Of a stretch of DNA of 41,937 nucleotides, positions 1-41,937 are shown in pieces. The notes below the pieces were generated by a model. It did not search any database. It was not told the DNA's origin and saw only the letters and a program-made list of their open reading frames with translations. The position numbers and the translations under genes are program-made. Origin of the DNA: Frankiaceae bacterium (lineage in GTDB: Bacteria; Actinomycetota; Actinomycetes; JAFAQI01); assembly GCA_019239875.1 (NCBI GenBank), contig JAFAZI010000124.1, positions 1-41,937 of the forward strand, written 5' to 3'. Each line of letters opens with the position of its first letter. Within the stretch, counting starts at the first letter, position 1.

Positions 1-552
1 CAGATCATGCCGGACCGGATCGAGGACGGTCCGTGGACGACCACCGGCGGCCTCGCCTGCCCGCTGCTCACGACGGAGCGCGAGGTCGTCAAGGGCGACG
101 TGCTGTGGGTCGACATGGGCATCAGCTATGGCGGGTTCCAGTCCGACTTCGGGCGAACCTGGATCGTGGGGGACGAGCCCAGCGCGGTTCAGCGGGCGCA
201 GTTCGAGAAGTGGCGGGCGATCATGGCCGCCGTACTCGGCAAGCTCCGGGCGGGCGCCACGTGCGCCGATCTCACCGCAGCAGCGATCGAGGTGGCCGGC
301 GGCGGCAAACCCTGGATGGACCACTTCTACCTCGGCCACGGTCTCGGCATCGACAGCGCCGAGATGCCGTTTGTCGGCAGCGACATCGGCCCTGAGTTCG
401 ACGCGTCGTACGTCCTCGAAGCCGGCATGCTGCTCGTCCTCGAGCCGATCGTCTGGGAGAACGGGCAGTGCGGCTACCGCTCCGAGGAGGTGCTCCTCAT
501 CACCGAGGACGGGTGGGAGCCGATGACCGACTACCCGTACGACCCGTTCTGA
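1..552 (+). CDS. M24-family metallohydrolase (Xaa-Pro peptidase-like), 5' end outside window
   Basis: C-terminal 183 codons of a pita-bread-fold M24 protein; the reading frame is open to the left edge, so the real start lies upstream. All five metal ligands of an active M24 enzyme can be placed (numbering from the window edge): D38 in WVDMG, D49 in SDFGRTW, H113 in LGHGLG, E148 in LEPIVWE and E162 in YRSEE. M24 enzymes cleave Xaa-Pro bonds, but the fold also hosts creatinase and the DMSP lyase DddP, so a non-peptide substrate is possible. It stops 8 bases before the next gene, an M24 paralogue, and heads the catabolic operon. Family assignment is certain, substrate unknown. Confidence 0.9.
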   Translation, partial: QIMPDRIEDGPWTTTGGLACPLLTTEREVVKGDVLWVDMGISYGGFQSDFGRTWIVGDEPSAVQRAQFEKWRAIMAAVLGKLRAGATCADLTAAAIEVAGGGKPWMDHFYLGHGLGIDSAEMPFVGSDIGPEFDASYVLEAGMLLVLEPIVWENGQCGYRSEEVLLITEDGWEPMTDYPYDPF

Positions 553-560
553 GGACTACG

Positions 561-1688
561 TTGACGACCGAGATTCTGCCCGATGACGCGGCGCTGCGAG
601 CGGCGCGGCGGGAACGCGTGCTCGCTCAGATGGAAGCCGCGGGCATCGACATCCTGATCACCGGTCGCGAGGCCAATGCTCGCTACATCGCAGGTGTTCC
701 TCGGCTGTGGCTGAACGGCTCGCGGCCCTTCGGCCCGGGCTGCATATACGTGCGCGAGACCGGCGACATCCACTTGGTGCAGACGTGGGACGAAGGAGTC
801 CCGCCCGACATCCCGCACGAGCACCTGCACGGCATCACCTTCAACGGGGCGAACACCGTCAAGATGCTGCAGGGCGTGCACGGCGCCGACGCCGCGCGGA
901 CCGTCGCGACCGATGGCCTGATGCCGTCGACCGCACGGCTGATCCGGACCGCGTACCCGAACGCCGAGCTGGTCGATGGTGAGCAGCTCCTGCGTGAGGT
1001 GCGCCGGATCAAGCTGCCCGAGGAGATCGACGCGATTCGCGTGGCGATAGGCATCGCGGAGCGCGCTCTGGCGGCGGCCGAGCAGGCGTTCGCCGTCGGT
1101 GTCACCGGCCGCCAGCTGACAGGCGTGTTCATGGAGGCCATGGCCGAGGAAGGCATCACGACTCCGACGACCCAAGACGTGGCGCGGATCAGCTCTCGCA
1201 CCGAAGCCTGGGCCAACGTGAGCCGTGACACGGCCATCGCGGCTGACGACCTGGTCTCGTTCGACGCCGGGGTCCTCGCCGGCGGTTACATCGGCGAGGT
1301 GGGTCGCACCCGTTGCCTCAACGGCCTCGCCTCGGCGGCGGGTTCGCTGCTCGACACGTGGGACGAGCTCTGGGATCGACTGGTGAACGCCTGCCGAGCG
1401 GGTGCGCCGGCGACCGACCTGCTCGACGCGTACGACGCGTCGGGACTGCCGGCGCCGCCGACCCCGGTGGCGCGCGGGCTCGGGCACGGCAACGACCTTC
1501 CGCTGGTCAGCCATGCGCTGCCGAAGACGGCCGCGGAGCAGAAGCTCGAGGCTGGCATGGTGCTGGCCCTCACCGGCTACGTGTGGCAGGAGGGCGTCGG
1601 TGCTGTCTACGGGCAGGAGCCGGTCCTCATCACCGACTCGGGTCCGACGCTGTTGTCGGCAAACCCGTTCCGCGAGGCAAGGAGCTAG
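561..1688 (+). CDS. Second M24-family protein with degenerate metal site
   Basis: 375 aa from a TTG start at 561, chosen because GAGGA (551-555) sits five bases upstream and the N-terminal creatinase-type domain (residues about 15-145) then begins normally. The C-terminal catalytic domain covers about 155-370. Aligned by eye to the upstream paralogue, the ligand positions read D235, E246 (Asp expected), H309, T338 (Glu expected) and E353, and the usual Arg two residues before the last Glu is Gly351. At least one ligand is therefore lost and another changed, as in creatinase-like members that do not use metals. It may be a metal-independent hydrolase or a non-catalytic partner of the first M24 protein. 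Cotranscribed with the next gene (6-base gap). Confidence 0.85.
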   Translation: MTTEILPDDAALRAARRERVLAQMEAAGIDILITGREANARYIAGVPRLWLNGSRPFGPGCIYVRETGDIHLVQTWDEGVPPDIPHEHLHGITFNGANTVKMLQGVHGADAARTVATDGLMPSTARLIRTAYPNAELVDGEQLLREVRRIKLPEEIDAIRVAIGIAERALAAAEQAFAVGVTGRQLTGVFMEAMAEEGITTPTTQDVARISSRTEAWANVSRDTAIAADDLVSFDAGVLAGGYIGEVGRTRCLNGLASAAGSLLDTWDELWDRLVNACRAGAPATDLLDAYDASGLPAPPTPVARGLGHGNDLPLVSHALPKTAAEQKLEAGMVLALTGYVWQEGVGAVYGQEPVLITDSGPTLLSANPFREARS

Positions 1689-1694
1689 GACGTC

Positions 1695-2663
1695 GTGGTC
1701 GAAGAGTTCCCGCCGCCCGAAGAGATCATCAGGTACGAGAAGGACAAGGTCTCGCGGATCGCGACGATCACCTTCGATCGTCCCGACCAGCTGAACATCC
1801 CGACGATCGGAGCGCGTCGTCGTTACGGCGACCTGATCTTCAAGGCGAGCCTCGACGACGACGTGAAGGTTCTCGTCATCCGTGGAGTCGGTGACCACCT
1901 GGGCACCGGCGCGGACCTCGACGAGCTGATGGCAAAACGCAAGCAGGGCACCGCGCTGCACGAAGAGTTCGGCATCGACGTCGACGAGGACGTCACGATG
2001 CCGCCGCACAAGTCCTACCGTGCTGGTGCCTCGTTGCTGCACTGGTACGCCGACCCCGGATCCGGGTGCCGGTCGCTCGCCGAGTTCAAGAAGATCAGCA
2101 TCCTCGAGTGCAAGGGCTATGTGTACGGCTGGCACTTCTACCAGGCAGCCGACGCCGACCTGGTGATCTCCTCTGACGACGCGTTGTTCGGCCACCCGGC
2201 TTTCCGCTACGTCGGCTACGCACCACGGATGTGGCAATGGGCGACGATGATGGGCCTGCGCAAGTTCCAGGAGATGGTGTTCACCGGTCGCCCGTTCTCG
2301 GCCGAGGAGATGTACGACTGCAACTTCGTCAACAGCGTCGTAGCGCGGGACCAGCTCGAGGCCGAGACCGACAAGTACGCGCAGGCCTGCTCCAGGACCC
2401 GGCCGAGTGACACGATCTTCATCCAGAAGGTGTTCTTCGAGATCATGAAGCAGCACCAGGGCGAGCGCATGGGCAGCCTGCTGTCCGCGTGGCTCGAGTC
2501 GATGGGCGGCCAGCTGCGTGCCGACACCGACAACTCGCTGGCGACGCTGTCGAACGAGACGATGGACGCCGGCCTCAACAATGCGGTGAAGGACAACGAC
2601 AGCCAGTTCCCGCCGGAGTGGCGGCTGTCACGCGGTGGGCGCCGGCAGCCGGCGGCTGAGTGA
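1695..2663 (+). CDS. Crotonase-fold protein (enoyl-CoA hydratase/isomerase family)
   Basis: 322 aa from GTG 1695. The N-terminal crotonase core is recognisable: RIATITFDRP (21-30) and the first oxyanion-hole segment GTGADLDEL (70-78), followed by an insert of about 40 residues before LECKGYVYGW. The second oxyanion segment, normally GGG followed by a catalytic Glu, reads GWHFY (145-149). The position of the second catalytic Glu, in FGxPE, reads FGHPA with A169. Both hydratase glutamates thus appear absent, so water addition to an enoyl-CoA is unlikely. Another CoA-thioester reaction (isomerisation, hydrolysis, C-C cleavage) or a structural role is possible. Its stop overlaps the GTG of the CoA-transferase by 4 bases, so the two are probably translated together. 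Confidence 0.85.
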   Translation: MVEEFPPPEEIIRYEKDKVSRIATITFDRPDQLNIPTIGARRRYGDLIFKASLDDDVKVLVIRGVGDHLGTGADLDELMAKRKQGTALHEEFGIDVDEDVTMPPHKSYRAGASLLHWYADPGSGCRSLAEFKKISILECKGYVYGWHFYQAADADLVISSDDALFGHPAFRYVGYAPRMWQWATMMGLRKFQEMVFTGRPFSAEEMYDCNFVNSVVARDQLEAETDKYAQACSRTRPSDTIFIQKVFFEIMKQHQGERMGSLLSAWLESMGGQLRADTDNSLATLSNETMDAGLNNAVKDNDSQFPPEWRLSRGGRRQPAAE

Positions 2664-4972
2664 CAGCGATGGCACCGCTGTCCGGCTATCGCGTCGTCGA
2701 CCTGTCGACGTGGATTGCTGGGGCGTACTGCACGAAGCTGCTCGCCGACGGTGGCGCGGAGGTCACGAAAGTCGAGTCCGGTGACCGCGACCCGTTGCGC
2801 CGGTGGTCGGCGTCGGGCGCCGCGATCGCCGACGGCGCTGACGGTGCCTTGTTCAACTTCCTCAACGCGGGCAAGCGCAATCTGGCGGTGGACGGGTCGC
2901 ATCTCGCAAGCGTCCACGAGCTGCTCGCTGCCGCAGATGCGGTCGTCTGGTCGAGGGACGCTGCACTGGCAGAGGTGCTGAACCCTGTCACGATCCGCGA
3001 AGCGCATCCGCACCTGACCGTCACTGCGATCTCCCCGTTCGGCCTGGCCGGACCGTGGCGCGACAAGCCCGCCACGGAGTTCACCTTGCAGGCCTGGTCA
3101 GGTGCCATCGTCGGTCTGGGTAGAGGTACGCCGGACCGCGCGCCGACGTACGTCGGAGGCCAAGTGGGGGAGTGGGTCGCCGGGGTGTTCGCGGCGATCG
3201 GCACTCTCGCATCGGCCCGCCGTGACGGCGGCGAGCTGGTCGACGTCTCGATGCTCGAGGCGCTCGCGATGTCGCTCACCTACTTCCCGGTCACGTTCAA
3301 CGACCAGCTCGGCCGTCCGATGCGCAAGAAGCGGTTCACACCGACACCCGGGGTCGCGGCCGCGAAGGACGCGTTGGTCGGGCTGGGATGCGGGACCGGC
3401 CAGCAGTGGTTCGACTTCTGCGCGATGGTGGGCCACCCGGAGTGGACCGAGGACCCCAAGCTGTTCCTCGAGCGAACGGCGCTGCAGCCGACGATCGACG
3501 CGTGGGTGGCCGCCCGGACGAGCGACGAGGTGCTCGACCTCGCGAGCGCGTTCCGGATTCCGAACGCACCGATCGCGAACGGCGAGAACTCGCCGACCCT
3601 CGACCACTTCGTCGAGCGCAAGACGTTCGTCACGAACCCGATCGACGGCGTGCTCAATCCCGGCTCCCCGTTCCGGCTGTCCCCGCACCCGGCCGGGGAT
3701 CCCACCCCGTCGGCCAAGGGCCCGCTGCCGTTCAGTGGCTTGCGGGTGCTGGACATGACGGCGTTCTGGGCTGGGCCGTTCGCGAGTCACGTCCTCGCGA
3801 TGCTCGGCGCTGAGGTCATCCACGTGGAATCCCCGTCCCGCCCCGACGGCGTCCGCCTGGTCGGCGGCGTACCGCAGACCGAGGACGAGTACTGGGAGCG
3901 CGGGCCGATCTTCGCGGCGCTGAACACGAACAAGAAGAGCCTGACTGTGGACCTCAGCGAGCCGCGCGGCCGGGAGCTGATTCGCAAGGTCGTCGCCACG
4001 TGCGATGTCGTCATCGAGAACTTCACGCCACGGGTCCTCGACCAGCTGGGGCTGACGTACGAGTCGTTGCGGGAGGTGCGACCTGACCTCGTGATGGTCC
4101 GGATGCCCGGCTTCGGTCTGGACGGCCCGTGGCGGGACAAGGCCGCGTTCGCGTTCGTCATCGAGGACGCTTCGGGCCTCACGTGGCTGACCGGTCACGA
4201 GGACTTGCTTCCGATCGAGCCGTACTGCCTGGGCGACCCCAACGCCGGACTGCACGCTGTGGTCGGGCTGATGCTGGCGCTCGCGCACCGCGAGCGGACG
4301 GGTGAGGGAAGCCTGGTCGAGGCCGCGATGGTCGACGCTGCGCTGAACATCGCCGCCGAGCAGGTGGTCGAGCACTCGGCGTACGGCGCCCTGCTGACCA
4401 GGTCGGGCAATCGCGGGCCACTTGCTGCGCCACAAGGCCTGTACCGCGCGGCAGCGCACGACAGGTACGACGACGACTGGGTCGCGATCGCGGTGGCGAC
4501 GGACGACCAGTGGGCAGCACTGTGCGATGCCGTCGGTAAGCCGGACTGGGCTGCTGACCCGAATCTGGCGACGGCGCAGGGCCGTGCCACAGCGCATGAC
4601 GAGATTGATGCGGCGTTGCAGGAGTGGTGCCGAGCCCGACCGGTCGATGCGATCGTCGACCAGTTGTGGCAGATTGGTGTACCGATCGGTCCAGTCATCC
4701 AACCGCACCGCCAACCCGACCTGGAACAGCTCGCGTTCCGCAACTTCTTCGAGGAGATGGAGCATCCGGTGGCACCACGTAGCCGCTACAGCACCCTCCC
4801 GATGCAATTCACGCACGGGCCCGAGAAACGGCACCGCACGCCAGCGCCGCGGCTCGGTGAGCACAACGCAGAGCTGCTGAGCGAAATCGGTTTGAGCTCT
4901 GCCGAGATCGACGCGCTCGAGGCCGACGGCGTCATCGGGTGCGCCTTGCGCAGCTCGGGCGGGGTTCGCTGA
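2660..4972 (+). CDS. Tandem-domain class III (CaiB/BaiF) CoA-transferase
   Basis: 770 aa made of two complete family III CoA-transferase domains, residues about 5-350 and 358-755, each opening with the nucleotide-fold motif (SGYRVVDLSTWIAG and SGLRVLDMTAFWAG). Family III enzymes move CoA between acids through an Asp-bound acyl anhydride. That Asp is present in domain 2 (D559 in AMVDAAL) but the matching position in domain 1 is E200 (SMLEAL), so only the second half is likely catalytic. The same architecture is known from DddD, the DMSP CoA-transferase/lyase; here it is a resemblance in layout, not a proof of function. The GTG start overlaps the upstream stop; an in-frame ATG nine bases later is the alternative. 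The stop overlaps the MarR start (TGATG). Confidence 0.92.
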   Translation: MTAMAPLSGYRVVDLSTWIAGAYCTKLLADGGAEVTKVESGDRDPLRRWSASGAAIADGADGALFNFLNAGKRNLAVDGSHLASVHELLAAADAVVWSRDAALAEVLNPVTIREAHPHLTVTAISPFGLAGPWRDKPATEFTLQAWSGAIVGLGRGTPDRAPTYVGGQVGEWVAGVFAAIGTLASARRDGGELVDVSMLEALAMSLTYFPVTFNDQLGRPMRKKRFTPTPGVAAAKDALVGLGCGTGQQWFDFCAMVGHPEWTEDPKLFLERTALQPTIDAWVAARTSDEVLDLASAFRIPNAPIANGENSPTLDHFVERKTFVTNPIDGVLNPGSPFRLSPHPAGDPTPSAKGPLPFSGLRVLDMTAFWAGPFASHVLAMLGAEVIHVESPSRPDGVRLVGGVPQTEDEYWERGPIFAALNTNKKSLTVDLSEPRGRELIRKVVATCDVVIENFTPRVLDQLGLTYESLREVRPDLVMVRMPGFGLDGPWRDKAAFAFVIEDASGLTWLTGHEDLLPIEPYCLGDPNAGLHAVVGLMLALAHRERTGEGSLVEAAMVDAALNIAAEQVVEHSAYGALLTRSGNRGPLAAPQGLYRAAAHDRYDDDWVAIAVATDDQWAALCDAVGKPDWAADPNLATAQGRATAHDEIDAALQEWCRARPVDAIVDQLWQIGVPIGPVIQPHRQPDLEQLAFRNFFEEMEHPVAPRSRYSTLPMQFTHGPEKRHRTPAPRLGEHNAELLSEIGLSSAEIDALEADGVIGCALRSSGGVR

Positions 4973-5595
4973 TGGCCCGCGTGACTGCCGGTCGCGGCGG
5001 CTACGAGCCGGCGCCGTTCGACGTCGTCGAGGCCTCGCGCCGGGTCTGGTTGAGCCAGTGGAACGAGGAGGCCGCGTCGGGGATGGCGGTGTTCACTGCG
5101 ATCCTTCGCTCCTTCCAGCTGCTCAACGACGAGGTGAACCGGGTGATGGCGCGCCACGACCTGACCTTCGCTCGGTACGAGGTGCTGACGTGGCTCGCGA
5201 CCGATCCCGAGTCGTCGTTGACGTTGAGCTGGATCAGCAAGACCCTGCGAATTCCGCCGGCCACCGTGACCAACGTCATCGACCGGTTGGAGCAGGACAA
5301 GCACGTACGACGGGTACCGCACCCGTCCGACGCGCGCACCACGCTCGCTGTCATCACCCCGCGCGGCCGCAGAGTTGCGACGAGTGCCACCGAGGACTTG
5401 AACGCGAGCGTCTACGAGCGGGTCGGCTTGTCCATGGATCAGCGCCACCAGCTCACTGACCTGCTCGCAGAGCTGCGCGCGAATGGCAACGAGTTCGACG
5501 TCGACCGATCGCAAGAGGTCATCGAGGAGCTCTCGGCGCGACATGACTCACCCAGGGCGGCGCGGGCTCGCAAGCGCCGCGCCGACGTGGCTTAG
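4972..5595 (+). CDS. MarR-family transcriptional regulator
   Basis: 207 aa, ATG at 4972 sharing its A with the stop codon of the CoA-transferase. The winged helix-turn-helix lies at about residues 48-125: DLTFARYEVLTWLA, SWISKTLRIPPATVTNVIDRL (recognition helix) and the wing RVPHPSDARTTLAVITPRGR with the DxR motif typical of MarR. MarR dimers usually repress catabolic genes and release DNA when they bind a phenolic or acyl-CoA ligand. Its position inside the operon suggests that it controls this cluster; no operator was identified, and the operon promoter is probably left of the window. The C-terminal tail is rich in Arg, Lys and Ala. Confidence 0.92.
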   Translation: MARVTAGRGGYEPAPFDVVEASRRVWLSQWNEEAASGMAVFTAILRSFQLLNDEVNRVMARHDLTFARYEVLTWLATDPESSLTLSWISKTLRIPPATVTNVIDRLEQDKHVRRVPHPSDARTTLAVITPRGRRVATSATEDLNASVYERVGLSMDQRHQLTDLLAELRANGNEFDVDRSQEVIEELSARHDSPRAARARKRRADVA

Positions 5596-5604
5596 GAGCG
5601 ACAG

Positions 5605-6960
5605 ATGACCGACCGCCAGGTGCCGTTCGCGATGGATGCTGATGCGCCGGACCGCATCCCCAAGGAGCGCTACTACGACCCGGCGTTCTTCGAGAGGGAA
5701 GCCGACGCCCTCTGGTCGCGGGTCTGGCAGATGGCGTGCCGGCTCGAGGAGATCCAGCAGCCGGGCGACTACGTCGAGTACTCGATCCTCGACCAGTCGG
5801 TCATCGTGGTGCGCGGCGACGACATGTCGGTACGCGCGTTCCAGAACGCATGCCGCCACCGGGGGGTGCGGCTCGTCGACGGGCCGGGCAGCTCGACCAG
5901 TGGATTCACGTGTCCGTTTCACGGCTGGTGTTACGGCACCGATGGTGCGAATACGTTCGTCTCGCGGCGCGGCACGTTCGCCGAGCACAACCTCGAGCCC
6001 GCCGACATCAGCCTCGTCCCGGTGCAATGCGAGACCTGGGGCGGATGCGCGTGGATCAACCTCGATGACTCGGCGCCGCCGTTGCGCAGTTGTATTGAGC
6101 CGTTCGCCTCTTACATGGACACCTGGCAGCTGGACAACATGCGTGCCGAGTGGTGGTACGCCTTCCGGCTCCCAGTGAACTGGAAGCTCGCCGAAGAGGC
6201 GTTCATGGAGCAGTACCACGTACTCGAGACCCACCCTCAGCTACGGATCCCCGGCCGGTACCCGATGAAGGGCAAGGCGTTCGACCCGAAGATGTTCCTC
6301 GAATCCGAGCTGCACTACCTGCGCGTGATGAGCGAGGGCATGGCAGGCATGGTGCACGCGAATGACGTCAAAGTGGCGGAGGGCCTGCAGGACGTCGAGC
6401 TGCCCGCTGACCCCGTCGAGGCCAGAGCGACATGGGAGCGGACCCTCAACGCTGCGGTCGTCGAATGGCATCGCGCCGAGGGGCATGCGATCCCCGATCT
6501 GAACGAGATCGAGGCGAAGGGCATGACCGAACCGATGGTCTACTGCTTTCCGCACTTCTTCGTCCTGCCGATGTACAGCAGCGCTTCGTCGTACCGCTTC
6601 CGGCCGCTCGGACCGGAGGAGACGCTCATGGAGATCTGGTCGTTGACGCGGTTCCCCGAGGGTGAGGAGCGGTCCGCACCGACGCCGCCAGACCCGTGGG
6701 CGCACGACGACCCGCGCGTGCCACCTATCCCGACGCAGGACTTCTCGAACCTGCCGCGGCAGCAACAGGGTTTGCACTCGAAGGGCTTCGAGTACATGCG
6801 GCTGTCGGAGCAGATCGAGGGGCACATCTCGAACTTCCATCGCACGATCGATGGGTACCTGCAGGGCAAGTCCCACGCGGAGCTTGCCCATGCTCTCGAA
6901 GAGCTCAACATCAACCCGCTCGAGCGTCCGGTGGTCGACCTCGGGTTCGAGCAGAGATGA
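5605..6960 (+). CDS. Rieske non-heme iron oxygenase, alpha subunit
   Basis: 451 aa, ATG with AGGAG (5594-5598) six bases upstream. The N-terminal Rieske domain binds [2Fe-2S] through C83/H85 (ACRHRG) and C103/H106 (CPFHGW). The catalytic domain carries the mononuclear iron site in NWKLAEEAFMEQYHVLETH with H205 and H210; a C-terminal Asp (in HRTIDGYL) is the probable third ligand. The residue that usually bridges the two centres is Glu (E202) instead of the Asp of naphthalene dioxygenase; carnitine monooxygenase CntA also uses Glu, but many uncharacterised family members do too. Such enzymes hydroxylate or demethylate small acids, aromatics or amines. No beta subunit, ferredoxin or reductase gene is nearby, so electrons must come from proteins encoded elsewhere. 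Confidence 0.93.
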   Translation: MTDRQVPFAMDADAPDRIPKERYYDPAFFEREADALWSRVWQMACRLEEIQQPGDYVEYSILDQSVIVVRGDDMSVRAFQNACRHRGVRLVDGPGSSTSGFTCPFHGWCYGTDGANTFVSRRGTFAEHNLEPADISLVPVQCETWGGCAWINLDDSAPPLRSCIEPFASYMDTWQLDNMRAEWWYAFRLPVNWKLAEEAFMEQYHVLETHPQLRIPGRYPMKGKAFDPKMFLESELHYLRVMSEGMAGMVHANDVKVAEGLQDVELPADPVEARATWERTLNAAVVEWHRAEGHAIPDLNEIEAKGMTEPMVYCFPHFFVLPMYSSASSYRFRPLGPEETLMEIWSLTRFPEGEERSAPTPPDPWAHDDPRVPPIPTQDFSNLPRQQQGLHSKGFEYMRLSEQIEGHISNFHRTIDGYLQGKSHAELAHALEELNINPLERPVVDLGFEQR

Positions 6961-6967
6961 GCGGCGA

Positions 6968-8161
6968 GTGACGACAGCGACGTCGGTCTACTACGACCCG
7001 TACGACGTCGAGCTCGCGCGAGACCCGTATCCGACCTACCGTCGGCTGCGCGAGGAAGCCCCGCTGTACTACAACGACAAGTACGACTTCTACGCCCTCA
7101 GCCGGTACGCCGACTGCGAGCGCGGCCTGCCGGACTGGGAGACCTTCAACTCCGGGCGTGGTGCGATCATCGAGTTGATCAAGGCCGACCTGGAGCTGCC
7201 ACCGGGCACGCTGATCTTCGAGGATCCGCCTGCTCACGACATCCACCGCAGCCTGCTGGTGCGGGTGTTCACCCCCCGTCGCGTGGCCGCACTCGAACCG
7301 CAGATCCGCGCCTACTGCGAGCAGCACCTGGACCCGCTGATCGGCGCGAAGGAGTTCGATCTGATCGCCGAACTCGGCGCCCAGATGCCGAGCAAGGTCA
7401 TCGGGATGCTGCTCGGCATCCCCGAGTCCGACCAGGCCGCCGTCCGCCAGTCCGTCGACGACAACTTGCGCACGCGTGCCGGTGAACAGATGACGGTGAC
7501 GGACGCGTCGTTCGTCAGTGGCGAGATGTTCGAGGACTACATCGACTGGCGCGCGAAGAACCCCTCCAACGACCTGATGACCGACCTGCTCAACGCGGAG
7601 TTCGAGGACGAGCACGGCGTCACGAGAACCCTCACGAAGCAGGAGGTGCTGACCTATGTCACTGTCGTGGCCGGCGCCGGCAACGAGACCACCACGCGCC
7701 TGATCGGCTGGATGGGTTCGCTCCTCGCGCAGCATCCCGACCAGCGAGCCGCCCTTGTCGCCGACCGGTCGCTGATCCCGAATGCGGTCGAAGAGACGCT
7801 GCGCTACGAGCCACCAGGCCCGCACGTCGCGAGGTACGTCGCTCGCGACGTCGAGTTCCACGACCAGGTGGTGCCGACGGGCAGCGTGATGCTGTTCCTG
7901 CTCGGATCCGGCAACCATGATGACCGCCGATTCCCTGATGGCGACCGGTTCGACATCCACCGCAAGGTCACGCAGCACCTCGGATTCGGATATGCGGTGC
8001 ACTACTGCATGGGTGCCGCACTCGCCCGGCTCGAAGGTCGGATCGCGCTGGAGGAGATCCTCGAGCGATTCCCGACCTGGGACGTCGACTGGGACGGCGC
8101 CAGACTCGGGCAGACGTCAACCGTGCGCGGGTGGGAGACGCTACCCATCAGTGTGGGCTGA
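6968..8161 (+). CDS. Cytochrome P450
   Basis: 397 aa from GTG 6968, seven bases after the Rieske stop. This start gives the usual bacterial P450 opening YYDPYDVELARDPYPTYRRL; the frame is also open upstream inside the Rieske gene, but that part is not P450-like. Signatures: I-helix AGAGNETT (235-242, oxygen activation), K-helix ExxR at E276-R279, and the heme-binding loop FGYAVHYCMG with the proximal ligand C347; the third Gly of the consensus is Ala here. Soluble, class I type, needing ferredoxin and reductase from elsewhere. Likely hydroxylates the same substrate series as the Rieske enzyme or a downstream intermediate. Substrate not predictable. Confidence 0.95.
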   Translation: MTTATSVYYDPYDVELARDPYPTYRRLREEAPLYYNDKYDFYALSRYADCERGLPDWETFNSGRGAIIELIKADLELPPGTLIFEDPPAHDIHRSLLVRVFTPRRVAALEPQIRAYCEQHLDPLIGAKEFDLIAELGAQMPSKVIGMLLGIPESDQAAVRQSVDDNLRTRAGEQMTVTDASFVSGEMFEDYIDWRAKNPSNDLMTDLLNAEFEDEHGVTRTLTKQEVLTYVTVVAGAGNETTTRLIGWMGSLLAQHPDQRAALVADRSLIPNAVEETLRYEPPGPHVARYVARDVEFHDQVVPTGSVMLFLLGSGNHDDRRFPDGDRFDIHRKVTQHLGFGYAVHYCMGAALARLEGRIALEEILERFPTWDVDWDGARLGQTSTVRGWETLPISVG

Positions 8162-8198
8162 GTCGGCGTAGCGGACAGTCGTGGCGGTCGGGAGCAGC

Positions 8199-9044
8199 AT
8201 GAGCGAAGCCAGAACGGTGGCCGTGATCACCGGCGGTGCCGGCGGAATGGGTCTTGCCACGGCCAAGATCATGGGCACGAATCACCGTCTGCTGCTCAGC
8301 GACGTCAGCGATGACCGTCTCGACGCGGCGGTGGCAGAGCTGCGGGCCGCGGGGGTCGACGCCGATGCAACCCGCTGCGACGTCACAGATGGCGACTCGG
8401 TACGCGCGTTGGTGGAGCGGGCGAGATCGCTCGGTGAGGTTGTCGCGGTCGTGCACACCGCAGGCGTGAGCCCCCAGATGGGCGGCCCGGAGATGATGCT
8501 GCGGATCAACGCGCTCGGGACGGTGGCCGTCACCGCGGCGTTCCTTGCCGGGGCAGCACCCGGGTTCCGCATCGTGAACGTCGCCTCGATGTCGGCGTAC
8601 ATGTCGCCCCGGGCCGCCATGCCTCGGGGCACGTACAAGTACGCCTTGACTGATCCCGAGCGCTTTGTCTCGAAGGTGATGCGCCGCTTGCGGATCACCG
8701 GCGAGGAGCAGCGGTCCGGCTTCGCCTACGCCATCAGCAAGAACTTCGTCGTGTGGCACGCCAAGAAGATGGCGTCGGAGTTCGGCGCCCGCGGGGCGCG
8801 CATCGTCTCGGTGTCGCCCGGATCGATCGACACACCGATGGGACGGCTCGAGCAAGATCACGGCGCTGGACAGATGTTGCGGTTCGCCGCACTCAAGCGG
8901 TTCGGTCGCGTCGAGGAGATCGCCGAGGTCCTGGCGTTCTGCGCGAGCAACAAGGCCGGCTACCTGACCGGTACCGACATCCTGTGCGACGGCGGTGTGG
9001 TGGCTGGGGTCCGGTTGAAGGACCTGCTGTCCGTCGGCCGCTGA
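8199..9044 (+). CDS. Short-chain dehydrogenase/reductase with extended active-site loop
   Basis: 281 aa. ATG 8199 is preferred because GGGAG (8190-8194) lies just upstream; an in-frame GTG at 8181 would add six residues. Cofactor motif TGGAGGMG (11-18), catalytic Ser130 or Ser132, Tyr177 and Lys181 (YAISK). The Ser-Tyr distance is 45-47 residues instead of the usual 12-13, because a charged insert separates them. A comparable long insert is known in the 3-alpha-hydroxysteroid dehydrogenase/carbonyl reductase of Comamonas (Ser114/Tyr155), so a bulky substrate such as a steroid or hydroxylated terpenoid is plausible. Last gene of the catabolic operon; probably oxidises the alcohol made by the P450 or Rieske enzyme. 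Confidence 0.9.
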   Translation: MSEARTVAVITGGAGGMGLATAKIMGTNHRLLLSDVSDDRLDAAVAELRAAGVDADATRCDVTDGDSVRALVERARSLGEVVAVVHTAGVSPQMGGPEMMLRINALGTVAVTAAFLAGAAPGFRIVNVASMSAYMSPRAAMPRGTYKYALTDPERFVSKVMRRLRITGEEQRSGFAYAISKNFVVWHAKKMASEFGARGARIVSVSPGSIDTPMGRLEQDHGAGQMLRFAALKRFGRVEEIAEVLAFCASNKAGYLTGTDILCDGGVVAGVRLKDLLSVGR

Positions 9045-9089
9045 TCGCCAGTCCAGCTCGACGGGGCGCGTTTGGTCAGTGATGGATCA

Positions 9090-9443
9090 TCAGACCGGCT
9101 GCCACAGCTCGATCCGGTTGCCTTCAGGGTCCGTGACCCATGCGAATCTCCCTACCCCGTCCATCTCTTGGACGTCGTCGGACACGACGGCATTCCGCTC
9201 GCGCAGCTGAGCGAGCATCGCATCGAGATCGCTGACGCGGAAGTTGAGCATGGTCTGCTGGTTGCGGTTGCCGAAGTAGTCCGTGTCCGACTCGAACGTG
9301 GCGATCACCGTCGGCCCGGCCACGGGCTGCCACAGCCCATGTTCATCCGTCTCCAGCCCCAGGCAGTCCCGGTACCAAGCGCCGAGGCCGTCTGGGTCCT
9401 GGGCACGCAGGAAGTACCCGCCGATTCCTTGCACGTGTTCCAT
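9090..9443 (-). CDS. VOC (glyoxalase/bleomycin-resistance fold) protein
   Basis: 117 aa, a single vicinal-oxygen-chelate domain: beta-alpha-beta-beta-beta repeat beginning GIGGYFLRAQDPDGLGAWYRDCLGL and ending AWVTDPEGNRIELWQPV, where the Glu of IELW is the usual metal ligand of the second half. The first metal position, commonly His, is not obvious. Such short proteins act as dimers and can be isomerases, dioxygenases or resistance proteins; no specific role can be assigned. It is convergent with the catabolic operon (45-base gap) and lies 24 bases after the protease gene on the same strand, so it may be read through from that promoter. Confidence 0.85.
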   Translation of the reverse strand: MEHVQGIGGYFLRAQDPDGLGAWYRDCLGLETDEHGLWQPVAGPTVIATFESDTDYFGNRNQQTMLNFRVSDLDAMLAQLRERNAVVSDDVQEMDGVGRFAWVTDPEGNRIELWQPV

Positions 9444-9467
9444 GTCGTGATCGTGTCACTCCAGGAC

Positions 9468-12400
9468 TCAATGACGTCGCGGCACCTCGGGGAGCTGCAC
9501 ACCGATCGCATAGGCGAGGCGATGTGTGCGGGCCAGCGACGGCGCGAACGCGCGGTGATGGCCGCGGCCCGCCTGGATGAAGTAGTCCACACCGGAGGGG
9601 GTCGCAGCGTGCCCAGGGATCTTCGCGACGTAGACACCGTGCGGCCCGGTCCGGCGCATCCGGACCGAGCGGTAGGACTTGCCGTGGGTGCGGTAGTGCA
9701 GTGTCACGGCGCCGACGTGGCGACCGACGGCGATCGCGGTGATCGGCGTCGAGCGACCGCTGACCTGGTCACGTACCGACACGTCGTAGATGACAGGCGA
9801 CGCCGACCGGGCATGGAACCCATGCAGCTTCACATGGAAGTGACGCATCGCGGCACGAACGATCCGCACCGAGGTCGCGGCATTCGTGTCCTGCCCCAGG
9901 TTGAAGCCCAGCGTGATCGTCTTGAAGTGGTGGTGCTTCGCGTCGCCATTGACGGCAGTGCCGAGCCATGGCTTGGCGGTGGGCCGGATCGCCGGGAAGT
10001 CCTTGCGTTTCGCTGACACGACACCCGAGACCTTGCCGTAGGGCCGCACGGTCGTGCCGACCGCCGTCTCGGCCTTGCTCGACAATGCGCCGAAGTCGAC
10101 GAACGGGCGGATCATCTCGGGTGCGATCCGGCCTTTGATGCCCTTCAGCAGACCGCGACCGGTCACCTTGACCGGCTTCTCCTGAGTCGCCGTGTACGAC
10201 GAGTTGGGAGTCACGGTGCCGAGATAGTGCGCACCGAAGTTGACCTGACCGGTCGTCGACTGCGGCGTCGACGCGGTCTGCCCGATTCCCATGGCGTCGA
10301 TCAGTCGGTTGGAGCTGAACAGCACCTTGCCGCCGTGATCGAGGTACTTGGTGACGACGGCCTGGTCCTGGAAGTTCAGCTGACCGATGTAACGGTCGGT
10401 GCCGGCCTCCCAGACGACCGCCGCGTAACGGCGCAACGTCTTGTACTGCGGGTGCGCCGTCACCACGGCGTACCGGATCCCGAGTGAGGCCAGAGCGCCG
10501 GTGACAGCCCGCTCCTGGTTGAGCAGGCCGTCGTCGTCGACGACGAGCACCCGGCCGCGCTTTGCGGTGTGCGCAACGCGCGGTCCTGCCCAGCCCTCGG
10601 ACATCTGCACGTTGTTGCCCTTGTCGGCATCGTGGCGGCCATGGGCGCGTCGCACACTCGTGTACAGGTGATAGGCACCCTCATGTGCTGGCCGATACGT
10701 GAACGACACGTTCTTGCGGCTGAATGCACCGAGCTTGACCTGCCGCCTCGCGACGACGTGCCCGTGCGCCGAGTTGCTGCGGACGGTTACGGTGACCCGG
10801 CCCGCAGCCTTGCCGCCGTTAGAGAACACGGGCACGGCGAGGCGGTTGCGTTGGCCAGCCGAGACCGCGTTCGTCCCGTTGTGACTGTTGTGTGCGCCGC
10901 TGACGAAGCCGGGTGAGACGTCGGCTCGGTGCTTGAGGTTGACGACATCCAGCGTGATCGAGTTGTTGCGGCTCGTGTCCTGCTGCTCGTCGAGACCGTC
11001 GTCATACTTCCGCGGCCCGATGTTCGTGAACGCCCACCCAGTCGGCTTGCGGCTCCAGTTCGACCAGGTGTCTGCTGCACCCTCGGTGGTGTACGAACCA
11101 GGCCCGGTGAAACGCACGGTGCCGGTCCATTGGAGGCATCCGGCGAAGTCCCCGACGGTGGCGGTCCACTTTCCTGGCATCGGGTTCTTGACCGAGTACG
11201 ACTCCTGCTCGCCGGCGCCGGTCGAGTCGGTCTCCGGCGTCGTCTTGCCCTTGGGGTCGGTGAGGCTGAGCGTGCAGTCGCCGGCCGGGTTCGTGCTGCC
11301 CACGGTGACCGTCATCGCGGCGTTGTTGGGGTTCTTGTCGACCGTGAAGTCCTGGCTGCTCGTGGCAGCCGGTGGTGTCGTGCCGCCGAGGTCGATCGGG
11401 TTCTGCGGATCACCCTTCGCAGGCTCGTCTCCCGGGGGCAGCTTGTGGGTGCCCGACGTGATACCTGTCGCAGCCCCCTGGAGGAGATCGCTCGGGTTGC
11501 CGCGGGAGTAGTTGAGCTGGAGCTCCTGGGTGTTGTCGTTCTGGTCGAACTCCTCGAGATCCATCTGGTAGCGCGTGGTGTCGGTCTCGGCGTCGTTCCC
11601 GCCGTACAGCGTGTTCGACCGTTTCCAGTAGTCGAAGTGCCAGACCGCCAGCCCGGAACTGTGCTGCTTGCGGTCGAAGATCGCGCCGCGGGTCTCGCCC
11701 TTGTGCTCAGGACCTGCGTGGGCCATCCGCGCGATGTTCTCGACGTAGAAGCCTTCCACGACGTACTTGTGGGTCTTCGGGTCCTTCGCCAGACCCGTCA
11801 CGTCGAACTCGCTCCACGTGTGGCCGACCTTGTCGGTCTCGCCGAGCTTGACCTCATAAGTGGGTACGAGCAGGAGGTTCGGGTCGGTCTGCTTAACGGA
11901 GTAGTGCCTGCTCGGGAAGACCGTCCGCGGCTGGAGCCGTACGTGCCGCAGGCTCTTGTGCACGATCCGCGGCTTCAACCAGCCCTGGAAGACCCGGGTT
12001 GCCGGGTTCTGCATGGCCGGGTTCGAGCCGGACGGATTCCCCAAGTACGACCCGCCCGACATGATGTCGAAGTCGCCGGTGCCGACAGAGTTGTACGACG
12101 TGTCGTAGTAGTCGGGCTCGCCGAGCGAGTGCGCCATCTCATGGCTCGCGACGCCGATGGTCAACGGGTCTGCGGGCGACTCCGCCTCGGCGATCGTCAG
12201 CACCCGGTCGACGGTGACGCCGTCGTTGGTGGGCGCCCCGACCCGACTGAGCGTTCCGGGCGGTAGCCCGAGCGTCTGCTCGACGAGAGCGCCCGCGCCC
12301 AGCGTCGCCTGCGCGGCATGCGACCACGTGTTGCACGGATCGCCGGTGACCGCCATGTCGTCGCCGGAGTGGATGATGATGGTGAAGTCGACCTTGCCGT

Positions 12401-13316
12401 CACCGTTGTTGTCGTACTTCGAGAAGTCCACCGTGGGGTCTGCCAGCGGCAGCACCTCGGCCGCCATGCCGATCGCGCCACCACCGCCGGCCTGCACGGC
12501 GGTTCCGAGCGGGTCACCGTCGGTGATCGGCTGCGGCTCGCCGATGTCGCCGTAGTAGCACCGATCGGTGCGCGAGCGGTTCGAGGTGAAGGGGCCGTAG
12601 ACGTCGATCTTGACCAGGAACTGGCCGAACGACGACTCCCAGTAGAACTGGGTGACCGAGCCGCGTGGGTTGCCACCGAAGCCGCTGAGGAGCTTCTTGA
12701 AGTACTTGCGGTTGTGGCCCTTCTGGAACTGCGGTTCCGTCTGGCCCTTCTTCGGGTCCCACCAGGTGGCGAAGAGCAGAGCGGGGACGCGGAACACTCG
12801 CGGCTTGCCTTCGGCGGCGGCCTTCAACTGGGCGTTGTACGAAGCGACCTGGAGCTGCCGCTGGATCGAGTCACGAATCTCCTGCTCGGCGGGCGAGATC
12901 TTCGTGGTCTGCCGACCGGCATGCGGCGCGAGGCCACGGGGCACCGCGCCGTGACCGACGATGACGTTCGACAGTCGCAGCGAGCCGTTCGCGTCGCGCC
13001 CGAGGACGTACCGGTAGTAGCCGTCCGCACCCCGGCCGATGCTGAAGCCGCCCGGCACCGTCTCGAACAGGCCGCCCTTCGTCGCGGGCGTCAGGCGAGC
13101 GCGGATCAGCTTGCCGTTGGGCTGGCGCACCAGCTGCACGCCTGCGCTCGCGGGCGCGAAGTCCGGCGCAACGGCGGGCTTGGCGACGGCGACGGCGGCC
13201 GGATGCGGCGCGCTGGCTGCTGCGGCGGGGGCAATGGCAACCGCGCCGCCGGCCAGCATCGAGGCGGTGGCAAGCCCGACGGCGAGACGCCGTCCGGTGG
13301 TGGGTGTAGAACGCAT
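9468..13316 (-). CDS. Large secreted M6-family metalloprotease (immune inhibitor A-like)
   Basis: 1282 aa with an N-terminal signal peptide (RR at 9-10, hydrophobic stretch about 11-35, Ala-rich cleavage region). The M6 catalytic motif HEMAHSLGEPD places zinc ligands at H392, H396 and probably D402, with E393 as general base. After the catalytic part come a PPC-like beta domain with a Cys pair (about 640-745), a CARDB/Ig-like domain (about 790-890), a Rossmann-like domain beginning GRVLVVDDDG (about 905-1010), and a C-terminal Ig-like beta domain. No sortase motif or terminal membrane helix, so it is probably released. It is clearly longer than Bacillus InhA (roughly 800 aa). Likely role: extracellular protein degradation. 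GGGGG lies about eight bases before the ATG. Confidence 0.93.
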   Translation of the reverse strand: MRSTPTTGRRLAVGLATASMLAGGAVAIAPAAAASAPHPAAVAVAKPAVAPDFAPASAGVQLVRQPNGKLIRARLTPATKGGLFETVPGGFSIGRGADGYYRYVLGRDANGSLRLSNVIVGHGAVPRGLAPHAGRQTTKISPAEQEIRDSIQRQLQVASYNAQLKAAAEGKPRVFRVPALLFATWWDPKKGQTEPQFQKGHNRKYFKKLLSGFGGNPRGSVTQFYWESSFGQFLVKIDVYGPFTSNRSRTDRCYYGDIGEPQPITDGDPLGTAVQAGGGGAIGMAAEVLPLADPTVDFSKYDNNGDGKVDFTIIIHSGDDMAVTGDPCNTWSHAAQATLGAGALVEQTLGLPPGTLSRVGAPTNDGVTVDRVLTIAEAESPADPLTIGVASHEMAHSLGEPDYYDTSYNSVGTGDFDIMSGGSYLGNPSGSNPAMQNPATRVFQGWLKPRIVHKSLRHVRLQPRTVFPSRHYSVKQTDPNLLLVPTYEVKLGETDKVGHTWSEFDVTGLAKDPKTHKYVVEGFYVENIARMAHAGPEHKGETRGAIFDRKQHSSGLAVWHFDYWKRSNTLYGGNDAETDTTRYQMDLEEFDQNDNTQELQLNYSRGNPSDLLQGAATGITSGTHKLPPGDEPAKGDPQNPIDLGGTTPPAATSSQDFTVDKNPNNAAMTVTVGSTNPAGDCTLSLTDPKGKTTPETDSTGAGEQESYSVKNPMPGKWTATVGDFAGCLQWTGTVRFTGPGSYTTEGAADTWSNWSRKPTGWAFTNIGPRKYDDGLDEQQDTSRNNSITLDVVNLKHRADVSPGFVSGAHNSHNGTNAVSAGQRNRLAVPVFSNGGKAAGRVTVTVRSNSAHGHVVARRQVKLGAFSRKNVSFTYRPAHEGAYHLYTSVRRAHGRHDADKGNNVQMSEGWAGPRVAHTAKRGRVLVVDDDGLLNQERAVTGALASLGIRYAVVTAHPQYKTLRRYAAVVWEAGTDRYIGQLNFQDQAVVTKYLDHGGKVLFSSNRLIDAMGIGQTASTPQSTTGQVNFGAHYLGTVTPNSSYTATQEKPVKVTGRGLLKGIKGRIAPEMIRPFVDFGALSSKAETAVGTTVRPYGKVSGVVSAKRKDFPAIRPTAKPWLGTAVNGDAKHHHFKTITLGFNLGQDTNAATSVRIVRAAMRHFHVKLHGFHARSASPVIYDVSVRDQVSGRSTPITAIAVGRHVGAVTLHYRTHGKSYRSVRMRRTGPHGVYVAKIPGHAATPSGVDYFIQAGRGHHRAFAPSLARTHRLAYAIGVQLPEVPRRH

Positions 13317-13450
13317 TGAGATGCCCCCAAGGCATTTTCGATCTGGATAACGGTCGAGGTTCGTGCGCCAGTTTCGCCAGGACGCCGCGAATTCCTGCCC
13401 TACGGCGGCCTCACCAACGAGCCAGCGAGAGCATCACGCTACGCGGCCGG

Positions 13451-13456
13451 GATAAT
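13451..13456 (+). promoter_or_regulatory. Possible -10 element upstream of SDR
   Basis: GATAAT stands out in GC-rich DNA 31 bases before the GTG of the SDR gene and fits a sigma-70-type -10 hexamer. No convincing -35 is seen about 17 bases upstream. The 170-base gap it lies in must also hold the promoter of the divergent protease gene, which was not recognised. Confidence 0.3.
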
Positions 13457-13486
13457 CGATCTTCCGGAGCGAGTGAACGGGGCGCC

Positions 13487-14275
13487 GTGACGAAGATCGA
13501 CAAGTACGGACCGTGGGCGATAGTCGCCGGCGCGTCGGACGGCACCGGTCAGGCCTTCGCGGAGGAGCTCGCGCGGCACGGCGTGAACGTCGTCATGGTG
13601 GCTCGCCGCAAAGCGTTGCTCGAGGCGGTCGCAGGCCAGCTTCCGGTGGCGACGCGGGTCGTGGAGCTCGACCTCAGTGACCCCGGCGCGATCGACGCGC
13701 TGGCGCAGGCCACCAGCGACCTCGAGATCGGGCTGCTCATCTACAACGCGGGTGGTGACGGCGTGAACCTGCCGCTGCTCGACCGCGACATCGCGGAGCT
13801 TCGCGGCTTCGTCCGGCGTAACTGCATGGCGGTCATGGAGGCCTGCCACCACTTCGGCGGCCTGATGCGCTCGCGCCGGCGCGGGGGAGTCGTGCTCGTC
13901 ACTTCTGGTGCCGCGTGGTGCGGCGGCAAGGGCCTGGCGCCGTACGGTGCGACCAAGGCGTTCGACCTGATCCTCGCGGAGTCGCTCTGGGCCGAGTGGC
14001 GGGACGATGGCGTCGACGTCCTCGCCTTGGTGCTCGGCGCCACTGACACGCCGTCGCTGCGTCGATCGCTCGCGCGGCTTGGTGGTCAGCTCGACGGTCT
14101 CGCCGACCCGGGGGCAGTCGCCACGGCGGCGATCGCTCATCTCGGCGACGGTCCGACCTGGAGCTACGGCATGCCGGATGAGCGCGGTCCGTCACCGCTC
14201 GGTGCCCTGCCGCGCCGGGAGGCCGTGGAGCTGATGAGCGCGGGCTCGGCGGCACTGCACGCACCGCGGGAATGA
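13487..14275 (+). CDS. Short-chain dehydrogenase/reductase
   Basis: 262 aa from GTG 13487; earlier in-frame codons give sequence unlike the family. Classical SDR: cofactor motif GASDGTG (15-21), YNAGG, catalytic S140, Y153 and K157 (SGAAWCGGKGLAPYGATK) with normal 13-residue Ser-Tyr spacing. The R-R-K stretch after the second beta strand (MVARRK) favours NADP(H). Function unknown. It is divergent from the secreted protease and convergent with tRNA-Lys, so it appears monocistronic. Confidence 0.9.
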   Translation: MTKIDKYGPWAIVAGASDGTGQAFAEELARHGVNVVMVARRKALLEAVAGQLPVATRVVELDLSDPGAIDALAQATSDLEIGLLIYNAGGDGVNLPLLDRDIAELRGFVRRNCMAVMEACHHFGGLMRSRRRGGVVLVTSGAAWCGGKGLAPYGATKAFDLILAESLWAEWRDDGVDVLALVLGATDTPSLRRSLARLGGQLDGLADPGAVATAAIAHLGDGPTWSYGMPDERGPSPLGALPRREAVELMSAGSAALHAPRE

Positions 14276-14372
14276 CCGACGAGCTGACGGCTCGACTCGT
14301 GAGTCGCTAGCGCCGCGGGGACGTCGCGCACGGCTCACGACCCTTGCGACCCGAAGTCACACGCTTGCAGAG

Positions 14373-14446
14373 TGCGCCGCCAGGGACTCGAACCCCGGAC
14401 CCGCTGATTAAGAGTCAGCTGCTCTAACCAACTGAGCTAGCGGCGC
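14373..14446 (-). tRNA. tRNA-Lys (anticodon CUU)
   Basis: On the minus strand the sequence folds as a full cloverleaf: acceptor stem GCGCCGC/GCGGCGC (seven pairs), D-arm GCTC/GAGC, anticodon stem GCTGA/TCAGC with loop CTCTTAA (anticodon CTT), T-arm around TTCGAGT, discriminator A. CCA is not encoded. No integrase or direct repeat flanks it. Confidence 0.97.
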
Positions 14447-14542
14447 GTCGACATCGACACTAGCAGCGGTCTCACGCCGCTCGCGAACGCGAATTCGCTG
14501 ACCACTGTCGAAGGAATCGCTTGGATGCAGGAGGATTGCGGC

Positions 14543-15013
14543 ATGGCTGACAAGCACCTCGAGGTATCCGAGACGATCAACGCCGATCCGACGACGCTGT
14601 ATGAGCTGGTCGCCAACCTCCCCGAGATGGGGAAGCTCAGCCCTGAGAACACCGGCGGCAAATGGGTCGGTGGTGCCAGCGGGCCCGAGGTCGGTGCTCG
14701 GTTCCGCGGCAACAACCAGGCCGGCTGGCGCCGCTGGTCCACCTCGGTGAAGATCACCGAAGCCGACCCTGGCAAGCGGTTCGCGTTCCATGTGAGCTTC
14801 GCCGGCGTGCCGATCGCTGACTGGACGTATGAGTTCGAAGCATCCGGCACGTTGACCACGGTCCGTGAGATGTGGGACGACCGGCGACCAGGATGGATGG
14901 ACAAGCTGTCCGGCGTCGTGATGGGCGTACCGGACCGGCCCGGTCACAACCAGGAGAACATGGCGCAGACGCTCAGCAACCTGAAGCGGCTCAGCGAAGC
15001 CGCCGCCCCGTAG
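14543..15013 (+). CDS. SRPBCC-fold protein (polyketide cyclase/dehydrase-like)
   Basis: 156 aa. ATG 14543 is preferred over an in-frame ATG at 14525 because a perfect AGGAGG (14529-14534) stands eight bases upstream. START/Bet v1-like fold: KHLEVSETINADPTTLYELVANLPEMGKLSPEN at the N-terminus, a long beta sheet with RFRGNNQAGWRRWSTSVKI, and an amphipathic C-terminal helix (NMAQTLSNLKRL). Members bind hydrophobic ligands in a helix-grip pocket; many actinomycete copies are of unknown role. Single gene, transcribed away from tRNA-Lys. Confidence 0.85.
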   Translation: MADKHLEVSETINADPTTLYELVANLPEMGKLSPENTGGKWVGGASGPEVGARFRGNNQAGWRRWSTSVKITEADPGKRFAFHVSFAGVPIADWTYEFEASGTLTTVREMWDDRRPGWMDKLSGVVMGVPDRPGHNQENMAQTLSNLKRLSEAAAP

Positions 15014-15043
15014 GAGTCGGCCACCTGGCGGTCGGCCATGTAG

Positions 15044-15595
15044 TCAGTCAGTCGGCCACGCCGCCTGCATGAGTGGGCGCAGGTCGACGTTGGAGAACTC
15101 CGACCCGTCGGACTCGATCCGATGCCTGACGTACGACGCGATCTCGCGCCGAAGCTCGTTGTCGATGTCGCCGACCCGGCCGAGCACCTTCGCCGGCAGG
15201 CCCTGAGCCCGCACCGACACCGTGACGTCGTGCCGGGCCGGGGGGATCGGCTCGATGCAGATCGACAACGGCGCCTCGAGATGGACCTTGATCACGATCC
15301 GGACCGACGCGCGGGCCTTGTAGCGGTGATGGGTGCCGGCGACGATGACGTCGACCTGGAGGTCCACGGGCAGGGTGACCGCGTAGGTGAGCGGCTCGTC
15401 GCCGGTCTTCTCGATGACGGGATCGCCGACGTCCCCGGTTGCCGAAGCGCTGGCGACACCGCCCGGCCCTGCGGCCATCGGCCCGACCTTGACGATCCCA
15501 CCCGCGACGCCCCGGATCACGCTGCTGATCCGCTCGGGGGTGACTGCTTCGTGCACGAACGCCGCGCCGAACTGCTCGTAGGTCATGGAGCTCAC
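15044..15595 (-). CDS. Conserved hypothetical protein, partner of TetR regulator
   Basis: 183 aa, no signal peptide, membrane helix or cysteine. Predicted mainly beta in the middle (YAVTLPVDLQVDVIVAG, RYKARASVRIVIKVHLEAP) and alpha-helical at the C-terminus (DIDNELRREIASYVRHRIE). I do not recognise a named family with confidence; the alternating hydrophobic strands resemble a lipid-binding beta-sandwich, which is only a guess. The GTG start overlaps the tetR stop (GTGA), so the pair is co-translated; an ATG nine bases inside is an alternative start. The link with tetR and the divergent mce operon suggests a role in, or co-regulation with, lipid uptake. Confidence 0.75.
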   Translation of the reverse strand: MSSMTYEQFGAAFVHEAVTPERISSVIRGVAGGIVKVGPMAAGPGGVASASATGDVGDPVIEKTGDEPLTYAVTLPVDLQVDVIVAGTHHRYKARASVRIVIKVHLEAPLSICIEPIPPARHDVTVSVRAQGLPAKVLGRVGDIDNELRREIASYVRHRIESDGSEFSNVDLRPLMQAAWPTD

Positions 15596-16236
15596 GAGAT
15601 CCCCCTCAAGAAGGTTGCGACGTCGTCGTCGGTGCGCCCCACGGCCGCCAGGGCGTTGTACAGCTGGTCGAGCAAGAAGTCCTCGACGACCTGCCGGTCG
15701 AGATCGCGATGGCTCAGCCAGTCCAGCCCCGCGGCCTCCGCACCGGCGATCCAGGCGTGTAGCGCGAGCCGCAGCTGCGGTGTCGCGGCGCGTCGTCCCA
15801 TGCCGTCGACCAGCCGGTCGAACAGCGCCGCTCGGACCTCGGCGACAATCTCCCCGACGGCGCCTGCCTGCGAGGCAGGGTCGCCGCGCAGCAATGCCTG
15901 GAACCCAGCGGCGTGCTCCTCGGCGAAGTCGAAGTATCCGTGGATCGCCTGGACGATTCGCGCGAGGGGCGTGCCGTTGCGCGGCGGATCGAGCCGAGTG
16001 AGGAACTCGTCTGCTGCGCGCCGCATCGCCTCGGCGTAGATGTCGGCTCGGTTGCCGAAGTAGCGATAGGCCAGTGCTCGTGACACGCCTGCCTGTCGGG
16101 CGATGTCGTCCAGCGTGACGTCGTCGGCGGGCTGTGAGCTGAACAGGACGAGGGCGGCATCGATCAACTCGTGGCGCCGGTCGGCGACGGCAAGGCGGCG
16201 CCGACGCGGCGTCGGTGCGGTGCTCACTGCTGGCAC
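15592..16236 (-). CDS. TetR-family transcriptional regulator
   Basis: 214 aa. N-terminal helix-turn-helix at about residues 20-65: RRHELIDAALVLFSS, VTLDDIARQAGVSRALAYRYFGNRADIYAEAM, followed by an all-helical ligand-binding domain with aromatic and Leu-rich helices. TetR repressors of mce loci respond to lipids, sterols or acyl-CoA (for example KstR and Mce3R families). Here the gene is divergent from yrbEA, and an inverted repeat in the 103-base gap is its probable operator, controlling both directions. A GTG four codons downstream is an alternative start. Confidence 0.93.
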   Translation of the reverse strand: MPAVSTAPTPRRRRLAVADRRHELIDAALVLFSSQPADDVTLDDIARQAGVSRALAYRYFGNRADIYAEAMRRAADEFLTRLDPPRNGTPLARIVQAIHGYFDFAEEHAAGFQALLRGDPASQAGAVGEIVAEVRAALFDRLVDGMGRRAATPQLRLALHAWIAGAEAAGLDWLSHRDLDRQVVEDFLLDQLYNALAAVGRTDDDVATFLRGIS

Positions 16237-16258
16237 TGCTGACCCTTTCCTGGACTTA

Positions 16259-16277
16259 AGTAGATCAGTAGTCTACT
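16259..16277. promoter_or_regulatory. Inverted repeat, probable TetR operator
   Basis: AGTAGA-TCAGTAG-TCTACT: six-base perfect arms around a seven-base spacer, in an A/T-rich island between tetR and yrbEA. The core TAGATCAGTAGTCTA also contains partial repeats of GTAG. Position 23 bases upstream of tetR and 63 upstream of yrbEA suits repression of both promoters. Binding protein inferred from context only. Confidence 0.6.
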
Positions 16278-16339
16278 AATCGCCCGGGTGACATAGTGTC
16301 CACCGTCATTCACCAGCGAGGGGCGCATGTCGGTGACGC

Positions 16340-17173
16340 ATGGCGATCGATGACCGGGCCCGCCGGCCAGTCGTCGATCTGCAACCTCTGATCGACAGTG
16401 GCACGGCGAGCGTCAACACGCTCGGCCAGCTGGCAGCGATGATCCTGGACTCGGCGATCCTGCTCGTCGAGAGCATCGTCAAGCGGACGTTCCCATGGCG
16501 GGAGTTCGTCGGCCAGGCCTGGTTCCTCACGTCGGTCTCCGTGCTTCCGACGCTGCTGATCGCAATCCCCTTCGGGATGGTCGTCGTCCTCGAGGTCGGC
16601 GGTCTCGCCAGCCAGATCGGTGCCACCTCTTACGTCGGTGCCGTCGACGCGATCGGAACGGTGCGCGACGCCTCCCCGATCGTGACGGCGCTGATCCTCT
16701 CCGGCGCGGGAGGTTCGGCGATCTGCTCCGACCTAGGCGCGCGGACCGTTCGCGAAGAGATCGATGCGATGCGGGTTCTCGGGCTCAACCCGGTGCAGCG
16801 TCTCGTCGTACCCCGCATCGCCGCGACCGTCGTGGTTGCTGTGCTGCTGAACGGAGTGGTCGCCTTCACGGCGATCGTCAGCGGCTATCTCTCCGACGTC
16901 GCGTTCCTCCACGGGACTGCGGGCGGCTTCCTCAACACCTTCAGCTCCTTCGCCCAGCCGTCCGACCTCGTCGTGTCGGTGGTGAAGGCCGCGATCTTCG
17001 GCTTCCTCGCGGCGGCGATCGCTTCCTTCAAAGGCCTCAACACCAAGCCCGGCCCGGCCGGGGTCGGGATCTCCGTCAACGAGTCCGTGGTTGTCACCGG
17101 GATCGCGCTCTTCGTGACGAACCTCGTGATCACTCAGATCTACCTGACCGTCGCGCCGCCGAGGATCACCTGA
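16340..17173 (+). CDS. yrbEA: Mce-transporter permease YrbEA (MlaE family)
   Basis: 277 aa, five to six hydrophobic helices, with the conserved MlaE-type cytoplasmic stretch SPIVTALILSGAGGSAICSDLGARTVREEIDAMRVLGLNPVQRLVVPR, the segment that contacts the ATPase. YrbEA and YrbEB form the inner-membrane channel of the actinomycete Mce lipid importers. Start ATG 16340 has only a weak GGTGA upstream; the nearby ATG 16327 is in another frame. First gene of an operon in which the stop and start codons of all eight genes overlap. The matching ATPase (Mkl/MceG type) is not in this window. Confidence 0.95.
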   Translation: MAIDDRARRPVVDLQPLIDSGTASVNTLGQLAAMILDSAILLVESIVKRTFPWREFVGQAWFLTSVSVLPTLLIAIPFGMVVVLEVGGLASQIGATSYVGAVDAIGTVRDASPIVTALILSGAGGSAICSDLGARTVREEIDAMRVLGLNPVQRLVVPRIAATVVVAVLLNGVVAFTAIVSGYLSDVAFLHGTAGGFLNTFSSFAQPSDLVVSVVKAAIFGFLAAAIASFKGLNTKPGPAGVGISVNESVVVTGIALFVTNLVITQIYLTVAPPRIT

Positions 17174-18036
17174 TGGCGCTGGTGACGGTCCCGACGCGCG
17201 GCGCGGCCCTGCTCCGGATCCGACGGGCAGGCAAGGGCGTGAGCGACCAGATCCAATGGCTGGGCGGCCTCGTCATCTTCACGGGCAAGATCGTCGTTTC
17301 GGTGCCGTCGGTGTTGCGGCGCTATCTGCGCGAAGTGCTGCGGCTGCTGACTGACGTCACCTTCGGCGGGCGCCTGCTCGCCGTCACGGCGAGCACGACG
17401 GCCGTGCTGATCATCCTGTCGGCGGCCGTCGGCATCGAGATCGGCGTCGAGGGAGTGCAAGGCCTGCAGGTCATCGGGCTGGCCCCGCTCGCCGGGTTCC
17501 TCGCCGGCTTCGGTGACACCCGTGAGATCGCGCCCCTGATCACGGCGTTCGGCATCGCGGCACAGCTCGGCTGCCGGTTCACCGCGCAGATCGGCGCGAT
17601 GCGGATCAGCGAAGAGATCGATGCGCTCGAGGTGATGGGCATCCCTTCGCTTTCCTACCTCATCACCACCCGCGTCATCGCGGCGCTCATCGCCGTGATC
17701 CCGCTGTACTTGATCTCGCTGGCCGGCGCCTACTTCTGCACCGAGCAAGCCGTCAGCCTCTTCGCCCACGTCGGGACCGGCACGTACCGCTACTACTTCC
17801 ACTCGATCCTGACCCCGCGCGACGTGGTGTTCTCGACGGTGAAGGTCATCGTCTTCGTCGTGCTCATCACCGTGATCCACACCTACTACGGCTACACGGC
17901 GGGCGGTGGTCCCGAGGGCGTCGGTCGTGCGACGGGACGCGCGATCCGCGCGAGCATCGTGACGCTGGCGATCACCGACATGCTGATGACCCTGCTGTTC
18001 TGGGGCACCTCGCCAGGAATCCACATCACCGGATGA
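17173..18036 (+). CDS. yrbEB: Mce-transporter permease YrbEB (MlaE family)
   Basis: 287 aa, ATG 17173 sharing a base with the yrbEA stop (TGATG). Same architecture as YrbEA with an N-terminal amphipathic region, TM helices and the loop ITAFGIAAQLGCRFTAQIGAMRISEEIDALEVMGI ending in conserved EEIDALEVMGI. Pairs with YrbEA to form the permease heterodimer. A longer frame runs upstream inside yrbEA but is not coding-like. Its stop overlaps mceA. Confidence 0.95.
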   Translation: MALVTVPTRGAALLRIRRAGKGVSDQIQWLGGLVIFTGKIVVSVPSVLRRYLREVLRLLTDVTFGGRLLAVTASTTAVLIILSAAVGIEIGVEGVQGLQVIGLAPLAGFLAGFGDTREIAPLITAFGIAAQLGCRFTAQIGAMRISEEIDALEVMGIPSLSYLITTRVIAALIAVIPLYLISLAGAYFCTEQAVSLFAHVGTGTYRYYFHSILTPRDVVFSTVKVIVFVVLITVIHTYYGYTAGGGPEGVGRATGRAIRASIVTLAITDMLMTLLFWGTSPGIHITG

Positions 18037-19379
18037 GCGCGACGTCGAGCGAGGCACCGCGGCGGCGGCTCTCGGAGCAGCCATGGGTCCTCTTCACTGC
18101 AGGGATCGCGCTGCTCGCGACGGTGGTCGGCACGATCGTCTTCGTCTTCGCGGCGTTCACCGGGAGCCTGTCGAAGACGGTGCGCGTCTCGGCGGAGCTC
18201 CCTGCGGCGGGCAACGCCGTCCGACCCGGTGACCGGGTCGAGTATCTCGACGTCCCGGTCGGGACGGTCGCCAGCGGCGAGCGGCTGAACCGCGACGGTC
18301 AGGCGCTCGTCGACCTCAAGCTCACTCCGTCGAAGGCCGCCGTCATCCCGGCCAACGTCGAGGCGGTGGTCGCGCCGTTGTCGATCTTCGGTAACCAGTA
18401 CGTCAACCTGCTGCCGCCGGCCGTCCCGGACGGCCATCTCGCTCCGGGCCAGGTCATCGTCGCCTCGACCTCGTCGCCATCCGGGTCGTTGCAGGACACG
18501 CTGGCAAACCTGTACGACGTGCTCCGAGCCGTGCATCCCGCGCAGCTCGATGCGGCGCTCTCCGCAGTCGCGACAGCACTCAAGGGCCACGGCCGGCAGA
18601 TCGGCGGCGCGATCGACCAGGTGAGTGGCTACCTGCAGATGCTGCGTCCGGAACTCCCGACGCTGGTCGACGACTTCCGGCTCGCGGCCACCGCCGCCGC
18701 CGCCCTCGTCGGTTCGGTCGGACCGTTGCAGGCGTCACTTCACAACCTGACCACGACCGCGAAGACCGTGGTCGACCAGCAGACGAACCTCGCCTCGGTG
18801 CTCACCAACGGGTCTCGATTCGCCGGCCAGCTGAGCGGTGTGCTGAGCGACACAGCAGCGACCTACGCGCAAGTCGTCGCAAATGTCGAGCCGCTGCTCG
18901 TCAGCCTGGGTCGCCATCCGGCCTCGTTGATCAAGATCACCAAGGGATTGTCGAACTGGACCAGGTCATGGTCCAGCGCCGTTGGCCCGGGTCCGTACAT
19001 CCACTTCAACGTCCTGCTGCCGGTACCGGACCCGTACACCTTCCTGTTCGCAGCCGAGGGCGGACCGACCGGTCGAGCGCTGGCCGACCAGGCATTTCGC
19101 CGGGAGCTGGATCCGTTTCCGTACTCGGCGAAGGACTGCCCCCGCTACGGCCGGCTCGCCGGACCGAACTGCCCGGGACGCTCCAGCAGATCGGTGCAGA
19201 CCGCGACGACGTCATCGGCAGCGCCCCGCCGGGTCGCCGCGCCTTCGCCGACGAGTACCAACCCGCAAGAGTCTGCGATCGCCAAGATCTTGCGCGGTCT
19301 CGGCATCACCGTCGACCACACATCGGCCGCCATCGGAAGCCTGCTGCTGGGCCCGGTCATCGCGCGGAGCGCGCAGTGA
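18033..19379 (+). CDS. mceA: Mce-family substrate-binding subunit MceA
   Basis: 448 aa, longest of the six Mce proteins. One N-terminal membrane helix (19-41), then the MlaD/MCE domain (about 48-127: RPGDRVEYLDVPVGTVASGE, ending FGNQYVNLLPP), then a long helical region that in this family forms the periplasmic tube, and a C-terminal low-complexity Ser/Ala/Pro tail. Mce proteins form a heterohexamer that carries hydrophobic molecules (fatty acids, cholesterol) across the cell envelope. ATG overlaps the yrbEB stop. The A-F letter reflects order in the operon. Confidence 0.93.
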   Translation: MSATSSEAPRRRLSEQPWVLFTAGIALLATVVGTIVFVFAAFTGSLSKTVRVSAELPAAGNAVRPGDRVEYLDVPVGTVASGERLNRDGQALVDLKLTPSKAAVIPANVEAVVAPLSIFGNQYVNLLPPAVPDGHLAPGQVIVASTSSPSGSLQDTLANLYDVLRAVHPAQLDAALSAVATALKGHGRQIGGAIDQVSGYLQMLRPELPTLVDDFRLAATAAAALVGSVGPLQASLHNLTTTAKTVVDQQTNLASVLTNGSRFAGQLSGVLSDTAATYAQVVANVEPLLVSLGRHPASLIKITKGLSNWTRSWSSAVGPGPYIHFNVLLPVPDPYTFLFAAEGGPTGRALADQAFRRELDPFPYSAKDCPRYGRLAGPNCPGRSSRSVQTATTSSAAPRRVAAPSPTSTNPQESAIAKILRGLGITVDHTSAAIGSLLLGPVIARSAQ

Positions 19380-20434
19380 GCCAGCGCGGTCTGGTGCTAC
19401 GGCTGCTCGCGTTCGCCGCGATCGCGATCCTGCTCTGGGCGATCCTGATCTTCAGCCTCACCGACACCAACTTCGCGAAGAAGAACACCTACCACGCGAT
19501 GTTCCACGATGCGTCGGGCCTGCACACCGGTGACCGGGTACGCGCCGCCGGCGTGGAGGTCGGCAAGGTCACCGGTGTCGATCTGGTGGGGTACGACGTA
19601 CGCGTCACCTTCTCGATGACGACGACGCAGCATCTGTATACGACCTCGCGGGCCAGGATTGACTACGCGAACCTGCTCGGCCAGCGCTACCTCGCGCTTT
19701 CCCCAGGCAAGACCCAGGGCACTGAGCTGCAGGGCGGCGACACGATTCCCTTCACCCATACGACGCCCGCGCTCAATCTCACCGATCTGCTCAACGGCCT
19801 GCAGCCGGTGTTCGTGGTGCTCTCGCCTGACCAGGTCAACCAGCTCGCGAGCTCGATCGTCCAGGTCCTGCAGGGCGAAGGCTCGGCCATGAACGATCTG
19901 TTCGCCCAGCTCGCGACCATCACCACGAACCTCGCCGGTCATCAGCGGGCAATCGACCAGCTGCTCGGCAGTCTCGCCGATGTCGCCCAGACGGTCGGCG
20001 CCCACAGTCAGCAGCTCGACCAGGTCATCAGCGACTTCACCCAGCTCACGAAGACCCTCGCCCGCGACCGGCAGGTCATCGGCGCCTCGATCGACAACAC
20101 CGCGAAGGTGGCGGCCGCAGTGTCGGGTCTGTTCGAACGCTCCCAACGTTCGCTCTCACGCGACATTCACGGTCTGCGGAAGTACACCGGCGCCGTCGCC
20201 GGCGCCCACCATCAGTTCGGCCGGGCGCTGGCTGGTCTCCCGACACTCCTGTCGGCCTTCGCGAGGCTGACCAGTACAGGGTCGTGGTTGCAGGTGTACG
20301 TGTGCGATCTCTCGGTCCGCGTCACCGGCAAGGCACCGGCCCCGGGCGATCCATCCATCCCGCTGCCGCTGCCGCTGAAGTTTCCGCAAGGACCGGTGGG
20401 CGACCAGTCGGTTCACACGCAGGTGTGCCGATGA
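19376..20434 (+). CDS. mceB: Mce-family protein MceB
   Basis: 352 aa from GTG 19376, overlapping the mceA stop by four bases; a longer frame upstream lies within mceA. N-terminal membrane helix about 7-27, MCE domain about 37-115 (GLHTGDRVRAAGVEVGKVTGVDL to LGQRYLALSPGKT), then helical repeats and a C-terminal region with one Cys pair (VYVCDLSV and HTQVCR) that may form a disulfide, as in mycobacterial MceB. Second subunit of the six-protein Mce complex. Confidence 0.93.
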   Translation: MSQRGLVLRLLAFAAIAILLWAILIFSLTDTNFAKKNTYHAMFHDASGLHTGDRVRAAGVEVGKVTGVDLVGYDVRVTFSMTTTQHLYTTSRARIDYANLLGQRYLALSPGKTQGTELQGGDTIPFTHTTPALNLTDLLNGLQPVFVVLSPDQVNQLASSIVQVLQGEGSAMNDLFAQLATITTNLAGHQRAIDQLLGSLADVAQTVGAHSQQLDQVISDFTQLTKTLARDRQVIGASIDNTAKVAAAVSGLFERSQRSLSRDIHGLRKYTGAVAGAHHQFGRALAGLPTLLSAFARLTSTGSWLQVYVCDLSVRVTGKAPAPGDPSIPLPLPLKFPQGPVGDQSVHTQVCR

Positions 20435-21432
20435 AGCTGTTCTCGGAACGCCGCCCGGTGCCGCTGGCGATCGGCACGGTCGTCGTCACGATCGCAGCCC
20501 TGGTCTTCGCGCTCGAGTTCGGCAAGATCTTCACCAGCGCGACCACCTATCACGCGAACCTCGCCAACGCCGCGAGCCTCGCCCCCGGCGAGGACGTCCG
20601 GCTCTCGGGAGTCCGCGTCGGCACGGTGAAGAGCCTGTCGCTCGACGGTGATCACGTCCGGATGACGTTCACCGTCCGACATGGGGTCCGCCTCGGGGCC
20701 GACACCCGCCTCAACGTCGAGGTGCTGACTCCACTTGGCAACGAGTACGTCACCGTCGTACCCGAGGGAGCGGGCCAGCTGCCGGCGGGTGCGACGATCC
20801 CGATCGAACGAACGTCGATCCCGCTCACCCTTGTCGACGCGTTCAGCAAGCTCGGTAGCACCCTCGGTCGCATCGACGTGTCCACGCTCACGAAGTCCCT
20901 CGATGCGGTCAGCGCTGCGACGACCACTTCACCGAAGACCGTCCGTGCGGCGATGCGCGGGATCGCGGCGCTGTCCACCAACTTCGCGAAGCACGAGAAC
21001 GACTTCAATCGGCTGTTCACCGCAGGCGACCAGGTGAGCCGGGTCCTCGACCAACGGCGCGCGGAGATCGTCGCGATCATGGGCCAGAGCGACCAGGTCC
21101 TCCAGGTGTTGAGCGAACGCAAGGCCGCACTGACGGCGCTGTCGACGTCGGTCGACCGGCTTGCCAGACACGTCGAGACGTTGCTGCGGCACACCCACGC
21201 GGATCTCGGCCCGCTCCTTCAGAACCTCGACGTCATCAGCCGGGTGCTCGACAAGAACAAGCGAGCGATCGGACATGCGATCCCCACGCTCGCGACCTTC
21301 GACCAGAACGCAGCGAACGCCAACGGCTCCGGGTTGTTCAACGACCTCTGGGCGCCGACCCTTCTCATCCCCGACAACGTGATCAAGCAGTGCAGCGACC
21401 GGGGTCAGACAACCGGTGGGTGTGACCTGTGA
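20431..21432 (+). CDS. mceC: Mce-family protein MceC
   Basis: 333 aa, ATG 20431 overlapping the mceB stop. N-terminal helix about 11-32, MCE domain about 35-115 (LAPGEDVRLSGVRVGTVKSL to LGNEYVTVVPEGAG), followed by a long helical stretch with heptad-like leucines (ALSTSVDRLARHVETLLR). Ends in a short Cys-containing tail (KQCSDRGQTTGGCDL). Subunit of the Mce importer. Confidence 0.93.
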   Translation: MKLFSERRPVPLAIGTVVVTIAALVFALEFGKIFTSATTYHANLANAASLAPGEDVRLSGVRVGTVKSLSLDGDHVRMTFTVRHGVRLGADTRLNVEVLTPLGNEYVTVVPEGAGQLPAGATIPIERTSIPLTLVDAFSKLGSTLGRIDVSTLTKSLDAVSAATTTSPKTVRAAMRGIAALSTNFAKHENDFNRLFTAGDQVSRVLDQRRAEIVAIMGQSDQVLQVLSERKAALTALSTSVDRLARHVETLLRHTHADLGPLLQNLDVISRVLDKNKRAIGHAIPTLATFDQNAANANGSGLFNDLWAPTLLIPDNVIKQCSDRGQTTGGCDL

Positions 21433-22604
21433 ACCGCATCCCGACGCGCGCGGTCGCCGCCGTGCTGGCAGTGGTGGCAGTTCTTGCCGCCGCCGGCACG
21501 GTGGCCGTCATCTTGCTGCGCGGGCCCGGGTCGATCACGATCACAGCGGTGTTCCGTCGCACTCCCGGTCTGTTCCCCGGCAATCATGTCGACGTTCTCG
21601 GCATCCCGGTCGGCACGATCAAGAAGGTGACGGCGGAGCCGAACGACGTGATCGTGGTCATGTCGGTGCACTCGGACGTGAGAGTGCCGCGAGACGCGAA
21701 GGCCGTTCTCATGGCGCCTGGCGTCGTCAACGACCGCTACGTCGAGCTGACTCCGGCCTACACCGACGGCGGCGGTCCGGTGATGCGGGATCACGACGTC
21801 ATTCCCATGACCAACACCGCGATACCACTGGACACGAACCAGATCCTCGGATCGATCGACCAGCTGACCAAGGCGCTGGGTCCTGAAGGCGCGAACCGGA
21901 GCGGTGCACTGTCACTTGCCTTGCACAACGTCGCGCGTGAGCTGCACGGCAACGGCAAACACATTCACGCCACGACGGTCGCGCTGGGAAATCTGGTGGG
22001 CTCGCTGTCCGACACTGCGCCAGAGCTCGCCTCGACGATCCGCAACCTTGCGAGCTTGACCCAGACGCTTGCCGCGAACGACGCGCTCTACCGCCAGTTC
22101 TCCGGCGACCTCGCTGATGTGACGCAGAGCTTGGCCAGTAACGCGCCCGCGTTGGGGCGTGCGCTGCGGTCGCTGAGCATCTCTCTCGGACAGGTGAAGA
22201 CCTTCGTCAATGACAACCACCGGTCGTTGTCGCAGGTGGTCGACAGGTTGGCCTCGGTTCTTCACGTCGTCGCCCGCCATCAGCGAGAGCTCGTGACCGT
22301 GTACGACGTCGGCCCGCTCGCACTGTCAAATTTCGCTCGCACTGTCTACCACCGCAACGGGCGGCATCCGATCGCCCGGGCGCGGTACGACGGGACGGCC
22401 GGCCGAGGCGTCTTGCGCCAGCTCTGTGGCGACGAGAGCAAGCATCTCTTCCGCCTCGGGCACTACGCGATGAGCGGCACCGGCGCCACCACCTTCGACT
22501 TGATGTGTGCTGCGGACGCGACGCTTGCGCAGGAGCCTTCCGCCCCCGGTGCACCACCCGGGGACGACCTGACGGTCCGCCAGCTCGTGGCGGGCACCCG
22601 ATGA
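21429..22604 (+). CDS. mceD: Mce-family protein MceD
   Basis: 391 aa, GTG 21429 overlapping the mceC stop. N-terminal helix about 8-30 rich in Val/Ala, MCE domain about 36-120 (GLFPGNHVDVLGIPVGTIKKV to VNDRYVELTPAY), a long helical region (residues about 140-300), and a less structured C-terminus with two Cys (LCGDESKH, LMCAAD) and a Pro-rich end. Subunit of the Mce importer. Its stop overlaps the ATG of mceE. Confidence 0.93.
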   Translation: MNRIPTRAVAAVLAVVAVLAAAGTVAVILLRGPGSITITAVFRRTPGLFPGNHVDVLGIPVGTIKKVTAEPNDVIVVMSVHSDVRVPRDAKAVLMAPGVVNDRYVELTPAYTDGGGPVMRDHDVIPMTNTAIPLDTNQILGSIDQLTKALGPEGANRSGALSLALHNVARELHGNGKHIHATTVALGNLVGSLSDTAPELASTIRNLASLTQTLAANDALYRQFSGDLADVTQSLASNAPALGRALRSLSISLGQVKTFVNDNHRSLSQVVDRLASVLHVVARHQRELVTVYDVGPLALSNFARTVYHRNGRHPIARARYDGTAGRGVLRQLCGDESKHLFRLGHYAMSGTGATTFDLMCAADATLAQEPSAPGAPPGDDLTVRQLVAGTR

Positions 22605-23641
22605 TGCGTCGACGGGTTGCGGCGTCGCTGGCGGTGGCAGTGGCGCTCACGTGCGGTGGCTGCCGGCTGAGCCTGCAAGGCTTGCCGAAGCCGGGCGGCA
22701 TCTCGGGGCCGCACTATGAGATCCAGGGCGTCTTCCGGAACGTCCTCGGTCTGCCGGACGGGGCGGAGGTCCGCCTCGGTGACGTCGAGGTCGGCCGCGT
22801 CCAGTCGATCTCGACCCGAGACTTTCGCGCCTACCTCGAGCTCGCCATCCACGACGGCGTCAAGCTCCCGGTCGGAACAACGGCGGAGGTCCGGTTCGAC
22901 ACCCCGCTCGGCGACGACTTCGTCGAGCTGACGCCGCCGCCCGGCACGCCGACGGGCTTCCTGCGCCCCGGCGACCAGATCGGTGAGGACCGGACGTCGA
23001 CCGCGCCGAGCGTCGAGGACACCTTCGCGGCGTTGTCGGCCGTCCTGAACGGTGGGGGGATCAGCAAGCTCAACACGATCATCACCGAGGTCAACAAAGC
23101 ACTGTCCGGCCATCAGGAGCAGGCGCGGCTTCTCATCGAGAACCTCGACGCCACCGTTGCGGAGCTCGCAGCCCACCGTCACGACATCGATCGTGCGATC
23201 ACATCGTTGCGAACCCTGACGGTTGCGCTCCGCCGAGGCGATGACATCTTCCGTGCGGCCATCGACGAGGGTGCTCCGGCGGCGCACGTGCTTGCCGACC
23301 AGACCGCGCAGTTCACCCGCCTGCTCGGCGAGGTGAATCGACTCAGCCACTTCACGCTCGGCGTTGTCCGGACCAGCGGCGACACGACGGTCCGTGACAT
23401 CCACGAGATCGAGCCGCTCGTCCGCCAGCTGGTCGCGCTACGCGCGCTCGTCGGTCCGGGGTTCACGGACATCGCTCGTTTCGCCAAACGGCTGCCGACC
23501 GCCGTGCCGGGGGACTACCTCCAGCTGAGCGTCCTCGTCCACGGGGTCCTCGGCGGCAGCCAGAAGGTGCCGAAGAAGCCGCCGGTCGGCAACATCCACC
23601 CATCGCCGAGCCCCGGGGGCGCAAGAGGTGGTGGCGGATGA
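22601..23641 (+). CDS. mceE: Mce-family lipoprotein MceE
   Basis: 346 aa. Two consecutive ATG codons (22601 and 22604) are possible; the first overlaps the mceD stop. Lipoprotein signal: MMRRR, hydrophobic segment, then LTCGGC with lipid-modifiable C21, as expected for the E subunit (LprK-like) of actinomycete Mce operons. MCE domain about 38-115 (GLPDGAEVRLGDVEVGRVQSI to LGDDFVELTPPPG), then helical region; C-terminal tail Pro/Gly-rich. The lipid anchor places this subunit at the outer face of the cytoplasmic membrane. Confidence 0.93.
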   Translation: MMRRRVAASLAVAVALTCGGCRLSLQGLPKPGGISGPHYEIQGVFRNVLGLPDGAEVRLGDVEVGRVQSISTRDFRAYLELAIHDGVKLPVGTTAEVRFDTPLGDDFVELTPPPGTPTGFLRPGDQIGEDRTSTAPSVEDTFAALSAVLNGGGISKLNTIITEVNKALSGHQEQARLLIENLDATVAELAAHRHDIDRAITSLRTLTVALRRGDDIFRAAIDEGAPAAHVLADQTAQFTRLLGEVNRLSHFTLGVVRTSGDTTVRDIHEIEPLVRQLVALRALVGPGFTDIARFAKRLPTAVPGDYLQLSVLVHGVLGGSQKVPKKPPVGNIHPSPSPGGARGGGG

Positions 23642-24720
23642 TGCGCGGCATCGCCGGTCGCCTGATCGGGCTGCTCGTCGTACTGCTCGTCGGCGTCAGC
23701 TACATCACCTTCAACTCGCTGGGGATCCGCCTCGGCAAGCAGTCGTACCCGCTGACGGTCGAGCTGCCGCGCAGCGGCGGCATCTACCAGAACGCGACGG
23801 TGACCTATCGCGGCGTCGTGGTCGGGAAGGTGAGCGGTGTGGACCTCGAGCCGACGGCGGTACGCCTCACCCTCGCGATCCATCCCGGCATCCAGATCCC
23901 GAACTCCTCGACCGTGAGTGTTCGCAACCTGTCGGCGGCTGGCGAACAGTACGTCGACTTCGTCCCGCACAGTGACGGCGCGCCGTACCTCCGCGCGGGC
24001 GCGACGATCCCAGCCGCCAGGACACACCTGCCCGCCACGATCGGCAACGTGCTGTCCGACACGAGCATGCTGGTCCGCGCCATCGACCCGAAGGATGTCT
24101 CGCGCATCGCGCACGAGTTGTCGACCGGGTTCGCCGGCACCGGGCCGCAGCTCCACCGGTTGGTCACCTCCAGCCTCGCGTTGCTTCGCCAGCTGCGTGC
24201 GGTCGAGCCGGACACGCTGACGCTGATCCGCACCGGTCATCAGCTCCTGGGCACGGCGACGGCCACGAGCGGCCAGCTCCGCCGATTTGCTGACGGCCTC
24301 CAGCGGCTGAGCGCTCAACTGCAAGCGTCTGATCCGAACATTCGGACGATCCTGGCGGACGCACCGAGCGTCCTGTCCCAGCTCGCCCACGTCCTCGGCA
24401 CAAATCGATCGCAGATCAGATCACTCTTCGACGATCTCGCTCCCATCACTGCCATCGGCGCCGCACGGGTCCCGGCCTTCGACTTCCTCCTCCACGTGCT
24501 GCCGACGTTCGGTCAGACGCTGCAGAGCATCGTCGGACACCACCGGTTGAAGACCTTCGTCTACATCAACAACAACACGCCGGTGTGCAGTTATCGCCAT
24601 GGCCGGTTCACGCTTCCAACTCACCCGACCAAGTACCTGCCGGCTCGCCCGACCTGCCACGCCCACGATCCCCAGATGCTGGAACGCGGCGCTGCGAACG
24701 CGCCGCGCCCGAGGCATTGA
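23638..24720 (+). CDS. mceF: Mce-family protein MceF
   Basis: 360 aa, ATG 23638 overlapping the mceE stop. N-terminal helix about 7-25, MCE domain about 30-110 (GIYQNATVTYRGVVVGKVSGVDL to AGEQYVDFVPHSDG), helical stretch to about 300, and a C-terminus with two Cys (NNNTPVCSYR, ARPTCHAH). Last of the six Mce subunits; followed after six bases by the Mce-associated gene. Confidence 0.93.
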   Translation: MMRGIAGRLIGLLVVLLVGVSYITFNSLGIRLGKQSYPLTVELPRSGGIYQNATVTYRGVVVGKVSGVDLEPTAVRLTLAIHPGIQIPNSSTVSVRNLSAAGEQYVDFVPHSDGAPYLRAGATIPAARTHLPATIGNVLSDTSMLVRAIDPKDVSRIAHELSTGFAGTGPQLHRLVTSSLALLRQLRAVEPDTLTLIRTGHQLLGTATATSGQLRRFADGLQRLSAQLQASDPNIRTILADAPSVLSQLAHVLGTNRSQIRSLFDDLAPITAIGAARVPAFDFLLHVLPTFGQTLQSIVGHHRLKTFVYINNNTPVCSYRHGRFTLPTHPTKYLPARPTCHAHDPQMLERGAANAPRPRH

Positions 24721-24726
24721 GATGAC

Positions 24727-25311
24727 ATGGCAGGATGCGTCGGCATGACCTCAGCACCGACCGAGCCGGAGGAGTCGACCGACTCGGAAGACGTTGGCGA
24801 GATCACGCCGGGTGCGCAGCGACCGCCGAGGCGTCGAGGAATGGCCGTCGCCGTTGCCGTCCTCGCCGTGCTGCTTGCCGCAGCGGCGACCCTGGCCGTC
24901 GTCTGGGGTCTCAAGCTGCACGACAGGAACCAGGTGTCGAGCGCCGAGGCAGCCGCACTCGAGGCGGCGCGAATGGATGCGGCCTACCTCACGACGTACG
25001 ACTATCGGACTCTCACCGACGACTTCGCGAACGTCGAGCGCAACTCGACCCCGGCGTTCCGCCAGAAGTTCCAGCAGAGCGGATCGCTGCTCCGGCCCGC
25101 GCTCGCGAAGGATCGAGCGAGCGCCAAAGGAACCGTCAAAGCAGCGGCGATCAGCTCAGGTACGACGTCGCGTGTCGTCGTCCTCGCGTTCGTCGACCAG
25201 AACGTCCTCACGCCCGGCTCGGACCAGCCACAGAGCGTGACCACCCGGCTCGAGCTGACGATGGTGGCGAGTGACGGACGTTGGCTGATGGATGACGTAC
25301 GCCTGATCTGA
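24727..25311 (+). CDS. Mce-associated membrane protein
   Basis: 194 aa; an in-frame ATG at 24745 with AGGA upstream may be the true start and would remove six residues. Acidic N-terminus (EPEESTDSEDVGE), basic PPRRRG, one membrane helix (39-62), then an extracytoplasmic domain of the SnoaL/VirB8-like type seen in Mce-associated (Mam/Mas) proteins: AYLTTYDYRTLTDDFANVERNSTPAFRQKFQQ and a closing LTMVASDGRWLMDDVRLI. In mycobacteria such proteins stabilise Mce complexes. Part of the operon and followed by ephD after eight bases. Confidence 0.9.
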   Translation: MAGCVGMTSAPTEPEESTDSEDVGEITPGAQRPPRRRGMAVAVAVLAVLLAAAATLAVVWGLKLHDRNQVSSAEAAALEAARMDAAYLTTYDYRTLTDDFANVERNSTPAFRQKFQQSGSLLRPALAKDRASAKGTVKAAAISSGTTSRVVVLAFVDQNVLTPGSDQPQSVTTRLELTMVASDGRWLMDDVRLI

Positions 25312-25319
25312 GGAGACAC

Positions 25320-27065
25320 ATGACGCAGACGACCCGAACCGTGAACTCGGCCGGCGTGAACCTGACGGTGCACGAGCGGGGTGATGCCGCTGCGCCGACG
25401 ATCATCCTGGTGCACGGCTACCCGGACACGTCGGCAGTGTGGAACGAGGTCGCCTCGCGTCTCGAGGCGCGCTTTCACGTCGTCACCTACGACGTGCGTG
25501 GTGCGGGCGAGTCGGACGCGCCGAAGCGCACGGCGGATTACGACCTCAGCCTGCTCGCGGCCGATCTCCAAGCCGTCGCCGATGCGGTCAGCCCCGGACG
25601 TCGAGTGCATCTCGTGGCGCACGACTGGGGCTCGATTCAGACATGGGAGTCGGTCACCACGGCGGGTGCCGAGCAACGGTTCGCGTCGTACACCACCGTC
25701 TCCGGACCGTCGCTGGACCACGTTGGCTTCTGGATGCGCGACAAGTCCCAACGCTCAACCCGCCAGCTGGTACGGCAGGGCCGCAAGTCCTGGTACATCG
25801 CGGCGTTTCACACCCCCGTCGCGCCGGTGTTGTGGCGGACGGTGCTCAGCAAGACCTTCGCGCCGGCGATCGCCCGGATGGAGGGTCTGCCGGATGCAGC
25901 GGACTATCCGAGCCCGACGCTTGGCGCCGACGGGGCGCGCGGCGTGAAGCTCTACCGCGCCAACGTCAGGTCGAGTCTGCGGAATCCGCGCGAGCGACCG
26001 ACCGACGTTCCGGTTCAACTGATCATCGCGACCAAGGACCGGTACGTCTCGCCCGCGATCGCGCTGTCGTCGAAGCTGTGGGTGTCGAAGCTGTGGGTGC
26101 GCGAAGTGCAGACCGGTCACTGGTTGCCCCGCAAGGCGCCGGACGTGATGGCACAGGCGGTCGCGGAGTTCGTCGACTACACCGAGGGCGGCCAAGAGCC
26201 GCGGTCGTTGCGACGGTTGCGATCCGGTGCGAGCTCCCGAGCCGGTGCTCGGGAGTTCGACGACAAGCTCGTTGTCGTGACGGGTGCAGGTAGTGGCATC
26301 GGTCGGGAGACCGCCCTCGCGTTCGCGGCGCTTGGCGCGACCGTAGTGATCGCCGATCTCAACGCCGCGCCCGCCGAGGCCACGGCTGATCTGGTCCGGG
26401 CGCAGGGCGTCGACGCCCACGCCTATGTCGTCGACGTGTCAGACGTCGCGGCGATGGAGGACTTCGTCAAACGGGTGGTCGCGGATCACGGCGTTCCCGA
26501 CGTCGTCGTGAACAATGCCGGCATCGGCATCGCCGGCAGCTTCCTCGACACCACGGCGGCCGACTGGGAGCGCATCGTCGACGTCAACCTGCTTGGCGTC
26601 GTCACCGGCTGCCGGTTGTTCGGCCAGGCAATGGTGGACCGTCGCGAGGGCGGGCAAATCGTCAACGTAGCCTCGGCCGCGGCGTTCACACCGAGCCGGG
26701 CCCTCGGCGCCTACTGCGCGACCAAGGCCGCTGTGCTGATGTTGAGCGAATGCCTACGCGCGGAGCTCGCCGACAAGGGCATCGGTGTCTCGGCGATCTG
26801 CCCAGGCATCGTCAACACGCCGATCACCACATCGACGCACTACGTCGGGATCTCCGATGCGGAGGAGAGCGACCGGCGCAAGCGGGTCTCGAAGCAATAC
26901 GCGCTACGAAACTTCCCGCCGTCGAAGGTCGCGACCGCAATCGTCAAAGCGGTCCGCACCAACGCGGCCGTCGTCCCGGTCACTCCGGAGGCCCGTGGTG
27001 CCCGTTTCATGAGCCGGTTGTCGCCTGGTGCGATGCGCCGGTTCGCGCAGATCGATGCACTCTGA
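25320..27065 (+). CDS. ephD: EphD-like fusion: alpha/beta-hydrolase (epoxide hydrolase type) plus SDR
   Basis: 581 aa, ATG with GAGGAG just upstream. N-terminal half (about 5-290) is an epoxide-hydrolase-type alpha/beta-hydrolase: HGYP oxyanion motif, nucleophile D102 in HDWGS, acid D240 and His267 (GHWLP). C-terminal half (about 314-581) is a classical SDR: TGAGSGIG (321-328), NNAG (398-401), S452, Y465 and K469. This order is that of mycobacterial EphD (Rv2214c type), linked to oxidised mycolic acid metabolism. Here it ends the mce operon, so it may process imported lipids. An exact 15-base tandem duplication encodes SKLWVSKLWV (251-260) near the catalytic acid. Convergent with paaE, 21-base gap. 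Confidence 0.93.
   Translation: MTQTTRTVNSAGVNLTVHERGDAAAPTIILVHGYPDTSAVWNEVASRLEARFHVVTYDVRGAGESDAPKRTADYDLSLLAADLQAVADAVSPGRRVHLVAHDWGSIQTWESVTTAGAEQRFASYTTVSGPSLDHVGFWMRDKSQRSTRQLVRQGRKSWYIAAFHTPVAPVLWRTVLSKTFAPAIARMEGLPDAADYPSPTLGADGARGVKLYRANVRSSLRNPRERPTDVPVQLIIATKDRYVSPAIALSSKLWVSKLWVREVQTGHWLPRKAPDVMAQAVAEFVDYTEGGQEPRSLRRLRSGASSRAGAREFDDKLVVVTGAGSGIGRETALAFAALGATVVIADLNAAPAEATADLVRAQGVDAHAYVVDVSDVAAMEDFVKRVVADHGVPDVVVNNAGIGIAGSFLDTTAADWERIVDVNLLGVVTGCRLFGQAMVDRREGGQIVNVASAAAFTPSRALGAYCATKAAVLMLSECLRAELADKGIGVSAICPGIVNTPITTSTHYVGISDAEESDRRKRVSKQYALRNFPPSKVATAIVKAVRTNAAVVPVTPEARGARFMSRLSPGAMRRFAQIDAL
26070..26099 (+). repeat. Exact 15-bp tandem duplication inside ephD
   Basis: TCGAAGCTGTGGGTG occurs twice back to back in frame and doubles the pentapeptide SKLWV between the catalytic acid D240 and His267. 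Looks like a recent slippage event because no base differs between the copies. Confidence 0.9.
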
Positions 27066-27067
27066 CC

Positions 27068-27088
27068 GATCGATGATCAAGCTCGATC
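27068..27088. terminator. Weak stem-loop between convergent ephD and paaE
   Basis: GATCGA (27068-27073) pairs with TCGATC (27083-27088) around a nine-base loop, overlapping the paaE stop. Only six pairs and no T-tract, but the position between two convergent operons suits a bidirectional terminator. Weak evidence. Confidence 0.3.
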
Positions 27089-28148
27089 AGACCGCGTCGT
27101 AATCGACCGTGATGGCCGGTGAGGTCGGGCTGGCCTGACAGGTCAGAACGAAGCCCGCCTCGAGCTCCCACGGCTCGAGCGAGTAGTTGACCGCCATGGC
27201 GCAGGTGCCGGTCACGACCTTGGCACGACAGGTTGCGCACACCCCTCCGGTGCAGGAGAACGGCACATCGAGACCCGCCGCTCGCGCTGCGTCGAGAATG
27301 GTCTCGCCCGGTCCTCCGACCACCATCCGGCGGATGCCGCCGACCGTGACGTCCAGTCGCACCTCGTCCGCGCCACCTGGATCGTTCCGCACTGGCTTTG
27401 GGGTGTGGGAGCCGTAAAGCTCGACGTGCACGTGGCGCGGCGGGATACCGAGATCGATCAGCGCCTGTCGAACCTCGAGCGTCATGGGTTCCGGTCCGCA
27501 GACGAACGCGTCGTCGTACGACGAGAGGTCGATGAGCTGTTCGCCGAGCTTCCGAACCTTGTCGGTGGTCAGGCGGCCGTTGAGGGCCGCCGCTTCCTGT
27601 GGCTCGCGGCTGAAGACATGAACGAGCTGGAATCGGTCTAGCCACTGGTCCTTCAGGTCGGCCAGCCGGTCACGGAATATCACGGTGCTCGGTCCGCGGT
27701 TGCCGTAGAGAAGCGTCACGCGGCTGCGCGGTTCTCCGTCGAGGATCGAGCGAACCACCGAGTACACGGGCGAGATGCCGCTACCAGCGGCGATGGCGAG
27801 GTAGGCCTTCTCGTGTGCTGGGTCGAGCGGAACGGTGAACCGTCCCTGTGGCTCGCTCGTGGCCAGCTCATCCCCGACCGCCAGTGACGTGTGGGCGTGT
27901 TCGCCGAACACTCCGCCTTCGAGCCGTTTGACGAGAACGCGCAGCTCGCCGTCGCGCGGTGTGCTGCAGATCGAGTAGGACCGGTCGACGCGACCGCCCG
28001 GACCGTCGACGCGGAAGGTCAGGAACTGGCCCGGAGTGAAACGGTAGGCATCAGCGAGCTCGGCCGGCACGTCGAGGGCGATCGACACTGTGTCTGCCGT
28101 CTCCTTGCGGATCTCGGCGACTCGCAGCGGGTGAAACGTCCTCGCCAC
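27087..28148 (-). CDS. paaE: Phenylacetyl-CoA epoxidase reductase subunit PaaE
   Basis: 353 aa from GTG 28148, one base after the paaD stop; this gives the usual opening TFHPLRVAEIRKET, while the frame upstream lies within paaD. FAD-binding ferredoxin-reductase domain (RSYSICS at about 55-65), NAD-binding domain (AAGSGISPVYSV, and the CGPEPM motif), then a plant-type [2Fe-2S] ferredoxin domain with C299, C304, C307 and C337. It passes electrons from NADPH to the di-iron centre of PaaA. Last gene of paaABCDE. Confidence 0.95.
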   Translation of the reverse strand: MARTFHPLRVAEIRKETADTVSIALDVPAELADAYRFTPGQFLTFRVDGPGGRVDRSYSICSTPRDGELRVLVKRLEGGVFGEHAHTSLAVGDELATSEPQGRFTVPLDPAHEKAYLAIAAGSGISPVYSVVRSILDGEPRSRVTLLYGNRGPSTVIFRDRLADLKDQWLDRFQLVHVFSREPQEAAALNGRLTTDKVRKLGEQLIDLSSYDDAFVCGPEPMTLEVRQALIDLGIPPRHVHVELYGSHTPKPVRNDPGGADEVRLDVTVGGIRRMVVGGPGETILDAARAAGLDVPFSCTGGVCATCRAKVVTGTCAMAVNYSLEPWELEAGFVLTCQASPTSPAITVDYDAV

Positions 28149-28149
28149 G

Positions 28150-28623
28150 TCAGTGGACCTTGAAGTAGTCGAACGGCTCCTGGCACTCCATGCAACGCCA
28201 GAGAGCCTTGCACGGCGTCGAGCCGAACGCGGCAAGCTCCTCGACCTCCCGCGCGCCGCAGCGGGGGCATTCAGCCGGCGCTGTCGGCTCCAGGATCGGC
28301 AACGTTGCGCGACCATTGGGCGGCGCGATCCCGAAGCCAACGAGTTTCTCGCGGCCGGCATCGCTCAACCAATCAGTCGTCCACGGCGGCGAGAGCTGGA
28401 TCGATACCTCCACCGCTTCGTAGATCTCGCTCAGAGCAGCGCGGACGTCGGCGGTGATCACCTCGGTCGCCGGGCAGCCGGAGTAGGTGGGAGTGAGCGT
28501 GACCGCCACCGACCGATGGTCGGCGGACTCCTCGACGCGGCGCACGATCCCCAGGTCCACCACGGAAAGTGCGGGGATCTCGGGATCGGGCACGGTCTCG
28601 AGCACCTCCCACGCCGTCACCAT
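28150..28623 (-). CDS. paaD: Phenylacetyl-CoA epoxidase assembly protein PaaD
   Basis: 157 aa. N-terminal MIP18/DUF59 domain (TVPDPEIPALSVVDLGIVR, and YSGCPATEVI) linked to Fe-S cluster delivery, and a C-terminal four- to five-Cys zinc-ribbon-like region (C119, C122, C138, C144, C147). PaaD is needed for maturation of the PaaABCE oxygenase. The ATG overlaps the paaC stop by seven bases. Confidence 0.95.
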   Translation of the reverse strand: MVTAWEVLETVPDPEIPALSVVDLGIVRRVEESADHRSVAVTLTPTYSGCPATEVITADVRAALSEIYEAVEVSIQLSPPWTTDWLSDAGREKLVGFGIAPPNGRATLPILEPTAPAECPRCGAREVEELAAFGSTPCKALWRCMECQEPFDYFKVH

Positions 28624-29285
28624 GTCGCGCCTGGATGCTCACGTGCCAGCGCCTGCATCGCTGCGAGCAGCTCGACCAGATGCGCCGGCTCTCGCCGCGG
28701 TACCTCCTCCGCTCGGGGCAACGGCCGGGTCGCGTCGATCAGTGTCGCGTCGATGAGGGTCCTCGACACCGCAGTGACCCAGCCGTCGCTCGCGAATTCG
28801 CCGACATGTGGCCAGAGATCATCGAGAGCGGACCGCATCCGGTGATGCGACTCATCGGTGCCGTCACCGAGCCGGACCACCCACGAGCTCGAGTGCCGCA
28901 GGTGGTAGGCGTTCTCCTTGATCGCCTTCTCCGCGACGCCGCGCACCGGTCTGTCAGATGAGGTGGCGAGGCCGGGCCAGACCTGACCCAGCCAGACATC
29001 GACGAAGAACTGTCGCAACATCGTGTGGCCGAAGTCGCCGTTCGGTAGTTCGCAGATTGCAGGGTGATGCCAATCCTGCGCATCACGAAAGTAGGCGAGC
29101 TGGTCCTCGTCGCCCAGCGTCGCGAACAACCCTCGTGCCTGTCCCAGAAGGTCGAGCGCGATGTTGCCGATGGCCACGTCTTCTTCCATCGTCGGCGCGT
29201 TGCTGACCCACTGCGTCAGCCGATGAGAGGCGATGAAGCAGGCGTCCGCGACGGCGTCGATCTGGTCAGAGATTGGTGACGCCAT
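28617..29285 (-). CDS. paaC: Phenylacetyl-CoA epoxidase structural subunit PaaC
   Basis: 222 aa, ATG 29285 inside the end of paaB (20-base overlap). Ferritin-like helical protein without a full di-iron site: EEDVAIGNIALDLLGQARGL, FRDAQDWHHPAICELPNGDFGHTMLRQFF and ALDDLWPHVGEF. It forms a stable AC heterodimer with PaaA and holds the active fold. Somewhat shorter than the common length of about 250. Near the C-terminus a near-perfect 15-base repeat gives TLIDATLIDAT. Confidence 0.93.
   Translation of the reverse strand: MASPISDQIDAVADACFIASHRLTQWVSNAPTMEEDVAIGNIALDLLGQARGLFATLGDEDQLAYFRDAQDWHHPAICELPNGDFGHTMLRQFFVDVWLGQVWPGLATSSDRPVRGVAEKAIKENAYHLRHSSSWVVRLGDGTDESHHRMRSALDDLWPHVGEFASDGWVTAVSRTLIDATLIDATRPLPRAEEVPRREPAHLVELLAAMQALAREHPGATW
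28729..28758 (-). repeat. Near-perfect 15-bp tandem repeat in paaC
   Basis: Two adjacent copies starting GTCGCGTCGAT on the plus strand differ only in the last four bases. They encode LIDAT twice in PaaC, in a loop region between helices. Confidence 0.75.
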
Positions 29286-29538
29286 CGGGCACTTCGTAGA
29301 ACGTCGGGTGGCGGTAGACCTTGTCCATCGCCGGCTCGAAGAGCTCCGCGGCATCCGCGGGGTCGCTCGCGACGATCGCCGTGGACGGCACCACCCAGAT
29401 GCTCGCGGCCTCACCGCGGCGGGTGAAGACGTCGCGGGCGTTACCCAGCGCCATCTCGGCGTCCACGGCATGGATGCTGCCGACATGTTGGTGGTGCAGG
29501 CCTGCCCGCGCCCGAACGAACACTTCCCACAGCTGCAC
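29266..29538 (-). CDS. paaB: Phenylacetyl-CoA epoxidase subunit PaaB
   Basis: 90 aa from GTG 29538, one base after the paaA stop. Typical small PaaB: LWEVFVRARAGLHHQHVGSIHAVDAEMAL, ARDVFTRRGEAASIWVVPS, ending in the acidic PTFYEVPDGVTNL. Bridges PaaAC dimers in the epoxidase complex. Overlaps paaC by 20 bases. Confidence 0.95.
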   Translation of the reverse strand: MQLWEVFVRARAGLHHQHVGSIHAVDAEMALGNARDVFTRRGEAASIWVVPSTAIVASDPADAAELFEPAMDKVYRHPTFYEVPDGVTNL

Positions 29539-29539
29539 G

Positions 29540-30466
29540 TCAGGCCGCCGGGCGGCGGCGCTTGGCTGCGTGCGCCGAGGCCGCGTCGAGCACCCATTGG
29601 CCGTCGTCGCGAGCCCGCCGGCGATGCTCGATGCGGTGGGCGTTCATCGGCCCGTCGCCGGCCAGGACGCGGTGGAACTCCTCCCAGTCCGGCTCCCCGA
29701 AGCGCCAGTGCCCGGCGGTGTCGTCGTACCGCAGCTCGTCGTCCGGGATGCGAAGGCCGAGGAAATGAGCCTGTGGCACGGTCGCGTCCACGAATCGCTG
29801 CCGCAGCTCGTCGTTGCTGAATCGCTTGATCCGCCACTTCATCGACTGCGCGGAGTTCGGCGAGGCGTCGTCGTTCGGACCGAACATCATCAGCGATGGC
29901 CACCACCAGCGGTCGAGCGCGTCCTGGGCCATCTGCTTCTGTCGGTCGGAGCCGCGGCACAGCGACACGAGGATGTCGTACCCCTGCCGCTGATGGAAGG
30001 ACTCCTCCTTGCAGATGCGCTTCATCGCCCGGGCGTACGGACCGTACGAGCACCGGCACAGCGGGACCTGATTCATGATCGCCGCGCCGTCGACGAGCCA
30101 GCCGATCGCGCCGATGTCTGCCCAGGTCGGCGTCGGGTAGTTGAAGATGCTCGAGTACTTCGCCTTGCCGGCGATCAGGTCGTCCACCATCTGGTCGCGG
30201 CTGGTGCCGAGGGTTTCCGCGGCCGCATAGAGGTAGAGGCCGTGACCGGCCTCGTCCTGAACTTTCGCGAGAAGGATCGCCTTTCGGCGCAGGCTCGGCG
30301 CCCGGGTCAGCCAGTTGCCCTCGGGTTGCATCCCGATGATCTCCGAATGCGCGTGCTGCGAGATCTGGCGTACCAGTGTCTTGCGGTACGCGTCGGGCAT
30401 CCAGTCCTTCGGTTCGACCTTGCCCTCGGCCGCGACGTGCGCGTCGAACCGTTCGGCATCGGTCAT
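29540..30466 (-). CDS. paaA: Phenylacetyl-CoA epoxidase catalytic subunit PaaA
   Basis: 308 aa from ATG 30466; the frame stays open upstream but the PaaA family begins here. Ferritin-like di-iron oxygenase: E42 ([13 protein letters not shown]), E72/H75 (QDEAGHGLY) and E155/H158 (EESFHQRQG) are the iron-ligand motifs. Converts phenylacetyl-CoA to the 1,2-epoxide, the committed step of aerobic phenylacetate breakdown. First gene of paaABCDE; divergent from the HExxH protein gene with only 58 bases between them. The ligase and downstream paa genes are not in the window. Confidence 0.96.
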
Positions 30467-30524
30467 TGGGCGAATGTAACTCCCTCGTACACCCCGAGCA
30501 ACGCGGTCCGGCACACTCGGGCGG

Positions 30525-31794
30525 GTGTCGGAGCCGCCGCGGCTGAAGCCATTCGAGGCCAGAGAGCGCCGGCTACGGTTGCCTGCCCTCGCCGGCCGTC
30601 GGGTGCGGTATGTGATCATCGCCGTGGCCGTCATGGTCCTCGGCGTCGTGAGTGTGCTCGCCGTTCCGAAGTCCTGGTACAACCGTGACGCGCTCGCCAA
30701 GCAGAATGGCACCGGGAAGTACACCGGCGCCCTGACCCCGGAACAGCGCGCGAAGGTGCTGGCCGAGCTGCCGAAGCTCGAGACCTTCGTAGCGACAAAG
30801 CGTGGGAGTGCGTTCCCGACGGGGACCGAGGTCGAGTTCCTGTCCAACGTGCAGTTCCGACACGCCTTGGCATATGCGAGGCCCGAGACGGACGGGGTCG
30901 TCGCGCCGATCGCGCGAGCGCTCGGCTTCGCACGTAGTGCCCGTCGTGCATCGCTGCAGGCCCGGCATCTGAACAAGGCGGACATCGTCGGCCTCAGCAT
31001 CGGCACCAAGATCCTGATTCGTGGCAACCAGGTCGGTCCCGAGTTCAACGACATCCTGGTGCACGAGCTGACGCACACGTTCGACCAGTCGCGACTGTCC
31101 TTCGATGTCACGCGGGCCCGGGGTGCCAGCACTCCCGACGGTCGGGAGGCGGTTGCCGGACTGATCGAGGGCGACGCCACCGAGGTCCAGGCTGACTATC
31201 TCGACAGCATCGGTGCCAACCTCGGGTGCCAGGTGATGGGGGAGTTTCTGATCCCTTTCGACGCGACTTGCCGTGCGGAGCACTACACCAACGCCTTGCA
31301 CTCGATCAATCCGGGCGACATCGCTGCTCCGACCGAGGCCTACCAGCAGTTCCCATACACGGTCGGGACGTTGTTCGTCCGCGCGCTGATCGCTCGTGAT
31401 GGCGAGGCGGCGGTGGACCGCGCTTTCGCGCATCCGCCAATCGACACGGCTCAGGTCCTCGAGCCAGCCCTGTACTTCAGTCACGTCGGACCGGTCCCGG
31501 TCAAACTACCGACCATCAGGCAGCGCGTCACGCGCCGCGGATCGCTGGGCGCGCTTGGTATCAGCGTGCTGCTCACCCACGGCGGCCTCGACCTCGGTCG
31601 TCGTGGTTACCTGCGCGGTTGGGCCGGCGACTCGTATGTCGAGGACAGCGAACGCGGCCGGGTCTGCCTGCACGACCGACTACAGCTCCGGTCCGCGGCT
31701 TCGGCGCGGACCGCGGTACGACGCTTCACCGCCTGGGCGAAGCAGCAGCCCGGCCGGGTCGTGGGGCGGGACGGAGCGACGTCGCTCACATTCG

Positions 31795-31808
<14 letters not shown>
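30525..31808 (+). CDS. Membrane-anchored HExxH metallopeptidase-like protein
   Basis: 427 aa from GTG 30525. Basic N-terminus, one membrane helix (28-47), then an extracytoplasmic domain with HELTH (H180-H184) followed 31 residues after the second His's neighbour by E215 in [13 protein letters not shown], the arrangement of a gluzincin zinc protease. The stretch [13 protein letters not shown] and the later EGDATxxQ match actinomycete proteins of unknown function rather than a well-studied protease. Two Cys ([14 protein letters not shown]) could form a disulfide. The 3' end overlaps the convergent lrp gene by 14 bases. Substrate unknown. Confidence 0.85.
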
Positions 31809-33440
<1,632 letters not shown>

Positions 33441-33450
33441 CTTCGCTGCT

Positions 33451-34506
33451 ATGTCCGTCCGGGTGCGCGCTGCGATGGGCTCGCTTCCGTCGTACGTCGC
33501 GGGTCGGAAGTCGCCCGGCGCGATCGTGCTCGCAAGCAACGAGTCGCCGTACGGACTGCTTCCCTCGGTCGCCGCAACCATCGAGGGCTTGACCTCGAGC
33601 GTCAGCCGCTACCCAGACATGACAGCGACGCGGCTCGTCGAAGCGATCGCCACTCACCACGGCGTCGACGCGCGGCAGGTAGCGGTCGGCGCCGGCAGTG
33701 TCGAGGTGGTCGGGCAGATCGCAGCAGCCGTCGTCGAGGCAGCCGACGAGGTCGTCTTCGGATGGCGAGCGTTCGAGGCCTACCCGATCATCACCGCCGT
33801 TGTCGGCGGTCACGCGATCAAGGTGCCGCTGGTCGACGCAACCCACGACCTCGATGCGATGGCCGCGGCGGTCACCGGCCGCACCCAGCTCGTCCTGATC
33901 TGCAATTCGAACAATCCCACTGGTACGGCGGTGGGGGCGGATGAGCTCGGCCAGTTCCTCGATCAGATCCCCGACGACGTTCTGGTCGTGATCGATGAGG
34001 CGTACCACCACTACGCCGACCCGGCTCTCGTCCCGGACGCGATCGTCGCATTCGGTGACCGGCCCAACGTTGCCGTCACGAGGACGTTCTCGAAGGCGTA
34101 CGCGCTTGCGGGCCTGCGGGTCGGCTACTGCATTGGTCACCCGGAGCTGGTCAGCGCCGTCCGGAAGACGCAAGTGCCGTTCAGCGTGAGCGGTCTCGCC
34201 CAGGAGTGCGCGGTAGCGGCGCTCGGCGACAGCAACGAGGTCGAGCGCCGCGCCGCGATGACCGTCGCGGAGCGCGACAGGGTCGCCAAGGAGCTGGCAG
34301 TCCTCGGGTACGACGTCCCGCCCTCGCAGGCCAACTTCGTATGGCTCGGAATCGGGGAGAAGTCCGCCGCGTTGGCAGCACACTGCGAGGCCGGCGGCGT
34401 CCTCGTGCGGCCGTTCGCCGGTGAGGGGGTGCGGGTGACGATCGGGCTGCCGGAGGAGAACGACGCCTTCCTCGCACTCGTGTCGGCGTGGTCGTCATCC
34501 GGCTGA
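33451..34506 (+). CDS. pat: Aromatic/histidinol-phosphate-type aminotransferase (HisC/Pat)
   Basis: 351 aa, ATG 33451; the frame upstream lies in hppD. Fold-type I PLP enzyme: ASNESPYG, the NSNNPTGT motif, DEAYHHY with the pyridine-binding Asp, Schiff-base lysine K215 in TFSKAYALAGLRVGY, and a C-terminal Arg in GVRVTIG. In actinomycetes such short HisC-like enzymes act as phenylalanine/tyrosine aminotransferase (Pat). Location directly after hppD supports conversion of tyrosine to 4-hydroxyphenylpyruvate over histidine synthesis. Confidence 0.9.
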   Translation: MSVRVRAAMGSLPSYVAGRKSPGAIVLASNESPYGLLPSVAATIEGLTSSVSRYPDMTATRLVEAIATHHGVDARQVAVGAGSVEVVGQIAAAVVEAADEVVFGWRAFEAYPIITAVVGGHAIKVPLVDATHDLDAMAAAVTGRTQLVLICNSNNPTGTAVGADELGQFLDQIPDDVLVVIDEAYHHYADPALVPDAIVAFGDRPNVAVTRTFSKAYALAGLRVGYCIGHPELVSAVRKTQVPFSVSGLAQECAVAALGDSNEVERRAAMTVAERDRVAKELAVLGYDVPPSQANFVWLGIGEKSAALAAHCEAGGVLVRPFAGEGVRVTIGLPEENDAFLALVSAWSSSG

Positions 34507-34523
34507 CCTGACAAGGTGGGCGC

Positions 34524-35762
34524 GTGAGGCTGCGCGCACAGGGGTTGCTCGTCACGCTCAGCGTCATCGCTGGACTCCTCGCCGCCTTCGTCCTGCTCGG
34601 GGCGGTTGCTCCGCAGCCTGGCGGGGCTCGGGCGGTCGAGGTGGTCGTCGGCCTCGCAATCGCTGCCGCGGGTGTCCGCCTTGCGCGGTGCGAGCTTCGG
34701 CTCGAGCCGGATCGCGTGACGATTCGCAATGTCCTGTCGACCGATGAGTTCCGCCGGGCCGATGTTCTGGGGCTCGCCATCCAGCCGACCGCTCGTGGCC
34801 GATACCGCCGGATCGCGGTCGTTCTGGCCGACGATCGCGTGGTTGCCGCGCCATGGACGATCGGCCGGATCGACGACCCGGACTGGGCGAACCGTGCGGC
34901 ATGGGCGGCGTACGGATTCGGACCGACACAGAACGCCGTCGCCGACAGGCTGGGCGCAGCGGGACGGTTGGATCGCATCGAGCAGCTGCCGGTCGCGACG
35001 CCCGATCCGGGCCTCACGCCGGCCACCGTCTCGGCGGTCCAGGAACCCGCCGCTGCGCGATGGCTCGGCTGGGAGATCGTCTTCGTCATCGCGGCCTTCG
35101 CCCTCCCCGCGGTTGCCGGCGCGGTCACCTTGCTCGCGCAGCACATCGGCGGTGTGAGCGATCTCGACGAGTTCGATCTGCCGCTGGTGCACCATGCCGG
35201 GGTCAGCCTCTTCTTGCTGCTGCTCGGCTACTCGACGACTGCGACCATCGTGCCGATCGCACTGCTGCTCCTGGCCCGCACCGGCCAACCGCCTGCGTCA
35301 CTCGGCCTGACCCGCCGGGGGTTCGGACGGGACACGGCCAACGCCCTCGGCATCTATGCCGCGATCTGGGCGGCGAATCTCGCGCTCGTGCTGGCGTTCG
35401 GATGGCTGATCAACAACAAGCACCTGACGAACACGGCGACCAACACGCACGTGCCGGCGTACTACATCGTCTACGCGATCTTCCTTTCAGCGACCACGGC
35501 GATCAACGAAGAGGTGCTCGTCAACGGTTACTTCCTCACGCGCCTGTCGCAACGCGGCTGGTCGCCGAGGCGCGCGTTCTGGTTGAGCCTGGCGGTTCGG
35601 ACGTCCTACCACGCGTACTACGGCGTGGGCCTGATCCTGACCGTGCCGCTCGGCTATCTCGTGACTCGGTCGTTCCAGAAGCATCAGCGGTTGAACCGCG
35701 CGATCGTCGTCCATTTCGTGAACGACGCCGTCCTCCTGACCATCGCCGTGCTTACGAGCTAG
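34524..35762 (+). CDS. CPBP-family intramembrane protein with N-terminal PH-like domain
   Basis: 412 aa from GTG 34524. Two N-terminal membrane helices (about 8-28, 36-54) and a PH-like beta domain (about 56-115: LRLEPDRVTIRNVLSTDEF), then about six helices with the CPBP/Abi (CAAX prenyl protease 2) signature: INEEVLVNGYFLTR (E329, E330), RTSYHAYYG (H363) and HFVNDA (H397). The Arg of the canonical EExxxR motif is N334 here. Glutamates and histidines for the active site are kept, so activity is possible. The 3' end overlaps the convergent rrf2 gene by 11 bases. Confidence 0.87.
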   Translation: MRLRAQGLLVTLSVIAGLLAAFVLLGAVAPQPGGARAVEVVVGLAIAAAGVRLARCELRLEPDRVTIRNVLSTDEFRRADVLGLAIQPTARGRYRRIAVVLADDRVVAAPWTIGRIDDPDWANRAAWAAYGFGPTQNAVADRLGAAGRLDRIEQLPVATPDPGLTPATVSAVQEPAAARWLGWEIVFVIAAFALPAVAGAVTLLAQHIGGVSDLDEFDLPLVHHAGVSLFLLLLGYSTTATIVPIALLLLARTGQPPASLGLTRRGFGRDTANALGIYAAIWAANLALVLAFGWLINNKHLTNTATNTHVPAYYIVYAIFLSATTAINEEVLVNGYFLTRLSQRGWSPRRAFWLSLAVRTSYHAYYGVGLILTVPLGYLVTRSFQKHQRLNRAIVVHFVNDAVLLTIAVLTS

Positions 35763-36189
35763 CCACCTGTCCGCGAGCCAGGTCGGCAACCGTCGTCTGT
35801 TCGAGGATGTCGCGGATGCCGCTTCGGACCGCCACCCAGAGCGTGCTGACGGAGTCCGGCGTCCCAGGAGCGCCCACGCCCGGTCGGACCCTCGCGACCT
35901 CGACCAATGGACCATCGACGGCGCGGACGACGTCCGCGACGGTGATTTGCTCGGCGGGGCGGGTCAGCCACCACCCGCCGCTCGGGCCACGTCGGCTGTC
36001 CACGAGGCCGACCCGGCGCAGGTCCGCGAGGATGTTCAGGAGGAAACGCAGCGGGATGCCCTGTGCCGCCGCGATGGCATGCGCGGTCAGCGAGGCGTCC
36101 GAGCCGGCGGTGGCCAGCTCGATCGTCGCTCGTATGGCGTACTCCGTCTTGGCGGACACATGCACCGATCCGTTGCTGAAGAGGGACAT
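35752..36189 (-). CDS. Rrf2-family transcriptional regulator, cysteine-free
   Basis: 145 aa, ATG 36189 sharing its A with the cysA stop (TGATG), which supports this start; a GTG at 36165 gives the shorter family-typical opening HVSAKTEYAIRA. Winged HTH: SAKTEYAIRATIELA, LTAHAIAAAQGIPLRFLLNILADLRRVGLV, wing SRRGPSGGWWLTRP, and the C-terminal dimerisation helix. It contains no Cys, so it cannot bind an Fe-S cluster as IscR or NsrR do; CymR, the Bacillus cysteine regulator, is a cluster-free precedent. As the last gene of the sulfate-uptake operon it is a good candidate for autoregulation by sulfur status. Confidence 0.93.
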   Translation of the reverse strand: MSLFSNGSVHVSAKTEYAIRATIELATAGSDASLTAHAIAAAQGIPLRFLLNILADLRRVGLVDSRRGPSGGWWLTRPAEQITVADVVRAVDGPLVEVARVRPGVGAPGTPDSVSTLWVAVRSGIRDILEQTTVADLARGQVASS

Positions 36190-37157
36190 CAGGCGGGCAT
36201 CGATACCTGCTGCGCAGTCGGGTACGTCGAGAGGTACACCCGAGACCCGACTTGCAGGTTCAGTTCATTGATCTGGTTCCTCGTCAGCTGCACGGTGACC
36301 GGCGACCCGTTGTTGGTCGGCCTCGCGACGATCCGGGTCTCGAAACCGAGCGACGTCAAGCGGTCGACCACCGCCTCCTGAGCGCCCGCCTCCGGTTGGG
36401 TCGACACACGGATGTCGTGCGGCCGGACCATGCGGTCGCCGAGCTGCGTGACCGGTCCCAGGAAGCCCATCACGAACTGGTTGGCAGGCCGGTCGTACAA
36501 GGTGTCCGGAGTGCCCGCCTGCTCCACGCGGCCGGCGTTGATCACGATGATCTGGTCGGCGATCTCCATCGCTTCTTCTTGGTCGTGGGTGACGAAGATC
36601 GTTGTCGTATGGACCTCGTCGTGCAGCCGGCGAAGCCAGTCACGAAGCTCCTGACGCACCTTGACGTCCAGCGCCCCGAATGGCTCGTCGAGCAGCAGCA
36701 GGCCAGGTTCCACGGCCAGTGCGCGCGCCAGGGCCATGCGCTGGCGCTGCCCACCAGAGAGCTCGGAGGGATATCGCTTCGCGAGACCGTCGAGATGAAC
36801 CAGGTTGAGCAGGTCGTTGACCCGACCGCGGATCTTCTCCTTCGGCGTCTTCTGGATCTTGAGGCCGAAGGCGACGTTCTCCCACACCGTCATGTGTGTG
36901 AACGCGGCGTAGTGCTGGAAGACGAAGCCGATGCCGCGGTCTCGGGCCAGTACGTGGGTGACGTCCTGGCCCTCGATGAGGACCGTGCCGCTGTCTGCCG
37001 TCTCCAGTCCGGCGATGATCCGCAGCAGCGTCGACTTGCCTCCGCCGCTCGGACCGAGGACCGCCGTGAGCTGACCGGAGTCGATCTCCACGGTGACGTC
37101 CTGCAGCGCGTGGAAGTCACCGAAGGACTTGCTCACGTTTTGGCACTGGATGCTCAT
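36189..37157 (-). CDS. cysA: Sulfate/thiosulfate ABC transporter ATP-binding protein
   Basis: 322 aa. ABC ATPase: Walker [10 protein letters not shown] (35-43), Q-loop at FQHYAAF, signature LSGGQ (133-137), Walker B LLLLDEPF (153-160) and H-loop VTHDQEE. The C-terminal extension (about 235-322) is the CysA-type TOBE-like domain ([14 protein letters not shown]). Energises sulfate uptake through CysT/CysW. Its ATG overlaps the cysW stop by four bases, and its stop overlaps the rrf2 start. Confidence 0.95.
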
Positions 37158-37963
37158 GCGGTGGTTTCCTCTGCGGTCCGGTGGCGTCGGCCTGACAGCG
37201 TCGTCATGCCAACGAGAATGATGAGAGAGATCACGGCCAGCAGCAGGCCCGCGCTGTAGGCCGAGGTGGGGTCGAGCTGGTTGACCCGGTTGTCGACGTA
37301 CAAGGGCAGCGTCAGGCCTTGACCCACGATGTTGCTGGACACGAGGTTGACCGCGCCGTACTCACCGAGCGCCCGGGCGACCGTGAGAATCGTTCCGTAG
37401 ACCACGGCCCAGCGAATCGCTGGCAGCGTGACCCGGAAGAACCCCTGGAGTGCGGTGGCGCCGAGCACCTCGGCTGCCTGTTCCTGGTCGGTCCCGATCT
37501 CCTCGAGCACCGGCACGACCTCGCGCACGACGAACGGCAGGCTGATGAAGACGGTGGCGATCACCATCGCCTTCCAGGTGAACAGCACCGGGATCTGGTG
37601 GTCGAACAGGTACTGGCCGATCCAGCCGGTGCGGCCGTAGAGCTGGAAGACCGCGAGGCCGATGATCACGGGTGACATCGCGAACGGCAGGTTGATGATG
37701 GCGTTGACGAGCCACGGCACCGGCATCTTTCGGCGAGCCAGCAACCAGCCGGTCGCAATACCGAACACCACGTTGATCGGAACCGCGATCGCAGCGATCA
37801 ACAAGGAGAGCTTGATGGCGGATGTCGCGCTGTCGCTGGACAGCGCATCCCAGACCGGCGACACCCCGTGCTGGAACGTCCGATAGGCGATCATGCCGAC
37901 CGGCACGACGAGCAGCATGCTGAGGTAGGCGAGGACGCCGTACCGAAGTGCGTATCTACCCAT
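37154..37963 (-). CDS. cysW: Sulfate ABC transporter permease CysW
   Basis: 269 aa, six predicted helices, with the BPD_transp_1 EAA-type loop [31 protein letters not shown] that docks to the ATPase. The stretch [35 protein letters not shown] is typical of CysW. Overlaps cysT by eight bases. Inner-membrane half of the sulfate channel. Confidence 0.94.
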
Positions 37964-38780
37964 GACGTGTCCACCGCCGCATCAGCAGGCCGAGCAGCAC
38001 GAAGACCACGAGGGCGGTGCCGAGCAGGATGATGCCAACCACCGCTGCTTGCGCCGGCGCGCCGTTCTCGACGTCATTGAAGATCACCTGGGAGGCGATC
38101 TCGGTGCGCGGGATGTTGCCGGAGATCAGGACGACGGAGCCGAACTCGCCCATCACGCGGGCGAAGGCCAGCGTCGCGCCGGTCAGAGCCGCGGGACGGA
38201 TCGCTGGCAGGATGATTCGCCAGAAGATCGTCCACTGCTTCGCGCCGAGGCAGGCCGCGGCGTCTTCGACCTCCCGCTCCAGGGTGAGCAGCACCGGCTG
38301 GACGGCGCGGACAACGAACGGCAAGCTCACGAAGAGCAACGCGAACAGCACTCCCACCCGGGTGCCGGCGACGTTGAGGCCGACCGGCTTGGTGGGGCCG
38401 TAGAGGGTCAACAGGACGAGGCCTGCAACGATCGTCGGGAGGGCGAACGGTAGGTCGATCAACGCATTCACGATGCGCTTTCCGGGGAAGTCGTCACGGA
38501 CCAGGACCCAGGCGAGCGCGACGCCTGTGATCGAGTTGAGCACCGCCACCGCGAGCGACACAGCGAAGGTGAACTCGAGGACGGTGCGCGTGTGCGCGTC
38601 GTGGTAGACGGCGGACCATGCGGTCGAGTCGGCGGAGAGGCTGATCAGCGCCGCGACCGGCAGCCCCACCAGCAATGACAGATAGAGCATCGAGATCCCC
38701 GGACCGATGCCCTCGGCGACCGGCCGTGGCAAGGCCCACCTGCGGGTGGGCCTTGCCTCGGCGACAGCGGCGTCAGCCAC
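37956..38780 (-). CDS. cysT: Sulfate ABC transporter permease CysT (CysU)
   Basis: 274 aa, six helices after a short cytoplasmic N-terminus. EAA-type loop EDAAACLGAKQWTIFWRIILPAIRPAALTG, followed by RVMGEFGSVVLISGNIPRTEIASQVIF, characteristic of CysT. Pairs with CysW. Starts eight bases inside the end of the binding-protein gene, so translation is coupled. Confidence 0.94.
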   Translation of the reverse strand: MADAAVAEARPTRRWALPRPVAEGIGPGISMLYLSLLVGLPVAALISLSADSTAWSAVYHDAHTRTVLEFTFAVSLAVAVLNSITGVALAWVLVRDDFPGKRIVNALIDLPFALPTIVAGLVLLTLYGPTKPVGLNVAGTRVGVLFALLFVSLPFVVRAVQPVLLTLEREVEDAAACLGAKQWTIFWRIILPAIRPAALTGATLAFARVMGEFGSVVLISGNIPRTEIASQVIFNDVENGAPAQAAVVGIILLGTALVVFVLLGLLMRRWTRHG

Positions 38781-39795
38781 TGGCGCCCCGGCCGAGGTCG
38801 TTCTCGATCTTGGTGATCGAACCGTTGGTCGTGTCGAAGAACTTGGTGTTCACCTCGGACCAACCACCGAGCTTGTCGATGGTGAACAGGCCAGGGGGAG
38901 TGGGGAACACCTTCTTGTCCAGGTCCGCCGCGACGACCGGCCGATAACCCTTGCTCGCGAAGATCTTCTGACCGGCATCGGTGTAGAGGTACTTCACGAA
39001 GTTGTTCGCCAACGTCGGGTTGGAGGCGTTGCTGGTCACCGCGATCGGGTTCTCGATCAGGATGGTGTCGTCCGGGATGATGTAGTCCACGTCGTCACCC
39101 GCCTGCTGGGCGGCAATGGCCTCGTTCTCGTACCCGATCAGGACGTTGCCCGTCCCGCCGATGAATGCGGCAGTCGAGTCCGAGCCGCTCGCGGGTTGGG
39201 CGACGGTGTGCTGCAGCAGCGACTTCACGAACGCGAGTGCTTCTGCGTCCGACTTGCCTTCGTTGAGTTGGGCGCCGTACGCAGCCATCAGGTTCCAGCA
39301 TGCGGAGCCGGAGCTCAACGGGTTCGGCGTGACAACCTTGACACCCGGCTTGACCAGGTCGTCCCAGGTCTTGATGCCGAGCGGGTTGCCCTTTCGCACG
39401 ATGAGAACGGCCACTGAGTCCGTGACCATGCCCTTGTACTGGTTCGAGTCCCAGGTGGACGGGACCAGGTTGGCGTCGACGAGCTTCTGCATGTCGGAGG
39501 ACCGGGAGAACTCGACGACATCGGCCGGCTGACCGTTGAGCACCTTGTCCCGCTGGGTCCCGGACGCTGCGTAGGAGCCGGCGATCGTGGCGCCCGAGCC
39601 CTCGGGGGTCTTGGCGAATGCCGGACCGAGCTCTTCGTAGGCCTTCTGCGGCGTGGAGTACGCGACCAGCTTGATCGAGCCGCCGGCACCGGTACCACCA
39701 CCACTGCCGCCTGCCGATGACCCGCCGCCGCAGCCGGTGACGGCTGCGATGGCCAGCAGGCCAGCGCCTGCAGCGATTCGCTTCTTGGTGAGCAA
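38773..39795 (-). CDS. sbp: Sulfate-binding lipoprotein of the CysTWA transporter
   Basis: 340 aa from a TTG start at 39795 with AAGGGG (39802-39807) six bases upstream. Lipoprotein signal MLTKKRIAAG, lipobox AAVTGC with C22, then a Gly/Ser linker. Family features: VAYSTPQKAYEELGPAF, GSYAASGTQRDKVLNGQPADVVEFS, TPNPLSSGSACWNLMAAYG. Periplasmic-type binding domain held at the membrane that delivers sulfate (possibly thiosulfate) to CysT/CysW. First gene of the operon; the poor TTG start may limit its output. Confidence 0.93.
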   Translation of the reverse strand: MLTKKRIAAGAGLLAIAAVTGCGGGSSAGGSGGGTGAGGSIKLVAYSTPQKAYEELGPAFAKTPEGSGATIAGSYAASGTQRDKVLNGQPADVVEFSRSSDMQKLVDANLVPSTWDSNQYKGMVTDSVAVLIVRKGNPLGIKTWDDLVKPGVKVVTPNPLSSGSACWNLMAAYGAQLNEGKSDAEALAFVKSLLQHTVAQPASGSDSTAAFIGGTGNVLIGYENEAIAAQQAGDDVDYIIPDDTILIENPIAVTSNASNPTLANNFVKYLYTDAGQKIFASKGYRPVVAADLDKKVFPTPPGLFTIDKLGGWSEVNTKFFDTTNGSITKIENDLGRGASG

Positions 39796-39844
39796 CGTTT
39801 ACCCCTTCGTTGGCGTGGAATCGAGAGTGTGACTCGCTCGATTC

Positions 39845-39889
39845 TTTCGATCGAAACTATCGTTGCGATAAACACTACCAACATAGTTG
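39845..39889. promoter_or_regulatory. Three adjacent dyads upstream of the sulfate operon
   Basis: In the AT-rich gap before sbp lie TTTCGATCGAAA (39845-39856, perfect 12-base palindrome), TATCG-TTG-CGATA (39858-39870) and CAAC-ATA-GTTG (39879-39889). They sit 50-95 bases upstream of the TTG start, where the promoter should be. The Rrf2 protein encoded at the end of the operon is the obvious candidate binder. No clear -35/-10 pair could be assigned. Confidence 0.6.
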
Positions 39890-39969
39890 AGAAATTTACA
39901 AGCGGTACAGCCCGGTGTGTCCGGTTCCACATCGGCTACCGCGGCGGTCGCAGCAGCCCGCCCGCCGTC

Positions 39970-40698
39970 TCAGCTGCGGGAGTACCGCAGGTAGAGAAGG
40001 TCGTTGCGGGTCAGGACATGTCGCAGCCGAAGTCGGGTGGGCACGTCGCGAGCGGAAGTCGGACGCGGCGTGGTCGGCTGGGAGCCGGCGAGATATGGCG
40101 AGACCGTCAGGCACATCTCATCGACCAGATCGGCCTCGATCAGGCTGGTAAGGAGAAACGGCCCACCCTCGCAGAGGATTCGCCCCAACCCCCGTTCCTG
40201 CAGGGACTGAAGGATCGCGGCGGGATCGATGGCTTCGCGGTCGAGCACGATGACGTCGGCGACGTCGCGCAAGCGGTCGGCCGCTGCTGCGCCCGCCGTG
40301 GAGGTCACGACGATCGTCCTGGCCTCGGGCGGCGCTTGGAAGACCTTCAGGCTGGCCGGCAGCAGCGCGCGGGCGGTCACGACGACGATCGGCGGCGTTG
40401 CGGCGTGGCCCTGCGCAACGCGTTGGTCACGAGCCGGCTGATCGAGTCGAACCGGCCCGTAGCCCTCGGCCTGGACGGTCGCGCCGCCGACGAGTACGGC
40501 ATCGGCGTGTCGGCGGAGGTAGGAGAGGAGGGCTTGGTCGGCCGGATCGGTGATGGGCCGGGTCCGCCCGTCGAAGGCGTCCGCGCCGTCGACACTCTGG
40601 ATCATGTTGGCCCGCACGCCGACGGGCGCATCGCCGTACCACCGATCCAGCTCCTCCGCGGTCTGCGGCAGCAGCGGAATGCCGAGCGGAGATGTCAC
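39970..40698 (-). CDS. RibD C-terminal-type (pyrimidine/dihydrofolate reductase-like) protein
   Basis: 242 aa, stand-alone RibD_C domain: VRANMIQSVDGADAFDGRT, ADAVLVGGATVQAEGYGPVR, and the late ILCEGGPFLLTSLIEADLVDEMCLTVSPYLAG with the EGG motif of the NADPH site. No deaminase domain, so it could reduce the riboflavin pyrimidine intermediate with a separate deaminase, or be a dihydrofolate-reductase-like enzyme as reported for stand-alone mycobacterial RibD (Rv2671). Single gene, divergent from the secreted protein. No rib genes adjoin it. Confidence 0.9.
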   Translation of the reverse strand: MTSPLGIPLLPQTAEELDRWYGDAPVGVRANMIQSVDGADAFDGRTRPITDPADQALLSYLRRHADAVLVGGATVQAEGYGPVRLDQPARDQRVAQGHAATPPIVVVTARALLPASLKVFQAPPEARTIVVTSTAGAAAADRLRDVADVIVLDREAIDPAAILQSLQERGLGRILCEGGPFLLTSLIEADLVDEMCLTVSPYLAGSQPTTPRPTSARDVPTRLRLRHVLTRNDLLYLRYSRS

Positions 40699-40755
40699 CG
40701 CAACACCCTTTCACTGTGATCCGATCCGAATCGGTCCGGGTATCGAACACCCTTC

Positions 40756-40793
40756 GCCGGCTCCCGAATCGACCCCTTCGGGAGCCGGCTCCC
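40756..40793. other. Strong hairpin with alternative overlapping palindrome
   Basis: GCCGGCTCCCGAA (40756-40768) pairs perfectly with TTCGGGAGCCGGC (40777-40789), 13 pairs around an eight-base loop. The right arm also belongs to a 14-base perfect palindrome GGGAGCCGGCTCCC (40780-40793), because GCCGGCTCCC is repeated directly at 40784-40793. No T-tract on either strand. It lies between two divergent genes, where a terminator is not expected. Confidence 0.75.
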
Positions 40794-40887
40794 AGCCTCA
40801 CGATGTCGGATTGACGACATTTGCGTTGACCCGTGGGCGTTCGCGCCGGATCGTCACGACAGACGGATTCGTGACCTGGGGGGGATC

Positions 40888-41322
40888 ATGACAACCAACC
40901 TGACTCTGCGCGGCTTCGCGGTTGCCGCGGTAGCCGCGACTGCCTGCGTGTCCGGCGGCGCAAGTCCGGCGCACGCCGGCACCAGTCGGCTGACGGTCGC
41001 CGCTGCTGGCGCGCCCGTGTGGAACGCAGGCAACAAGTTGCCCATCAACATCGTGGTGAGCAATCCGGACGCGCAGCTCATGTGCGACTCGATGAACGTG
41101 CGCCTGAGCTGGGTCAGCCCGAACGGGAAACGCCATGGCCGATCGGCTGCTGGCCACCCGACAGCGGGTGCGTGGTCCGGCACGATCACGATCCCGGCAA
41201 GGGCCGTGACACCGGGTGCGCTGCGGTACTCCGTCAAAGCCAGCGAGACGTGCGGCATGTTCTTCACGACGGTGGAGTACATCGGGTCCTCACCGCGGAC
41301 GGTCGCCCACATCGTGCGGTAG
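40888..41322 (+). CDS. Small secreted protein of unknown function
   Basis: 144 aa, ATG preceded by TGGGGGG. Sec signal peptide with a cleavage site after SPAHA (about residue 30). The mature part is about 114 aa, predicted beta-rich (SRLTVAAAGAPVW, INIVVSNPD, VRLSWVSPNGKRHG, GTITIPARAV, LRYSVKASETCG), and has two Cys (LMCDSM, SETCGMF) that may form a disulfide, suggesting an Ig-like sandwich. No named family recognised. Stands alone between the RibD-like gene and tRNA-His. Confidence 0.8.
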   Translation: MTTNLTLRGFAVAAVAATACVSGGASPAHAGTSRLTVAAAGAPVWNAGNKLPINIVVSNPDAQLMCDSMNVRLSWVSPNGKRHGRSAAGHPTAGAWSGTITIPARAVTPGALRYSVKASETCGMFFTTVEYIGSSPRTVAHIVR

Positions 41323-41397
41323 GTCGAACCCGGTCAATCAGCGCCTACGCGTCCCGGCAGCTGGGTCGTGGGCTTTGTGAACTCGCCGGAAACGGAG

Positions 41398-41424
41398 AAC
41401 CCGCAGGCTTGTGACCTGCGGGTT
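41398..41424. terminator. Hairpin terminator next to tRNA-His
   Basis: AACCCGCAGG (41398-41407) and CCTGCGGGTT (41415-41424) form a perfect ten-pair stem with a seven-base loop. It begins six bases after the 3' end of tRNA-His on the minus strand and 75 bases after the secreted-protein stop on the plus strand. T-tracts are poor, so this is a probable bidirectional or structure-only terminator. Confidence 0.65.
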
Positions 41425-41430
41425 CGTCGG

Positions 41431-41505
41431 GGTGAGTGACGGGGCTCGAACCCGCGACAACCGGGACCACAACCCGGTGCTCTACCAAACTGAGCTACAC
41501 CCACC
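41431..41505 (-). tRNA. tRNA-His (anticodon GUG)
   Basis: Minus-strand cloverleaf with the extra 5' G(-1) opposite discriminator C73 that marks tRNA-His; acceptor GTGGGTG/CACTCAC (one G-T pair), D-arm GCTC/GAGC, anticodon stem CCGGG/CCCGG with loop TTGTGGT (anticodon GTG), T-arm around TTCGAGC. CCA not encoded. Directly downstream of orn, as in mycobacteria. Confidence 0.97.
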
Positions 41506-41552
41506 ATCGCAGCTCGATCGCGTCGTGCCGCTCGAAAGAGTCTAGCCGGGAG

Positions 41553-41937
41553 CTACGCCGGGTCCGGCTGCTCTGCGGTCTGCGGGGCGAGGGCGGCAGC
41601 GGCCGCTCGCGCGCTGTCGGTGTCCGGGCCGGGCGCCGGCACCATCACCGTCGATCGGTAGTACCGCAGCTCGTTGATGCTCTCGAGGATGTCGGCGAGG
41701 GCTCGATGCCCGCCATTCTTCGGCGGAGCGTTGTAGTAGGCCCGTGGGTACCAGCGACGCGCGAGTTCCTTGATCGAAGACACGTCGATCATCCGGTAGT
41801 GCAGGTGGTCGTCGAGGGTCGGCATGTAACGCGCGATGAACGATCGGTCGGTGGCGATGGTGTTTCCGCACAGCGGCGCCTTGCGGCGCTCCGGCACGAA
41901 TCGCTTGATGTAGGTCAACACCTGGGCCTCAGCGTCC
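41553..41937 (-). CDS. orn: Oligoribonuclease Orn, 3' part (5' end outside window)
   Basis: About 127 C-terminal codons; the frame is open at the right edge of the window. DEDDh 3'-5' exoribonuclease: [40 protein letters not shown], and the catalytic end motif [13 protein letters not shown] with the conserved His and Asp five residues apart. Degrades 2-5-nucleotide RNAs and pGpG to mononucleotides. Ends with an Ala/Pro-rich tail (about 30 aa) beyond the E. coli-type core. Followed by tRNA-His 47 bases downstream on the same strand. Confidence 0.97.

Follow-up and report, generated by a model that had tools for sequence, protein, structure and literature searches.

The window, the whole stretch of DNA analysed here, spans 41,937 nucleotides from a Frankiaceae bacterium and is one complete contig (C69) of a 206-contig assembly, the contig start coinciding with the window start. 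Two adjacent genes for M24 proteins, referred to here as A and B, open the window and are followed by a run of genes on the same strand:

1–552, plus strand: protein A, M24 family with intact metal ligands; C-terminal 183 residues (PF00557, 93.2 bits), the 5′ part cut by the contig start
561–1688, plus strand: protein B, M24/creatinase fold with a degenerate metal site; TTG start, 375 residues
606–1010, plus strand: N-terminal (Creatinase_N) domain of B, residues 16–150 by the Pfam span, the more conserved half of B
1695–2663, plus strand: crotonase/enoyl-CoA hydratase-like protein (PF00378), the next gene after B
2660–4972, plus strand: double (fused) family III CoA-transferase (PF02515, two stretches)
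4939–5595, plus strand: MarR-type regulator
5605–6960, plus strand: Rieske oxygenase alpha subunit
6956–8161, plus strand: cytochrome P450 (start approximate; the mechanical open reading frame opens at 6662)
8181–9044, plus strand: short-chain dehydrogenase

The gene for A is split across two contigs of the assembly, the window start and contig C32 (locus L189, G000:C32:1-5064), which carries a piece of the N-terminal part on its minus strand (G000:C32:2-616). Near this piece on C32, the translations read as an amidohydrolase, a delta-1-dehydrogenase-like FAD protein and a P450, families checked in homologues elsewhere. Protein B scores 72.3 bits against PF00557 and 34 bits against PF01321, above the respective cut-offs of 23 and 22. 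The Mycobacterium (M.) branderi record annotates A as 'Xaa-Pro peptidase family protein' and B as 'M24 family metallopeptidase'. Further along, the window encodes a large protein whose peptidase domain is of the M6 (immune inhibitor A-like) type (9468–13316, minus strand). It also has probable Mce-type lipid/sterol import genes (16340–24720, plus strand), two of which were tested and gave MlaE permease and Mce4_CUP1 domains, and phenylacetyl-CoA epoxidase-type genes (27087–31180, minus strand), where the two tested gave a PaaA_PaaC domain and a ferredoxin/NAD-binding reductase.

Built from a five-row alignment, a single-chain model of B reaches a pLDDT of 62 and a pTM of 0.67; its weak stretches, at residues 47–59, 74–125 and 300–314, include the N-domain loops most relevant to a composite site. 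The model has the pita-bread fold: it superimposes on 4r60 with Z 25.5 and an rmsd of 4.5 over 327 aligned residues. Residues ~8–375 match prolidases, creatinase (1chm, Z 24.3), DoeA and DddP at Z 23–25.5, and Spt16 N-domains are also among the matches; with Z scores this nearly tied, the closest reaction cannot be told from the fold. The solved sequences nearest to A and B are bacterial prolidases and aminopeptidases P, and creatinase 1chm matches B in sequence too. PepQ, PepP and YpdF resemble A and B in fold, two-domain layout and nearest solved sequences, but their NCBIfam equivalog cut-offs lie far above the scores obtained here: B scores 41.1 against a cut-off of 630 for PepQ, 30.9 against 465 for PRK10879 and 38.6 against 393 for PRK09795, full-length M. 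branderi A reaches 78.2 of the 630 for PepQ, and the A fragment falls far below the PepQ, PepP and YpdF cut-offs. Creatinase, the ectoine hydrolase DoeA and the DMSP lyase DddP, all among the fold matches of B, are non-peptidases that use the pita-bread fold for small molecules; here too the equivalog scores are far below the cut-offs, at 45.3 bits (A fragment) and 37.5 bits (B) against 600 for DddP and 19.7 bits (B) against 575 for DoeA.

We compared the metal site of B across a set of 71 non-redundant complete A–B pairs, from which duplicates and split B genes had been removed and pairs with B shorter than 330 or A shorter than 350 residues dropped, the truncated A of the window excepted. 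The five ligand columns of B were placed by alignment to solved prolidases and to four other M24 proteins, and fall as follows in the window:

1263–1265, plus strand: D235, ligand position 1, kept here; Ser, Ala or Gly in 65 of 71 B
1296–1298, plus strand: E246, ligand position 2; Asp throughout A (71 of 71), Glu in most B (67 of 71)
1485–1487, plus strand: H309, ligand position 3; His in the B of the window only (1 of 71)
1572–1574, plus strand: T338, ligand position 4; Glu throughout A (71 of 71), Thr, Ser or Gln in every B (71 of 71)
1608–1610, plus strand: Y350, in the column of the conserved Arg of A (71 of 71 A); Phe, Tyr, Leu, Ile or Val in 71 of 71 B
1617–1619, plus strand: E353, ligand position 5; Glu or Asp in 66 of 71 B

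An earlier note, from a hand alignment with the upstream paralogue, had read an Asp-to-Glu change at E246, a Glu-to-Thr change at T338, retention of His309 and loss of the Arg near E353, and each of these readings holds. The alignments to prolidases and other M24 proteins return the same residues and columns for E246 and T338; Y350 occupies the position three residues before the last ligand, E353 itself being present; and H309 sits in the true ligand column, the segment H309–M333 aligning without gaps to the prolidase 5cdl/5giu. The spacing of 24 residues from the third ligand to the GM motif in 68 of 71 B supports this column, the ligand His of A lying 30 residues ahead of its GM motif, owing to an insertion in A. 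A combined A–B alignment had suggested R305 as the third ligand position, which is ruled out by the ungapped prolidase match, the 24-residue spacing and an independent five-row alignment. The B of the window therefore has three of the five D, D, H, E, E ligands.

Across the set, A is almost uniform at the five positions (D in 71, D in 71, H in 71, E in 71, and E in 68 with D in 3). Position 1 of B is S in 49, A in 15, D in 6 and G in 1; position 2 is E in 67, G in 3 and T in 1; position 3 is L in 34, M in 34 and H, N or V in one each; position 4 is T in 60, S in 7 and Q in 4; and position 5 is E in 46, D in 20, A in 2, and Q, G or V in one each. None of the 71 B thus retains the ligand at position 2 or 4; the change affects 65 of them at position 1, 70 at position 3 and, counting D as kept, 5 at position 5. 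Allowing E or D at the fifth position, three ligands are retained in one B (that of the window), two in 3, one in 64 and none in 3, so that 67 of 71 keep at most one, and we find that B almost certainly lacks a working dimetal site. One further pair lies outside the set, removed by the filters described above (L038, G239:C75): its A has both Asp ligands changed (SQVSIS, SELGRT) and stands next to a B cut by the contig end, possibly an entire pair losing the metal site.

Protein A keeps its metal ligands and lacks the histidine of the PHG motif at the usual spacing. This spacing could be read in 28 of 29 control M24 proteins and in 70 of 71 members each of A and B, the missing A being A_L078, which has no search motif. 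Twelve residues before the Asp of the GD motif, all 28 controls have His, versus P in 69 and N in 1 of the 70 A. Eighteen residues before that Asp, the residue in the 70 A is H (50), T (19) or N (1), and the His position of the TTHGD motif of A holds H 51, T 19 and N 1 times among all 71; we considered this residue as the catalytic His of A, but the equivalence is doubtful, as the His of the controls stands six residues closer to the GD motif. A standard peptidase assignment for A was dropped since the PHG His is absent at standard spacing, and A is probably no ordinary peptidase, as judged from these motifs. The missing His suggests a different chemistry and leaves the activity of A itself unproven.

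Of 393 genomes sampled from the class, 32 contain B (E ≤ 1e-40), and the same 32, from a comparison of the two lists by eye, contain A (E ≤ 1e-50). The class also includes genus g11, probably Mycobacterium, the genus of M. branderi, where B is present in 225 of the 297 genomes sampled (E ≤ 1e-30); in the phylum, 12 of 396 sampled genomes have it (E ≤ 1e-25). The two genes are adjacent in 97 of 100 fetched loci, many of which overlap, and the pairing persists down to 33% identity. The three loci without A are one at a contig start (L107), one with a 62-residue tail at a contig end (L112) and one fragment inside a contig (L113). This last is a lone B fragment with a 255-residue open frame and no adjoining A (G657:C432:83596-84081). 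Three B genes in two genomes, two in G419 (loci L092, L099, L108 and L114) and one in G399 (L090), are frameshifted and split in two frames next to an open A, by assembly error or real loss. In-frame TAG marks (G448, G598, G657:C434) were also considered as broken B genes and set aside; the B frame of L106 (G657:C434) is open throughout its full length, and the TAG is thus most likely the gene's own end. The lone fragment, the frameshifted genes and L038 either argue against strict dependence of B and A on each other or indicate that pairs can decay. Elsewhere, a homology search of genome contigs returned three distant M24 proteins, a search of viral contigs returned no related locus, and PHROGs yielded a single weak hit, whose function is unknown.

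A 38-row tree places A and B as sister clades, each forming one side of a branch with 100/99 support; together they stand against the other sampled M24 proteins, and the same lineage groups recur in both, with several inner forks unresolved. This topology fits one old duplication followed by joint descent. Eight comparisons with the B of the window give dN of 0.22–0.43, dS of 0.75–1.32 and dN/dS of 0.22–0.41, from simple NG86 counts with dS near saturation, and by these counts B is under purifying selection. Co-inheritance of neighbouring genes is weak evidence of contact between their products, and contact itself is not thereby shown.

Domain-level conservation distinguishes B from A and from other M24 proteins. 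We computed conservation on 70 pairs, excluding that of the window, and on two control groups of 13 and 15 M24 proteins from 16 genomes (of 30 loci, the singleton L142 and L145, with no match, were omitted; group 2 aligns poorly with B in the N-domain). The difference in mean column identity between the C- and N-terminal domains is +0.066 [0.012, 0.121] in A and −0.103 [−0.155, −0.052] in B, and the corresponding difference in mean pairwise identity is +0.080 and +0.148 in the control groups of 13 and 15, respectively. Conservation is thus higher in the catalytic domain for A and for both control groups, and higher in the N-terminal domain for B. Zero lies outside the interval of the B-minus-A contrast in all ten settings (five overlapping sequence subsets, each with two domain boundaries), and in every one of them the catalytic domain of B is less conserved than that of A. 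Greater conservation of the N-domain of B relative to that of A is a trend only, the interval including zero in eight of the ten settings, and both settings that exclude zero use the four-sequence subset. Were B an enzyme in its own right, its catalytic domain would be expected to be the more conserved half; B shows the reverse, with an N-domain constrained more than the dead pocket, which fits a subunit that completes the site of a partner. This order of constraint in a dead copy had been predicted in this analysis; the prediction is our own and not a published criterion.

B is a conserved paralogue of a ligand-bearing M24 protein in which the ligands have been lost, as expected of a pseudoenzyme partner. 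The ligand table, shared genomes, adjacency, sister clades, purifying selection and reversed domain conservation together favour, with a probability we place a little above even, an A:B heterodimer in which B would be a metal-dead, dedicated M24 paralogue acting as the partner of A. The earlier note had proposed such a pseudo-enzyme partner alongside a metal-free creatinase-like reaction; co-occurrence, adjacency and common descent speak for the first proposal, and the reversed conservation of the N- and C-terminal domains does so most strongly; the second fares poorly, as set out below. In the heterodimer, the only functional dimetal site would lie on the C-terminal domain of A, and the N-terminal domain of B would help to form the substrate pocket of A, making A a single-site enzyme whose pocket is shaped by a separately evolving subunit. 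In creatinase and prolidase dimers, the N-domain is the part that faces the active site of the neighbouring subunit. In crystals of Pseudomonas (P.) aeruginosa PepP, the dimer has a loop that extends from one subunit into the active site of the next, which speaks for the proposed heterodimer; the same study (PMC5723419) reports recombinant PepP to be a monomer in solution, which speaks against it. The N-domain of A is not strongly relaxed (0.67), and A may accordingly form a homodimer instead.

Among the alternatives, the one that survives best makes B a binding or regulatory protein, homodimeric or free-standing, whose dead pocket holds a substrate or product and which forms no dimer with A. 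Residues on the pocket side are indeed conserved in B, with G242, Y243, G306, G308 and G310 invariant in 21 rows and E246 present in 67 of 71 sequences. Other pita-bread proteins that lack a catalytic site have non-enzymatic roles, among them LmaPA2G4 and the Spt16 N-domains found among the fold matches. The catalytic domain is nevertheless the less conserved half of B, and A occurs in the same genomes as B, and we regard a binding protein independent of A as unlikely.

A second alternative, raised in the earlier note, is that B is itself a metal-free enzyme of the creatinase type. Its Creatinase_N domain and its match to creatinase 1chm in both sequence and fold speak for this, as does a His three residues ahead of the usual catalytic position in 59 of 71 B, the B of the window not among them. 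Creatinase catalysis uses the His of the PHG column. In B, this alignment column (218) contains R in 62, A in 4, Q in 3 and G in 2 of the 71 sequences and no His; a motif-based count at the PHG spacing likewise finds R in 55, A in 5, W in 3, G, Q and P in 2 each, D in 1 and no His among 70 of 71 B, differing slightly from the column because of indels there in a few sequences. This test is weaker than it looks, since A also lacks a His at the same spacing. With the relaxed conservation of the catalytic domain added, we consider a metal-free reaction by B quite improbable.

A third possibility concerns the window alone, where B might still bind one metal via D235, E246, H309 and E353 and be either active or structurally metallated. 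It is the sole B of the 71 with three true ligands plus a Glu at the second Asp site, but one ligand is gone with the Thr at 338, no His stands at the usual catalytic position, and column 309 is L in four and N in one of the five members of the set most closely related to it. On these three grounds, the most plausible reading of H309 is a single recent substitution in an already dead site, and a one-metal site in this protein appears more doubtful still. Least probable of all is that A and B are ordinary tandem duplicates, one of which is simply decaying: they are paralogues, the catalytic residues of B are lost and three B genes look frameshifted, but B is under purifying selection, is present in most sampled genomes of one genus and keeps its pairing with A at low sequence identity.

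The nearest described case to the favoured A:B heterodimer is eukaryotic. The M24 domain of Caenorhabditis (C.) elegans PID-5 has lost its metal-coordinating residues, and the active enzyme APP-1 is enriched in PID-5 pull-downs, as described in one report (PMC7849312); a PID-5/APP-1 heterodimer is proposed in that report and another (PMC10377022). The likeness to A and B is that of an active M24 enzyme together with a paralogue whose metal ligands are lost. PID-5/APP-1 differs in its added eTudor domain and RNA-silencing role and in the conservation of APP-1 from yeast to human, whereas A and B are both bacterial, bare M24 proteins, co-inherited among catabolic genes. Prolidase- and creatinase-type M24 enzymes are usually treated as homo-oligomers. 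We found no dedicated bacterial M24 enzyme/pseudoenzyme pair described in the open-licence PubMed Central literature.

The genes around A and B may indicate the setting in which such a pair would act. Neighbours were counted in the window and 21 other loci, and because mechanical open reading frame calls miss genes (B is called in 21 of 22), these counts are minimum figures. All 22 loci have the CoA-transferase cluster, which lies within ~1.3 kb of B in 20 of the 21 loci with a called B, the exception being M. branderi, where it lies ~10 kb from B. Crotonase is called in at least 17 of the 22 loci, the main P450 in at least 16, the short-chain dehydrogenase in at least 18 and the amidohydrolase in at least 10. 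DitZ is linked to diterpenoid degradation, and the solved sequences nearest to the amidohydrolase upstream of A in M. branderi are PtmU3 (5e-28) and DitZ (1e-21). PtmU3 is grouped with dinuclear amidohydrolase-related oxygenases in one study (PMC10811679). Such PF04909 proteins resemble the neighbouring amidohydrolase only, and inform on the pathway, not on B. A CoA-linked oxidative breakdown of a cyclic compound is plausible from this gene content; no paper naming the operon or its substrate was found in open-licence PubMed Central. With P450, Rieske oxygenase, PtmU3/DitZ-like amidohydrolase, crotonase and CoA-transferase at hand, the pathway setting would be CoA-linked oxidative degradation, and the A:B heterodimer would there hydrolyse a small molecule or act on it as a lyase, rather than cleave peptides in a housekeeping role. 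In its fullest and more tentative form, which we hold to be possible but not probable, our proposal is an obligate enzyme/pseudoenzyme M24 heterodimer of A and B, widespread in mycobacteria, with a single dimetal site built from the catalytic domain of A and the N-domain of B and acting without the PHG His on a CoA-linked alicyclic or terpenoid-like compound, in an undescribed step of hydrolytic or lyase type.

If the A:B heterodimer is real, a subunit that lacks a metal site but retains a constrained second domain would isolate what a partner subunit contributes to an M24 active site, a contribution that could then be tested by mutating one subunit at a time. The peptidase annotations of A and B, as in the M. 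branderi record, would also come into question. The pair points to an uncharacterised gene set that recurs in the genus of M. branderi, where 225 of the 297 genomes sampled have it.
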